The position numbers were made by a program, and so were the translations under genes. From Hippopus hippopus (taxonomy: Eukaryota > Mollusca > Bivalvia > Cardiida > Cardiidae), in assembly GCA_946811185.2 (NCBI GenBank), contig OX328101.1:17902122-17966121 (forward strand): a stretch of DNA of 64,000 nt, given 5' to 3'. The notes under the pieces are model-generated. The model did no database searches, was not told where the DNA came from, and saw only the letters and a program-made list of their open reading frames with translations. Positions 1 to 64,000 of this stretch are shown one piece after another (position 1 is the stretch's first letter; each line of letters opens with the position of its first letter).

Positions 1-924
1 ATCAGTGGCAAGAGAGGAATAAATCCTAAGCAATGACTATTGAGGAATGAATCCTAAGCAATGACTATCATCAATTCTCTGAAAGAAATTCATCAAGCTG
101 GGGATTTGAGCCAGGGAACCCCTTTTCTCAAGTCTGAAGTAAGTATCATCAGTAATAGAGATAGGAAAAAATGTCCCAAGTTTTTTAACAACCCCAACTG
201 CAAAGACAACGAAAGGGCCATGACAATACCTTAATTTTCTTTGAAAACAGGCAAGCTAAATATTTACAGGATTTTACATGAGTGTTTATGTATTTTCATT
301 TTTATCAAACAAGTTAACTAAAATTTTGTGACACAAGCCTTGGCGAGCATCATAAACATTTTAGTCAACAAGTTTGATAAAAATGATAATACATAAAGAT
401 GAATGTGAGATTCTGATTATCACCTAAAAAGAGTGACAGGCAAGAACTATCTTGCATCATCAACTTATGCCTATATAGTGTTCACGGGTCCATGTTTACA
501 GTTGTAGTGCCGGTTCAAATGTGTACATACAAGAGTTGATAGCTCTTTGACATTTACACAAAAAGTAGAATAAAACAGTTTCTAGTGGGGGTAAGTCCAC
601 CTATTTCAGCACTTTTTTTCTTAATTCAAAAACTTTCGCTGCATTTCTTGGTCTTTATTACACATGAAAATCAAAAACTGTCCATGTGTATACGTCTTGG
701 CAACAATGATGTCATTTTTTCGCGAAAATGTAGTAGTACAAATTCCTGCATGTGCTGTGGTTGGCTTCTCAAGCTTCACGCACTAATGACTGAAAACTAC
801 TCAGACCTGGGACCCAAAAAATGATGATACACTGGTGTATTATCAAAAATAAGTCATTGATTTAATACGCTGCTAGTGGAGGTTTTATGCGATAAACAAC
901 TCTTTAAGATATACATAATCATAC
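1..924. other. Intronic DNA of the SMARCAD1-like gene, no exon found
   Basis: Lies 3' of exon 18 on the minus strand. Bases about 40-130 look like a minus-strand SINE fragment, sharing the gattgatgatagtcattg block with the SINE at 24.9-25.3 kb. Bases about 230-260 resemble a repeat seen again near 23270-23320. I could not find the family C-terminal motif (TIEESML-like) here, so the last exon probably lies beyond base 1. Confidence 0.5.
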
Positions 925-1107
925 CTTGTTTGTCCTACCCTGTGACATCTATCTTCAGCTTGTTTATCATTATATGGATTAAAGTCTATATCATGCAATA
1001 TGACCACATCTGCTGAGGTAAGATTAATGCCCAAACCCCCTGCTTTTGTGGACAGGAGGAACACAAATATAGATTGGTCGTTGTTGTACTCGTCAATCAA
1101 TTTTTGT
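925..1107 (-). CDS. SMARCAD1: SMARCAD1-like exon 18, motifs V and VI
   Basis: Acceptor TTTCTAG|A, donor AG|GTATGA. Encodes [20 protein letters not shown] (motif V) and [12 protein letters not shown] (motif VI with the arginine finger). The phase-2 donor shows that coding continues to the left. Confidence 0.95.
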
Positions 1108-4100
1108 CTAGAAAGGAGAGAAAAGATGAGAAAATATACTTAACCCTTTACTGAACAATCACATATTTTAACCTTTTACCACATGACAAAAATGTAGATT
1201 TGTCAAAATTGAGAGCATTTGCAGATGAAAAATTTACATGTGGCTTTAATCATGAAATTTCCCTTTAATATGGTAAAAAACATTACAGGAAAAGTAGAAA
1301 ATGCTGGTTACCAGCATTTTCCCCTATTCCCACCATATTTTCAATAGCTTCCTTCCTAAAAGTGGTCAAAACTCAGGATTGTGTGGTAGAGAGTAAACAA
1401 CTTGTGGAGAAAGCCTTTTGAAAACACTACAGGAAAACAAGAAAGTGCAGGTAACAAGCATTTTCACTTTTCCTACAATGTTTCCAAGCCTTTCAAAGAC
1501 AAAACCACCATATAAGCTACATTTACTTTGTGGTCTGCAGATGCTTTCAATTTGGACACATCCAAAATTTTACTGACTGGTAAAGAGTTGATATATCAGA
1601 AATATGTGGAGCAGCCAATTGCTGACTTCACATTTGACAGTAATATAAATCAATTTTTACTCATTTCCTCCTGCTGATGATTTTTTTTTTTTATCATGCA
1701 GCAGAATACTTAACTCTTTACCTAAAGAAAAAAATTTAAACTATTCCAAATTGAAAGCATTTGCAGATGACAAATTAAACGTCGCAGAAATTACGAAATT
1801 TGTGATTGAAAGGTTGGAAAACATTGTGGGAAAAGGAGAAAATGCTGGTTACCAGCATTTTCTCCATTTTCCACAATGTTTTCAAGAGTCCTTTTTCCTT
1901 TGGGTTGTTTAAACTTGTGATTGTGTGGTAAAGGGTTGATAGGGAAAAAAAAGACAGATTTTGGAAGAGAAGAAATTGCTGGTAGCAGACAAAATTCACA
2001 TTGTTTCCATGTCTATTCAGATACTAAAGCTTAAATCTAAACAACTGAATTTTCAGCTTGTCTAATTTGAAAGCACTAGCAGATGTCAATTGAAATGGCA
2101 CTCAAGTAATGTGTTCTATTTTCGAAAGGGTTGGAAACACTAAGGAAATAGGAAAAATGCTAGTTTTAAAGATTTTCGCCTTTTTTCACAATGTTTTCAG
2201 AAGCCTTCATGAAGTTTCTTCTGGGTCATTAAAACTAGGGTTTGTTTGGTATAAGGGTAATTTATTCATTATCACATAACCTCCCTTGTTTTCAGTGTAA
2301 TATACCCATTACAAATTTTCTTATCTTATTTAAGGAATGAAGAGAACTTTTTTTGTTTTCATGGAGGTATGAAAAAAAAACCTAATCACACTTTGTAGTT
2401 TCATACAGTGTGATTAGGTTTTTTTTTCATACCTTCATGAAAACAAAAAAAATTCTCTTCATACCTTATAATTCAATATCACAGACAACAAATATGCACT
2501 TAAATAATACTAACTGCTTCTTTTTGTAAATCCAACATTGCGTATTTATTTAATGCCCATTTCATTCATATTTCATAGCGCGGTAAAATTGCTCGTTTAT
2601 GACGTAAAAATGACGTAATTCATGACGTCATTATAGTTTTGAACATTTGCAGATTTAGTAGATTTATTATTAGAAGTTCAATACTCTACAAGTAAGTTGA
2701 AAATAAGATTGTTAGAACACAGCAAAGTGACTAAGTTTTAAGCTCTCTCTTTAAGTTTACTGTTGGGTTTTTTTTTTTCAATATTCAGAGAAAATAAATT
2801 TAGCTAGCAATCTGAAATTCAGACTGGATATAAAATCAGAAAGAAAAACATTATGAAATCTCATAGATCTATACATGTTTGTTTACATTAGTTTGACTGC
2901 AAAAGTAGTTCCGGCACTGCTTAATTTTTTTTTTCCATGGAGCTATGAAAAAATTTTTTCAGCCAATCAGAACTCACCAATATTCATGAGAACAACTGAT
3001 ATTGAATTATACGCGTTTGATATCACAATTGTGTGATGTCATTTTTGACATCATTTTGTATGTAATTCATGGAAGTAAATGGGTTTTATGGATATTACTG
3101 CAGGTGCATCTATACATGGTTTTGCAGCTTTTGATCTGTAATTTGTGAAAGATTGTTATGTGATAAAAAGATCCGACATGAGTTGGCTATTTAGATAAAA
3201 TTTTATTAAATCCGTCAAGAAAAAAATGTTATTAAGCGAGCCTATGGCAGTTTCTCTGTCTCAACAGCCAACTCATGTCAGATCCTATATATCTCTGTTC
3301 TTATAAGGATGTTTTCAAAGTCTTCTGTTGCAAATTTATTTCAGGTGGTTAACAACAGTATTGGAACTGTAATCAAATGACAATTTTGCCTTATTGCACT
3401 TTATCCACTAACTCCTACAAGCATACCCTATAATAGAACTGTCTAAAGAGGTCATCTTACTCTTTATCTGGTGACAATTTTTTATTAGTCTAGTCAACCT
3501 TGAAAGCTGTTTAGGATGACATATAAAATCTTGTTCAAATGATGAGATTTTTCTATGAAAGGGTAGAAAAGAGTTCTGGAAAAATAGAAAATGCCGGTGA
3601 ACAGCATTTTTGCCATCCAACAAAATGTTTGAGAAAGCGCTCTACTTCAGGGCTATGCAGGATTGCTTGGTAAAAGATTAATACCTTCATGACTTTAGGG
3701 AGAAGAATGCTTTTAAACATAGCGAGAAAAGGAGGTTACCATCATTTTCTCCACCTTCCCACAATGTTATCTACCGGTTGAAAGACTAGTATCATGTTTC
3801 ATAATTTGTTAATTGTTGTGTAACAAGTAACATTTTTTCAGTATGAGTTGTCATCATTGAGAATCAGTAACAAAAAGATTCAGAATCTTCACTTTTATAT
3901 GAACTTCTCAAAAAGAAGTAAATAGCATATGCACCTGTCAATTACAGGGGTAGATCCATCTAGCCGTAAATATTTCATATTCTGTCGTTTCAGGTATATT
4001 TCCATAATGTCCATCATTGATGTAAACTGACTGAAGAGTAATACTCTATGTCCTTTCTCCTTTAGCATTTCTAATTTGTCATCTAGTAGTCTAAACTTTC

Positions 4101-7100
4101 CTGATTCTTCAACGAGAGATTCATCCAGCAAGAAGTCTGCTAAACAGCTCTATAATTCACAAGGGAAGTTTTTTTTAACCCATTACCTAATACACCATTT
4201 TGAGACCGTCCCAAATTCAAAGAAGCTGCAGACGACAACTGAAATGTGGCTACTAGTGGGTTTCAAGATACAGACTGCATAGAAAACATTGTGAGAAAAG
4301 GTGAAATTGCTCATTTTGAGCAATTTCACCTTTTCTCACAATGTTTTCCTAAAGCTTTTTACTTGATTGTGTTAAAACCAGTATGTATGGAGGAAAGGGT
4401 TAATTTAAACTTGGTATGAATGATATTTTATAACAGATCAACAAGAACATCATTTGCCCTGCTGGGTGGCTGGTGGTTCTGAGTTTGATACCCGTTTGAG
4501 GCAAACTTTCTTTCCGACCTTTTTTCGCCTCTCACCTCTGATGCATGTGAGAAAGTAGTCAGTGGCTTGGAAAGAAAGATACGTCAGTACTGGTGTGAGA
4601 AAGCCAGGAAAACACATTTGTAGATACTGACTGCCGTGATATGACCTACGCTGTTAAAATGGGGTTAAACTTCAATACAATCAATCAATCAATCAATCAA
4701 GAACATCATTTGGCCAACATACAGGATAAAAACCTCTGAAATAAATTAGCTTACATAAAAAACCCTCAAAAGTTATGAATTAATCTGTCTGCTTGCCAGT
4801 ATTTACCAATGTATTCTACATTAAAGGAAACCTGTTCTAATTTAATCTAGAAAATTAAACAGAACAAACACTCTGACAAAGTTTCATCAACTTTTGGAAT
4901 AAGGATGTATCTTCTCATATGATAACAAAATTAATGGTACTTACACGATAGAACTTGCATGTATTGTGTATTTCAAAGTCTGACATAACTTGCATGTCTT
5001 CCGCGATCAGTTTGGCCACTGCTCCCCTCTCCTTATGCGACGGCTCCTAGATGACAAATAAACAATGATTGAATAAAACCTTAATTTATGTTGACTACCT
5101 GTATTTACAGGGTTGTTTTCAAAGTTTTATGCTTCTTGTCTATTTTATGAGGTATGAATCAAATGGACATGAAATTCTTGCTTGTACTTTTTCAACACTA
5201 CTATTCACTATTACATTGTACTTAGCATGCTTACTTGTTTTATTGCACACTAAAGTATGAATTTAACAAGAACTTTACAATTTGTAACAAAGTACTAAAC
5301 TACAACTTTTTGACTTTTGAAACCTGAACACATCATGTGCTGAAAAAAAAAAAAAAAGAAAATTCTCAAATAACAAAAATTTCAACTTTTGAGCAATCAT
5401 TTATTTTTCATAACAGCCTTAAAATTGAAAACAATAGATAAGGCAGAAAGCACCTAAAATCAGATTACAGGCACATTTCAGCAACACTTCTAAATGGTGC
5501 TGTAATTCTAAAGTCTATGAAGAGCCATCCAAATTAAAACTGGTTGTGAATACAGCTTTTCTTCAAAATACCTCTGCTAAAATTTTAGCCATTTTATTCA
5601 GTTTCTTATCATCGTATTGATGTCTGTGCAATAGAGGATGGTTTGCAGCTTTCCGAAGCTGCATCAACATGCCAGCGCCCCCTGCAGTGTATGTCTCTTC
5701 ATTCATCTGTGATGTAAACTTGCTAATAAGTTTATCATACAACTCCTGTTGCCCTGGAATCATTGTACAGTACTCTACTTGCTCCACCTTTTTAGGTAAC
5801 TGGCTCAACACCTGAAAGGCAAAGCAATTACATGATGATTATGATTAATCCTTTACCGAACAATACCTGATTTTCACAACCCTAAAAAAGACAGGTTTTC
5901 GAAACATTGTGGGAAAAGGAGAAAATGCTGGTAACCAGCATTTTCTCCTTTTCCCACAATGTTTTCTACCCTGTCAGATAGCTTTAGCTCATTTGTACAA
6001 ATTTTGAATTTTTTGTCTGCAGATGTTTCTAAGTTGAAAAAGTCTAAAATATGGCGTGTGGGAAAGGGTTAAGGCAAGACAAAAGGATGGAGTTTAGATA
6101 TTTCTCAGTAACTTAAAGGGCAAATCAACAAGTTTCAGATATGGTTAATTTTCAAATCTACATTTTTCAAATGGTAACCTGTTAATGTTGTAATTAGAAA
6201 AAAAAAAATGAGTAAAAGTACTTTTTTTCGATTTATATTTCTGCTCATTAATTTTTATTGCATCGCTTATCTCCCTTACTTATTGTTGCGTCCCTTGATT
6301 TGTGACGTCATAGGAGTACTTGTTTCAGTATGGATGTTGTTTGCGATAGTGAACTGGGCGATATTGAAGATGAAGAAATAAACGATTCTGGGCAGGTAAG
6401 GCCGTACATGTACGAGCCAATTTTTAAAGAAACTTATTAAGTTTGTGAGGATGAGGATGAAAAAAACTTTTCGCCCACTGATGACGAAAATGACGTTGTT
6501 GTACCGGACGTTTCAATGTGTTGAATATTGTGTGCTTTTGAAATAGATCTACGTCCATTACGGGGCGAACATCGCCTACAGAAATATTATTCTATACATG
6601 ATAGAATTAAGTGTATGGCATAAAATTTGTTTCACGTGAAGCATTTTCAGTAGATTGACGGGCTGAATTAAACAAAAGAAAATGGACGGTTTCAAGACAG
6701 TTCCACAAGACAGTTCCCCGACACTTTTGAAGACATTTCCCTGACACTTTAGTTTCATGTCAAATAACCCTTTTCTTGACTTTTATGATTGATAATCATG
6801 AGATGTTAGTTCTAACTATTTGTTGATAGGTCCTTGTTGATATTTGTACCTTGTAAAGAATTCTGTAAACGTTGACGGGTACAAGTTTATTCTCTCATGG
6901 GTGAAGGGTTACACAGTAAATCACGATTTTCATAAGAATAAGAGAATTTTGAAATACTGTTAACCAGCATGAAATTTTATAGAAGAATATGTTCCCAGAT
7001 TATTTAGAGTTAATTCTCAAAGTTCTTTTGAAAAATATTTTAGTTGTATTTCTTACCATACAGAAATACATGTACATCAGAGATAGGGAGAGGGGATCTA

Positions 7101-10100
7101 CCTGTGTGAAATACTTTTTTGCTGTTTACCTTGTACACATGATCCATTTAATGCAAAAATTTATCATACATGTATAGCTATTGTATGTTCCATATAGACA
7201 TTCTCTGTGAAAGTCTTATACTCTGAATTGTGTGCTGTGGGAAAGGATAGTGTAAATTTGTTCAGTTCTCGTTTGTCTTCTGCAAATTGTTTCGATTTGG
7301 GTAAGTCTCAAATTGGTCTACGATGAACTGAGCGGTTAATACTGACATTCCGGTCAAATTGCAGTATGGACGACTTCAGATTCATTGTAAAAGCATAGAA
7401 AGAGCTAGTAACTATCAATTGGTCCTTTATCCACAATATTTTCTATTTTTAACTCTTTACCAAACGACAAAATTTTAAACAGGTCCAAACTGAAATCACT
7501 TGCAGACGACAAAATAAGTTGCATGTTTCAAAAATTGAAATTTGCTTCCAGCAGAGTAGAAAACATTGTGGTAAAAAGGAAAAAATGCTGGTCACCAGCA
7601 TTTTCTCCTTTTCCTACAATGTTTTAAAAGGCTTCTATCTCAGGGTCTTAAAAACCAGGGATTGATTGGTAAAGGGTTAAATACAAATCCCACACATTGG
7701 GCATAAGTTCTGGTTTAGTTCCCAGGAAGCAGTATCCGAAGAGATTAGTATGAGTTGTATGAACTTGTTTCTCAATAGATGTAAAATACGTGTTTAAATT
7801 GTTACCAAACGTCAAATTTATTGACTCAACCAAATTGAAACCATTTGGAGTCAACAAATTAAATTTTAATCACATGTTTGGACTTGTCTTTGATGGGGTA
7901 GAAAACAATGTAGAAAAAGGAGAAAATACTGGTTACCAGCATTTTCTCCTTTTCCTACAATGTTTTTAAAAGGTTTTTCTTTCTTCACCAGGGTCGTTAA
8001 AACAAAGGATTGTTTGGTAAAGGGTTAAACTAAGTTAAACTAAATTCCAATAAACAATCACATTTTATCGGTCAAATTTAAATGCTGTGGATTTGAAATA
8101 TTCTAATTTTTTATCATTTGGGTTAGGGTTAGGCTAAACCCTTACACAGATGGCAAAACTTTAGACTTGTCCACTCCACACGGAAAGTATTTGCAGACCA
8201 CAGATCAAATGTGGCCTTGACAATAGGTTTGAGGGTAGAAAATATTGTAGGAAAAGAAGATAATTCTGGGTATCAGAACTTATTCCCTGTTTCACCCTGT
8301 CCTCAAAAGCCTTCTCCATTAGGGTGGTTGAAGGTCAGAATTTTGAGGTAAAAGGTAAAAGAATTGGTGTGTGAGCCTGGTCAAAAACATTGTTTCTTAA
8401 TTTAAAAAAAAATGTTTTATTTTTAATTTCCTGTCTGCTTATCAGAGAAAATGACTTGTGTCAAATGTGCAATTTCAAAATTTTCATACTGACATGTTCA
8501 AAAGATTTTTCTCAGTTGCCTGTCTAGAAGACATAATATGGATAGCAACAAGGAAATATCCACAAATCAAAATTGTATAGATATAATTCAAAATTTGTTC
8601 AAAATGCATGTAAGTTGTCTAATCATTTTTAAGATTGAAATGTCAAAGAGAAGTAGTGTATGGGATAAAAAGCTTTAACATGGGTTTACTGTCACAAACA
8701 AACATTACAGTGTAAAGGGGTGAGATATGCAAATGTTTTGTAACCATTTCCTGTATTGTTTCAACTGGTCGATGATGGATTAACATTTATGACCATGACT
8801 AGGGGTAGCCAGATACTGACTTCACCCTTTACCATACAAACCCTAGATCTAGTTTCCGATACCTAAAGAAAGAGTGTTTGAAAAACAGTGTGGGAAGAAA
8901 ATGATGTTTGCTGTTCAAAGAATGATTATTATCCCTTGAAAGTTAACAGCATTAGAACAATGCCGACTTCGTTATTTGAAAAATTTATGTTATGAATTTG
9001 GATGAATCTATAATTTTGTTAAATGCTGAAATCATTTGGAAACAGGGAGAAAACGGCAGCAATTTTTCCTTTGTCCAGAATGAAGCGATAATATAGAAAA
9101 GGGTAAAATAGTACGAATAACAATTCATGTATTCTTATTTCAAGAAAAAAGAAATTACCTACTTCATGTTGGATTTTCTTTTTGGAAATTGCCGTTGCGG
9201 AATGTGTCTTTCGGAGTTTCGGTTTAAGGCCTATCTCCTTTCGACTCTGAGCTTGGAATAATGTCGGCACAGCGTCAGGTTTTAACCGCAGCCTAAAATT
9301 CCTATAACCAACTTCTTTTGCGAGTTTTGGACTTATCAAGAACTGACTGTCCTCGAAGTATTTCAGACACAATTTCAAATGAACCGATGGCACAAAATCC
9401 GTCGCTACTGTCTGGCCCCGGTTTAAATGCTGAATCCATAGTTTCCTCCTTTTTAATTCCTTCGGAAATGTGAACATACTAATTCTATGAGTTCCCGAAT
9501 CGACGTTGCAGCCAAGGGCTGCACAATTTACCATTTTTTCGGCTCAATTTTCAGTTAATACTCAGATATCTGTGTACAACCGTCCGCGTTCATACTTTAT
9601 GTCTACTAATGGTATTCACAGACTGCATCGACAATGACGTCACAGAAGCACAGGAGATAAGCGAATCAGGGGAAGTAAGCCATGTACCATTTTAGGGCCG
9701 TATGTCAGCGTGACAATTCGACCGTGGTTTATGGCATGTTACAGGGTGGTATTTATGAAAAATGAAGGACATGTTTCACTGACATCATTTGCAGCTGATT
9801 AAAGGAAAAAAAACAATTTGGTCAAAATATTTTAGGATTTGCCCTTTAAGCAAAGTTTGCTTAGTATTTAAATTAAATATAGTTAAAATGAAAGGGTTGA
9901 AAACATTTTAGGGAAAGGAGAAATGGCTGGTTACCAGTGCTTTTCTCTTTTCCCGCCATGTTTTCAAAAGTTGTCTCTATTGGGGTAATTGAAACTAGAG
10001 ACTGTCTTTGTAACTGGTTAAAACTAAACCAATACATGAAAAAAATCCCAATGCTTTCTTTTTTCCAATGAAATCGCGACAAAAACTGGAAATTTTTATT

Positions 10101-13100
10101 CAGCAGAAAAATGGTTTTAAAATGAAGATGAAAACAGAAATATGTGAAAAAAGCCTTTTGTATTATTCTGTAAAGGTTCTTAATCGGTTTGTCACCTTGA
10201 AGCTGTCATTGCACGATACGCGATAAATACGTACACAGTTGCGCAAAAAGCTGGGTGGGCTGAGTCCCTTGTCTATGGTTGTGATTGTCACAGTTCGAAT
10301 CCCAATGATAGCAAATAATTTTTGTAGTATTTCTGTTCCTCCCCCCCCCCCCCCCCCCCCCAACAAAGAGATTAAAATCATGTCTCAAATTAGTTTTCGA
10401 TACCAACACAAAAAATCCCCCCCCCCCCCCCCCACAAATAAAAAGTTTTCAAATGCATATGCTTCCAATTTGGTCAAGTCTGAAATGATGTTGTTTGGAA
10501 AGTAAAGACTTAAACCATATGAGGAAAAGGTTGTTAAAGCTTATTATGTAGTCACTGACATAAATAGAAAATATAAAACTGGAAGAAAGATTCACTGATT
10601 GAATGGTGTTTTATGCCACTTTTAACATTACCTCAGTCATGTCACCATGACAGCTCAGCTATTCATGTATATCCTCGGTTTCATAGATACTAAGCTAGGC
10701 CTCAGAAGTCTCTTGCCAAAGGACACCCCCCAAGAAAAAGCCTGTGCTTTAAGTCAGGCTCGAAACAGGAGCCTCCATATTAAGAGTCCTACACAGGACC
10801 CTGTGGAATTTATAAAGAACAATTTCGAAAACACATCTGGTCTAACCAGGATTCAAAATTAACGTTAGCAAGTAGTAAATTTGCTACCTGAAAATTGAAT
10901 TTCCAACCCAACCTCAAAAGCAGTAGCAAAGCCTGGTAGTTCTACCTGCTTGTGCCAATTTTCAATGAAATAGGACTTCCACTTATTCAATTTGAAATCT
11001 GTGATAAAACTATCTTTGCAAACCTCCTCATTTGTAGGAAAACACAGGAGCACTAATGAATCACACAATCAAACACATCTGACCTTGATGATGACTCTAC
11101 ATTTACGAGGGTTGTTCGATATGTAATGTGTACTGTACGATATCTCAAAAGCATTCGACTCAAATAGTGAAATGAACATTACATCCCTTCAAAGTATTCT
11201 CCGCGGTTTGAAATACATAATTTCAATCTCTGAATCCATTTCTGAAATGTGTCACGGTAGGCTGATTTAGGTAGACCTCTGAGGCACTGACTGATGGCTG
11301 AGCCAAGGGCTTGTCGGGACTTGTAACGACAACCAGATAAGAACTTTTTAAGTTTTGGAAAAAGGAAAAAGTCGCATGGGGCTAGATCTGGAGAGTATGG
11401 TGGGTGTGGCAAGACAGTAACCTTCTCCGACTTCAAAAATTGCTTCACAAGCTCAGATGTATGTGATGGAGCATTATCATGAAGTAGACGAACATGTCTA
11501 AATCCTGACACAGGGCGTCATTTAAGATAATATTTCTTGAGCTTTTTTAGTATAACATCTCGGTAATACCGACCTGTAACACTTTTGCCCTTTGGCACCG
11601 GAATTTGTACGGCTATACCATCACATGAGAAGAAAATGCAATACAGAACCTTCTTTGCGCTTATGCTTCTTTTGGCAAATACAGGCCTTCTACCATGTTT
11701 AGTTAGCCATATTTTGTTTCCAATTTTTCTTACTGGTTCGAAATAGTGAACCCATGTTTCGTCACCAGTAACAATGTTTGCAAATTGTCTTTGATTGAAT
11801 TTGGGAAACATTTTGAGCAATTGCTTAGTGGTTTGTACTCATATCCGTTTTTGGTCATCTGTCAATATATGCGGTATCCATCAGGCAGAAATCTTTCGTA
11901 CTTTCAAAATACGCTTCAAAATGAAATGCACCCGCGATAGCCATATGCCAACAGCGTTGGCAATATCACAAATCGTGTATCTGCCATCACTTTCAATTAT
12001 TTCCCTGACTTTTGAGACATTTGCCTTGCCTGTTACAGTCACAGGTCGGCCAGATTTTGCTGCATCTTTGACGGACTCTGTGCCAGTCAGAAATTTCTTT
12101 CATCACCTACAAACTCTCATAAGATACCTTATCAGACCCATAAACTTCCCCCAAATCAGTAAAAATCTGCATTACCGAATGACCGAGTTTTGTGCGAACT
12201 TTTATATAAGCTCTAATTTCTTTAATATTCTTAATCCGTTTCCCAACCATTTTTACAACAGTGGTCAACGACTAGCTCTATTGAAATGACTATAAGTTTA
12301 AAACTATGTGGAGCTGAAGGCTCGTGTTTATACCGTTGGAAAGGTATTGAATAGAGCTATTCAAGCGTATCATCATCCACGAAATCGTGCAAAGCGTTAT
12401 CGCGTTGTGGTACAATACACATTACATGTCAAACAGCCCTCGTAGAATCTATATTTTTTAAACTACCCCTGTAAATCTTCCCTAATTTCCATTTAAAAAT
12501 GGTCACCTTATTAAGAAGGGGAAAAAAAAAAAGGGAGTATAAATGAGCCTAGTGGAACAGAAACTTAGAGAGCACAGCCTCTGTGCGCATGTCATTAAAG
12601 ACATGTGCTGCTTACTTTTACGAAGCAACTTAATACAGTCAAAGGCAGTAATTCCAGATTCATTATATATTGGGAGGAAGGGCTGTTATTTATCTGGCCA
12701 GGTAGGTTTCTTTTCTTGCCTTAGCGAGTACTTGCTACCTGCAAAATATGTTAATTTCTAACCATGTAAACTTACCTCAGATTTCAGCCTACGTAGAACG
12801 AATGGTCTCATTATCCTTTTGGCATGTGCAATTCTATCTTGCTCATATAAACTTCTTTTCTCATCGCTATTAGATCTCTGCAATTTTAAACATGTACTTA
12901 GTTTACTGACAAAACCTATCTCTTCATATTACTGTCAAGCCTCTATTAACAGGAAGATATGATCCTGATATAACCAGTTAAATACACATATGACAAATTA
13001 CTGCGATGAACTGATATCCCTGACCCTGCAGCCCATCCCACAAGAACAGCATACTTTGTATAGAAAGCATATGAGCTGTGCTCTGGAACAAAGCGGCTTA

Positions 13101-16100
13101 ACACATCTCCATGATGAATGATACCAAGCAAGCCATCATATAATTATGGATCCATGAAATCCATTTTGAGTAACAAGTGACTGAATCATGAGGTACACTG
13201 GTCCTTTAACATGCAGAAAGTTTACCAATAGCAAAATATTTTTGACCCAGGTCAGCCTGCGCACCTGAGTCAATACTTTTTTGCAGTTACATTAAGTCCC
13301 CTTTCCACAGGGCATGGCTCATATAAATCTGTCTGAAAGGTAAGACAGATGGACAGACAGCTGGACAGGCCAAAACACTATCCCTCCACCCTTAGGCAAG
13401 GACTATAATACTGACACACATGCATGACTTAAATCAACTGATTGATGACTTCACCTAACTGTAAGCAAAATCAACAAAATGACTCATCCAAAAATCTGTT
13501 TTTCAGTCTAAATCTTTATTGTATGTTTTCTTTTTCTGGTATTTTGATAGGCAATGTCAATTGTGAAGATAATCAATACATGTCATGGTAAAGAACCCAA
13601 ACTTACAGTGATCATGGTAAACATCCTTTTCAGCTGTTCTGTTTTACCAATAAAAATATCTGGCATAACAAAACACAACAGGGACATCAGCTCTAATAGA
13701 TTGTTCTGTAATGGCGTACCTGTCAGTAACAGTCTTCGTTCAGCCTGCAATACAGAAATATACAATAAAATCTTTATGATTCAAATATGCTGTGTTCAAA
13801 TATTACAATTTTAAAATGAAAATGGAATACACAAAATAACAAACTTCATTTTGCAAAAACAATCTAGGACCATCATGAAAATTGACTTGATATCCTTAAC
13901 TAGTGCTTTGACAGAGAAAAGAGATGCTTAACCCTTTACCACACGATAAAATTTTAAACTGGTCCAAAATGAAAGCGTTTACTGACGACAAGCTAGAGGT
14001 GTTCCATATGATGAAATTTGTATTTGATAGGGTAGAAAACATTGTGGGAAAAGGAGAAAATACTGTTTACCAGAATTTTCTCCTTTTCCCACTATGTTTT
14101 CAAAAGTCTTCTTTCTCAGGGTCATTAAAAGTCGTGATTGTGTGGTATAGAGTTAAACCATTTTACATGAAAATGTATTGCTTCATGGCAGACAATTCTT
14201 CAATGCAAAGGTCAGATGTGAAAAACTGTTATCTGCAAAGTTTCGGAACACTGATAGCAAAACTGTAGGAGGAATATGCGACAGAAATATGTTTTTTCCA
14301 TGTACACAAACAGACAGACAGATGAAACTAGAGCTGTCACTGACTGTGACTTAATACCCCCGCCAGCGCTTTGACAGAAACAGGCAATTTAACAAAAATT
14401 TTTCTAAGTTCAAGGGGAGATTACCCTTGAATCATAGGGAGTAGATGATTGAAAACTGCGTCTTGCACAACTTCAGTATACGATCAATGTATCAACAAAC
14501 TTTCAATACAATAGCAGCAAAACTGTAGGAGGAGTTCGCGACACAAAATTACTAGTATTTTGTACACAGACAGACACACGGACGGACACACAGACGGACA
14601 GACAGGCTGATTCCAGTATACCCCCGAAAACATTCGTTTTGCAGGGGTATAAAGACAAGCATATACCATTATTTCATTAAAAAAAAAAATTCCTCGAGAT
14701 TGTTTTAAAAAGTTGCCTATTGTAGATAGTTATGACTTCAAAGATGTTCAGTTATTGGTCAGACCTTCATTACTGACATATATACCAGACAAACAGGCCA
14801 GCAAGATATACAAAAAACTAAGTTACCGAAACTGAAAGTTTTTCAAGTTAAAAGAAGTCCATGATGGAACCAATCAATACTCTTTTTTCTCTTTACCAAA
14901 TGACAAAAATTTGAAGTGGTCCAAATTGAAAGCATTTGCAGACTACAATTCAAATGTGACTTGAATTATGAGATTTGACTGTGAAAAAGAAGAAAACATT
15001 GTGAAAAAAAAGGAGAAAATGCTGGTTACCAGCATTTTCTCCTTTTTCCACAATGTTTTCATAAGCTTTCTTTCTCTGGGACGCTAAAACTAGTGACTGT
15101 GTGGTAAAGAGTTAAGACTTTCTTTAAACTCTTTTCTGATGTTTGCAACCTTGTATTTTAAATTATGTACACAATACATACACTAATTCTCATGAGATTC
15201 TGGTAGCGTAATGAGGACATGTTTTTCAACAAATGTCCTTCATCAAAAATAGCGTAATGGAATTCAAATTTCTTGAATAATGCCCTGTCTTCTACACTTC
15301 CTGTCACCATGTTGTACCTGAAACAGCCGAAGATAATACTGTTACAATTGATCAGCACCTCTTGCAGAGTGCCTTGCAGCAATTCAAGTAGTTTCTCCTT
15401 TTGCAGCAATGATTTCAAGAAAAGATTGCATGCCTGGCAGGGTAGTTCAGTGGTTAGCATATCTGACTTGTGACCTGGCAGTTATTAGTTTGATACCCTG
15501 TTGAGGCAAACTTTCTTTCCATGATTTTCACCTCTCACCTGTGTTGCATGTGAGAAAAGTAGTCAGTGGCTTGGAGAGAAAGTTGTGTCAGTACCGGTGT
15601 GAGAAAGCAAGGGAACACATGCGTAGGTGCACTGACCACCGTGATATGACCTATGCTGTTAAAACAGCATTAAACTCCAATACAAACAAACAAAAGAAAA
15701 GATTGAATGAGGTAGGATTATATCATATGTACATGTGCAAAGCACAAAGTAGAGGCCTGATCAACACATCTATTATCTTAATTTGTGTTTCGACTGATAT
15801 TTCAAAAAATTGTTAACACTTGTCTTCTACAAAGTCTCTCAATTTGGGCCAGTCTGATATTTTGTTGTTTGGTAAAGAATTAACACGTATCTGAACTAAC
15901 GAATATAATTGTATGCTAGAATTCTACATCAATCTATTTCATGCAAACATATATAAGAAAGATATATTACGTTGTGATGATGACATGAAAATCATCGGGC
16001 TTGTTGTACAGTATATATTGTCTTGTTGCCCGTCTGTCCTCTTGTGACCCATAGTAAATCAATACTTTTAATGCTGGACACCATCTTTTTGCCTCTCTTA

Positions 16101-19100
16101 TCCAGTTATCTGTAAAATATGACCCAATTTTGCCATACCCAAACACTGTATCTTATTTTTATCATTCAATCAGAGGGTTAAATGTTAAGGTTTCCAATTC
16201 AGCAGACAATGTAGATTAAGATCAGGCTGAACATAATATCTAGTGTGATCTTGAGACTACAATGTCCAATACTTTTTATGAGGCTGAAGTAGTCTTTCAA
16301 TTTCAATCTTAGGTTCATTCTAATGAAAACTCCACTTCATTTATTTATTTACCTATCGTCACATGACCAAATAACAGATATATGTAACAACAAAAAAATA
16401 TATGGCACCCAGTCATAGGGTCAGAATTACTGTAAGTGATGGGATAAAAAAAACTGTGTACTTCCACTTCATGAAAAGGAAAAGTAACACAAATTCTTGA
16501 TTTACTAGGACTTTACAAGTGTGACCTGATTGGTAGAGTGAATCAAAGTACAAGTGATACACCAGATTGTAAGGCCTGAGTGAATCAATGTACAAAGTTA
16601 ATGATACACAAAATTGAACTCTCCAAGCTGAGTTGCTATAAATTGCAAACCATTAACCTCTATCTGAACAGCATGCTCAGGGCCTGCTCTGGCTTTTTTT
16701 TTTCTTTCGCCACTATTTTCGCCAATTTAAAAAACTTTTCGCCACTTTTTTTATTTATGAGCCATTTTTTTGGCCACTTTTCCTAATTTATTACCATTTC
16801 TTTCGCCACTTTTCTTAATTTATGAGCCATTTCTTTCTACTTTTTCGCTACTTTCCTTTTTACCACCATTTATCCCCCTTTATTCCGTTCAGGTATCAGA
16901 CACAGAGAACAAGGTTTTTTTTTTCAATTTTAATTCATTTGTACAAACATGGAAACATGAATGATGAAAATTACATGAAGGGGATTTAATCCTTTAGCAC
17001 ATGACACAATTTTAGACACATCCAAACCAAAAGCATATACAGACATCAATTTTAAATGTTGCCGAAACAGTGGAAGATTGTCTGTGATAGGATAGAAAAC
17101 ATTATTTGAATAGGAGAATATGCTGGTTACTAGCATTTTTTTCTTTTCTCACAATGTTTTCATAAGTCTCCTTTATTGAGGTTGTTAAAAAGTTGGCATT
17201 GTGTGGGTTGATAAAACAAACAAAAAAAAAAAACCATGGTAAAAACGCAATGTAGTTAAATTCTGTTTGAATCTAGAAGCAGACTTGTGCTGCAAGTAGA
17301 CAGTATTTCTTCCATGAACTTTACAGGAGAAATTATAGTATGTGATGAAAGAATTTCTGTATGCCTGCGTTGAGTGAAAAACAGTTGAATCTTACTATCA
17401 CTTTTGGATATGATTTGCTTATCAAAGAAAAAAATGAGAAGGATTTTTATCTACTTGTTGACTCAAAAGAACATTATCTGACCATTGGGTTTTGATTGCC
17501 TTGTAATTTATGACCCCATTAATGCAGAGTCATACATTACTTCAAACCCTGACATTTCTCATCAGATTACAAATAATGTCCAGAGTGATGAGAAAAGGAA
17601 AAAAAAACTTCTTCACGGCTGTAATGAGGACCAACCACAATCTTGATTAAAAAACATAACTAGGACTTGGTAAAATTTAAAAGTATTAAACTTAACAAGG
17701 TTTACAGAGATCAGGGATCGTATATATACGATCCCTAAAGAGATGTAATCTAGATAGTCAATAAAACAGCTGATAGGAAGGAAAAGGTGTAGTGTATTCT
17801 AAAAATAGAATGCTATAAATAGAACACTGCACTGCAGATTTTGCTTGAGCTGCCGATGTGAGGAAGGCAAACGATTGTTTTCAAGATTTTTTAATCCTTT
17901 GGTTTACCATCCATCATTGTAATTTATTGAAAACTATTTGTAAGAATAGATCTATCTCCAGCAGTACAAAGAGGTAATTCTGCTTTATTTTACGACTATT
18001 CATGTATTGAGAATCAGTACTGATCGTCTGACGTCATTTAAACAAATAAGCAGACGCTTTACCTGTGGGAAAAAAAGACAGGTTTTCATGGGATAAAGGG
18101 GTGGATTTAGCGAGTTAGTAACAGATATGAATCATAACACTCTGCTGTCTTGTCTAAATTTACAAAGTTGATAAAGGATAACTGGCGTCACCCTTTGCCT
18201 TAGATAGCCAATATTTCATGAATATAGCCAGGTCGGGAATTTTTTAAGGCGAAGTTTTTTCGCCGAGCAAAGCTTGACGAGGCAAAGTTGAGCCATTGAA
18301 GGCGACTTCTTCGCCCACGTCGCCCTGTAGCTTGTTCCCTGCTTCACCCTTTCTCCACTTGTCTCGTGAGTTGAGACAAAAACTGAAGAATTGCCTATAA
18401 AAAACTTTCGCCACTTATTTTCGCCAGTTAAAGAAAAAATTCGCCACTTGTTCAGAATTTTCGCATTTGGCGAAAATGGCGAACGGCAGCGCGGGCCCTG
18501 ATGCTTCTGCCAATTGGGACATGTACCTTCAGATTTTAATACCCAAACAAATACGTCCATGGTAGCCTCAATATGAACCAACATTTTTTTTTTCCACATC
18601 ATACACATAAACACATTCCTTTTCGTATTTCATATAGTTCAGACATGAAGTTTAGGTAACAACTGACCAATGAAACTTTTATCAGACAAGCTGATATTTT
18701 AATGTCATTTCCTATTTAACTAAACACACTTTTCTTCTAAAACTTCAGTTTCTGGAAAGATAATAATTAGTAATTCTAGAAACTGGGTTTAAGTCATTAC
18801 CAAATGACACAATGTTAGACATGTACACATTGAAAGCATTTACAGGCGGAAAAATGTTGTTTCAATGCTGGTGTTTGTTTTCAAAGTTATAGAAAACATT
18901 GTGGGAAAGAGAAAATTCAATTTACCAGCATTTTCTCTTTTTCCAACAATGTCTTCAAAAGCCGTTTCCATCTGGATCATGAAACTTCAGGATGTTTGGT
19001 ATGAGTTTAATCAAATCAAAGACACAGGAAAAAGAAATTACAATACCTATTGTAGAAGATGGTACAATGATGACATGGGGACCTGTCTCCCCTTCTGACA

Positions 19101-22100
19101 GTAAATGAGCTAAAAATGCTATTGTCTGGATAGTTTTTCCAAGTCCCTGAAAAATCAACATTTGATTTAATCATGGAGCTACTTCAGATCATTGTAAAAT
19201 ATGGATAGTCTATAAAAAATCAAGTCAAATTGCAAACAGAAATATTGAGATAAAGGAGAAATCGCTCATCATGAGAGATTTCTCCATTTGTTATAGTATT
19301 TCAAAAGTGGTCTACTCTACGACAAAAATATTGTCTGCGGATGGAAGAGAGCTAACACAACCTGTTTACCATCTGTACAAAAGGCATATCATGATCCACA
19401 TTTTAAAAACTAATATCTTGGAATATGTTGTCTTGTTATCAAGCCAAGACAAAGTCATAGGTGTCAAAAGCTTGTTTAGATGTTTCTCACATTTTACACT
19501 ACAAAAATCTTTTAAGACTGCCATAAATACATGTGGAAATGACAACTTTAAAATGACTCAGTAAACATATTCAGTAATAACAGAGAGTTTTGGAAAATGT
19601 CAGTTTTTGCACGATGAAGCAGAGGAGAACGTAGGTGACACAGGGGCTATGACAATACCGACTTTTTTTTTTAACAACAGGGAAGCTGATAAAATGTTCC
19701 ATGATTAAAATTGTGTTAATCATACAAACCATTTCATCAGCTAAAATACCATTCAGCTCCTGAGAGTGCATAATACGTAACCAATTCAGGCCAACCATCT
19801 GAAAGGGCTTTAACTGAAGACTGAAAGAAAAATGCATTAATGGTAAAGTAACAGTGGCTTTGCTGTATTCAGCTTTCAACTCTTTAACATACCCACAAAA
19901 TTTCAGACCCATCCAAATTAAAGAAATCAACACATCAAATGTTGCTCAAATAATGAGATTTGTCTCTGACAATGTCAAAAACCTTATGAGAAAATGAAAA
20001 ACTGCTGGTTAAAAAACCTATCTCCTCAGGTTTATTAATCCTTTACTACACGATACAATTTAAGACTCGTCTTACTTCAAAGCATTTGTAGATAACAAAT
20101 CAAAGGTTGCCCAAGTAATGGAGCTTGCCTGTTACAGAGTAGAAAACGGTGTGGGAAAAGGAGAAAATGCTGGTTACCAGCATTTTCTCTTTTTCCCACA
20201 CTGTCTTCAAAAGCTTTCTTGCTCATGGTCGTTAAAACTCGGGATTATGTGGTAAAGGGTTAAATCACAAAATCGTATGGTAGCAGCTACATAGTTTACA
20301 TTAAAATCATACAGATCTATGATTGTAAGTCAAGGGATAAAAATATGGAGAGGTGACTGACGGTTGAAACTGCTAGGTATGTATTTCTCCTTCCATAGAG
20401 AAGTCCTCCTGGGCTCAGTGGCTATGAATAAGAAAATCATACCTCAAAGCCTGCTAGCAATACTATTTACAGGATACTGCACAGTTTCTGCTGAGCAATG
20501 GTGATACACAGGAAAGAAATGCTCCAATAAGCAATGTGATATATCTGACATATTGTGCAAAATTGGCGTAAAATACCATTCAGGAGAAAATCTCCTTCCT
20601 TTGACAGGTTTCTGTAATCTAACTTTATTGTTCATATTATGTCTGGCTGTAGTTTCCTTTTTGTATCCATTACCTAATGTATGTTAGAGGCATCATCGGG
20701 TTCTTCCCAGATCAGATCAGGCTGCACAGAACATACAGTCAAATCTTTCTATCCATTCTTATTTGACATATTCCATTAACTAGAGGCGCTTGAGCGCCTG
20801 TATCGCTCCACAGGCCTGATATTTCTATAATGGCGAAAGGAAGTTTTTAACAATTATCATTCAATCCTGCATTTTAGCTCACTGAAGAAACAATTTGGTA
20901 GACAACCACCATAGGAACTTACCTGCAAAACAACAATGAAATCCAATGAATAGTTTTAGAGAAGAAATTTTTCAAAGATTTTACTTTATACCATAAAAGG
21001 AAAATGAGTCTTCCATAAAAGCCATGTTTTTTGACAGATCTTTTTTTTTTTAAAGAATTCTGTAAACCTGTATCTAAGGAACATTCCTGCAAAATAATAA
21101 TGCTATCCAAATAGCGGTTTGGGAGGAGAAGATTTTTAAAGGTTTTTTACTTTGGTTGCCATGGCAACCAGAATTCTTCATGGAACACAATTATTTGAAG
21201 GAATTTGAAAGAGGACCACCAAAGGAACATTCCTGTGAAATTTGGTAAAAATCCAGTCAATAGTTTCTGAGGAGAAGTTTTTTTAAGAAAAAGTTTATGG
21301 ACGCACGCACGGATGAACGGACGGACAGACGGACGCACGACGGACACAACGCCATGACAATAGCTTGCTGGCCTTCGGCCAGTGGAGCTAAAAATGCTTA
21401 GAGATCCCACTATTCTTTGATCCTATTTTCTGTCAAACTTAAAATGTCCAGTTCACTCATGTATTGGGGGTCTGATACGAGCTTGAATCAGCTTTCAAGC
21501 TCCACATCAGGATCATTTTCATCAGTGAACCTATTGCCATTCATCCACATAAATAAATTTTTATTTCTTGTATTTTTTCCCCCAATGTGGTTAACATCAT
21601 GTGTCAAAGGTATCTCAGATATGCCGTGGCAGCCAGAGCACCTATCTCCATGTTCCTCTCACAAGTAGCTGTTTATGTTCATCAATGAGAAATTAATAAA
21701 TCCTGTTGCAACAACTTTCCTTCTTCCTTAACTTTCCTTCTTCCTAGGCAAGAGGTTTAGTCAATCCATGAGGAAAAGAACAGGCAACATAGACATGAGT
21801 AGATAACACACACAGCTCCAGACAGAGAGAGGAATTTTTATTTCAGAATTGAAAATATTCATTGTTCTCCACTAGACCCTATGTTACGGGTGCTGATTAG
21901 AGTGGTCTTATTGAGGTGATTCTAATGAGTACCAACAACATAGGGTTTGGAAGAGAAATAATGGATTTAGAATACTATTACTCCCTCCTTATCTGGAGCT
22001 CTGAACACAGCAAATCTAGAGAATGTTTTCACAAAATATCATTAAAAAGCGAACTAGCTTCAATAGCTTTTTCTCATAAATTCTTCTAACTGGAACTACA

Positions 22101-25100
22101 AATAAATTTATAAAAAATAATAGAAATGGTACACTTACTCTGGATTCAGATTACTGGGCTGTTTTGTGATATGATTTTCATCATCTATCTGTGTATTGGA
22201 ATGAATCAAATTGGACACTACTTCTTCCATAGAGGAGGATATTTTTTCACAGCGCTGCATAAGTCTGATAATAACTTCACGAATTTTGATTACTTCTCGA
22301 CAACCACTGATGAGATCATAGGACAAACCCTTTACTGTGAGGAACTTTTCAGTCTGATGGAAGAAAAATATGAAAAAACAAATTTTAATTAATCTTTTTG
22401 AAATTTAATATCAATTTCTGAGAGGATTCTCATGAGCTAACACTTTCGACTTTTTAGTTTCAGGTTCAAAGGGAGGTAATCCTTTAAAGGGGCGAAATCA
22501 TACCCGTCCTCCTCATTACCGACTTAAATACATAAAATTCCAATACCAATTGTTTTCTAAGTTTTAGTAGTGACAAATAAATAAATCTAATAGCTTTGGT
22601 TATCAGATAAAAAATAATCTAGCGACTTCAAGGCTCTTTTTTCCACAATATCATTAATATCAAAATATTCTATAATGTAGATCCCAGATTTGAATGCACA
22701 GAAAAAGAAGTCTGATCTCAGATGCACAATACAATTGTAATGTCAAGTCATGATATGTTACAAAATACTTTTACATAGTTATTTATTTTTTCCCTGCACA
22801 TTTTCATCTTAAGTTTTCATTTCTGAGGCTAGAGGGTGAGGAGTGAGTTCTTTTATATGATTTCAAAAACCATAAATGCCTCAATGAGGATACTAATTAA
22901 ACATTATTCAGTCACACCAAATAAGAGAAATGCTTACACAGATTTAAAGAACCAAACTTTTCATATCCTGTTTTTCATGTTCTTTTGTTTTATTGTAGTT
23001 AATTGACAGAAATAAGATTTTGACAACAGCACCACATGAGGTTGCCAACGCTCAGCTGCTGTTGTTTTTAGTGAAAATTTCAAGTCCAAAAAGGGGCATA
23101 ACTGTGTTGAAAATATGTTGATGGTTATCTGCCCATGTTGTATGGGTTCCCCTTTCGATAGTTAACAACTTGTATGAGTTTGAAGTAAATATTTTCAGTT
23201 ATGAAAGGCATATTATAAAATGTCATATTTCATGCACACAACTACAACGATGCAGACCATGACAGCAGGGCTATGACAATACCTCAAAGCTTCCTTTGAA
23301 AACAGCCAAGCTAAAAGAACACAGTTACCATGTTTTCCCATGTTGTAAATGGTCTTTGACTCACAATCAGTTCAGCTTTTTTCTTGGAACAGCCAGGTGT
23401 GGCCATCAACTCCTCCAGGGAAGCATCATCAAAGAAACTAAGTATTACAGATTTTGCATCACTGCTTTCATCCTGCATCAAAAAAATACAAAAAAAAAAA
23501 ATGATTTTATAAGTATATTAATGATCCAACCTGCACTAAGCAAGCATGTATGGAACACCCAAGAAAGTGATTGCTTGGTACTTGCTTTGTACTGGTACAT
23601 TTTCACATATTTACCTACCCTGCAAACCCAACTAACCTTGCTTAACCCCTATCCTGCTAAAAAAGTGAAATGGAACTTTCAAGTTGACAGTAAAAATCCG
23701 AATTCTGCTAGTTCAAAGGCATTTTTTTTTTTTTTTGAAAAGACATCTCTTTATCAGACAGTGTAGGGCAAAGATCAGACTGCACGTTCTGGTCAGTGAG
23801 TCATGCTTGGCAGCCTAAAGGGTTAATACAGGTTATTGCTTAACTCTTTACCAAACGACAAAATTTTAGATCCATCCAAATTGAAATCATTTGCAGACGA
23901 CAATTTCACTGTGGCTGAAATGATGGAATTTGTCAATGATAGGGCAGAAAACATTGTGGGAAAAGGAGAAAATGCTAGTTACCAGCATTTTCTCCTTTTT
24001 CTACAGTGATTTCAAAAGGATTCTTTCCCAGGGTCGTTAAAAGTCGGGACTGTGTGGTAAAGAAATAACTCTTTACCAAATGTCAATATTTTAGACTTGT
24101 CCAAATTGTAAGCATTTGCATACACCAAAATAAATATGCCTCAAAATTTGAAAATTATTTTTGGAAGGGTAGAAAATAGGTTAAAAATTGCAGACTACAG
24201 ATTAAATGTGGCTCAAATCAAGCTTTGGTCTTGAATAGGGTAGAAAATATTTTGGAAAAAGGAGAAAATGCTGGTTACAAGCATTTCTTAGAGTCACACA
24301 ACATTTTCAAAATGCATCTTCCTCTGGTTTGTTTAAACATCAAATTATTAAGAGTCGGCTTAAATATTACACACTTGTACATGTTTGATATTCATACCAA
24401 AATTTTATCTAAAAGCATGGTTAACATATCAGTATGCTGAAAACTTGAGTTATAGAAACATGGCTAACTGGAGTGTAGCTAGATAACAAGAGAAACACTG
24501 TAAATGTCTAGACACAAAGCTTACTGGAAAGTCATAAAAGTTACAAAGAAACACTGTATATTTCACAAAATCATGTTACAATCGGAATATTGGTACCATC
24601 TATCACAGCTTAACCCTTTCCCAGACAAGCCCTTGTTTTTACGTGTCTGCAGTACAAGTCTTTTGAAAACTCTGTGGGAAAAGGAGAAATTGCTCGTAAC
24701 GACCAATTTCTCCTTTTCCCACAGTGTTTTCTACCCTTTTGGAGAACTTTCCCCCATTTCCATCATATTTAAAATTGTCGTCTGCAAGCTCTTTCAGTTT
24801 GGAAGAGTCTAAAATTTGTCGTTTGGGAAAGAGTTAAATAAAAGGTTTACCTCCATACTGTCAATACTGGCATCTGATTCATTCCCATAATCATCTTCTT
24901 CATCGTCTAGGTCAACCTCTACATCTGAAAAGTTTGGGATGAATTTTGTTTGTTTTATGGTGTTTAGCACCATTTCCAACATTATGTCAGTTAGATCACA
25001 GTGGCCAGTGCACTTATTCCTGCTTTCCTGGAGTTTTTTCTTTTTAACCAGGACTTCCCACAATATTCTTCCCAAGCCTCTGGCTGCTTTCCCACATAAC

Positions 25101-28100
25101 CATGGTTGAAACAATGAACAGCAGTGAGTGATGATTGAATCCTGTCACAATGACTATCATCAATTCTTGTAAAGAAGTTTGCCTTTCTGGGGATTCAAAC
25201 CAATGACCTCTTGGTCTCAAATCCTGTATGCTACCAACCAAGCTCCCAGGCTCCGCTTGAAATAAATAAAAGAGGCTTACATGGATGACTCTCTGTTTTA
25301 GGAGGTCATAAATCAACGAAAGGGTATAATGTCTAAGATCCTACCTCGTTTTTTGATTCCCTCTCTCGCCTTTGCTCTGACCTTATTTTCAGTTGTTGCA
25401 GATTTCAGTGTGACTGTATCACTCATTAAAACTGTTGCATCGGCCACTACCCAGTTATTGGATGAGAGAGATCGTATAATCTCCTGTAATAGATCAGTCA
25501 CATAATATCATACAGTTATACATGCATTAAGAGACCGCTCTAGAGAACTAACAAAAGTGGTCTCTTACATCAGGTGGTCTTTTAACACAAGTGGAATCAA
25601 ATTTTTTGAAGGAGGACTGTGGAACTAAAACAGTGGTCTCTCCAAGCAGTGGGCTACTTAACCCTTTACCGCACAATGCTGACTTTTAACAACCCTGCGA
25701 AAGAATTCTTTTGAAAACATTGTGGGAAATGGAGAAAATGCTGGTAACCAACATTTTCTCCTTTTCCCACAAGGTCTTCTACCCTAACAAAAAAAGCTTG
25801 CACTGTTTGATCCACATTAAAATTTTCGTCTGCAAATGCTTTCAATTTGGACAAGGCTAAAATTTTTTCGTCTGGTAAAGGGTTAATACAGGTTCTATCT
25901 AAGGAGGATTCGACTGTACATTTATTTGCTTCTTTTTCAAATGATCCACAAATTGCAGACTAGATACTTGATTGAAGGACCGACCATTCCACAAAGGTTT
26001 CCATATCACTAAAAATAATACTTTTCTCGGTCTTTGTGTTACTTCAAGTCTAGATAAAGTTAGAGATTTCCAAAAGGTCTACGGCCCCTAACTCATCGGT
26101 AAACATCAACGTTTTCATAAAGGTTATTCGGCCAATTTCGGCAGCTTCCATTTTTTAATGTGATAGTTAGGGGCCGTAGACCTTAATTATGTACCAGATG
26201 ACAAAATAAGACTGTCAGGCTGCAGCCAGCAAAAAGTCGCAAATTTACATATGTTTCTTGTGCCAGTGGTAAGATGGTTGAACCCCTAGAATGCATGCAA
26301 CAAATATATGGAGACTAGATTCTGAAATCAGTTTCGATCCTAAACCACCCATATATGACACCTTCACAGACACGAAAATATAAAGTTGACAAAAGGCACT
26401 AATAATGCTGTTTCTTTTGGTACTTTTTGTGGAGAGAAAAACATGCTAAAACACATCCTCTACTGATGGATTTATCATCAAATCTAAGATAAGTCCATTA
26501 TTGAGAGCAACTGAAGAATACAAATGTTGTCCAAATGGTGGGACTTTTCTTTAGAAGGATAGAAAACATTGTGGGAAAAGAAAAAATACTGGTTAACAGC
26601 ATTTCATCTTCTTCCCATGCTTTCAAAAGCCTGGAAGTTGTAGAATCAACTGATAGTTTGTAACAGTTAATAACAGTTAAGTAATGCGTTTCCTTAACCC
26701 AGTAACAATTGAGGTTAACACTTCACTACACAATCCCATGTTCTAATGACCCTAAGAACAAAAAACTTTTCATACATTTTTTTAAAAGAAAAAAAAAAAA
26801 AAAAAAAAAAAAAGCTGATACCATGCATTTTCTTCTTTCCTCAAAATGTTTTTTACCCTTTCAAAGACAAATCTCATCGTCTGAGCCACTTTTAGTCACT
26901 GGTCTGCAAATGCTTTCAGTTGGATAAAATCCAAAATCCTGTCATCTGGTAAATGGTTAACCCTTTACCAGACAATCCCGACTTTCAACGACCCTGAGAA
27001 AGAAGCCTTTTGAAAACATTGTGGGAAAAGGAGAAAATGCTGGTAACCAGCATTTTCTCCTTTGCCCACAATGTTTTCTACCCTTCCCAAAACAAATTTC
27101 AAGTTTTCAGTCACTTTTATTTTGTGGTCTGCAAATGCTTTCAATTTGGACCAGTCTAAAATTTTGTTGTTTGGTAAAGAGTGAAAACTCCATACATGCC
27201 ATATAGGTATACCTGTCTGGACTTGTCCTTAAAACAGTCCTTCAAGAACTGAACTTTCTTTTCTTTCTCTTCAGACAGTGGCTCATTCTCATCCCCATCT
27301 TTAGTCAAATCATAAATCTCGGTTGCATCAGAACGCTGTGATTCCAGCCCATACGAGACTGTTGTTTGTGAGTCCACCTCCTCTCCGCTGTCACTTGATA
27401 TTTGACGTATACGCTTGCGAGGCTGTACAGGTGTGTCGGGGTCAGAAAAACTGTCATGATTGTCTGTCCGTATTCTCTTGAAACTATTTTTACCTGACAA
27501 AAGAAAGAAAATACATTAAAATGTACTATTGCCATCACTTACGTTTGCCAGCCACATGTGTCAACCCTCTACCACATAATCCTGAGTTTTAACCGCTGCT
27601 TAGGAAGAGGTTTTTTCCGTACACAATATGGAAAAGAAGAAAATACTGGTGGCCAGCCATTTCTCCTTTTCCTTTCCAATATTTTCACCCTTTCAAAGAC
27701 AAGTTCCCTTCATTTAACTCGTTACCAAACAACAAAATCTTAGACTGGTCCAAATTGAAAGCATTTGCAGACGACAAAATAAGGGCGACTCAAAAATTGA
27801 AACTTGACTTTGGCAGAGTAGAAAACATTGTGGGAAAAGGAGAAAATGCTGGTTATCAGCATTTTCTCCTTTTCCCACAGTGTTTTCAGAAGGCTTCTTC
27901 CTCAGGGTCGTTAAAACCAGGGATTGTTTGGTAAAGGGTTAAGTCATGATTTAATTGTAAAATTTGCAAGTGCTTTCAATAAGGACAAGTTTAAAACTCT
28001 CCTATTGGGTACAGAGTTAAACAATCATCACTTTACATTCTCATGTTTGCTTGTTTGGTGTTTAATGCCATTTTCAATGTCATTACAGTCCTATCACAGT

Positions 28101-30363
28101 GAGAAGTGCACCTATCAATACCTTGCTTGTGCTTCTAAGTTCTTTTATCAGTGCTTTACACAACAAACATTTCAAGCCAGCGGCTGTTTTCCCAAATTCA
28201 CACCTGACAAAAAGTTCTTTGTAAGTTTTTTCTCCTTTTCTCATTACTCTTTCAAAATCCTTATCCCTTGGGGTTGTTAAAACTTCTTTATTTAAAACTT
28301 CTTGATTATGCTGTCAAGAGGTAATGTAATGCAGCTTCTATTTTAAAAGCATCTAGAGGATAGGAAAAAAAACAACAACATCTAACAGAAATTCCACTTC
28401 CATTAAGAGACAAGACAACATTGTAACAAATGCATCCCTTTGTCGCAATGTTTTCAAAAGCAGCGAATCATAAGCATCCGGAGATGCTCTATTTGGATGC
28501 TCTATAGTGAAAAAATATGCCTGATTCTGATTGATATACCTCTAGACATCTAGACATGCATTCAGCAACATTTTTTAACCCTTTGAGCACCAAATAAACC
28601 TCTCACACAGTTTCATCCCATAAAAACGACCCAAATAATTGCATTATCATGTCTGATTTTTGTCTACAGTGTTTAAACAAAGCGGACAGTGTAGATCAAA
28701 GATCAGGCTGCACGTTCTGTGCAGCCTGATCTTGATCTACATTGGCCGCAAAGGAAACTATAGTTGTAAAAGGCACTCAAAGGATTGATATTGGTCAAAT
28801 TTCAAATTGCTGACTAGTCAACAGATTGGCTTAGATGTTTCATCTCAAATAACAACACAGCTAATCTTTGAACTTAATGCTAGACTTGAATTAGTTTTAG
28901 ACTTGACCCAGTCCCTATAGTATTCTCTACAAGTTTCTGTCTAAAAATTCTACACTACCTTTCAGACCAATGATAACATCAATGGCGTCTTCAACATCTC
29001 CATTTCCAACAATCAAACCTCGCTGTATCTCAGCCTCTGTTTTGGCTGGAAACATCTGCCTTAAACTTTCAAGTTTGCTCTCATATTCAGGAATGGCCAA
29101 CAATTCATCATCCTTCCCTTCATCCTCAGAAAACATTGGATATTGTCTCCTAGGCCTAGAAATTTGATAAAGTTTTATTTATGAGAACACAGATGTTTCA
29201 AAGTTTCTGACATATTAACAAACCTTTACCTCTACAATTACTCAATTTCAAAGGCATATCAAAACAACAAAGTACATGTGGCTCAAATGTTTGGATCAGT
29301 AGATTACATTATTGGAAAAAGAGAAAATGCTTGATGTGTAAACTCGAGACTGTTTCTGAAAGGGCAAATCTCCAGAGTGTTCAATATTAATCTTCAGAGT
29401 GTCCAATGTTCAGTCACTGAAAAAAAAGGTCTAAACACTGTAATCTTAAGGACCCTAATGGGATTCATGTAACATCACCTTTCATCATATGGATTTGGCT
29501 AAGACTTGGGTAATCTGTAATCGATGCGGGGAACCAGCATTTATCCGCTGATCAATTACAGATTAGCCTAGTCTAAGCCGAATCTGTACGTTTTTTGCAA
29601 TGAAAGGCATTAGGGTGCCCTATCCTTAAATGCTATTTTTGGTGAGAGCATCTTTACATAACAGACTGATTAATGAAGATCAACAAGTCCTAAGCAATTT
29701 GATCAATCCAGCCCCATCTACTTTGTCAACAAAGGGCACAATTATCTGTGAAAAGCATTCTGGTGGCTACAAGTTGTTTCAAACTGATCATTATCAGGAA
29801 GATGTCAATGCTTTCAACACAATACACCCTCCTCCCCATAAAAAAGGAGATTTTTTGTCCCTATTATAGAGCAGTAACTAGCTTGGGAAGACATCATGGA
29901 AAAAGTATCCATTTTTTGAAAGAAGCAATTGCTCACAAATACTAATTCATAGCAGTAATTAAATGTCCAACAGTTGCAACTGAGATGGCTTCAGATTTTT
30001 CCATTAGCGCAAATATGGGGAATAGACACTAAAAAGACGTAACAGGCAGGAATTACACAGGCAATTCATTGGAATGTAGAGCATGTGCTATGACATCATT
30101 CTTTTTTCACAGCCTCTCTGTAGTAATCTTTACTGTATTTGGAATACATTAACCCGTATAAATGGTGAATGGGGGTGGAGTCACTGGAAGAGACAGTGTA
30201 ACGGGAATCACCATTTTGGTGGATTTTTTTTTATTCCTCTTTTGCTCTGTTTGTGTTTGAGTGATGGAATATGAAATGAAGGTTTTCTCAGTTGAAACTA
30301 AGTTTTACATTTGCTGGATTTTCCAATGGCAAATTGATATATTGGGTGGGGGGAAGGGGGGGG

Positions 30364-30404
<41 letters not shown>

Positions 30405-31609
30405 AAATCTGGGGCAATCCAGCAATGCTGCATTCTAGATGCAACCCTGAACATGATTGTTTGGTAAAGATTTATACTTACTTCTTAGATGATTTTCCAT
30501 TTTGAATGGCTCCATTTTCCTTCGACAACCATGGGGAGGACAAACTAGATGAGGGTTGGCTGGGTGAATCTATTAAATTTCTACCAGGTAATTTTGGTTT
30601 GCGCCCAAATATTGGGGATTCTGGACTTGTATCTGCAGGTCTCTTACTGTCTGCATTAATCAAGAAGTTTCACATTCAACTTTACACATAAAAAAAAAAA
30701 AAACAGTGTTCTGCTGAGGTTGCAGTTTCAAGAGTGTCGCTAGCCATAATGGGACATTTTGAGTAAGCTGAAAACTAATAAGAACGAATCTAACAAATTC
30801 CGACACACTTGAAAATGGGGTGATAACTGAAGATAAAAACAATATGTGTACCATAGTACCATTGTTTTGGTAAGATCAAGAATCATTGTAGAAAGTCTCC
30901 TAGCATCCTTGAATGTCATGTCCAATTTTTTTTTTTTTAGTTTCATCTTCAATATCAAGATGTACTCAGACAGTCTCTCTCTGAGAGTTGCTAGAATTTG
31001 TACAAGGCTAAATTTTTTGCTGTCAATTAAGTAGATAAGAGTTATTTTGCAGTCTCAGTTCAATGACAAATATAGAAACTCCAGTCATGGTTTAGCACAA
31101 GGAGGCTGAAGGTTAAGATCCAAGATTAGACTGCATACTCTATAACAGTCTGATCATGATCAAGTGCATCCCACACAGCTATTAAAACATAAGTGAAAGA
31201 GTTCACTCTGAATCAAACAGCAAAAAATTACACTCCTCCATATTGCAGATGACAAATCTAACACAAATGTTGAAATTTGTCTTGGAATGGGTAATAAAAC
31301 ATAGTGGAAAAAGGAGAAAATGCTGGTTACCAGCATTTTCTCCTCTTTCCACAGTGTTTTCAAAAGCCTTTTTGGTCGGCGTTTTTAAAATTCAAGACTG
31401 TGTGGCTAGGGAATAAAGGTTAAATTACCTGGAGTATTTGTACTGGTGGAACTCTGTGTAGTGCTTTTATCTGGGGTGACGGGTGACTGGGTAGTTGATT
31501 GTGATGTTGATAATGTCACAGATCCTGAGGACTGAGAAGTTTGTGGGCTTGCCGAGTCTTTCTTGACAAATCTGTATTGAAGAAGTGATGTCAGCTTGGA
31601 GTTACTCAT
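925..31609 (-). CDS. SMARCAD1: SMARCAD1-like SNF2 chromatin remodeller, 18 exons, 3' end off window
   Basis: Spliced minus-strand gene. Exons, 5' to 3': 31609-31429, 30650-30482, 29155-28959, 27493-27213, 25483-25345, 24924-24851, 23472-23329, 22353-22139, 19820-19730, 19146-19047, 16109-15971, 15317-15182, 13744-13607, 12877-12776, 5811-5572, 5046-4945, 4149-3935, 1107-925. All junctions are GT/AG and phases agree throughout, giving 948 codons plus two bases. Order: Ser/Thr-rich N-terminus, CUE1, acidic linker, CUE2, SNF2 ATPase ([23 protein letters not shown]), helicase C lobe ([34 protein letters not shown]). The vertebrate family member is about 1,030 aa, so some 60 C-terminal residues are missing to the left. 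SMARCAD1/Fun30 proteins are nuclear ATP-dependent remodellers that act in heterochromatin maintenance and DNA-end resection; CUE domains bind ubiquitin-like folds. Introns are full of transposon debris, but no exon shows a break. Confidence 0.93.
1710..1938. repeat. TTAA-type palindromic MITE (family 1)
   Basis: Starts TTAACTCTTTACC and ends GGTAAAGGGTTGA. The centre at about 1825-1890 is a foldback with the AACATTGTGGGAAAAGGAGA arm. Two older, degenerate copies lie immediately to the left (about 1141-1600). Confidence 0.8.
2273..3316. repeat. Composite foldback repeat, second copy at 49.6 kb
   Basis: Bases 2273-2330 (cataacctcccttgttttca block) and about 3010-3310 (tgtgatgtcatttttgac block and a pair of inverted catgagttgg / ccaactcatg segments) recur at about 49574-49965. 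In the middle, arms 2339-2391 and 2408-2460 form a near-perfect 53-bp hairpin around a 16-base spacer. Probably a MITE or foldback element with nested insertions. Confidence 0.6.
3540..3785. repeat. Degenerate MITE family 1 copies
   Basis: Two weakened central palindromes (around 3571-3631 and 3720-3775) show the AAAATGCYGGT...CACCATTTTCTCC pattern of family 1, without clear TTAA ends. Confidence 0.45.
3935..4149 (-). CDS. SMARCAD1: SMARCAD1-like exon 17, motif IV
   Basis: Acceptor AATTATAG|AGC is the only phase-0 choice; donor AG|GTGCAT. Encodes [32 protein letters not shown] (motif IV) and YLRLDGSTP. Confidence 0.92.
4280..4352. repeat. Central palindrome of a MITE family 1 variant
   Basis: Perfect foldback (AACATTGTGAGAAAAGGTGA arm) with a diverged centre (TTGCTCATTTTGAGCAA). 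The TTAA-type arms around it run from about 4170 to 4402. Confidence 0.65.
4445..4702 (+). mobile_element. tRNA-derived SINE
   Basis: Head resembles polymerase III boxes: box A-like TGGGTGGCTGGTGGTTCTGA and box B-like GTTTGATACCC. The body ends with the conserved CGTGATATGACCTACGCTGTTAAAA block and a (CAAT)n tail. Same family as the element at 15.4 kb. Confidence 0.7.
4945..5046 (-). CDS. SMARCAD1: SMARCAD1-like exon 16
   Basis: Acceptor CATCTAG|GAG, donor CGT|GTAAGT. Encodes EPSHKE and [19 protein letters not shown], close to the EDMEVMTDFELH segment of vertebrate SMARCAD1. No start codon lies in a suitable place, so it was found only by tracking the protein. Confidence 0.9.
5572..5811 (-). 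CDS. SMARCAD1: SMARCAD1-like exon 15
   Basis: Acceptor CTTTCAG|GTG, donor GAG|GTATTT. Encodes [23 protein letters not shown] and [17 protein letters not shown], the SNF2 linker between lobes. Confidence 0.93.
5845..6072. repeat. TTAA-type palindromic MITE (family 1)
   Basis: TTAATCCTTTACC ... GGGAAAGGGTTAA with the full central palindrome at about 5902-5964. It ends 40 bases before the left TTAA of the Kolobok-like element. Confidence 0.85.
7449..7680. repeat. TTAA-type palindromic MITE (family 1)
   Basis: TTAACTCTTTACCAAACGAC ... GGTAAAGGGTTAA; central palindrome at about 7558-7626. Nested inside the Kolobok-like element. Confidence 0.88.
7796..8028. repeat. TTAA-type palindromic MITE (family 1)
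   Basis: Left end weak (GTTACCAAACG), right end GGTAAAGGGTTAA; central palindrome at about 7900-7965. A third, degenerate copy follows at about 8140-8360. Confidence 0.75.
9159..9534 (-). pseudogene. THAP zinc-finger exon, transposase relic
   Basis: Starts at the ATG at 9534 and reads a THAP (C2CH) domain: MVNCAALGC at the start, conserved W33, [13 protein letters not shown], and the AVPtLF-type end (DAVPTLF). The zinc-binding histidine of the usual C-x2-HF motif is replaced by tyrosine (CLKYF), which should impair zinc binding. A splice donor follows at about 9158-9162 (GTAGGTAATT, two overlapping choices), so this looks like a first exon whose partners are lost. It lies just inside the right terminus of the Kolobok-like element, in the same orientation as the host gene. 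Alternatively it is a host THAP gene fragment, but the position between the TTAA ends makes a transposase origin more likely. Confidence 0.65.
9890..10022. repeat. Partial MITE family 1
   Basis: Central foldback (AACATTTTAGGGAAAGGAGA ... TCTTTTCCCGCCATGTTTT) with one arm, just right of the Kolobok-like element. Confidence 0.55.
10341..10433 (+). repeat. Two poly-C tracts
   Basis: Runs of 21 C (10341-10361) and 17 C (10417-10433). They open long glycine- or proline-rich frames that are not genes. Confidence 0.95.
11104..12444 (-). mobile_element. mariner transposon (inactive)
   Basis: TA at 11104-11105 and 12443-12444 flank about 30-bp terminal inverted repeats (CGAGGGTTGTTCGATATGTA versus CGAGGGCTGTTTGACATGTA), giving a 1.34-kb element, normal for mariner. 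It sits in the intron between exons 14 and 15 of the SMARCAD1-like gene, on the same strand. Confidence 0.9.
11179..12250 (-). pseudogene. mariner transposase pseudogene (DD34D)
   Basis: Reads from an ATG at 12250 ([16 protein letters not shown]) to the stop at 11179. Catalytic aspartates are recognisable in [22 protein letters not shown] and [17 protein letters not shown], with 34 residues between the second and third, the mariner DD34D spacing. The gene is dead: a frameshift lies near 12110 after the first helix-turn-helix, with premature stops near 11900, near 11865, and at about 11518 between the second-aspartate and third-aspartate segments. Transposases of this family act by cut-and-paste at TA dinucleotides. 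Confidence 0.9.
12776..12877 (-). CDS. SMARCAD1: SMARCAD1-like exon 14
   Basis: Acceptor TTGCAG|AGA, donor GAG|GTAAGT. Encodes 34 residues including [18 protein letters not shown], the conserved end of the first SNF2 lobe. No usable methionine start, so a plain ORF search misses it. Confidence 0.92.
13073..13322. repeat. MITE family 3 copy (GAGCCATGCTCTG ends)
   Basis: Contains the tccatgatgaatgataccaagcaagccatca, ggtcagcctgcgca and ccacagggcatggctcata blocks of the family seen in better form at 43.5-49.0 kb. Confidence 0.6.
13607..13744 (-). CDS. SMARCAD1: SMARCAD1-like exon 13, motif III
   Basis: Acceptor TTGCAG|GCT, donor ACT|GTAAGT. Encodes [23 protein letters not shown]2 motif III, then CFVMPDIF. 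Confidence 0.95.
13928..14156. repeat. TTAA-type palindromic MITE (family 1)
   Basis: TTAACCCTTTACCACACGAT ... GTGGTATAGAGTTAA; central palindrome 14034-14102. Confidence 0.88.
14345..14656. repeat. Interspersed repeat with TATACCCC ends
   Basis: Begins TTAATACCCCCGCC and ends CAGGGGTATAAAG, with a GGACGGACACACAGACGGAC-type GACA-rich tract inside. A related sequence lies at about 20775-21395. No ORF. Confidence 0.5.
14886..15115. repeat. TTAA-type palindromic MITE (family 1)
   Basis: Left end CTCTTTACCAAATGAC, right end GGTAAAGAGTTAA; central palindrome 14993-15062. Ends about 70 bases from exon 12. Confidence 0.8.
15182..15317 (-). CDS. SMARCAD1: SMARCAD1-like exon 12, DEGH box
   Basis: Acceptor TTTCAG|G, donor AGT|GTATGT. 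Carries motif II as [16 protein letters not shown] in place of DEAH is typical of the SMARCAD1/Fun30 group. Confidence 0.94.
15428..15708 (+). mobile_element. tRNA-derived SINE
   Basis: Box A-like TAGTTCAGTGGTTAGCATAT and box B-like GTTTGATACCC, body with GTGGCTTGGAGAGAAAG-type sequence, the conserved CCGTGATATGACCTATGCTG block and a (CAAA)n tail. A SINE, not a tRNA gene: no cloverleaf closes. Confidence 0.75.
15971..16109 (-). CDS. SMARCAD1: SMARCAD1-like exon 11
   Basis: Acceptor TTTACAG|AT, donor AC|GTAATA. Encodes [20 protein letters not shown] and DDFHVIITT, the ATPase-lobe segment between motifs Ia and II. Confidence 0.92.
16690..16880 (+). repeat. TTTCGCCACTTTT-type simple repeat
   Basis: Diverged tandem copies of a TTCGCCACT unit. 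A related stretch lies at about 18395-18490. No coding meaning seen. Confidence 0.55.
16990..17212. repeat. MITE family 1 copy, diverged
   Basis: TTTAATCCTTTAGCACATGAC start, central palindrome about 17094-17160, GTGTGGGTTGAT end. Confidence 0.6.
18795..19010. repeat. MITE family 1 copy, diverged
   Basis: Central foldback around 18893-18957 (AACATTGTGGGAAAGAGAAA arm); arms weak. Confidence 0.55.
19047..19146 (-). CDS. SMARCAD1: SMARCAD1-like exon 10, Walker A
   Basis: Acceptor CTGCAG-like TTTTTCAG|GGA at phase 0, donor G|GTATTG. Completes Walker A ([16 protein letters not shown]) and carries motif Ia (VIIVPSSTI). Confidence 0.93.
19730..19820 (-). CDS. SMARCAD1: SMARCAD1-like exon 9, ATPase start
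   Basis: Acceptor TTTCAG|T, donor ATG|GTTTGT. Encodes [12 protein letters not shown] (SNF2 Q-motif region) and ends in LADEM, the first half of the Walker A motif. Confidence 0.93.
20035..20263. repeat. TTAA-type palindromic MITE (family 1)
   Basis: TTAATCCTTTACTACACGAT ... GTGGTAAAGGGTTAA; central palindrome 20141-20212. A decayed neighbour occupies about 19880-20030. Confidence 0.87.
20775..21395. repeat. Interspersed repeat with GACG-rich tract
   Basis: Starts TAGAGGCGCTTGAGCGCC and ends GGCCTTCGGCCAGTGGAGCT, with an internal GACGGACGGACAGACGGACG-type tract at 21297-21348. The ORFs across it are low-complexity and not genes. Confidence 0.5.
21811..22005. repeat. Foldback MITE about 195 bp
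   Basis: CAGCTCCAGA at the left and TCTGGAGCTCTG at the right end, and inner CCCTATGTT / AACATAGGG, make a long imperfect inverted repeat. Confidence 0.6.
22139..22353 (-). CDS. SMARCAD1: SMARCAD1-like exon 8
   Basis: Acceptor CCATCAG|ACT, donor GA|GTAAGT. Encodes [14 protein letters not shown] and [18 protein letters not shown], a close match to the family segment just before the ATPase lobe. Confidence 0.9.
23329..23472 (-). CDS. SMARCAD1: SMARCAD1-like exon 7
   Basis: Acceptor GATGCAG|GAT, donor ATG|GTAACT. Encodes [20 protein letters not shown] and the RPFTTWENM segment, matching the conserved linker (LHFLQDASIGEL...RPFNSWE) of vertebrate SMARCAD1. Confidence 0.9.
23840..24066. repeat. 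TTAA-type palindromic MITE (family 1)
   Basis: TTAACTCTTTACCAAACGAC start; central palindrome 23947-24013; right end degenerate. A second decayed copy follows to about 24330. Confidence 0.8.
24610..24837. repeat. TTAA-type palindromic MITE (family 1)
   Basis: TTAACCCTTTCCCAGACAAG ... GTTTGGGAAAGAGTTAA; central palindrome 24664-24730. Its right end is only 14 bases from exon 6. Confidence 0.88.
24851..24924 (-). CDS. SMARCAD1: SMARCAD1-like exon 6, acidic linker
   Basis: Acceptor TTTTCAG|AT, donor GAG|GTAAAC. A 74-base exon encoding an Asp/Glu-rich patch ([19 protein letters not shown]), matching the acidic linker before the helicase core in the family. Confidence 0.8.
24940..25262 (-). mobile_element. 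tRNA-derived SINE
   Basis: On the minus strand: head with GAGCTTGGTTGGTAGCATAC (box A-like) and GGTTTGAATCCCC (box B-like), body with ATGATAGTCATTGTGACAGG and CATGGTTATGTGGGAAAGCAG, tail with the CACTGTGATCTAACTGACAT block and (CAAA)n. Same subfamily as 46.1 kb. Confidence 0.72.
25345..25483 (-). CDS. SMARCAD1: SMARCAD1-like exon 5, rest of CUE domain 2
   Basis: Acceptor TTACAG|GAG, donor G|GTAGGA. Continues CUE2 ([20 protein letters not shown]) and then a basic linker. Confidence 0.83.
25658..25886. repeat. TTAA-type palindromic MITE (family 1)
   Basis: TTAACCCTTTACCGCACAAT ... TCTGGTAAAGGGTTAA; central palindrome 25711-25777. Confidence 0.9.
26074..26184. repeat. Small MITE with 20-bp perfect terminal inverted repeats
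   Basis: AAGGTCTACGGCCCCTAACT at 26074-26093 is exactly inverted at 26165-26184; total 111 bp. No coding capacity. Confidence 0.85.
26715..27184. repeat. Two MITE family 1 copies sharing one TTAA
   Basis: The left copy is 26715-26960, with its centre replaced by a run of A at 26789-26812. The right copy, 26957-27184, has a perfect central palindrome at 27013-27076. They abut at the single TTAA at 26957-26960, 28 bases from exon 4. Confidence 0.8.
27213..27493 (-). CDS. SMARCAD1: SMARCAD1-like exon 4, start of CUE domain 2
   Basis: Acceptor TTGTCAG|GT, donor CAG|GTATAC. Contains the basic run PRKRIRQ, a possible nuclear localisation signal, an acidic linker, and the first helix of CUE2 ([16 protein letters not shown]). 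Confidence 0.85.
27714..27942. repeat. TTAA-type palindromic MITE (family 1)
   Basis: TTAACTCGTTACCAAACAAC ... GTTTGGTAAAGGGTTAA; central palindrome 27819-27890. A decayed copy precedes it (27561-27716). Confidence 0.88.
28682..28755. repeat. Core palindrome of MITE family 2
   Basis: GCGGACAGTGTAGATCAAAG ... GATCTTGATCTACATTGGCC around GCACGTTCTGTGC: a foldback of about 35-bp arms, recurring at 33.6, 39.8, 44.9, 45.3, 46.6 and 48.6 kb. Confidence 0.75.
28959..29155 (-). CDS. SMARCAD1: SMARCAD1-like exon 3, CUE domain 1
   Basis: Acceptor TTTCTAG|G, donor G|GTAGTG. Encodes an acidic stretch and then a CUE domain: [18 protein letters not shown] with the conserved MFP, ending [12 protein letters not shown], equivalent to the di-leucine helix of CUE domains. 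Confidence 0.88.
29446..29629. repeat. TTAA-flanked foldback MITE
   Basis: TTAA at 29446-29449 and 29626-29629; inverted arms include CCCTAATG, GGCTTAGAC-like and TAATCTGTAATTGAT segments. About 180 bp. Confidence 0.65.
30359..30402 (+). repeat. (G)n(AG)n microsatellite
   Basis: A G-rich run followed by an uninterrupted GA tract of about 18 units. Confidence 0.95.
30482..30650 (-). CDS. SMARCAD1: SMARCAD1-like exon 2
   Basis: Acceptor TGCAG|AC, donor AA|GTAAGT. Encodes a Ser/Pro/Lys-rich disordered linker (about 56 residues). Placed by reading-frame continuity on both sides rather than by sequence similarity. Confidence 0.72.
31230..31425. repeat. MITE family 1 copy, diverged
   Basis: Central foldback about 31305-31362 (GTGGAAAAAGGAGAAAATGC); ends decayed. 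Lies just 3' of the exon 1 donor. Confidence 0.6.
31429..31609 (-). CDS. SMARCAD1: SMARCAD1-like exon 1 (coding part)
   Basis: The ATG at 31609 opens a short motif, [10 protein letters not shown], resembling the start of vertebrate SMARCAD1, followed by a Ser/Thr/Gln-rich low-complexity stretch. Donor G|GTAATT at 31428. A TTTTCAG acceptor at about 31640 suggests that an untranslated exon lies upstream. Confidence 0.8.
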
Positions 31610-33099
31610 TCTGTCTTAGGATTGGATAGGGATAAAACCCTGAAAACAATATACAATTTTTTTTATCTCACTGCCTTTTCCAGACATCTTATATTGTGTT
31701 TCATCACACCACTTTCAAAAACATTCTAGAAGAAGAAGTTGCTTAAAAAGAACAATTTCTACTGTAGTTACAATGTCTTCACATTTGTTAAACTTTAAGT
31801 CATGTTGATTATTTGTATCTTATAAGAATGTTATGTGGTAGATCAATGTAATACACCAACCTATATTAAATTCCCCTCCCATTTATTTCAAGAATAAACA
31901 GGGAGGAGGTGGCTGCATATTTTAAAACTCTGTGACTGTCACAGTTATGTCAGTGTTATTTATACAAAACTTCATGAGTTGCACTTAGTCATTGATTGTC
32001 ATTCTGTTACTTAGTTACCAATGTTTCCATTAGCCTATGATTTTACTATGGGACATGGTGTCACTGAAAAAGTCAAGTCCCAGTTTTTGCCAGCAGTTAA
32101 ATATCTCAAAAATGTGTGGAGAAAAAACCCTGCTTTTTCACCAAATGACAAAATTCAAATCTATTCCAATCTGAATGCATTTTGCAGATGGCCATTGAAA
32201 TGTTGCTCAAATGGCTGAATTCGTTTTTAAATAGTGGAAAACATCGTAGGAAAAGGAGAAAATGCTAGTCACTGTCATTTTCTCCTTGCCCACAATATTA
32301 TCGAAAGCTTTTAACTGGTTTGGTAAAAAGTTAATTACAAATATCTGGAAGCTATCTTCAGCTTCAGTGATGCTATGCAACTGTTGGTTCCTGCAATCCA
32401 TGCACGAGGAATCTCTGTATTACTCTATTGCAGGTAGCTGCTCGAAAACTGCAACACCACTGATCTGAATAAAACTACAGCTACAGAATACTGGTCACAT
32501 CAAGAATACATATAGATGTTGTGATATACATGTAGTTGTGGACATTATGGAATTCCAATTGTTTATTGTGCATTAAGAATTAAAACCATTTTGTCACTTT
32601 TTTTTTTTTTTTAACTCATGTAGTTTAATTAATGTGTTGACTCACTTCATTCAAGTATGGATTCATTAAGTATATTGTAATTAGAGTACTAAAACACCCT
32701 GACAGCGATTTTGATTCAATACAATGTTTTGCTGTATGCCTGTATAGTGACATTTAACAGAATGAATCCATACTTATTATACAATGTCAAAAATATAACA
32801 AATCAAGTAGATCTACACAATTTTTATTGAATTTTAATGACATATCATTAATCAAATAAAATCATGCATCTGAATGACTCAGATCAAGCCCAATTTAGAA
32901 AACACCCCGAGGGGCGTTTTATGGTATTATGCCATTAGAAGTTACTAAACTATAATTTTCTCATTTTCCTACAATATTTTCTATCATTTCAAAACAGTAT
33001 CATCTATTGTCACAAGGCTATATTTGACATCTGCTTTGCAGCAAATGCTGTCCATTTTGGCAAGTCTATAAATTATTGTGCGGTACATTTAAGGAACTG

Positions 33100-33290
33100 A
33101 GGTACTCCCCTCTTGCCCAAGATATTTCTTCGAGAGGCCGAAAAAATGACTGAATTGACGTCGGGAAAAAAATGGCGGGTATCAATCAGTGACAGTGGGC
33201 GCAATCGCAGTTTGATTCTTAAAAATGACATCAAAAGATTTGATTCGGTAATGCTCACCTAGTTCATAAAAATAATTTCTTTCAAATTAT
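33100..33290 (-). promoter_or_regulatory. Possible SMARCAD1-like promoter / 5' leader
   Basis: A locally CpG-richer patch on the minus strand with GCCATTTTTTTCCCGACGTC (YY1-like CCAT and CRE-like ACGTC). It is the only promoter-like patch within 2 kb upstream of the ATG exon. Weak evidence; no TATA. Confidence 0.25.
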
Positions 33291-33601
33291 AGTATGCTAT
33301 CTTTGGATCACTAAGTCAGCAAAATTTCTTGTGTCTAATGGCAAAATCCTAGCATGGTATTCTTTTATATCTTACCTTCAGAAAGAACATCTAAGGGAGG
33401 TAACCCCGCTTAATAATCAAAGCACGTAAGGTATCGCTGAGTCTCACGCTGCAAATTAATAAAGAATAATTCCTGCGCAATCAGACAGGTCAGTTTTAAA
33501 TACAATCGAAATAACATGGTATGAGAGAGACAGCTTGTAAAGTTTTCTCCCTCGCCCAACACGTCGCAGCACATCAGATTTGGTACGCCATAGATCAAGA
33601 C

Positions 33602-33820
33602 CCTTAGGCTGCCAAGCGCGACTCACTGACCTTTTGCGGACAGTGTAGATCAAGATCAGACTGCACAAAACGTGCAGTCTGATCTTTGATCTACACTGTC
33701 CGATAAGGAGATATTTTTCTCTAAGAAATAAATTTGAAATAGCAACGTTCGGGTTTTTACTATCAGCTTGAAAATTTCATTTTATTTTATTTTATTTTAT
33801 TTTAGCAGGATAAGGGTTAA
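33602..33820. repeat. MITE family 2, near full length
   Basis: Starts CTTAGGCTGCCAAGCGCGAC, has the GCGGACAGTGTAGATC core foldback at 33637-33705, a (TTTTA)n tract at 33778-33803, and ends GGATAAGGGTTAA. Confidence 0.75.
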
Positions 33821-34576
33821 GCACTAGAGAATTCACAAAAGAAGGACCAACAGAAGCTGAAAGTTAACTCTTGGTCTCGTAACAGTATCTACGAGTAAGA
33901 GACTGCATACATAAAGTCAGAGATCTTACATACTTGTGTATACTAGTCTATGTACGAGTCTTGCACAGACTGAAGTGTATCGGACACTATAGATTAAGGA
34001 TCAGATGCAATATCTTCTCCATAGCCTGATCTAAACTTTAAGTGGTGCTTTGCATTCTAATGGTATAAATTTTGCCCACTTTGGTTGGACAATGCAAAAT
34101 GATGGTGAGTCCGCAAGACGATAAATTTAATCATGGCCAAGTATATAAACATAAGCTTGATTTGCCGTTGAGAGAGTACTTAAACATTGCGGAAAGGATA
34201 GTAAACATTGTGGGAAAAGGGTAATAATGTAAAACATGGTGGAAAAAGGAGAAAACGCTGCTTACCAACAATTTCTCCTTTTCTAAAATGTTTTCTAGAG
34301 CCGTTGTTTGGTAAAAGATCGAATTTCTCTCTGTTCGGGAAAGCTGGTCACAGATTTCATCCATAACCAAAACACATATGATAATGGATACAAACAAAAG
34401 CTTATCAGATCGGCTGGAGGAAAGCAACCTCTATGCACACATCTTCACAGGTCCAGGCTGGCCACCACTTTGCTCCTCTATTCTAAGGCTGGACGGAGTC
34501 TCCATCACTGTCCCTGACAAAGACGCCGGAACATGTAAATTTCAAGTACTTTACCACGGTCCATGTTTGCGGTGGG

Positions 34577-34795
34577 ATCCTGCGTGGCTCAGTGGTATCA
34601 TTTAGGACTCGAACCCTGGAGATTCTGAGTTCGAACCTCACAGCAGGCACTTGGTTTTTCGTTGGATTGTCCTTCAGCAGGACACAGGGCCCAGCCTAGT
34701 AGTGGTGAGGGCATACATGAAGATGTAAGCTTTCGCCGTGATATGACTAAAATAATGTCGAACGCGGGGTAAAACAGCATTCAAGAAATAATTGC
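34577..34795 (+). mobile_element. tRNA-derived SINE
   Basis: GCGTGGCTCAGTGGTATCAT (box A-like), GAGTTCGAACCTC (box B-like) and the CGCCGTGATATGACTAAAAT tail block. Closest relative in the window is at 36.6 kb. Confidence 0.7.
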
Positions 34796-36149
34796 AGCAT
34801 GTAGAAGTTTATCAGATAGAATAAAGTCATATTTCTGATTACAGACGTTTTACCCCTGGGAAAGGTAACACTCCAGTCCCCTCCCCAAGTCAAAAGAGCT
34901 GCGGAGTGGAACGTCTCTCTCTGCTGGCAAAGATGTAGCACACCATAAATATCAGTCATGTTACCAAGGGTCACAATTGGGATCGTTATGTTGCCAGCAT
35001 TTCCTCATTTTCCTACAATGCCTATCTGTATGGAAAATTCCATCTTAAAGCCCATGTTTGATTTGTGTCTGCAAATTCTTTCAAAATGGACAAATCTAAG
35101 GTTTTGTCTTCTGGTAAAGAGCTGAAACATTTCGCAGACAGATTAAAGTCAGTGCAGTAGAATTTATTACTCTCGCACCTCTAAATATGACATATACTTT
35201 GTTTATGTGGGCGAGCTGCGTCTAGTTTAGAGAAAGAGAGAGAAAGCTTTGTGTTAGTCACAGTAAAGAGACTTTCTGGACGCATGGGTAGGTTAACAGG
35301 CTGCCTTGATATAACTAAAATTGTGTTGAAACGGCGTTAAACTTCAAGCCTACAAACAAAAACTATGGCAGATCGTACACATGACTAGGAATTAACTTTA
35401 AGGCATGGAACTCCATAATTGTCCCATGACGTCACATGATGGTGTCCGTTTGTTTCATCATTTTAATACCGTATCTGATCTAATCCGAAAACAATCCCTT
35501 CTTCCTAGGAAAAAAATCCATAAACTACCATCTGCAGACGATACCATTTCTCGTCATTCAGGAAACATTGTGGCAAAACGGTGTTTCTCGCAACGAATAC
35601 AATGGTTGAACGGAAGTACAAATGTCACAGTTCTAAACGGACGTCCTTCTACCCTTCCAGCGGAGCAGCCTGGGCTTTTGTGAACGGCAAAAATCAAAGA
35701 TCATATTTGGGATCTTAACCGTTCGCTTATTTTGCCAAGCTTACACACTAGTTAACAATCTTTCTGAAATTCAGTAGTTTTTATTATTTTCAGGTGTCGA
35801 AAGCGGTAGAATTATATGAGTGGCATTCTGGCAATTTAAGTGGGTTTAATGTATATTCGTGATGCATTATACCAAGCAAGTCATCGCGTAATTACGGATC
35901 CATAAAATCCATTTTTGTCTATCAACCGACTGGATCATGAGGTAGGCTGACCCCTTGACAAGCAGATAACGACCTTGTCTTACAATATTTTCCAAAGGAT
36001 TGTTAGTTTATTTTACATTATCATAACTGGAAAAGGAGTACGCCGACATACTCATAATATTCAGTATTCATTTTAGTTTCGGAAAGGGAATGATACATCA
36101 ACATGTACAGTATTGAAGTTTATTAATGTAGTGTGAATGATATGTCCTT

Positions 36150-37090
36150 TCTCATCATACAGTATGAGGTTTAATAACATACCATGGATGGGATTGCCCT
36201 ATGCCGACAAAAGTTTACCTACATCGCAAAAATTAGAATGCCTACACGAACATTAACAGTTCTAGATTATTTCACATAGCATGAATGGGAATGTTTTGCG
36301 CCCATATAATGATTGTTAGTAAGATCACTTATACAAGTAAGTTAACTCACAAAGCATGAATGGGCATGCCTTACGCCAACATAAAGTTACTTCACATTGC
36401 CCAAGCGGCAATGTCCTTCGCTCACATAATGTATTCGAATAGCATGAACTGGAATGCCATACGCCTGCATAGAGTATAAAGGAAGCTCACATAGCATCAG
36501 TGGTAGTGTCCTTCGCTCACATAAATGTATTGACATGGCATGAACAGGGATATCCTACGCCGACACTAAATGTAAACTTACTTTACATAAAATAAGTGGC
36601 AATGCCCTTCGCTAACATGAGATAGCTGGGGTCCTGCATGGCTCATTAGTAAAGGGTGGGAATCGTAACCTGGAGGCCCCGGGCGCGAGCCGCACTGGAT
36701 CCACTGGGTTTTTCGTGGACGTGTCCTTGGGCAAGACACTTCAGAGCCCTTGCCTAGTACTGGTAAAACCGGGGAAATACACGAATATCTGAGCTGTCGC
36801 CGTGATATGACTAAAATAAAGTTGAAAGCGGCGTAAAATACCATTCAGTCAATCAATCACATAATATAGCCTATTCAAATAGCATGGATAAGGATGCCCT
36901 ACGCCGACATTAAGTATAAGTTTAATTCACATAACATAAGTAGCAACACCTTCCCTCAATGTATTCAAATAGCACGAATAGGGATGCCCTAGGCCGTATA
37001 AAGTTAACTCACACAGTATGAATGAGAATCCCCTTCGCCGACTTAAAATGCAGTATTCACTTCATTTATATAGCTTGAATGAGAATGTCC
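36150..37090. repeat. Degenerate minisatellite split by a SINE
   Basis: About fifteen diverged copies of a unit like ATAGCATGAATGGGAATGCC followed by CTACGCCGACATAAAGT, roughly 45-90 bp apart, on both sides of the SINE at 36631-36862. Confidence 0.6.
36631..36862 (+). mobile_element. tRNA-derived SINE
   Basis: CTGCATGGCTCATTAGTAAA head, body GGGCAAGACACTTCAGAGCC, tail CGCCGTGATATGACTAAAAT and (CAAT)n. Inserted in the minisatellite. Confidence 0.7.
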
Positions 37091-38062
37091 ATGTGAAAAG
37101 TCAAACTCAAAATGTTTCCATACACCATATAAAATGAAAATGAAAAAAATCAATCAATCAATCAATCAATTAGTAGTACCTGTAAAAGGCATACCGACCT
37201 ACTAGTGCATTCACTACTTTTGTTGTCAAAAGTTTTGTAAAATGATCATTACAGAAAATTTTATTTGCATAACCTGTATAGATAGTGCAAATTAATCCTT
37301 AATTATCAAAAAAACAACACAAAGATACGAACTTTCTGCAAGCTGATTAGCATGAACATTATCCTATACACGTACATGGAAAATGAAATCATATAAATTC
37401 TAAATTTCATATAATCGATTCAAAGGTTGAACACTGAATGAACTCCAGAAAACACCAGTCAATTCTTTCCAATGGGGAAAAAAATAACCCTTTACCAAAC
37501 AATCCCAAATTTTAACGACCCACAGGAAAACGACTTTAAAAAGAAAAATGTGGGTAAAGGAGAAGGTGATAATAAGTTTTTTTTCTCCTGTTCCAACCAT
37601 GTTTTCAACTTTTTCAAAGGCGACTTCCATCATTGGAGACTTATCTAATTTGTCTTCTGCAGATGCTTTCAACTTGGACAATTCTAAATTTGTGCCGTTT
37701 GGTGAAGCATCAAATGGAGCTAGTTGTTGGTGGCAAGTGAAACAAAGCCGATATCAAGACAAGAACCAGTACGTGAAAAATAGGTACGAAATCTCGTTCA
37801 GTTTATCTGGCTGATGGGTATGAATCCAACAGGTAGTTTTTGCATTTTTCTAAAGTAAACCGACAACTTAAACTTGTGTCAAAGCCTTCAAACAAAACCT
37901 GGATTCATCGACTCTGTAAGTTCCTCAGGGAATGAATGAAACAATATGAATTAAATCACTCCGTTGTTCAATATTTCGGCTCTTGTCTTTTTCAATATAT
38001 ATTTTTGTTTTTCAAAACTCTTGAAAGAGGCAAAAACCGAAAGACTGAACAACAGAGTGATT

Positions 38063-39232
38063 CTAAAACACTGGGTAAGCCGGATTTTGAAATTCTAGGT
38101 CTAGCAAGACAACCTTCAGTTTATTACGAATTCTTCTAAATTCATATACTTTGGCCCCGTAACCTCTTATCATATAAGCCAATTTTGAAAACTCGCTTTT
38201 AGTTTTGAAAAGTATATCTGAGCGAGAAAGAATATGTTGCTCGAAAATTGCATAAAGGAAAGTTTCACAGTTTGCCGTTTTCTGATTTATGTGTAGTTCC
38301 AGCCCAGACACATTTAAAGACACACAGTTTGGAAATCGTTTTTCGGCGCGTTCTCGTATTTCTCGGTCCTCGCTTGCAATAAAGATGGTATATATGGATT
38401 CATCGGAAAATGTTCTTAGTGTCCTGAAAATCTGAATCAAATCTCGTTCTTCAATGAACTCTCGCCTGATGTGAACGCCAATCAAATTTTTTGTTCCATT
38501 GTTTGTAACAATTCTGAGAAATTCATTTACGTGGTCTTCTAAAGATTTTGTAAGCTTGAACAAAGTATTGAAAAGAAGGTTCGACGAAAAGTCTCTGTTG
38601 CCTAGGAATACCCATGGTATGGTATCGTTGACGCTGGCATGGAGTTTGACTCGTGCGTTTAATATAGCGTTTGTATTTATCTCAACTATCCGAGAGTTCC
38701 AGATGTCACCCTTTTCAAGGGTATCCAGATCCGGCAAGTTGCACTTACCGTCGATGTACTCTACGTAATATGTATCTTCTATAGACCCAGCATTTGCGAT
38801 ACACTTGGACCAATCGTATCTATTCGGCTCAAAAAAGTTGGAAAGTGAGCATGGAAAAGAGTGTTTGATAACAAACGTGCGATTAGTTAAAAGCGCCAGC
38901 AGAAATGACGAAATGATGCCTCTTTCACGATCACCCAGACCGCTGCACACTCTGGTTCTGGACGTGCAAGAATAGACCAAAAGCTTTTGGTTACAGTCCG
39001 GTTGAGGTAATCTGTAGTGAGCTGGCTTGCCACTAGTTTGGATGACGTCATGAGTGGTAGAATTCCTTTGAGTTTCATCTGCATAAGGTTCCATTGCGTA
39101 TCTTTCGAGATTTCGATTGGACCAAAGGACAATAACAAGCAAGTCCAAAGCCAAAATCGCCTGTAATAAAGACATGATATACTTAACAAGAACATAAACT
39201 GCTCTGAGTCGATTCTTTGTCAGTCGAGCCAT
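38063..39232 (-). CDS. Fucosyltransferase-like type II membrane protein (389 aa)
   Basis: Intronless ORF, ATG at 39232. A basic N-terminus (MARLTKNRLR) precedes one membrane segment at about residues 14-37, then a short stem and a catalytic-size lumenal domain: the layout of a Golgi type II glycosyltransferase. RVCSGLGDRERGI at residues 94-106 and GVHIRR at 252-257 match the GxGxR-type and HxRR nucleotide-sugar-binding motifs of the GT-B fucosyltransferase group (alpha-1,2, alpha-1,6 and O-fucosyltransferases). It has several N-glycosylation sequons (NRT, NDT, NGT) and paired cysteines. Sugar donor and acceptor cannot be told from the sequence. It is a tandem paralogue of the 41419-42606 gene, same strand, about 2.2 kb apart. 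Alternative: an uncharacterised mollusc-expanded family sharing only the fold. Confidence 0.72.
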   Translation of the reverse strand: MARLTKNRLRAVYVLVKYIMSLLQAILALDLLVIVLWSNRNLERYAMEPYADETQRNSTTHDVIQTSGKPAHYRLPQPDCNQKLLVYSCTSRTRVCSGLGDRERGIISSFLLALLTNRTFVIKHSFPCSLSNFFEPNRYDWSKCIANAGSIEDTYYVEYIDGKCNLPDLDTLEKGDIWNSRIVEINTNAILNARVKLHASVNDTIPWVFLGNRDFSSNLLFNTLFKLTKSLEDHVNEFLRIVTNNGTKNLIGVHIRREFIEERDLIQIFRTLRTFSDESIYTIFIASEDREIRERAEKRFPNCVSLNVSGLELHINQKTANCETFLYAIFEQHILSRSDILFKTKSEFSKLAYMIRGYGAKVYEFRRIRNKLKVVLLDLEFQNPAYPVF

Positions 39233-39728
39233 TTTCTTTATCGTCCCTGGGAAAGAAAATTTTTGAAAATATCGTTCGATAAGAAGAAAAGTATTTTCAC
39301 CCTTTCCCCTTCTACAATTTCTACCTATTCAAAAACGAATTCCTTTATACGAATTACTTTTAATTTGCTGTCTTCAATTGCTTTCAAATTTGATAAGTGT
39401 AAAATTTTGTCGTCTGTTAAAAAAATAAGCCCTTTATCACCTTCAGACGACTCTTCTGTCGTGCATCTGCTCACGTTGGAAAGAAAAAGTGTCGGATAGG
39501 AGAAAATACTTAAAAGATGCGATTTTCTCATTTTACCTCCTTGTTTTCACCTAAATCCATCAATTCAACTTTACTATATTTTGATAATGCATATCTTATA
39601 AATGTGTTTTCAAAAGTGGTCGTCTACAACTTTTTTTCTTGTTTATCAAGAGATAAATTAAAAAAAAAACATCCTTTTTTTTTTAAATCTGGCACACTGA
39701 ACGGAACAAATGAACAGATGGATAAATA

Positions 39729-39940
39729 TTAACTCTTAGGCTGCTAAGCGCGACTAAATGACCTTTTGCAAACAGAGTAGATCAAGATCAGACTGCACAG
39801 AACGTGCAGTCTGATCTTGAATCTACACTGTCCGATGAGGAGTTATATTTCCCCGCATAATACCTTTGTAATAGAAAAAAATGGGTTTTTGCTATCGGCT
39901 CGAAAGTTTCATTTCACTTATTTAACTGGATAAGGGTTAA
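39729..39940. repeat. MITE family 2, full length with TTAA at both ends
   Basis: TTAACTCTTAGGCTGCTAAG ... AACTGGATAAGGGTTAA, with the GATCAAGATCAGACTGCAC foldback core. The best copy in the window for defining this family. Confidence 0.85.
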
Positions 39941-40330
39941 AACAGGTTATAAAGGTATAGATGCTCAAATCTGATCGGTAGATACTATCTTTAGCAGCTC
40001 GTTGTCATTTCAAAAGTCCTTTCCTAAATTTCGTTGACCAATCAGATTCGTGCAAAACATTTACCGTGGTATGAAATTAAAATAATAAAGAAAAAAAAAA
40101 AAAAAATGTGAAAAACACTTACAAATAATGGGGACCGTGTTCTGTATGTAATAGTTGAACACATTGTTCTTATACGAGTATACAAAGTTATATCATTTTT
40201 AAAGAGGGTGATGTTTGTCAAAAACTAAGTGCCTATTGTTGAGATACACAATGGAGGTGACTCTAACCTATTATTAAAGATAAGTGCACGAAATAAAACA
40301 AGGTTTTTGATTATTGCTCTTTATAATACT

Positions 40331-40333
<3 letters not shown>

Positions 40334-40405
<72 letters not shown>

Positions 40406-40406
40406 T
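40334..40406 (+). repeat. (GA)n microsatellite
   Basis: About 36 GA units with one AAAG interruption. Confidence 0.95.
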
Positions 40407-41418
40407 TACGTAAAATAGTTTAAGATTGAGATGCGAGTTACTTACGCAAAATATTATAAGATTGAATTTCCTTGAAAGAATGACATTCATCGTCTCTGAA
40501 ATACACAAGAAATGTACACATGAATATGTGTTCCGGTATCAAGTGTTTTGTATTTGTTGTCGTAAATGTACAAAAAGACACTTCTACTTTAACATAAGTA
40601 TGATTTGGAAATGTGTACACTAGATGTACAAAGACTAAGCATTTTATTGCTTTTGTAACAGATAAAAAAAGAAAAGATGACTCACACAGCTTAGGTTATG
40701 AAAATGAAATGCTCTTCTACATACTCTTCTCAGACAAAGTTTTATTGTAAGCTCAACACGAGATAAAAAAGAAGACAAATTCATTCATTCATTCATTCAC
40801 GATCGTCTCATTTACTTATATAAAAAAGATTGTGTGAAATGACCTGTAATGAAACATATGCAGACGTATTTTAAAACAAAATCAAAAATTAAAAACAATA
40901 ACAGCAACAACCATTTATTAAAATAATCAACATGCTACGCCATACAAAGAATTTGTCTTTCGGTTGTTACCGTCCAGGATCTTACCTCCTTTTACGAATT
41001 GCTCAGTGTGCAAATGACTCCAACTGATTCATTGAATTATTGTGCTTGGACGTTTGTAAAAATTGAGACCGAACAATGTAATTTGAAATGCCAGTTGCTT
41101 CATTCTGAAGACTATGCAGCATATCGGTCAGGCGATATAGCAGTATCTGGTCGATTGTAGCTCCTAAAACTGTGCAGTTATTGCGGTATTTGATCGAGAC
41201 ATGAATACATTTTATTTCCCAATCAAAGAAGAACTTCAGAATTATGCACATATCAATAGAATGGATATTTTCCTCTCATCACATCAAAAGTTCAAAGCCT
41301 ATTTATTGCTGCAATATTTACAAAATTGACCAGCTGTAAGACTAAAAAGACTTCGTTTGTCGTGATAGTGTCTTTGGCAAATAATTATGAAAAAGATTTT
41401 GTTCGTGATGTAAAGTTG

Positions 41419-42606
41419 TTAAACGAACATCGGGTAATAAGGATCTGGAAATTCGGCTCTTAACCTTCTAGCAACTAATTCGCCGTTCTCTCTCCTAAAT
41501 TCGTACACCTTGGCGCGTTTCCCTCTTATCATGTAAGCTAACCTAGAAAACTCGCTTTCAGTTTTATAGAGAATATCTGTCCTAGAAAGGATCTGTTGCT
41601 CGAAAATGGCATAATAAAAACTAGCACATGTTGCACGTAGACGATTTACATTCAATACAACTCCATCAGTGACTTTAAGGGAAACACTATTTTGCAACTG
41701 TTTGGTCGCATAGTCTCTCAGTTCTCGTATTTCAGTCGAAAGGTAAATCGTGTACTTTGACTCATTGGAATATTTATCCATGGTTTTCAGAATGCTGGGA
41801 ATGTCTTGTTCCAGAACAAATGCTCTTCTGATATGAAGTCCAATTAAAATTTTGGTTTTATTGTAAGTTATATTACTGATGAATTCATCTACTTGCTCAT
41901 CCATAGATTGCCTGAGCTTAAATAGAACATTGAAAAGTAGATTTGTTGTAAACTCTCTGTTGCCAAGGAACACCCATGGAATTGTATCGTTCACGCTAGG
42001 ATGACTTCTGATCTTTGTATTTAATATAGCGTTTGTAGCTACTACCACAGTTTTCTCCTTCCAAATATCGCCCTTGTCTAATGTTTCAAAATCCGGAAGA
42101 TTGAAGATCCCATCAATGTCCTCAACGTAACGCGATTCTTCAGCCGATGGGTCGTCAAATATACATTTTGACCAGTTATATATATTTGGCTCGAAGAAAG
42201 TGGAAATCGAGCACCCTCTGGTGTGGTTCACTACAAAGGTTCTGTTTGTTAGCAGAGCCAATAGAAAGGTCGACACTATTCCTCTCTCACGGTCTCCCAA
42301 ACCGCCACATACTCTAGTGGATTCCGTACACTCATAGATCAATATCTTCTTATAGCAATCGGGTTGTGGGAGTGTATACTGCTTTAACTGCTGGTTCAGG
42401 TTTGAAGCAAGAGTTAGCTTAGTTTGATTCATCAAACGTTCGAAGCTAAAATCTTGGAAAATGGATCTTGAACGCCGTAATACGGGTTTTGGACGATGCA
42501 TTTCCCTGTTTGTCCAGATTGTTATTATCAACAACTCAAAGGACATGATAAGCTGAAAGAAAATAGAAACTCTAGTGCGTAAAATAAGAAAAATCTTCAT
42601 GGCCAA
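41419..42606 (-). CDS. Fucosyltransferase-like type II membrane protein (395 aa)
   Basis: Intronless ORF, ATG at 42606. Membrane segment at about residues 12-31 after a short cytosolic tail with two arginines, then a basic stem (residues 36-50) and the lumenal domain. The same signature residues as its neighbour are present: RVCGGLGDRERGI at 98-110 and GLHIRR at 256-261. The paralogues share long blocks (LPQPDC, LLALLTNRTF, NDTIPWVFLGNR, SEFSRLAYMIRG) and the C-terminal AKVYEFRR. The two stems and extreme termini have diverged freely while the core is conserved, suggesting two functional genes from a tandem duplication. A secretory-pathway glycosyltransferase is the best guess; specificity is unknown. 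Confidence 0.72.
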   Translation of the reverse strand: MAMKIFLILRTRVSIFFQLIMSFELLIITIWTNREMHRPKPVLRRSRSIFQDFSFERLMNQTKLTLASNLNQQLKQYTLPQPDCYKKILIYECTESTRVCGGLGDRERGIVSTFLLALLTNRTFVVNHTRGCSISTFFEPNIYNWSKCIFDDPSAEESRYVEDIDGIFNLPDFETLDKGDIWKEKTVVVATNAILNTKIRSHPSVNDTIPWVFLGNREFTTNLLFNVLFKLRQSMDEQVDEFISNITYNKTKILIGLHIRRAFVLEQDIPSILKTMDKYSNESKYTIYLSTEIRELRDYATKQLQNSVSLKVTDGVVLNVNRLRATCASFYYAIFEQQILSRTDILYKTESEFSRLAYMIRGKRAKVYEFRRENGELVARRLRAEFPDPYYPMFV

Positions 42607-43522
42607 GTTACAATATGATAAAATATGATTCGCAAACAGCAGAATGATAATTACTCTGTAGATCTATGACTTTCTGAACATATTGACAATGAAACCGTAA
42701 ATTGAAAGATCAGTACTATGTAATATACTCTTTATTTATCGGTATCAAAACTTGTAGACCGCAGTGTCAGAACTACATGTACGCTCGTACATGTATGTAC
42801 CATATCTATAATTTCTGATACCAAACGTAGACTGCAGCATCAGTACTACGTACTGTAGTCTTTATTTGAAGATATCAAAACTCGTACACAGCACCACGTT
42901 CTGTGTTCCATATTTATTGAAGGGGGTGTCCGAAAAGTATCAGTAAACGTTTCAACATTTTTTTGGATATTTTTTCAATAATTCTCAGATTTCGACTGTT
43001 TAAAGATACTTCGCTATGAAACAATTGACAACTTTATCCTACGTAAACACAGTTATGCAAATTCCCTAGTCACTACAGTAACGTCAGGTTTCATGGAACA
43101 CCATGGCCTACATTTTCCGGTTTTTTTGTTAAATATTTTGTCATAAACACCATTGAATTTAAATGGATTTTGTCTCTCCTGACTCAATTACAGGACACTT
43201 ATAAGTGTCAATATTGAAGCCCTTGCTTCCTGCTTTTTAGTCTGACTACACGCCTGTTCATGAAATTTGAAAAATTTAATATAAATCAAAATTGTTAACT
43301 TGCAACATCACTAAATATTGATTTATTTTAGTATTCAATAAAATAGAAATCTTGGAATATTTTTGATAACAGACAAATGGTGAATAATTACATACGCTTA
43401 GTAGGAAGCATTGAAGTGATCTGGTCGACTTGAATAGCATTCTATCTGAAAATAGCAATAAACACAATAAGAAGTAAGATTTGCCGAAAGGTAGACCTAA
43501 TCATTTTCAATCTATTGATTTG

Positions 43523-43790
43523 AGCCCTGCTCTGCGAAAAAAGGGGGCTTAATGCATCTGCAAAAAGTATCGATCCATGTCAGCCTGTGCAGTCGGCGCA
43601 GGCTGACATGGACCGAAACTTTTTGCATTTTGTAAATTTTCTGTTTGGCAAAGGACCGTTCTACCCCAAATTCCAGTGGATTGTCCTACTAAATAGATTA
43701 TATGAATCCATATTTTATGTAATGCGTTGCTTGGTATTATGCATCACGGATTTGCATTAAGCCCACTTTTGCCAGAGCACGGCTTATATG
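43523..43790. repeat. MITE family 3
   Basis: GAGCCCTGCTCTGCG ... CCAGAGCACGGCTTATATG ends, an internal palindrome CCATGTCAGCCTGTGCAGTC / GCGCAGGCTGACATGG, and the TGCATCACGG...GCATTAAGCCC block. About 265 bp. Confidence 0.75.
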
Positions 43791-44116
43791 TATTAGGAAT
43801 CGACAAAGTGGCAGTTCTATTTTTTCTAAATGCAAGAAACGTTTTGATAAAAAAGGCACTTACCACAGAAGTGTACCGATTCAGTTTTACAACAAAAGAA
43901 AAAAAACGTGACATCTGATATTGTCTTCAGCTTGACCGGTACTCTAAGGTTGTGTATGTATACACAGGGGTCAAATAATAGAAATTTACATATTTGTTTC
44001 TGTGTAAATATGTTAAATAAGTGTTCCATGTTCCAGATAAAAAACAAAAAGTAATATTTTCCAATTTTTAAGCTTTAACGCAACTTCAAACTACGTACAA
44101 ATTTTGACTACATGTA

Positions 44117-44376
44117 TATGAGCCATGCTTTGTGAAAAGGAGGCTTAATGAATCTGCAAAAACTATCGACCATGGCCAGCATGCGCTGTTTGCGTATGCT
44201 GACCTGGGCCGAAACTTTTTGCTATTGGTCGATTTTCTGCATGTCAAGGGACCAGTCTACCTCATGATTCAGTCCATTGTTTGACAAACAGCATTTATGG
44301 ATCCCTAATGTTGAGATGACTTGCTAGGTATCATGCATCACGGAGACGCATTAAGCCCCATTTTTCCAGAGCATAG
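44117..44376. repeat. MITE family 3
   Basis: ATGAGCCATGCTTTGTG start and CCAGAGCATAGCTCAT end, diverged central palindrome. Confidence 0.72.
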
Positions 44377-46111
44377 CTCATTTTTTTTGACTAGGAAATA
44401 TGATTTTGATATTTGATTTTACTACACATTAGACAGAGAAAGAAAGAAAGAAAGAGAGAAAAAGAGAGGGGGGAGAGAAGAAGACGAGAGAGAGAGAGAC
44501 AGACAGAAAGACAACCGCGCAATGCGGGTACGTTATACTGCATAATTTTAGTCATCGGAGCTTTTATCTATCTATTCCACTAATAAAGAGGGACGATATA
44601 GGGCGGATACTTTCTAAAGCTTTGAATTTATTACATAATAGATGCTAACTATGAACAAGGCTTAATGCATAAAAAGACGTGAAGGCACTGTGGCAAATGA
44701 AGAGATTGCTAACTTTGGGTTATTTGCTCTTTTGCTACTATGTTTTCAAAAGCAGTCTGCGGCAAGATGCAGCAAATCGCATTGCCGGTGGTAACGTGTT
44801 TTTAACTCTTTTAGTCCAAATATCTTTAACTCGACCTCTCTCCACTGCTTAAAATACCATCCATTGAAATCAAGGAAGAGTTTTATCTTATAGACTTGAC
44901 CAAGCAAGCAGACAGTATAGATCAAAGATTAGACCGCACGTTCTGTAAATTCTGATCTTGATCTATGCCGTCCACAAAAGCGCTCGTTTTCACCTATAGC
45001 GTGGAAAGTGTAAGAGATGCGAGAGATTGTGTTAAAAAAAACTTGAAACTTCGCATCCCTTTAAATGATTTAAGGTAAAACCTCTAAACTTACTTGCAGT
45101 GATGGCTTCCAAGTAGAAAACTTCAAGTCCATGAAAGGGCGCATTTTGTCGGACACAGATCACCATTTGTTCTATTTTTTCGCACCCAAAAATGCGTTTG
45201 CACAAAACACCCGACATGTTGGGGAAAAAAAGCGTCCAAAATTTATCCCTTACGCTGCTAAGCGCGACTTACTGACCTTTTGCGGACAATGTAGATCAAG
45301 ATCAGACTGCACAAAACGTGCAGTCTGATCTTGATTCTACTCTGTCCGATAAGGAGGTATTTTTCTCAGAAAAAAATTATAATAAGTCTGCATTAACATT
45401 ATTCCGTTTAGTACTATCGGCTTGAAAGTTTTATTTATTAAGCAGGAGGAGGGTTTAGGCGTTTGAATGCCTAAGACCATCAAATTGTGACCGTGTTTGA
45501 ACCGACGCTAACCTTGCGGAAGTAGCGCACATGGTACCGGTAACCTTTTTGACAAAGATGGCAAAGATGCGGTTGCTTTCGGCAGCCTTTACACGTCTAC
45601 AAATTCATAAAGTCGCAAAGATATCGTAGCGCGAAGAGAATTTTCTTGAGAAATCGGGCGAGTTTTTGAAGGCCACGAAGCTGTTGCATGGCAACCACGG
45701 GAATTACTCTCAAATTATCGTGGCTTTTAATTTTGAGCTTTGTCAGGCTTGGGTTCGTATGTTGTCAGCCAGGGCCAATACTCACCAACAGTTCTAACTT
45801 GCCTTTCTCAGTCTAAATCTAAGGTCCGTATTGAACAACCTTTTCATAGTTTCATTCTAGGTCTTTTTCTAGGTTTAGGAGGAACGCAATTTCTGAATTG
45901 GTTTCGTTTAGCCGATCAGAAGTTACATGTATGTTATTTTCAAATTTAGAAAATTTTTGAGAGTAAGGCAAAGAATGTTCTCAAGATTTGTTGGTGAATA
46001 CGGGCCTAGATTGAGAAAGTAACACAATCTCTAATTGGCGAAACCATAAGAAATTATGTAACTTTCAAATTTGGCGAATTCCTGAGCATGTCTTAGACTT
46101 TTATTAAGAAT

Positions 46112-46445
46112 GGGTGAGCCGAGCCCCGGTAGCTAAGTCGGTGGCCTACAGGACTTGAGAAAGGGGGATCGCTGGTTCGATTTTCGGCTCGACCAATTCC
46201 TTTCCGAGGCATGATTAATGATACAGTCATTGTGACAAGATTCATTCCTCTCTCGCCGCTGACCATTGTTTCGACGATGTTTATGTGGGAAAGCAGCCAT
46301 TGGATTCGAAAGAATAGTCTGCGGAGTAATGGTAAAAGAAACTTTAGGAAAGTATGGATAGGTGCACCTGTCGCCGCGATGTAAATGAAATAATGTTGAA
46401 AATGGCGTCAAACACCATATAATCAATCAATGAATCAATCAATAA
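46112..46445 (+). mobile_element. tRNA-derived SINE
   Basis: Box A-like GGTAGCTAAGTCGGTGGCCT and a good box B, GGTTCGATTTTC, then the GATACAGTCATTGTGACAAG and TGTTTATGTGGGAAAGCAGC body blocks, the CTGTCGCCGCGATGTAAATG tail and (CAAT)n. The youngest-looking SINE here. Confidence 0.75.
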
Positions 46446-46473
46446 ATCAATCATAAGAATAGTTGTTGATTGC

Positions 46474-46757
46474 GAGCACGGCTCAAGTGTATATTTTTAG
46501 TTAGGAATCCGACCCAAACTTATAATTGCAATTTGAAATAGTTTTAATCGGAATCTGTGACAGAGACTGGGCGGACAGTATATATCCAAGATCAAACTGC
46601 ACGTTCTGTTCAGTCTTTGTTACAGAACGTGCAAGTTGATCTTGGATATATACTGTTCGCTCAGTCTTTGTTACAGATTCTGATTAAAACTATTTTAAAT
46701 TGCAATTATAAGTTTGGGTCGGATTCCTTATTGAAAATATACATTTGAGCCGTGCTC
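46474..46757. repeat. 284-bp near-perfect palindrome
   Basis: GAGCACGGCTC at the left and GAGCCGTGCTC at the right frame two arms of about 120 bp (both contain AATCCGACCCAAACTTATAA or its inverse). The centre is the family 2 core, and the right edge is the start of a family 3 element (46747-46990). Confidence 0.8.
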
Positions 46758-48004
46758 TGGCAAAAAAGGTGTTCATGCATCTCTGTGATGCATGATACCA
46801 AGCAAGTCATCGCATACTTATGGATCCACAACAACCTCTGTTTTTTAACAGCTGACTTAGTCATAAGGTAGACTGGGCCCTGGACATACAGAAAATTGAC
46901 CAATAGCGAAAAGTTTCAACTCAGGTCAGCCTTCGCGGGTCGATACTTTTCGCAGATGAATTAAGCCCCCTTTTCACAGAGCATGGCTTATTTAGTATAA
47001 TAAGCGCTGTAAGGTTAAACCATTTTACCACACATTTCTGACTTTTAACAACCCTGATGAAGAAGGTTTTTGAGAACATGGTGGGAAAAGGAGAAAATGC
47101 TGGTAAGCAGCATTTTCTCCTTTTTCCCACAATGTTTTCTACCCTGTGATAGACAATTTCGTGCCTTGATTTACATTTAGCTTGTCTTTTTGCAAATACT
47201 AAGTCAATTTGGATTAGGCTAAAATTTCGTCCTCAGACCATAACAGCAGATTAAAATAATCGGGTTCAATGTGAATAAAACGTATGTAAAGTTCTGGCTG
47301 ACAGTAAGGAATGAGTACAGAATTGTTTCCTCTGTTGTGAATTAAAGGCCAACTGGTGGCCAAAAGTAAACAATGCGGGTGTTAAAATGTATTTAGATTT
47401 AAATCATACCACCTAAAAACAGGGATACTATTGTGAAGATGAAAATCTGTTATTGTAAGGACGGTCCTGTTGTTAGTCGCTAGCAGAAAAACGAATTTTA
47501 AAACCAGGTAAAAAATAAAACGTGCAAAGGATAGAGCGACCTGGCAACTTTTTACATAGTTTTAGAATTTATTGTTCTGCCAGTGACTAACACTTGGACT
47601 GACCGTACAATAACAGATCGTAATATTCTCTATAATTTCCATATTTTTAAATGGTATTATTAAAATGTATGTGCATTAGAACACCAGCATAGTTTACTTT
47701 TGGCTGCTACTGGGCCTTTAAAATATCATAAACAAATAAATGAAATGCACAAAAATAAGCATATAAAACAACACTTTCAAGATTTATAAGGCGTGTACTA
47801 CATTGTCTAAAATTTTAAATGCCCCCACCTCTATAATGGAACAAAAATGATTCTTACCTGCATTTCAAAATCTCCAGAGCCGTGAACAACGTAACAGCTC
47901 GAAACCAAGAGGCATTCGAATCGAATATAGTGTTTACATTATTTAAAATATGTTTTCAGATATTGAAAATGTTGTTTGACTCAAACAAGGATAAACAATA
48001 ATTG

Positions 48005-48268
48005 AACCATGCTCTGTGAAAAGGGGGCCTAATACATCTGCGAAAAGTATCGACCCATGTCAGCCTGCGCAGTCCGCGCAGGCTGACATGGGTCGAAACT
48101 TTTCGCTATCGGTCAATTTTCTGCCCGTTAAAGGACCGGTTTACCGCATGATTTAGTCGATTGTTTTACAAAACGGATTTTTAGGGATCCATAATTATAT
48201 GATAACTTTCTAGGTATGATGTATCACGGATATGCATTAAGCTCTCTTTTGCCAGAGCAAGGCTCATA
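48005..48268. repeat. MITE family 3
   Basis: TGAACCATGCTCTGTGAAAA ... CCAGAGCAAGGCTCATA, with the perfect inner palindrome CATGTCAGCCTGCGCAGTCC / GCGCAGGCTGACATG at 48056-48090. Confidence 0.8.
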
Positions 48269-48762
48269 ATTATGTATCAACGAAGAACTTCGAAAAATAG
48301 AGAAACGTTTCAACTCTTTACCAGAAAACAAATGTCTATATCCGACGACAGTTCAAAATAGACTCAAATAATAACATTTGTTTATTAAAGAGTATGAAAA
48401 ATTGAGAAGAGGAGAGGATACTTGTTTTTTGAAGGGGTTTTCTCCTTTTCCAACGATACTTTTCAAAGATTTTACATCATGGGACCGTAAAAAATGTGCT
48501 CGTTGGCAAAGAGCTGAAGGTACACATATCATCTTCATGACTCATATATGAATTAACATTTCGTAAAACCTAGAAACCTTTATCAGCGTCATAGGCGAAA
48601 ACAGGCGCTTCTGCGGACGACATAGATCACGATTAGATGGCACAGAACGTGCAGTCTAATCATGAACCTATACTGTCCGCTTTTTCAGTCAGACCTGTAG
48701 AACAGAAATTTCTCAGAGTTTCAGTAGATTGTATGTTCAGCTATCATAAGAGGTCGAGTATA

Positions 48763-49027
48763 TATGAGCCATGCTCTGGCAAAAGGGGGCTTAATGCATC
48801 TCCGTGATCCATGGCATCAAGCAAGCCATCACATACTTATGGATCCATGATATTCACTTTTTTCAACAACCAATTTAATCATGAGGTAGACGGGTCCTTA
48901 GACGTACAGAAAACTGACCAATAGCGAAAAGTTTCGGCCCAGGTCAGCCTGCGCGGACTGCGCAGGCTGACCTGGGCCGAAACTTTTCGCAGATGCATTA
49001 AGCCCCCTTTTCACAGAGCATGGTTCA
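48763..49027. repeat. MITE family 3, opposite orientation
   Basis: TGAGCCATGCTCTGGC ... CACAGAGCATGGTTCATA, flanked by TATATA on both sides; the inner palindrome lies near 48938-48982. Confidence 0.8.
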
Positions 49028-49067
49028 TATATATATATTTGGCATTGAAAGAGTTAAACCAACTTGT

Positions 49068-49294
49068 AATAACCCTGTACCAAACGGTGAAATTTTGAGC
49101 TCAACCATACAGAAAGCATTTGCAGTGGATAAATTATATGGGGCTCGTATGATAATTTATGTCAGTGACTGGGTAGAAAACATTGTGGGAAAAGGAGAAA
49201 ATGCTGGTTACCAGCATTTTCTCCTTTTCCTACAATGTTTTCAAAAGCGTTCTCTTTAAAAGTCGTTAAAAGTCGGGATTGTGTGATAAAGGGC
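49068..49294. repeat. MITE family 1 copy
   Basis: TAATAACCCTGTACCAAACG start and a perfect central palindrome at 49181-49242. Right arm intact but terminal TTAA decayed. Confidence 0.78.
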
Positions 49295-50848
49295 CTAAAA
49301 AAACATTATTTGAGCAACATTTTATTTATCGTCTGTAAATGCTTTCAACATGGACGAATTTAAGATTTTGTTGTCTGGTAAAAAGTTAAATTGATTTTGA
49401 GGATATGATGGATTCATGTCAGACCACAAAGAATCTGCAAATTAGTCTTGATCTTTCTTGACACTTGACCAAAAGAGAAAATTTAGACTTGTAACAATCG
49501 AAGCATTCGCAGACGACAAAATAAATTTGGCTTAATGATGCGAGTTGTGTTTGGAGAGGTTATCAGCGTCTATAACATAACCTCCCTTGTTTTCAGCGTA
49601 ATATACCCATTAAGCATTTTCTTATCTTATACACGTTTGATATAATATTGTGTGATGTCATTTTTGACGTCATTTTATACGTATTTCATAGAAGTGAATA
49701 GATTTGATGGATATTACTGCGATGCATCCATAGATCTATAATGTATGATCTATAATTTGTGAAATACAGTTATGTGATAAAAAGAATCTGATATGAATTG
49801 GCGTTTGAGATAAAATTTCATTAAACTCGTCAAGGAAAAAAAGTTATTAAGCTCGCCAAAGGCTCGCCTAATAGATCTAGATCTAATATTTTCCCTTGAC
49901 GCGTTTAATAAAATTTTATCTCAAACACCATCTCATGTCAGATCCTATATTTCTCCCCTTTGCAAACAATTTGTTATAGGGTTTTCACTAATTTGCGACT
50001 CTAAGCTTATCAGCAGCCTGAAACTTGTTCAGCCTACAACTTATGCTTATACACACAGATTTGCCTGTCTGTTTCGTGGTTTAGTTTGTCCTATTATATT
50101 TTCAATGGTTTTGAATCATGCATGATGCAGACAAACTTTTTTTTTTGTGTTATTTCTATTAAATTTTCGTACAACTTTGTTTTTCAATCTGTTAGTGATA
50201 AGTTATTCCTTTTTAGTCATTGATGTATAAGCTGACTTTTGACCTACTTCTTGTATCGAATGAAAAGTAGTAGAATATGATTTTTTAAAAAAAATGTGGC
50301 TAAATTTATTCTGCAGGCCTTTTGCGGGCATTTGCACGTGGATATAATGCAGAAGACAGGAGAAATGCCCCTCCTGATTCACATGCACTGGTTTTTTAAC
50401 AGGCTTCACTCTTTATAACCCAATAAATTAAACACGGTTACCAACTGTATTACCTGCCGAAACCACCCCCAGTCAAATGTCAGTGTTTTTTTTTTTTTAC
50501 ATAGTTATTGATTCGAATGAATAAGTCCTTGATTATTGTGTTCTGCGATAACTCGTCTTCAGTTTGATACATGGAACGGAACAGATAGATTAATAATCAA
50601 GGGAGTGATAAAAGTCGAAACTCTGGAAGCGGACAAGTACTACTATTTCTGCTCCCACCACGAGTTGGAAGTTTCCATACCGCAGTGTATAAATTGAATG
50701 AATCTTACTGGTCAATGAGAGTTGAATACCACCTTTGAAATAACGGCATGATGCAAAATATAGTTATCAAGATTCGTCAAATATGCCATACTAGAAGTCT
50801 GACTGGTCAAAACTACGAGTGTTTCTATCATCACGCCAGTAGTATAGG

Positions 50849-50905
50849 AGGGTCGCATAGACCCCCTGACAGGCCTGGTCAGGGGTCTATACGACCCTCC
50901 CTAAG
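50849..50905. repeat. 54-bp GC-rich hairpin at the probable left end
   Basis: GGAGGGTCGCATAGACCCCC, then TGAC-AGGCCTG-GTCA, then the complement, form a stem of about 24 bp with two mismatched pairs. Just to its right the motif ACCCTGARNGNAATTT recurs four times (50923-51090). Candidate element terminus. Confidence 0.6.
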
Positions 50906-51121
50906 TGCCGTACATCACCACCCCTGAAAGAAATTTGTCCTATTCTACCACCCTGAAAGAATTTGCATTTTTTAAAATACCCAGGGTCTCTACCCTGAGA
51001 GGGATTTAGCATTCAAAATGGCGGCCTTATGACTGACAGTCTGGGTAAAAATCCACCCAAAGAGACTACCCTGAGCGGAATTTTTCTGCAAAAAAGGGAA
51101 AGTTAAGGGAAAGTAAAGGGT

Positions 51122-51665
51122 AAGCCTGATCACTGAGTTGAACTTAGTTTTTTCACCCTATGAATGATTTTCTCTCTTTCTAAAAGCCTGACCATTGAGT
51201 TGGACTTAGTTTTTTCTTCACCTATGTATGATTTTTCTTTCTAAATGTCTGAGCACTGAGTTGGACTTAGTTTTTTTCACCCTATGAATGATTTTCTCTC
51301 TTTCTAAAAGCCTGACCATTGAGTTGGACTTAGACTTTTTTCTGCATCTCTATGAATGATTTCTCTTTTCTAAAAGGAATTTATCCCTATATCACTGAGT
51401 CGGACTTAGCTTTTTTCACCCTATGAATGATTTTCTTTCTTTCTAAAAGCCTGAGCATTGAGTTGTACTTAGTTTTTTCTTCACCTATGTATGATTTTTT
51501 TCTTTCTAAATGTCTGAGCACTGAGTTGGGACTTAGTTTTTTTCACCCTATGAATGATTTTCTCTCTTTCTAAAAGGTTGACCATTGATTTGGACTTAGT
51601 CTTTTTCTGCAATTATGAATGATTTTTTCTTTCTATAAGACTGAGCACTGGGTTGGACTTAGTCT
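51122..51665 (-). repeat. 60-62-bp tandem repeat array, outer left copy
   Basis: About nine units of CTGAGTTGGACTTAGTTTTT then CACCTATGAATGATTTTCTC then TTTCTAAA(T/A)GTCTGAGCA, diverged about 10-20 per cent. The same unit forms the arrays at 53215-53660 and 63590-64000 (inverted). Function unknown; an enhancer or replication role is conceivable. Confidence 0.85.
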
Positions 51666-51803
51666 TTTTCTGAGTTTTTTTACTCTTTGCAGTATAACTC
51701 TCTGGAGTATAACTCTTTTGGAGTGCAACTCTTCTAAAAGAAGTTTGACAATTTGAAGAAATGACAATTTTGAAGAAAGATAGAACTTTCGTGGTAGCTG
51801 GTT

Positions 51804-51843
51804 AGTCCTGAAAAGGACTGTTGGGTTAGCTCTGAAAAGAGCT
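51804..51843 (-). terminator. Paired histone-type 3' stem-loops, array unit 1
   Basis: AGTCCT-TTTC-AGGACT (51804-51819) and AGCTCT-TTTC-AGAGCT (51828-51843) on the minus strand, both six-base stems with the TTTC loop. Confidence 0.75.
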
Positions 51844-51951
51844 GTGACAATATGAAGAAATGACAACTTGAAGATAGAACTTTCGTCTGACAGCTTGAAG
51901 ATAGATCTTTCGTCTGACATCTTGAAGATAGATCTTTCGTGGTAGATGCTT

Positions 51952-51991
51952 AGTCCTGAAAAGGACTGTTGGGTTAGCTCTGAAAAGAGCT
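51952..51991 (-). terminator. Paired histone-type 3' stem-loops, array unit 2
   Basis: Same two stem-loops at 51952-51967 and 51976-51991. Confidence 0.75.
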
Positions 51992-52099
51992 GTGACAATT
52001 TGAAGAAATGACAACTTGAAGATAGAACTTTCGCCTGACAGCTTGAAGATAGATCTTTCGTCTGCCATCTTGAAGATAGATCTTTCGTGGTAGATGGTT

Positions 52100-52139
52100 A
52101 GTCCTGAAAAGGACTGTTGGGTTAGCTCTGAAAAGAGCT
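52100..52139 (-). terminator. Paired histone-type 3' stem-loops, array unit 3
   Basis: Same two stem-loops at 52100-52115 and 52124-52139. Confidence 0.75.
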
Positions 52140-52299
52140 GTGACAATTTGAAGAAATGACAACTTGAAGATAGAACTTTCGTCTGACAGCTTGAAGGTAG
52201 AACTTTCGTCTGACAATTTGAAGAAATGACAATTTGAAGAAAAGATAGAACTTACGTCTGACAATTTGAAGAAAGGTAGATCTTCCGTGGTAGATGGTT

Positions 52300-52340
52300 A
52301 GCCCTGAAAAGGGCTGTTGGGGTGGTCCTAAAAAAGGACC
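52300..52340 (-). terminator. Stem-loops at the 3' end of the 78-aa gene
   Basis: GGTCCT-TTTTT-AGGACC (52324-52340, followed by ACCCC), then AGCCCT-TTTC-AGGGCT (52300-52315, followed by AACCATC), 20 and 45 bases after the stop. The second has the exact histone-type loop. Confidence 0.8.
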
Positions 52341-52360
52341 TGGTTTTGGAGGTTGTGTTT

Positions 52361-52597
52361 TTAAGCACAACCTCCAACCTTCCTGCAGGCTGGGCAGCTA
52401 CTTGCTGCCCGCCTCTTTACCCTCTTCAGCTGGTGTTCGTCTAACCCAAAGTCCAACGAGAACGAAGGCTCAGTGTCATCGTTCCAATCTTCAGTAACTG
52501 GTACTGTGAACTCCTTCTTCTTTCCGTCCATCTTTTTTTCTTTGGATGCCAGCTGGGCTAGTTCGGAAAAACTCATCTCTCTCAACGCACACTCCAT
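52361..52597 (-). CDS. 78-aa cassette protein with C-terminal CxxC
   Basis: ORF with ATG at 52597, about 50 bases after a TATA box. Residues 1-30 are helical and charged, the middle is acidic (EDWNDDTEP), then a basic patch (LKRVKRR) and a cysteine tail (SSCPACRKVGGCA), perhaps half a zinc-binding site. No family recognised. Its cassette context (class A promoter upstream, histone-type stem-loops downstream) supports it as real. A nuclear or DNA-linked accessory role is only a guess from composition. Confidence 0.65.
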   Translation of the reverse strand: MECALREMSFSELAQLASKEKKMDGKKKEFTVPVTEDWNDDTEPSFSLDFGLDEHQLKRVKRRAASSCPACRKVGGCA

Positions 52598-52647
52598 GTT
52601 TTATCAACTTGAAGAGAATGAATGATGTGCGGGAAAATGCCGCTGGG

Positions 52648-52815
52648 TTTTATAGCTTTTCAGACGGATTGAACTAATTGACCCATGATGTCATTTTCTC
52701 CTATGTTTTTCCCGCGTCGGCGTTTCATGCTGTTTTGGCTCCAAAATTAATGTTATCCAATCAGAATTATCGTTGTTTTTCTAATACTAAATGTTTTATT
52801 GTTGACCAATCCGTG
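52648..52815 (-). promoter_or_regulatory. Class A promoter of the 78-aa gene
   Basis: Minus strand, reading toward the gene: CCAAT boxes (inverse) at 52806-52810 and 52757-52761, E2F-consensus TTTCCCGC on the plus strand at 52708-52715, CRE-like TGATGTCA at 52686-52693 (one base off), and TATA CTATAAAA at 52648-52655. The whole block is nearly identical to 54192-54352. Confidence 0.75.
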
Positions 52816-52935
52816 GTTTTGTTACATTTTTTTCTTGTTCGGGTTAGAAAAAAGTAGAGTTTAACTAACCTATGACTTTTTTTGATTATGAGTCTTCTGA
52901 CAAAATGAAAAGAAAGATGTTTATTTAAGATAGTT

Positions 52936-52951
52936 AGCCCTGAAAAGGGTT
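52936..52951 (-). terminator. Histone-type 3' stem-loop of the 46-aa gene
   Basis: AACCCT-TTTC-AGGGCT, one mismatched pair, 27 bases after the stop and followed by AACTATC. Confidence 0.65.
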
Positions 52952-52978
52952 GCTTTTTTGTACAGAATGCACTTTTTT

Positions 52979-53119
52979 TTAGCCTCCTCTCTTTCTTTTG
53001 ATTGATTCCATTTTATCTAGCATTTGCATCAGATGCTCAATTTCATGTCTGATATATCTGAAACGTTCTCTTTCTTCTAACCAGAAGAGCAATGAGAGAA
53101 AAAATGTTAATCCAAACAT
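52979..53119 (-). CDS. 46-aa small membrane protein cassette
   Basis: Too short for routine ORF calls. ATG at 53119, stop at 52979-52981, and an in-frame TAA eight codons upstream of the ATG fixes the start. Residues 1-13 are hydrophobic (MFGLTFFLSLLFW), followed by a charged amphipathic helix (LEERERFRYIRHEIEHLM) and a basic end (KRKRGG). Most likely a small single-pass or peripheral membrane protein. Support comes from a TATA box (ATATAAAAC) at about 53190, about 75 bases upstream, and a stem-loop 27 bases downstream, the same layout as its neighbours. No known family. Confidence 0.55.
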   Translation of the reverse strand: MFGLTFFLSLLFWLEERERFRYIRHEIEHLMQMLDKMESIKRKRGG

Positions 53120-53183
53120 TGTGGGATACTGGTTCAGGTTTTACGAAAAGTTAATGGTGAATGAGAAAAAATAATCAAGAGTT

Positions 53184-53198
53184 TGGTGTTTTATATGT
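53184..53198 (-). promoter_or_regulatory. TATA box of the 46-aa cassette
   Basis: Minus strand reads CACATATAAAACACC. No E2F or CRE site is visible here, so this differs from class A. Confidence 0.5.
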
Positions 53199-53214
53199 GT
53201 AATGGATCACTTTT

Positions 53215-53660
53215 TAGTTTTTTTTCATCCTATGAATGATTTTTTCTCTCTAAATGGAATTTGTCCCTATATCACTGAGTTGAACTTAGATTTTTTTTGC
53301 ACTATAAATGATTTTTTCTAAATGTCTGGCTGTTGAGTTGAACTTAGTTTTTTCTGCATCTATGAATGAATTCTCTTTCTAAATGTCTGAACGCTGAGTT
53401 GGACTTAGTTTTTTTTCTGTATCTATGAATGAATTCTCTTTCTAAATGTCTGAACACTGAGTTGGACTTAGTTTTTTTACCCATATGCTATTAGGAATGC
53501 TTTATTTTTTACTTCTATCACTACTTAGACTTTAAGGGTTTTTTCTTTCTAAATGTCTAAGCACTTAGCTGGGGATTAGTTTTTCTGCATCTATGAATGA
53601 TTTTTTCTTTTCTATTTGCCTAATCATTGAGTTGGGATTAGTCTTTTTTCTGAGTTTTTT
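53215..53660 (-). repeat. 60-bp tandem repeat array, inner left copy
   Basis: About seven units of the same repeat as 51122-51665. It matches, inverted, the array at the window's right edge: AATGGAATTTGTCCCTATAT at 53254 corresponds to base 64000. Confidence 0.85.
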
Positions 53661-53789
53661 TTTTTACTCTCTGAAGTGTGGATCTTTGAAGTGTGAGTCT
53701 TTGGAGTGCAACTCTTCTAAAAGAAAGAAGTTTGACAATTTGAAGAAATGACAATTTGAAGAAAGATAGATCTTTCATGGTAGATGGTT

Positions 53790-53805
53790 AGCCCTGAAAA
53801 GGGCT
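53790..53805 (-). terminator. Histone-type 3' stem-loop of the 104-aa gene
   Basis: Perfect AGCCCT-TTTC-AGGGCT, 34 bases after the stop, followed by AACCATCTACCATGAAAG. Confidence 0.82.
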
Positions 53806-53839
53806 GTTTTTTGAGAAGGGCTGATTTTTTTGAAAATAT

Positions 53840-54154
53840 TTATTCAGTATCGGCATCAGTCGATTCGCTGTCTGACTCACTCCTTTCAGCGGCGATTTGC
53901 GCGCGGAAAAGACGGTCTACCTCCTCTGTTTTTGAAATAACATACTGAAAATACATTTCAAGCATGCCCTCAATAATGAGTTCCTTCATCCGAAGGTTAT
54001 AACAGAACACCCTGTTATTAGCAAGCTCAGCCCTCTCGTATCGTCTTCTCACTCCAACTAAGCGCTGTTTAAGTAAGACGATTTGTCTCCTTGCTCTTGT
54101 TAACTTTCGCTCGGCATCTATCCAAGTGACGAGGAGTGATGGTCTTGAAGCCAT
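53840..54154 (-). CDS. 104-aa basic helical cassette protein with acidic tail
   Basis: ATG at 54154, about 40 bases after the TATA box. Predicted mostly alpha-helical: residues 14-45 are Arg/Lys/Leu-rich (ERKLTRARRQIVLLKQRL), residues 55-90 mixed, and the end is Ser/Asp/Glu-rich (SESDSESTDADTE), reminiscent of a casein-kinase-2-type acidic tail. No recognised family. It is part of a complete cassette and present in the left arm only, the right arm lacking it at the corresponding position. DNA or RNA binding is possible from its charge but unproven. Confidence 0.68.
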   Translation of the reverse strand: MASRPSLLVTWIDAERKLTRARRQIVLLKQRLVGVRRRYERAELANNRVFCYNLRMKELIIEGMLEMYFQYVISKTEEVDRLFRAQIAAERSESDSESTDADTE

Positions 54155-54191
54155 TGTGAAAATGAAATGTATGGAAAATAAATCGCCGAGA

Positions 54192-54352
54192 TTTATAGTT
54201 TTTCAGACGGATTGAACTAGTTGACCCATGACGTCATTTTCTCCTATGTTTTTCCCGCGTCGGCGTTTCATGCTGTTTTGGCTCCAAATTAATGTTGTCC
54301 AATCAGAATCAACGTTTTATTTATAATACTAAATGTTTTATTGTTGACCAAT
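54192..54352 (-). promoter_or_regulatory. Class A promoter of the 104-aa gene
   Basis: TATA CTATAAA (54192-54198), perfect CRE TGACGTCA (54229-54236), E2F-consensus TTTCCCGC (54251-54258), CCAAT at 54299-54303 and 54348-54352. Nearly identical to the blocks at 52648-52815 and, in part, 61674-61755. Confidence 0.8.
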
Positions 54353-54483
54353 CCGTAGCTTTGTTGCATTTTTTTCTTGTTCGGGATAGAAAATAACTAG
54401 AGTTTGACTAATCTATGACTTTTTTTTGATTGTAAATCTTTTTGACAATTTTAAAAAAGATAGAACTTTCGTGGTAGATGGGT

Positions 54484-54499
54484 AGCCCTGAAAAGGGCT
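54484..54499 (-). terminator. Histone-type 3' stem-loop of the 88-aa gene
   Basis: Perfect AGCCCT-TTTC-AGGGCT followed directly by ACCCATC, the same ACCCA that follows the stem in animal histone mRNAs; 33 bases after the stop. CACGAAAGTTC lies 9 bases further on, where the U7-binding element would be. Confidence 0.88.
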
Positions 54500-54532
54500 G
54501 TTTTGTTTTTGGAGGCTGTGTTTTTTCCACTT

Positions 54533-54799
54533 CTAATGGCAGCACCCGAAATTTGCTTGGCAAATGGGGCGTGCTGTAATCTTCCTCCCAAATTCGATAT
54601 CAACCAAAATGATATCCGGTGTTGTCTTTAATAATAGTTGAACTAATCTTTCGCCGAGATCTTTGTATGGCTGTGTTATACGTTGTAGTTGGTTTTGTTC
54701 CTCCTCTCCTACGAGATGAGTGGTTAGTTGCAATAACTGCTGCCCGGCATTTAGATACTCTTGGAGAACCTCACGTAGTTGATGATTTACCTCCTCCAT
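54533..54799 (-). CDS. 88-aa helical cassette protein, left-arm copy
   Basis: Start chosen at the ATG at 54799 (MEEVNHQLREVLQEYL) because the right-arm copy begins there; the upstream in-frame codons have only a GTG. Heptad-like helices over residues 1-45 (coiled-coil likely), then KTTPDIILVDIEF and a cysteine end (FGCCH). No known family. It carries a 12-codon segment absent from the right-arm copy (63189-63419). Class B promoter (TATA at 54891-54897), histone-type stem-loop 3'. Confidence 0.72.
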   Translation of the reverse strand: MEEVNHQLREVLQEYLNAGQQLLQLTTHLVGEEEQNQLQRITQPYKDLGERLVQLLLKTTPDIILVDIEFGRKITARPICQANFGCCH

Positions 54800-54890
54800 A
54801 TTGATATTGCTTCCGAATATTGACACTGCTTTCGAAGTGATCGTTAGCTGAGAATCAAGAAATGGTGATTGTATGAAAATAACGTTGGAC

Positions 54891-54990
54891 TTTATACGTT
54901 TAAGGAGGATTGAAATTTTTTAAAGAGCTCGGACCGGGTAGAAAGCACATACATTTTTCCATGCTACGTTTCATGCTAATATAGCAAAAA
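54891..54990 (-). promoter_or_regulatory. Class B promoter of the 88-aa gene
   Basis: TATA GTATAAA at 54891-54897 in a context (TTTCAATCCTCCTTAAACG upstream) shared with 61850-61890 and 63065-63097. No E2F or CRE site. Confidence 0.7.
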
Positions 54991-55077
54991 AAGTTATGAG
55001 ACGCTGTATGGAAAAAATGTAGACAGAACAAGTCTTTTGGGAAAAAACAGAATGAAGAGCTCTATTGTTTTTTGAAC

Positions 55078-55101
55078 TTTTATTTATTGAACTTTTATTT
55101 A
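55078..55101 (-). terminator. Poly(A) signals for the 218-aa / PolB side
   Basis: Overlapping AATAAA on the minus strand (AGTAAATAAAAGTTCAATAA). Mirror image of 62887-62907. Confidence 0.6.
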
Positions 55102-55134
55102 CTGAACAGAACTAAACAATGAAACATTTTTTTG

Positions 55135-55380
55135 CAATGCATCATGAAAAAATTTCTTGACAATGAAAAAATTTCTTGACAATGAAAAAATCACAAGTAA
55201 ACATTTTTACAATACAGCATAAAAAACATTTTCTTGACAATGAAAAAATCGCACTGAAATATTTTTTCACAATGAATTATTCACAATGAATTAATTGCAA
55301 TGAATTAATCACAATGAATTATTTTTTTCGCAATGAATTATTTTTTCGCAATGAATTATTCGCAAAAACAGTATATAACA
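55135..55380. repeat. AT-rich short direct repeats in the left arm
   Basis: Repeats of TTTCTTGACAATGAAAAAA and about seven CAATGAATTA units. The right arm (62720-62860) has only the first kind, so this tract expanded or contracted after the arms separated. Confidence 0.75.
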
Positions 55381-55386
55381 AATTTT

Positions 55387-56043
55387 TTACAATGCAAATT
55401 CGCAAATACCACGAGTTTCACATTTGTTTTCATATTCCGTAATGTCTTTATGCAATTGGTCATACCCCAAAAACATTGTATACTCACTGTCCATATCGTC
55501 GAAATCTCGTAGTCCTATGAATGGAGCAACATGTCTATAAGCGTCTTTTGTTGAAAGAGCTGAATATACCACTTCTTCTGTAACATCTCTATCAAATAGA
55601 ATATACCCTACCATGGTTTCCTTTGATTCTCCGTAGGAATCATGAACAGATCCTTTTTTGTAGCGTAAGTAAAAGTCAAATAGAACTGATTTCATTTTCA
55701 GAACGTTAAGAAAACTTTCTTCTGTTGTTCCTATGACAAAAAATGTCCATCGACTTGTGGATCGAAACAGCTTACTAATAACATTGTCTTTCATACAGCT
55801 ATCTGCTAAATAAGTCTTGAGAACGAGATCCAACCCCGAATCGTCCACCATCGTTGCAATAAAGTTGATTATACCATACACTTTGTCGGACTTTTCTCCT
55901 TTTGCAACCCACTTAAACAATTTTCCGATCCAAATTTTCACACAGAAAAATTTAATGTTAAGCTGTGTTCGTTCATCAAGTGTATGCTGTCGAACAAATT
56001 CTCCATAAATTTTTTCACGTAGTTCTATTGGTAACGGCAACAT
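55387..56043 (-). CDS. 218-aa protein of the PolB element, unknown function
   Basis: ATG at 56043, 80 bases after the PolB stop, same strand, so possibly co-transcribed and sharing the poly(A) signals at 55.08-55.10 kb. Composition is that of a soluble mixed alpha/beta protein; features are an N-terminal LPLPIELREKIYGEF helix, an aromatic-rich middle (SRWTFFVIG) and an acidic DDMDSEY near the end. No motif identifies it. Its last 16 or so codons (EYENKCETRGICEFAL) lie inside the inverted repeat: the same DNA recurs past the stop of the 231-aa gene on the other side. Confidence 0.72.
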   Translation of the reverse strand: MLPLPIELREKIYGEFVRQHTLDERTQLNIKFFCVKIWIGKLFKWVAKGEKSDKVYGIINFIATMVDDSGLDLVLKTYLADSCMKDNVISKLFRSTSRWTFFVIGTTEESFLNVLKMKSVLFDFYLRYKKGSVHDSYGESKETMVGYILFDRDVTEEVVYSALSTKDAYRHVAPFIGLRDFDDMDSEYTMFLGYDQLHKDITEYENKCETRGICEFAL

Positions 56044-56120
56044 GATTGTTTTTGACCAACGGCTAATATTTTTTCCCCGACTTACTTTGACTGTTTGCTA
56101 CACAACAATGTGATATAGAA

Positions 56121-58253
56121 TTATTTTCTCAAACTTTTATAACCATAGGGTACAGTATCAGTACCATTTACAATAACTCTCTTGGTGTATACAGAGCGAA
56201 ACGTTTTTGTTTGTGGTTCACTGGTAACCGTTCTATCTCTGTGTCTTTTAATTCTACAATCATACTGAATTTTGATTTCTATTGTGCGATCCAAAGCACA
56301 TTTCGAATATGTATCGAAATTCACCACCTGTTTTGTATTGTAATCCAGAGTAATCCCCTTTACTTTACATTTGCTTATCTCTTCTCCATCTTTTGTTTTC
56401 ATTTTGTAAGCATAATTCTTAGGCCCAAGCCCTCTGAATTGAGTAATTTTACAATCAGGCTCTTCATCAGTCCATTTTCCTAACCGGCTGTTAATAATAG
56501 GAGGATTCCATAATTCAGGGTCGTGAATGTACATACAACTATCTGTATCGAAATACAGAACTCTATCTTTTAACTTTTCAAGAACGCTGTACAATTCCAA
56601 CCTTGCATAAGCTGTTACGTAAGATCCTACTACCACATTGGCTGTAGCGTGGGTGTCAATATGCTCCAACTTTGATTCATAGTTAACCAAGATGAATGAA
56701 CAGTCCTCGTCAAAGATTTCTACATGCTTTACAATGAAATTGGGATTGGTGACTAATTCAAAATATTTAGACGGATCACTGATGTATTCCGTCTGGGTCA
56801 TTTTTTCACGCTGAGCTAATTTTCCCCAAAGACAGTTCAACATAATCTTAGCAAATGATCTTCTCCCAGGATTTCTTTGAATACAACTTGGATCAAGACG
56901 AACACCTTCCGCCTTCTCATATTCACAAACGAACTGATCTTTTTCTGAGTCTGATTGACACCAACCTGGATAACCACTGGCTTCTTGCTTAATTTTCAAG
57001 AAATTGTCCACATAATGTTTAAAGAACTGATCTGATACAGAATTGAAATGCCAAACTTCATACACTTGTAATAATCGATAACCGCAGTCAAGAGCCTTGA
57101 ATAATTCAAAAGTAACCCAAGTTCCGACCAAAGCCCTCTCTTCTTTACCATGCCTACAAATGTTTGAGCTTTCTTCTGCACATTTCATACAGAGTGGAAA
57201 CATCATTTTGTTGTTACAGTGAAGTGGGAGAACGGGGTGAAACAAATCAGTTGGAGGTAAAACTTTACACTTGATTAATCCCTCATATTGACGAATATTG
57301 TTCATGTCAATATTCTCAGCAGACAAAATTTTTGGCTGACCTACAGGATAGGATTTGTGTTTACAAACATAAGGGTATAGAGAACAGATATCGATGTACT
57401 TGATTTCCTTTTTGTTTTTTTTTTCATTAACATCATATCCAATTTTTATTGCATTACATCTTCCCCCGGACAAACCATCCCTCGGATCGATAGGGTCCCA
57501 ATGTGGATATAACTTTTCAATGAGTTTTTTGTACTCTTTATCCTTCATCTTAGCATCAAATTCGTGTTCCCAAATGTACACTACATTATAACCCATTTTT
57601 TCGATATCTGCTATACGTTCAAAGGTACGTTCGTACAATTCAGACATGGGTTTTCCATTAATAGGATTGATCTGTTTTCGATCTGTATAGCATACAGGAC
57701 AACCATGATACAAATCCCCAAGAAATTCATAAACAGTGTTTGATTGACGGTGAAAACCATCTACACTATATTTCCCGATTTGAACTTCACCACCATTTTT
57801 TGCATGCTGAATATTAATACCTTTTTCCTGAGCTACGCTTTGAACCCATCGTATCGCTTTCATAGAAAAGCGACGTCTGGATGAGTCTTTGCTTGAAATG
57901 ATAGCTATTTGATTTTCTGGCAAATATTTGCTTCGCCACACCTTGTTACAGGCATCTGCGATGGTAATCGCCTCTAAAAATGGACAAATACCACCCTGTT
58001 CGATAAACAGCTTTCTGAATTCAGCACACCCTCGTCTGAGGATATCAACATCTGACCTACAGTACAATTCCATCTCCTTCTGAAAATTGAATTCCTCACC
58101 ATTTCGAACTTTGTCATTATACCAAACTATGAATTTTGACCTAGCCTCTTCAGACATTGAGTCGGGTTTGTAATAAGACATATCCAAGTAGGGTCCAATG
58201 TAACTCCAAAATTCATCTGTATTTGCCCAGTGAGGAAAGTAACCTTTTTTCAT
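56121..58253 (-). CDS. polB: Family B DNA polymerase, C-terminal part (polymerase domain)
   Basis: 710 residues from an ATG at 58251-58253. Visible, in order: exonuclease motif III (YCRSDVD, residues 64-70); an inserted endonuclease-like block (SVDGF, YEFLGDLYHGCPVCY and IWEHEF, 163-232); GGRCNA (263-268); motif A IDICSLYP (287-294); a long TPR-like region typical of protein-primed enzymes; motif B KIMLNCLWGK (469-478); motif C FDTDS (568-572); and the KxY region PKNYAYK (611-617). All metal-binding aspartates are present. It makes DNA on a protein primer in related Polintons, adintoviruses and bidnaviruses. It is in the same frame as the upstream ORF, separated by one stop and one codon, so this is the 3' part of one gene, not a gene of its own. 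Confidence 0.92.
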   Translation of the reverse strand: MKKGYFPHWANTDEFWSYIGPYLDMSYYKPDSMSEEARSKFIVWYNDKVRNGEEFNFQKEMELYCRSDVDILRRGCAEFRKLFIEQGGICPFLEAITIADACNKVWRSKYLPENQIAIISSKDSSRRRFSMKAIRWVQSVAQEKGINIQHAKNGGEVQIGKYSVDGFHRQSNTVYEFLGDLYHGCPVCYTDRKQINPINGKPMSELYERTFERIADIEKMGYNVVYIWEHEFDAKMKDKEYKKLIEKLYPHWDPIDPRDGLSGGRCNAIKIGYDVNEKKNKKEIKYIDICSLYPYVCKHKSYPVGQPKILSAENIDMNNIRQYEGLIKCKVLPPTDLFHPVLPLHCNNKMMFPLCMKCAEESSNICRHGKEERALVGTWVTFELFKALDCGYRLLQVYEVWHFNSVSDQFFKHYVDNFLKIKQEASGYPGWCQSDSEKDQFVCEYEKAEGVRLDPSCIQRNPGRRSFAKIMLNCLWGKLAQREKMTQTEYISDPSKYFELVTNPNFIVKHVEIFDEDCSFILVNYESKLEHIDTHATANVVVGSYVTAYARLELYSVLEKLKDRVLYFDTDSCMYIHDPELWNPPIINSRLGKWTDEEPDCKITQFRGLGPKNYAYKMKTKDGEEISKCKVKGITLDYNTKQVVNFDTYSKCALDRTIEIKIQYDCRIKRHRDRTVTSEPQTKTFRSVYTKRVIVNGTDTVPYGYKSLRK

Positions 58254-58256
58254 TTC

Positions 58257-60113
58257 TTAAAGACCAAAGGTGGGTGGAAATTTTGCCAAACCAAAACTCA
58301 TGAAATTGAAAGAATCGATCAGACGTACACCATTCAGTTCTAACTTCATAATATTGTTTCCATTCATGATCAATTTTGGAAGTTTTAACCCAACTTTGAC
58401 AATATAGTCAAGAATGAACTGACCGTCATAGCCTTTGAAATTATGGGCAATAGCCGTAACCCCTTTATGATGTTTTGAAAAGAGCCAGTTGCAAAATTTA
58501 CTCAAAGTTTCTTCACCTTGAAAAATAACTTCCCGACCCTCTTCAAATTCACTGCATGTAGAACAATGAAAATCAAGTGATTTATCGATACATACATCAC
58601 ACGCTCTGTGTGCGATACAATAATTCGGGATGTGTACGCCTGTGTCTTGTTTGCATTCAAAATCAAAGAAAATAAACTGTGGTTTTTTGACTACAGAAGA
58701 ACTCGTCTCGTCATCGCTGTCATGGTTCAACTTACTTTGGTAAGGTTGAATATAGCATTGATGAGAAAAGTTAACAATTCTCTTACAGATATGACATCTT
58801 TTCTTTCCATTGCAAACATGATTTTTCTTTCTGTCATGATATTGTGCACCGCATTTCGAGCAGAGTTTTACTAATACACAAATGGATTTCTTTTCTTTAC
58901 CTTGTACATTTCTGTGATTTTCAAAGCATTCAGCACTAAAAAATCGTCTATTGCAATAACTGCAAACATATTCTTTTGATTCTGATGGACATTTTCCTTT
59001 GCGATAACAACCTTTGCAGATATTTGAACAAGCATGATTTTCCCGGTTAGAGTAACCCACATCACAGAACTCACAATAATATCCACAACTAAGAAAACCT
59101 TTGATAGATTTGATGTAGTCATAATGGTTTTGATGAAAGTACAAATGTATGATCTTACTATTGGCTTTCACTTCTGGATGCTTAAATATTTTTTCCACTT
59201 TTGAATGCTGTTGGTGAACTTTAATGACATAGCCTTTTTCATACAAGAATGTTTGAATTTTTTTGTATTCATCAATTCCTACAGACTGGGTTGGTGAAAC
59301 TCCAGCTTCATTTAACAATTTCTCAGCTTCAGTCTTTTGAAAAAGGCGTTTTGAACGACAAATACGACGCCATTTTCTATTCCATACTTCGGTGTTTTCA
59401 CGTTCACTGTAGCAAATTCCCACAACAACAGCTCTTGCAAAACATAGTTGGTCATGATTACCAATTTGAATAATAGATTTCTTCTTCTGGGCAAAAAACT
59501 TCGAATCTAATTCTGACGATCTATATTTTTGTTTTCCGCTACCACTTGGTGGTATTGTATGTGTAATGTCAAATGTCATTAATCCATCGTTCAAGACGAA
59601 ATCTGTATTCGATTGTAAAACTCGTTCAATTTCATTCAGCATAGTTTCACCTTGTAACTGGCCTGCAGCTAAAAAAGGAATATGGATTCCTATTTCCAAC
59701 AAAGGATGATTGATGGTAATTCTAATCATGTCCGTAGGGTTAGCATTTAACTTTCGAATGATTTCATGGGTAACATCGTCAAATAATCCAAGTAGTCTCT
59801 GAGGTGTTAATTCTTCAAATTTCTTAAAACTCAGCATCAGCACATGTGATTCTGTTTTAAATTTTCTTGACTTCTTATTTCCCCTTTCTGTTAAATCATA
59901 TAGACTTTTCATGTCTAAGTTAGAGTTGATACTTTCATCGTCACTGTCATTTTCTTCTTTCAACGGTTTAGTTTTTTTCTTTTTTATTGCTGGAAATATC
60001 TCATCGTCACTTTCTTCTTTCAAAGGTCTAGTTTTTTTCTTTTTTGTTGGTGGAAACACCTCATCGTCACTTTCGCTGTCTGAATAGGTTATTATTCTTT
60101 TTCTTTTACCCAT
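58257..60113 (-). CDS. polB: Family B DNA polymerase, N-terminal part (OTU-like, zinc and exonuclease domains)
   Basis: Start taken at the ATG at 60113 (618 aa); the longer frame begins with TTG, on the TATA box. Residues 15-60 hold two acidic-then-basic repeats (DDE.FP..KKKKT.PLKEE). Residues 215-335 look OTU-protease-like: NHDQLCFARA (D221, C224) and NHYDYI (H330). Residues 344-453 are cysteine/histidine-rich zinc-ribbon-like sequence. Exonuclease motif I is FFDFE (D484, E486) and motif II AHNFKGYDGQF (about 557-567). The frame ends at TAA 58257-58259 and resumes two codons later in the polymerase-domain ORF. Whether the TAA is read through, is a recent disabling mutation, or is a sequencing error cannot be told here. 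Confidence 0.9.
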   Translation of the reverse strand: MGKRKRIITYSDSESDDEVFPPTKKKKTRPLKEESDDEIFPAIKKKKTKPLKEENDSDDESINSNLDMKSLYDLTERGNKKSRKFKTESHVLMLSFKKFEELTPQRLLGLFDDVTHEIIRKLNANPTDMIRITINHPLLEIGIHIPFLAAGQLQGETMLNEIERVLQSNTDFVLNDGLMTFDITHTIPPSGSGKQKYRSSELDSKFFAQKKKSIIQIGNHDQLCFARAVVVGICYSERENTEVWNRKWRRICRSKRLFQKTEAEKLLNEAGVSPTQSVGIDEYKKIQTFLYEKGYVIKVHQQHSKVEKIFKHPEVKANSKIIHLYFHQNHYDYIKSIKGFLSCGYYCEFCDVGYSNRENHACSNICKGCYRKGKCPSESKEYVCSYCNRRFFSAECFENHRNVQGKEKKSICVLVKLCSKCGAQYHDRKKNHVCNGKKRCHICKRIVNFSHQCYIQPYQSKLNHDSDDETSSSVVKKPQFIFFDFECKQDTGVHIPNYCIAHRACDVCIDKSLDFHCSTCSEFEEGREVIFQGEETLSKFCNWLFSKHHKGVTAIAHNFKGYDGQFILDYIVKVGLKLPKLIMNGNNIMKLELNGVRLIDSFNFMSFGLAKFPPTFGL

Positions 60114-60271
60114 CGTTTTAGCTCTGAGTGAAAAGACAATAATGCAGAAGTGAGAAAAAACTAACAATTTATATAGCCTCTCCGTTGTAACAGTGTATAA
60201 ATAGAGACGATAGTTGTGAAAATCTAATCATTCTCCTACTCAATCTCAGACAGTACAGCTGATAAAAAAAT
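60114..60271. promoter_or_regulatory. Bidirectional promoter between PolB and the zinc-knuckle gene
   Basis: Minus-strand TATA (GGCTATATAAATTG, 60165-60178) faces PolB; plus-strand TATA (GTGTATAAATAGAG, about 60194-60207) faces the 283-aa gene. The two are only about 20 bases apart. No E2F or CRE consensus. Confidence 0.7.
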
Positions 60272-61123
60272 ATGAGCGAGTTAAAGCTGCAAAATACACC
60301 ACCACTTAGAAAGAGGGTGTATCTGTATGTCAATCCATACACCCACGATTATGAGATCAGCAATATACCATCAAAGTATGATGTTAAACATATCGGAAAC
60401 TATGTGGGATCATTTTTATCCCAGCAACATTTAGAAGAAAAAGATGTTTACCGTACTACCAGCTACAGAGTTTTGGATCAAGCCACGATTGACAAACGAT
60501 ATGGTGCGAATGGCGAGAGAACAAATATTTGTTTCACATGCAACGAAGCAGGACATTGGGCCAAAGAATGTCCAGAAAAAGAAAATCAGCTAGGAACAAT
60601 TGTTTTTGTCTACGTGAATCCGCACAGTCACGACATTGAGATTTTACCATCGTTTTACAACGTTGATGGTCTCAAAGATATAAAATTCGTCGGGACACTA
60701 AATTCATTCTGCAATGGAAATACATGGAAAAAAAGTTCACCACAAGCTACATCCTCATCGGTTGAAACTCAGATCGTAGACATGCAGAGCGACACAACGG
60801 ATATCAACGATTCAGAAATCTGCAAAATAACAGAACAGGTAGAGAAAAAAATATCTACAAATGATAATCTAAGAAAACAACAAACTTTGGATCTAAAAAA
60901 CAACGAATTTCCTGCAGAACCGGGTTGCTCGTACGGAGAGGAAAAACAGCAAAACAACGAAAAGAAGAAAAAACGAGTAACAAAGAACTATTTCTTTTGC
61001 AAATCAACAAAACATGAGGATAAAATCTGTCCAGATATGGTATTAAAAACCAACGAAAGGAAAAGAAAACGTAAAACCAAATGTGAATCTGACATTCCAA
61101 AGAAAAAAAGAAAAACATACTGA
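60272..61123 (+). CDS. 283-aa zinc-knuckle protein with duplicated N-terminal motif
   Basis: ATG at 60272. A CCHC zinc knuckle, CFTCNEAGHWAKEC (C-x2-C-x4-H-x4-C), lies at about residues 87-100, as in nucleic-acid-binding Gag and CNBP-type proteins. On either side are two copies of an unusual segment: VYLYVNPYTHDYEI (16-29) and VFVYVNPHSHDIEI (111-124), each followed by a Y/FVG-type segment, so the protein probably arose from an internal duplication of a small fold. A degenerate knuckle (FFCKSTKHEDKICPD) and a strongly basic tail (KKKRKTY) close it; the tail is a likely nuclear localisation signal. A single-stranded nucleic-acid-binding or replication-accessory role is plausible beside PolB. 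AATAAA at 61266-61271 provides its 3' end; no histone-type stem-loop. Confidence 0.75.
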   Translation: MSELKLQNTPPLRKRVYLYVNPYTHDYEISNIPSKYDVKHIGNYVGSFLSQQHLEEKDVYRTTSYRVLDQATIDKRYGANGERTNICFTCNEAGHWAKECPEKENQLGTIVFVYVNPHSHDIEILPSFYNVDGLKDIKFVGTLNSFCNGNTWKKSSPQATSSSVETQIVDMQSDTTDINDSEICKITEQVEKKISTNDNLRKQQTLDLKNNEFPAEPGCSYGEEKQQNNEKKKKRVTKNYFFCKSTKHEDKICPDMVLKTNERKRKRKTKCESDIPKKKRKTY

Positions 61124-61265
61124 GTGAAAAAAAGATTTCAACACAATATAGAATTTAAAAAAAGACTGACTTGATTTTTTCATTTTTTGTCTTTACAGTT
61201 CATTCATTTTTTTGTCTTTTACAGTTCATGATTTGATTTTTTCATTTACATAAGTTCTTTTTTGA

Positions 61266-61271
61266 AATAAA
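61266..61271 (+). terminator. Poly(A) signal of the 283-aa gene
   Basis: AATAAA 140 bases after the stop codon, in AT-rich DNA. Confidence 0.55.
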
Positions 61272-61379
61272 AAATATAAAATAATTACTTCTTACTTTTG
61301 ACTTTTTTCTAGTTGTGATTGTAAGTCTTTTGACTTTTTGACAATTTTGAAGAAAGAAAGATCTTTCGTATAGATAGCT

Positions 61380-61395
61380 AGCCCTGAAAAGGGCT
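61380..61395 (-). terminator. Histone-type 3' stem-loop of the 68-aa gene
   Basis: Perfect AGCCCT-TTTC-AGGGCT, 31 bases after the stop, followed by AGCTATC. Confidence 0.82.
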
Positions 61396-61426
61396 TTTTT
61401 GAAGGATCTCACATTGACATTCAGCT

Positions 61427-61633
61427 CTACGACTCCTCCGGCCAATCCACCGGGATGATTTCGCACCCACAGTGTTCGCAACAAGTCGATGAACCTTCAT
61501 CATCATCGTAAAATCCTTCATCTGTATCTGGACAGTTATGCTTCTGTCCAAGATACTCAAGTATGGTAAAACATTTTCCACACTCTATCAGACATCTGTT
61601 TGCACAGTGAGGACACACAAGAATTCGAACCAT
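61427..61633 (-). CDS. 68-aa zinc-ribbon-like cassette protein
   Basis: Start placed at the ATG at 61633 (MVRILVCPHC), 40 bases downstream of the TATA box; the longer frame would begin upstream of that box. Two cysteine pairs (CPHC at 7-10, CGKC at about 18-21), then an acidic stretch (DTDEGFYDDDEG) and CCEHCGC near the end, suggest one or two small zinc-binding sites. No family recognised. It is the only class A cassette inside the unique core, lying tail-to-tail with the 283-aa gene. Confidence 0.68.
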   Translation of the reverse strand: MVRILVCPHCANRCLIECGKCFTILEYLGQKHNCPDTDEGFYDDDEGSSTCCEHCGCEIIPVDWPEES

Positions 61634-61673
61634 TCTGGAACAAATATGATTTTTATGTAAAATATCACTGGGC

Positions 61674-61755
61674 TTTATAGCTTTACAGAAGGATTGAACT
61701 AGTTGACCCATGACGTCATTTTCTCCTATGTTTTTTCCCGCGTCGGCGTTTCATT
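61674..61755 (-). promoter_or_regulatory. Class A promoter of the 68-aa gene
   Basis: TATA CTATAAA (61674-61680), CRE TGACGTCA (61711-61718), E2F-consensus TTTCCCGC (61734-61741). The shared block ends at about 61755; the CCAAT part is replaced by the start of the next promoter. Confidence 0.78.
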
Positions 61756-61849
61756 AACATTGCCCAATTAAATCGATAGTTATATTGGTGTTTTTTACCA
61801 CTCCTAATTCGGTGTCACACAGTTCAATCCCGGTGTTTTCCGTCAGGTC

Positions 61850-61890
61850 CGCACTCTTTAAATATTTCAATCCTCTGTAAACGTATAAAA
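61850..61890 (+). promoter_or_regulatory. Class B promoter of the 231-aa gene
   Basis: TATTTCAATCCTCTGTAAACGTATAAAA context with TATA at 61883-61889; similarity to the 76/88-aa promoters continues through the leader (TTCTCAGCTAACGATCACTT). Confidence 0.72.
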
Positions 61891-61981
61891 CTCAGCGTTA
61901 TTTTTATACAATCACCATTTCTTTGATTCTCAGCTAACGATCACTTCGCAAGCAGTATCAATATTCAGAAACAGTTTCATT

Positions 61982-62677
61982 ATGAAGCACAACTTAGATG
62001 AAATCAACTTGGACGATTTTCCACCAGTGGAAAACAATGGAGACGTTCTTTCATCAGTTATAAATTCGACAATCATCAATCCGTCACCGGAGTTAAATTC
62101 AACAATCATCAATCCGTCACCGGTGTTAAATTCGACAATCATCAATCCACCGACGGTGCTGGACAACATTTATGAAGCGGTAAAGCAGTTAAATTTGAAA
62201 CAAGATAGCATGATGGCCCGCATCATAGATCAACTGGAGACTTTAAACAGACATTTGGAGGAAATTAAAACTTTAAGCGCAAGTACTGATCAGCTCAGTA
62301 GAAATATCGAGGTACTACGCCAACAGGATCAGTGCATTTCAACAGCTCCTGTGAAGATCCCTGTGGAGTTCGACTTTGATAAATCCAATCTTCACAAGTT
62401 AGTGGACTCTATCGTAAGTGTTGTGAAGAAAAATCAACCAAAGAAAAAACAACCAGAGGAAAAACAACCGAGAAAAACAACAAAACGGAAATCTGAGGAA
62501 GACGATAGCCATCTCCACAAGAAACAGCGAGTTGATCAAAACTCAACTACACCAATAATGACCGGTCAGGGCAAATACGGGAAAAACATTGATAACCACG
62601 TTGATTTCAAGATCCCGAAAAAACCAAAGACAGAGCGAAAACAACCAAGAAAAAACAACAAAACGGTAGGAATATGA
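61982..62677 (+). CDS. 231-aa protein: triple repeat, coiled coil, basic tail
   Basis: ATG at 61982. Residues 29-58 contain three near-identical copies of (L)NSTIINPSP. Residues 60-112 are heptad-like (VKQLNLKQDSMMARIIDQLE, HLEEIKTLSASTDQL), a probable coiled coil. Residues 128-150 form a short ordered piece, and the rest is Lys/Gln/Pro-rich with repeated QPKKKQPEEKQPRKTTK-type basic motifs, a likely nuclear or DNA-binding tail. Function unknown; a structural or terminal-DNA-associated role would fit but is speculation. Its stop codon falls at the inner edge of the right inverted repeat. Confidence 0.7.
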   Translation: MKHNLDEINLDDFPPVENNGDVLSSVINSTIINPSPELNSTIINPSPVLNSTIINPPTVLDNIYEAVKQLNLKQDSMMARIIDQLETLNRHLEEIKTLSASTDQLSRNIEVLRQQDQCISTAPVKIPVEFDFDKSNLHKLVDSIVSVVKKNQPKKKQPEEKQPRKTTKRKSEEDDSHLHKKQRVDQNSTTPIMTGQGKYGKNIDNHVDFKIPKKPKTERKQPRKNNKTVGI

Positions 62678-62886
62678 AAACAAATATGAAACTTGTGGTA
62701 TTTGCGAATTTGCATTGTAAAAAAAATTTGTTATATACTGTTTTGCGAATAATTCTGTTTTTATGCTGTATTGTAAAAAAATGTTTCCTTGTGATTTTTT
62801 CATTGTCAAGAAATTTTTTCATTGTCAAGAAATTTTTTCATGATGCATTGCAAAAAAAATGTTTCATTGTTTAGTTCTGTTCAGTA

Positions 62887-62907
62887 AATAAAAGTTCAAT
62901 AAATAAA
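62887..62907 (+). terminator. Poly(A) signals of the 231-aa gene
   Basis: Three overlapping or adjacent AATAAA hexamers about 210 bases after the stop; mirror of 55078-55101. Confidence 0.6.
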
Positions 62908-63029
62908 AGTTCAAAAAACAATAGAGCTCTTCATTCTGTTTTTTCCCAAAAGACTTGTTCTGTCTACATTTTTTTCCATACAGCGTCTCATAACTTTTTT
63001 TGCTATATTAGTATGAAACGTAGCATGGA

Positions 63030-63097
63030 AAAAATGTATGTGGTTTCTGCCAGACCCGAGCTTTTTAAAAATTTCAATCCTCCTTAAACGTATAAAG
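63030..63097 (+). promoter_or_regulatory. Class B promoter of the 76-aa gene
   Basis: TTTCAATCCTCCTTAAACG then GTATAAA at 63090-63096. Mirror of the 88-aa gene promoter. Confidence 0.7.
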
Positions 63098-63188
63098 CTC
63101 GGCGTTATTTTCATACATTCACCATTTCTTTGGCTCTCAGCTAAGGATCACTTCAGAAGCAGTATCAATATTCGGAAACAATATCAAT

Positions 63189-63419
63189 ATGGAGGAGGTA
63201 AATTATCAACTACGTGAGGCTCTCCAAGAATATCTAAATGCCGGGCAGCAGTTATTACAACTAAACACTCATTTTGTAGGAGAGGAGGAACAAAACCAAC
63301 TACAACGTATAACACAGCCCTACAAAGATCTCAGCGAAAGATTACTTCAACTATTTTTAAAGACAACGCTTGAAATCATCTTAGCCATTTGCCAAGTGAA
63401 TTTCGGGTGTTGCCATTAG
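63189..63419 (+). CDS. 76-aa helical cassette protein, right-arm copy
   Basis: ATG at 63189, MEEVNYQLREALQEYLNAGQ. Paralogue of the 88-aa gene (54533-54799): same length and sequence over the first 62 or so residues with about 10 substitutions, then a 36-base in-frame deletion removes 12 residues before the shared CQ.NFGCCH end. The frame has stayed open despite the changes, suggesting the protein is or was used. Confidence 0.7.
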   Translation: MEEVNYQLREALQEYLNAGQQLLQLNTHFVGEEEQNQLQRITQPYKDLSERLLQLFLKTTLEIILAICQVNFGCCH

Positions 63420-63452
63420 AAGTGGAAAAAAACATAGCCTCCAAAACAAAAC

Positions 63453-63468
63453 AGCCCTTTTCAGCGCT
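63453..63468 (+). terminator. Histone-type 3' stem-loop of the 76-aa gene
   Basis: AGCCCT-TTTC-AGCGCT followed by ACCCATC, 33 bases after the stop. One base pair of the stem is broken compared with the left-arm copy. Confidence 0.75.
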
Positions 63469-63589
63469 ACCCATCTAACACGAAAGTTCTATCTTTTTTA
63501 AAATTGTCATTTCTTCAAATTGTCAAACTTCTTTCTTTTAGAAGAGTTACACTCCAAAAAGAGATACACTCTAGAGAGTTACGCTGCAA

Positions 63590-64000
63590 AGAGCAAAAAA
63601 CTCAGAAAAAAGACTAAGTCCAAGTCAATGGTCAGACATTTAGAAAGAAAAAAATCATCCATAGATGCAGAAAAACTAATCCCCAGCTCAGTGCTCAGAC
63701 ATTTAGAAAGAAAAAACCCTTAAAGTCTAAGTAGTGATAGAAGTAAAAAATAAAGCATTCCTAATAGCATATGGGTAAAAAAACTAAGTCCAACTCAGTG
63801 TTCAGACATTTAGAAAGAGAATTCATTCATAGATACAGAAAAAACTAAGTCCAACTCAGCGTTCAGACATTTAAAAAGAGAATTCATTCATAGATGCAGA
63901 AAAAACTAAGTTCAACTCAACAGCCAGACATTTAGAAAAAATCATTTATAGTGCAAAAAAAATCTAAGTTCAACTCAGTGATATAGGGACAAATTCCATT
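63590..64000 (+). repeat. 60-bp tandem repeat array, right arm
   Basis: Inverted counterpart of 53215-53660; about six units (AAACTAAGTCCAACTCAGTG, CAGACATTTAGAAAG, ATTCATTCATAGATGCAG) and continuing out of the window. Confidence 0.85.

Follow-up and report, generated by a model that had tools for sequence, protein, structure and literature searches.

Candidate histone-type mRNA 3′ ends on the small genes of a Maverick-like element of Hippopus hippopus

Terminal inverted repeats, AG...CT ends and a 6-bp target duplication are traits of the Maverick/Polinton group. The element described here shares them with Mavericks/Polintons and adintoviruses, its terminal inverted repeats being long, and likewise has a PolB of the protein-primed type. 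It differs from both in that the 10 ORFs scanned include no recognised integrase or capsid gene, and in carrying many small genes with histone-type ends. The other described system to which it must be compared is the 3′ signal of the host histone genes (Rfam RF00032, Histone3), which works through SLBP and U7. The element's version likewise has a six-pair stem with a TTTC-type loop, and GAAA and TGTCA blocks at matching distances; by eye the nearest host histone end is that of H2B (AGAAAGTTCT...TGTCAAT). Unlike the host signal, it sits behind non-histone genes, stands partly as tandem pairs, begins its stem with an A-U pair where host histones have G-C, and scores under the Rfam gathering threshold. 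Our record-level search of the literature brought up no virus or mobile element described as having histone-type ends.

The element and its genes

The window is the whole stretch of DNA that was analysed (64,000 nucleotides). The element runs past its end, to about window coordinate 66415, and is bounded by long terminal inverted repeats. A BLAST comparison of left and right repeats gave 99.4% identity over 2,538 aligned positions for 50838–53374, and 88.9–92% for the inner parts; CACGCC, directly outside both element ends, forms the 6-bp target duplication. DNA_pol_B_2 is found in a 710-aa ORF (E 1.6e-32), and this piece is 42% identical to PolB-C of the Rhodactis coral adintovirus. Although PolB is split in the window, the genome has intact copies at other places: among 63 scored copies open frames reach 1430 aa, and the other 62 are 97–99% identical, so the copies are recent. 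Among 10 ORFs scanned in this copy there was no Pfam match for an rve integrase or a double jelly-roll capsid gene, a search that a remote capsid would escape; because of this result we call the element Maverick-like and not a full member. Judged by its sequence, it is a Maverick/adintovirus-like, virus-derived PolB element, and the genome contains a very large number of its copies. Its repeats and genes are as follows (AATAAA and stem-loop distances are counted from the stop; L085 is a diverged copy treated below).

50838..55438, unstranded: left terminal inverted repeat; inner arms reach 55438 in the repeat search
52361..52597, minus: 78-aa ORF, present again in the right repeat (L043); dN/dS 0.26 against the L006 relative
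52979..53119, minus: 46-aa ORF
53840..54154, minus: 104-aa ORF; dN/dS 0.30 against a 97-aa ORF of L085; stop overlaps AATAAA
54533..54799, minus: 88-aa ORF; dN/dS 0.20 against a 103-aa ORF of L085
55387..56043, minus: 218-aa ORF; AATAAA at +287, stem-loop no closer than +887
56121..60113, minus: PolB region, split into 618-aa and 710-aa ORFs (58257/58253)
60272..61123, plus: 283-aa ORF that contains a zinc knuckle; AATAAA at +142 and no stem-loop detected
61427..61711, minus: 94-aa ORF, zinc-ribbon-like; conserved part from Met27 is 68 aa
61982..62677, plus: 231-aa ORF; AATAAA at +209, stem-loop no closer than +775
62669..64000, unstranded: opening part of the right terminal inverted repeat, truncated at the window end
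63189..63419, plus: 76-aa ORF, a shorter relative of the 88-aa ORF

The 68-aa ORF of the first-pass annotation is the 3′ part of the 94-aa ORF, with Met27 as the conserved start. The 78-, 46-, 104-, 88- and 94-aa ORFs had no Pfam match at or above cut-off; the zinc-ribbon-like family has 20 database relatives, none functionally named.

The stem-loop array

Six histone-type stem-loops had been noted at the ends of small genes, and the observation is confirmed as real and more extensive than first described. The spacing of 27–45 nt past the stops was reported correctly: +45 (78 aa), +27 (46 aa), +34 (104 aa), +33 (88 aa), +31 (68 aa) and +33 (76 aa). All six have the TTTC loop and stand in gene-sense orientation, again as reported. 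The stem described as six-paired is perfect at four sites; 52936 has A.C as its second pair and 63453 has C.C as its fourth. Exact ACCCA follows two stem-loops, 54484 and 63453, the number originally given, and a GAAAG stretch, said to follow most, lies downstream of four (52300 has GGAAG, and 52936 has AAATAAA in that place). Three features are new: a second downstream block, TTGTCA near +35; three tandem pairs of stem-loops at 51804–52139; and eight further stem-loops in the right repeat past the window end (L043).

We built a covariance model trained solely on the 3′ ends of four host histone genes (H3, H4, H2A and H2B). Its E values are given here, with the range matched in brackets; downstream-only p values refer to the downstream blocks scored without the stem-loop.

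51804..52139, minus: three tandem stem-loop pairs, 24 nt apart within a pair, in 148-bp repeats
52300..52315, minus: stem-loop of the 78-aa ORF; E 1.8e-5 (52248-52320); downstream-only p 0.013
52936..52951, minus: apparently decayed stem-loop of the 46-aa ORF; E 0.019; downstream-only p 0.68
53790..53805, minus: stem-loop of the 104-aa ORF; E 2.6e-8 (53740-53810)
54484..54499, minus: stem-loop of the 88-aa ORF; E 5.2e-9 (54432-54504); followed by ACCCA, CGAAAGTTC and ATTGTCA
61380..61395, minus: stem-loop of the 94/68-aa ORF; E 4.1e-7 (61330-61400)
63453..63468, plus: stem-loop of the 76-aa ORF; E 1.1e-6 (63448-63518); fourth pair mismatched

Within each tandem pair AGCTCT..AGAGCT comes first and AGTCCT..AGGACT second; the second members have host-model E values of 1.7e-6, 0.041 and 0.01, and the pairs have no ORF of their own.

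In a scan of the window with the host model, the top nine matches were all element sites (E 5.2e-9 to 0.041), and the best match outside the element reached only E 0.47. At most gene-terminal element sites both downstream blocks of the host signal are present, GAAAG at about +13 and TTGTCA at about +35. Scored without the stem-loop they gave p < 0.001 at five of the nine window sites, and were not significant at 52936, 52100 and 51952. In the proposed comparison with Rfam Histone3 no window site reached the gathering score of 34; eight sites scored between 19.0 and 28.5 bits (E values from 1.1e-4 to 0.4). These sub-threshold scores are all that speaks for chance or a low-complexity artefact, an explanation refuted by the shuffled and reversed-pattern controls and left with a negligible probability. 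The window holds 12 matches to AGCCCTTTTCAGGGCT with up to three mismatches against 0.19 expected, a number reached in 0 of 100 shuffles; in the genome 3,603 of 5,922 exact AGCCCTTTTCAGGGCT matches are followed by both GAAAG and TTGTCA with the proper spacing, and the reversed control has none.

The stems occur as three different paired types within one element, with compensatory changes; in an alignment of the stems both sides have changed in three of the six pairs, a covariation score equalled by none of 500 shuffles. Hairpins that work as DNA, in terminal replication, integration or packaging, with an incidental likeness to histone ends, would suit sites that are repeated and mostly confined to the terminal repeats and their vicinity. 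We regard this as very unlikely, since the stem-loops follow ORFs at a constant spacing and in a single orientation relative to the gene, even at the inner 94-aa gene, the loop is TTTC and not its complement, and the downstream blocks are host-like.

Two proposed kinds of transcription unit

The larger ORFs (218, 283 and 231 aa) have AATAAA and no close stem-loop, whereas behind the small genes the stem-loop usually precedes any AATAAA. Poly(A) signals near small genes stand at +53 and +178 past the 46-aa stop and at +190 past the 88-aa stop; within 1.2 kb of the 78- and 94-aa genes no AATAAA or ATTAAA was found. This arrangement probably reflects a PolB element with two kinds of transcription unit, larger genes that are polyadenylated and small genes with histone-type ends. 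The 218-, 283- and 231-aa ORFs, and PolB, running on towards the 218-aa ORF, would use ordinary poly(A) signals, and the small genes in or beside the long terminal repeats would end in a signal copied from the 3′ ends of the host's replication-dependent histone genes. SLBP would bind the element stem-loop, U7 snRNP would pair with the GAAAG block, the RNA would be cleaved between the two, and the resulting mRNAs, lacking poly(A), would be confined to S phase. The small genes most likely make SLBP/U7-processed, non-polyadenylated, S-phase mRNAs; their histone-type ends suggest that expression of some of the element's genes is coupled to host-cell DNA replication. The nine top host-model matches and a host SLBP gene support the original reading as a histone-type signal, at the level of sequence.

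The 46-aa gene is a doubtful case for the histone-type reading, because its second stem pair and GAAAG block are lost and AATAAA stands there instead; it seems to have lost the signal.

Alternatively, the small genes might be ordinarily polyadenylated and the stem-loops bind SLBP for other ends, sequestering SLBP and U7 or, at the element ends, serving as fail-safe terminators. The three tandem pairs without an ORF would fit, as would AATAAA close to several small genes and the genome-wide count, in which element-type stem-loop matches number 10,072 and host-type ones 244. We nevertheless think this unlikely: a stem-loop stands 27–45 nt past each small-gene stop, usually ahead of any AATAAA, the larger ORFs show the opposite arrangement, the 78- and 94-aa genes lack a nearby poly(A) signal, and host histone H2B also has AATAAA downstream.

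On the host side, SLBP is encoded on C11, where PF15247 has two above-cut-off matches (E 1.4e-13). A U7 snRNA was not identified: three matches to the Rfam U7 model all fell short of its threshold; the pattern CTTTCN{1,9}AATTTGTCTA matched 141 times and its reversed control 95 times, and none of 31 loci folded was U7-like by eye; a second U7 pattern gave 309 against 44, those among the matches listed being mostly variants of one repeat.

Promoter motifs provide weaker evidence. E2F-like motifs lie ahead of three small genes, and the CCAAT boxes resemble those of the host histone cluster; both would fit S-phase promoters. The E2F-like motifs do not occur in L085, and the element has no higher density of CRE motifs (0.16 per kb) than the remainder of the window (0.14 per kb).

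If the histone-type reading is true, a mobile element would be another natural user of the histone 3′ end pathway, a DNA element would have a direct route to sensing S phase, and the element ends would form a natural variant set for SLBP and U7 recognition. RNA-seq after poly(A) selection would then be expected to under-represent transcripts of the small genes.

Copies and relatives

Passive copying of a single captured histone 3′ end along with the repeats, functionless now, would find some support in the recency of the copies, which makes the likeness partly one of descent. The diverged copy L085 bears on this. It is near synonymous saturation relative to the window (pS 0.59–0.91), yet GAAAG and TGTCA are in place in three of three gene pairs with perfect stems. 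Its sites score highest of all under the host model (E down to 4.6e-11), and its downstream blocks alone give p ≤ 0.0017 at five of five sites. Stem identity in L085 is by selection, because the copy was taken from a list of exact stem-loop matches. Excess conservation of the signal was not upheld by a gap-tolerant alignment of the 45 nt past the stem-loop: these are 71–86% identical, against 54–88% for neighbours, a shuffled mean of 63–65% and shuffled highest values of 83–89%. That lack of excess identity would also suit passive copying; what holds from the comparison is that both short blocks stand in place. With the three compensated stem types in one element, this makes passive copying highly improbable.

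In favour of the main reading, 10 of 10 PolB loci (5.1 kb each) had no histone-like stem-loop. The host-type pattern matches listed fall within C15:40.57-40.92 Mb with three exceptions, and C1–C4 have none of them. Resident hexon-type Mavericks occur on C1–C4, and thus lack the exact host-type form, as far as the matches listed go. Protein scans of IMG/VR found no relatives of the element; the single IMG/VR match to the stem-loop pattern had GC-rich, coding-looking surroundings and was taken for chance.

We see even chances for a wider proposition, in which throughout the element family larger genes are polyadenylated and small genes use the host histone pathway, and hence are S-phase limited. 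The family might also compete for SLBP and U7 snRNP, there being about 40 element-type matches per host-type one, and the device may extend beyond it, given one gene of this kind in a distant adintovirus-like contig. This contig (L086, CALIZB010000033.1) was binned as a bacterium; its PolB is 37% identical and, unlike the element, it has an rve integrase and a TBP-like gene. Its 428-aa ORF, without a Pfam match, is presumably the hexon. Near its right end is an 89-aa C2H2 ORF, for which a database search found no relative. This is the contig's only stem-loop gene, found among few reachable relatives, and could be flanking host DNA. Its stem-loop, GGCCCT-TATC-AGGGCC, lies 28 nt past the stop and scores 35.8 bits against Rfam Histone3, above the gathering score of 34.

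Stem-loops and gene ends in the element

The Maverick/adintovirus-like PolB element starts in the window and runs past its end:

50838 to about 66415 (window coordinates), element, defined by its repeat ends and a flanking duplication

Across 2,538 aligned positions the outer terminal repeats agree at 99.4%, the termini are AG...CT, and CACGCC lies immediately outside both ends; long terminal repeats, a flanking duplication and AG...CT ends are traits of Mavericks. Its coding content is a PolB gene that is broken in this copy, three ORFs (218, 283 and 231 aa) and the small genes. A scan of 10 ORFs of the window's copy recognised neither an integrase nor a capsid gene.

The first-pass annotation had placed a six-base stem with loop TTTC 27-45 nt after the stops of the six small genes, always in gene sense. 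Distances and loop were borne out at all six sites; the stem is perfect at four, with one mismatch at the other two. The Rfam Histone3 family matched eight window sites (E 1.1e-4 to 0.4), none reaching the gathering score. At up to 3 mismatches the window has 12 matches to the stem-loop versus 0.19 expected, a number reached by 0 of 100 shuffles. Three tandem stem-loop pairs lie at 51804-52139, just beyond the range first annotated, and the right repeat past the window end has eight more stem-loops.

Stem-loops and AATAAA relative to ORF stops (nt)
ORF; nearest stem-loop; AATAAA
78 aa; +45; neither AATAAA nor ATTAAA up to 1.2 kb
46 aa; +27; +53
104 aa; +34; overlapping stop
88 aa; +33; +190
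68 aa, contained in a 94-aa ORF; +31; neither AATAAA nor ATTAAA up to 1.2 kb from the 94-aa gene
76 aa; +33; +329
218 aa; +887; +287
283 aa; none within 1.2 kb; +142
231 aa; +775; +209

The gene endings fall into two classes, with the 46-, 88-, 104- and 76-aa genes as exceptions in having an AATAAA. The 46-aa gene may have switched to polyadenylation, because its AATAAA occupies the place expected for GAAAG and the second G of the stem, which SLBP contacts in histone stems, is lost too. Ten PolB loci of 5.1 kb each had no histone-like stem-loop; nine had one stem-loop-like match, inside coding sequence. Another hairpin, GGTCCT-TTTTT-AGGACC then ACC, was read by eye at 52325-52341, between the 78-aa stop and that gene's stem-loop.

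Likeness to host histone 3' ends

The host histone cluster was located on contig C15. In one unit, the H3, H4 and H2A 3' ends are GGCCCT-TTTA-AGGGCC and that of H2B is GGCCCT-TATC-AGGGCC; downstream, each of the four has a GA block at about +12 and TGTCA at about +31 to +35. A covariance model built from these four sequences only gave 13 matches in the window at E up to 5. The top nine were all element stem-loops (E 5.2e-9, 2.6e-8, 4.1e-7, 1.1e-6, 1.7e-6, 1.8e-5, 0.01, 0.019 and 0.041); the remaining four had E 0.47 to 4.4, one within the element yet away from any stem-loop. In nine further loci the model had 23 matches with E no higher than 1; the strongest (4.6e-11) was in L085, a diverged element copy in the same genome.

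Two downstream blocks, picked from the host histone alignment, were scored alone against 40,000 random 60-mers from the window's first 50 kb. They reached p < 0.001 at five of nine window sites and p 0.013 at 52300, the weaker sites giving 0.056 (51952), 0.22 (52100) and 0.68 (52936); in L085 all five sites had p <= 0.0017. L085 was chosen from a list of exact stem-loop matches, so that its stem-loops are present by selection and its downstream blocks are not.

In L085, perfect stem-loops stand behind four small genes, at +34, +38, +70 and +37 (in the +70 case the stop of a different ORF lies closer, giving +27), and a fifth, imperfect stem-loop follows a stretch resembling the 46-aa gene. Synonymous differences from the window are 0.59-0.91. 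The small genes look real, since dN/dS is 0.20-0.30 in five of six comparisons; dS was saturated in the sixth. GAAAG and TGTCA are in place in all three perfect-stem gene pairs and absent from the 46-aa pair. The 45 nt downstream of the stem-loop are 71-86% identical, with no clear excess over adjacent stretches or a shuffled baseline.

Among 28 stem-loops compared (12 distinct; two host, one from the adintovirus-like contig L086), 95.8% of cells pair, and three of six stem pairs have changes on both sides. Covariation score and percentage paired were each reached by 0 of 500 shuffles; the number of both-side-changed pairs was reached by 26 and the number of pair types by 150. A long inverted repeat at L085:1646-1725 has a stem-loop in its middle, the GAAAG stretch mirrored on both sides; Rfam matched it to a microRNA family, under its gathering score.

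Genome-wide counts and promoters

Counts covered 1.07 Gb in 34 contigs. The element-type pattern AGCYCTTTTCAGRGCT, which admits some mispaired forms, occurs at 10,072 places (reversed control 0). AGCCCTTTTCAGGGCT occurs 5,922 times, and in 3,603 of these GAAAG and TTGTCA follow at the expected spacing (control 0). The host-type GGYYCTTWTMAGRRCCAC occurs 244 times (control 0); among the places listed, three fall outside the histone cluster, one of them adjoining another histone match. The element-to-host ratio is about 41 to 1, from two patterns of unequal strictness.

GATTGGN3-9TTAA has seven occurrences across 6 kb of histone cluster, five in L085 (4 kb), two in the element's 12.9 kb and one in the preceding 50 kb. 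The 78-, 104- and 94-aa genes are preceded by GCGGGAAA; a copy or variant of TGACGTCA lies upstream of the first two and across the start of the third. Both motifs are missing upstream of the 46-, 88- and 76-aa genes and of all four genes in L085. The density of CRE motifs is no higher inside the element than in the stretch preceding it.

Related elements and predicted processing

L086 (CALIZB010000033.1), a distant adintovirus-like contig binned as bacterial and found through a PolB search, encodes PolB, an rve integrase and a TBP-like gene. Near its right end (8042-8355) an 89-aa C2H2 ORF is followed after 28 nt by a perfect histone stem-loop (Histone3 score 35.8, above gathering 34; host model E 0.0012). 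This gene may be host DNA beside the element. CRE and CCAAT-like motifs lie upstream of the ORF.

For the window's PolB family, 63 copies were scored (the window's and 62 at 97-99% identity) out of 3,733 first-look candidates. Named relatives include Saccostrea, Mercenaria, Mytilus and Crassostrea proteins and a bin of Thiodiazotropha, bacteria living in lucinid clams, which suggests a bivalve host; insects, cnidarians and others are among them too. A separate, ordinary adintovirus-like family is numerous in the host, with at least 98 scored matches each to the presumed hexon and the PolB of L086, about 2 kb apart in examples such as C9:46434683-46439156. On inspection by eye of the matches listed, each of the 63 PolB copies was more than 50 kb from any scored match to the presumed hexon. 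These resident elements could act as helpers of the window's element, providing integrase in trans.

Directly established for the small genes are the signal, its position and orientation, its host likeness and the presence of a host SLBP. From sequence, their transcripts would be cleaved under direction of SLBP and U7, giving mRNA without poly(A) expressed in S phase; the host U7 snRNA was looked for in the host genome and not found. The likely role of such ends is to limit the small proteins to cells in replication, in which the element's PolB is able to function, and given the copy number element transcripts could possibly compete for SLBP. Among the papers listed by our literature search there was no reported case of histone-type ends in a mobile element or virus.

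Elsewhere in the window, 48003-49027 is MITE-like, with arms of 170 nt in inverted orientation and two copies of a 67-nt palindrome, and ORF reading gave two related ORFs on the minus strand, which we take to resemble glycosyltransferases:

38063-39328, ORF of 421 aa
41419-42663, ORF of 414 aa
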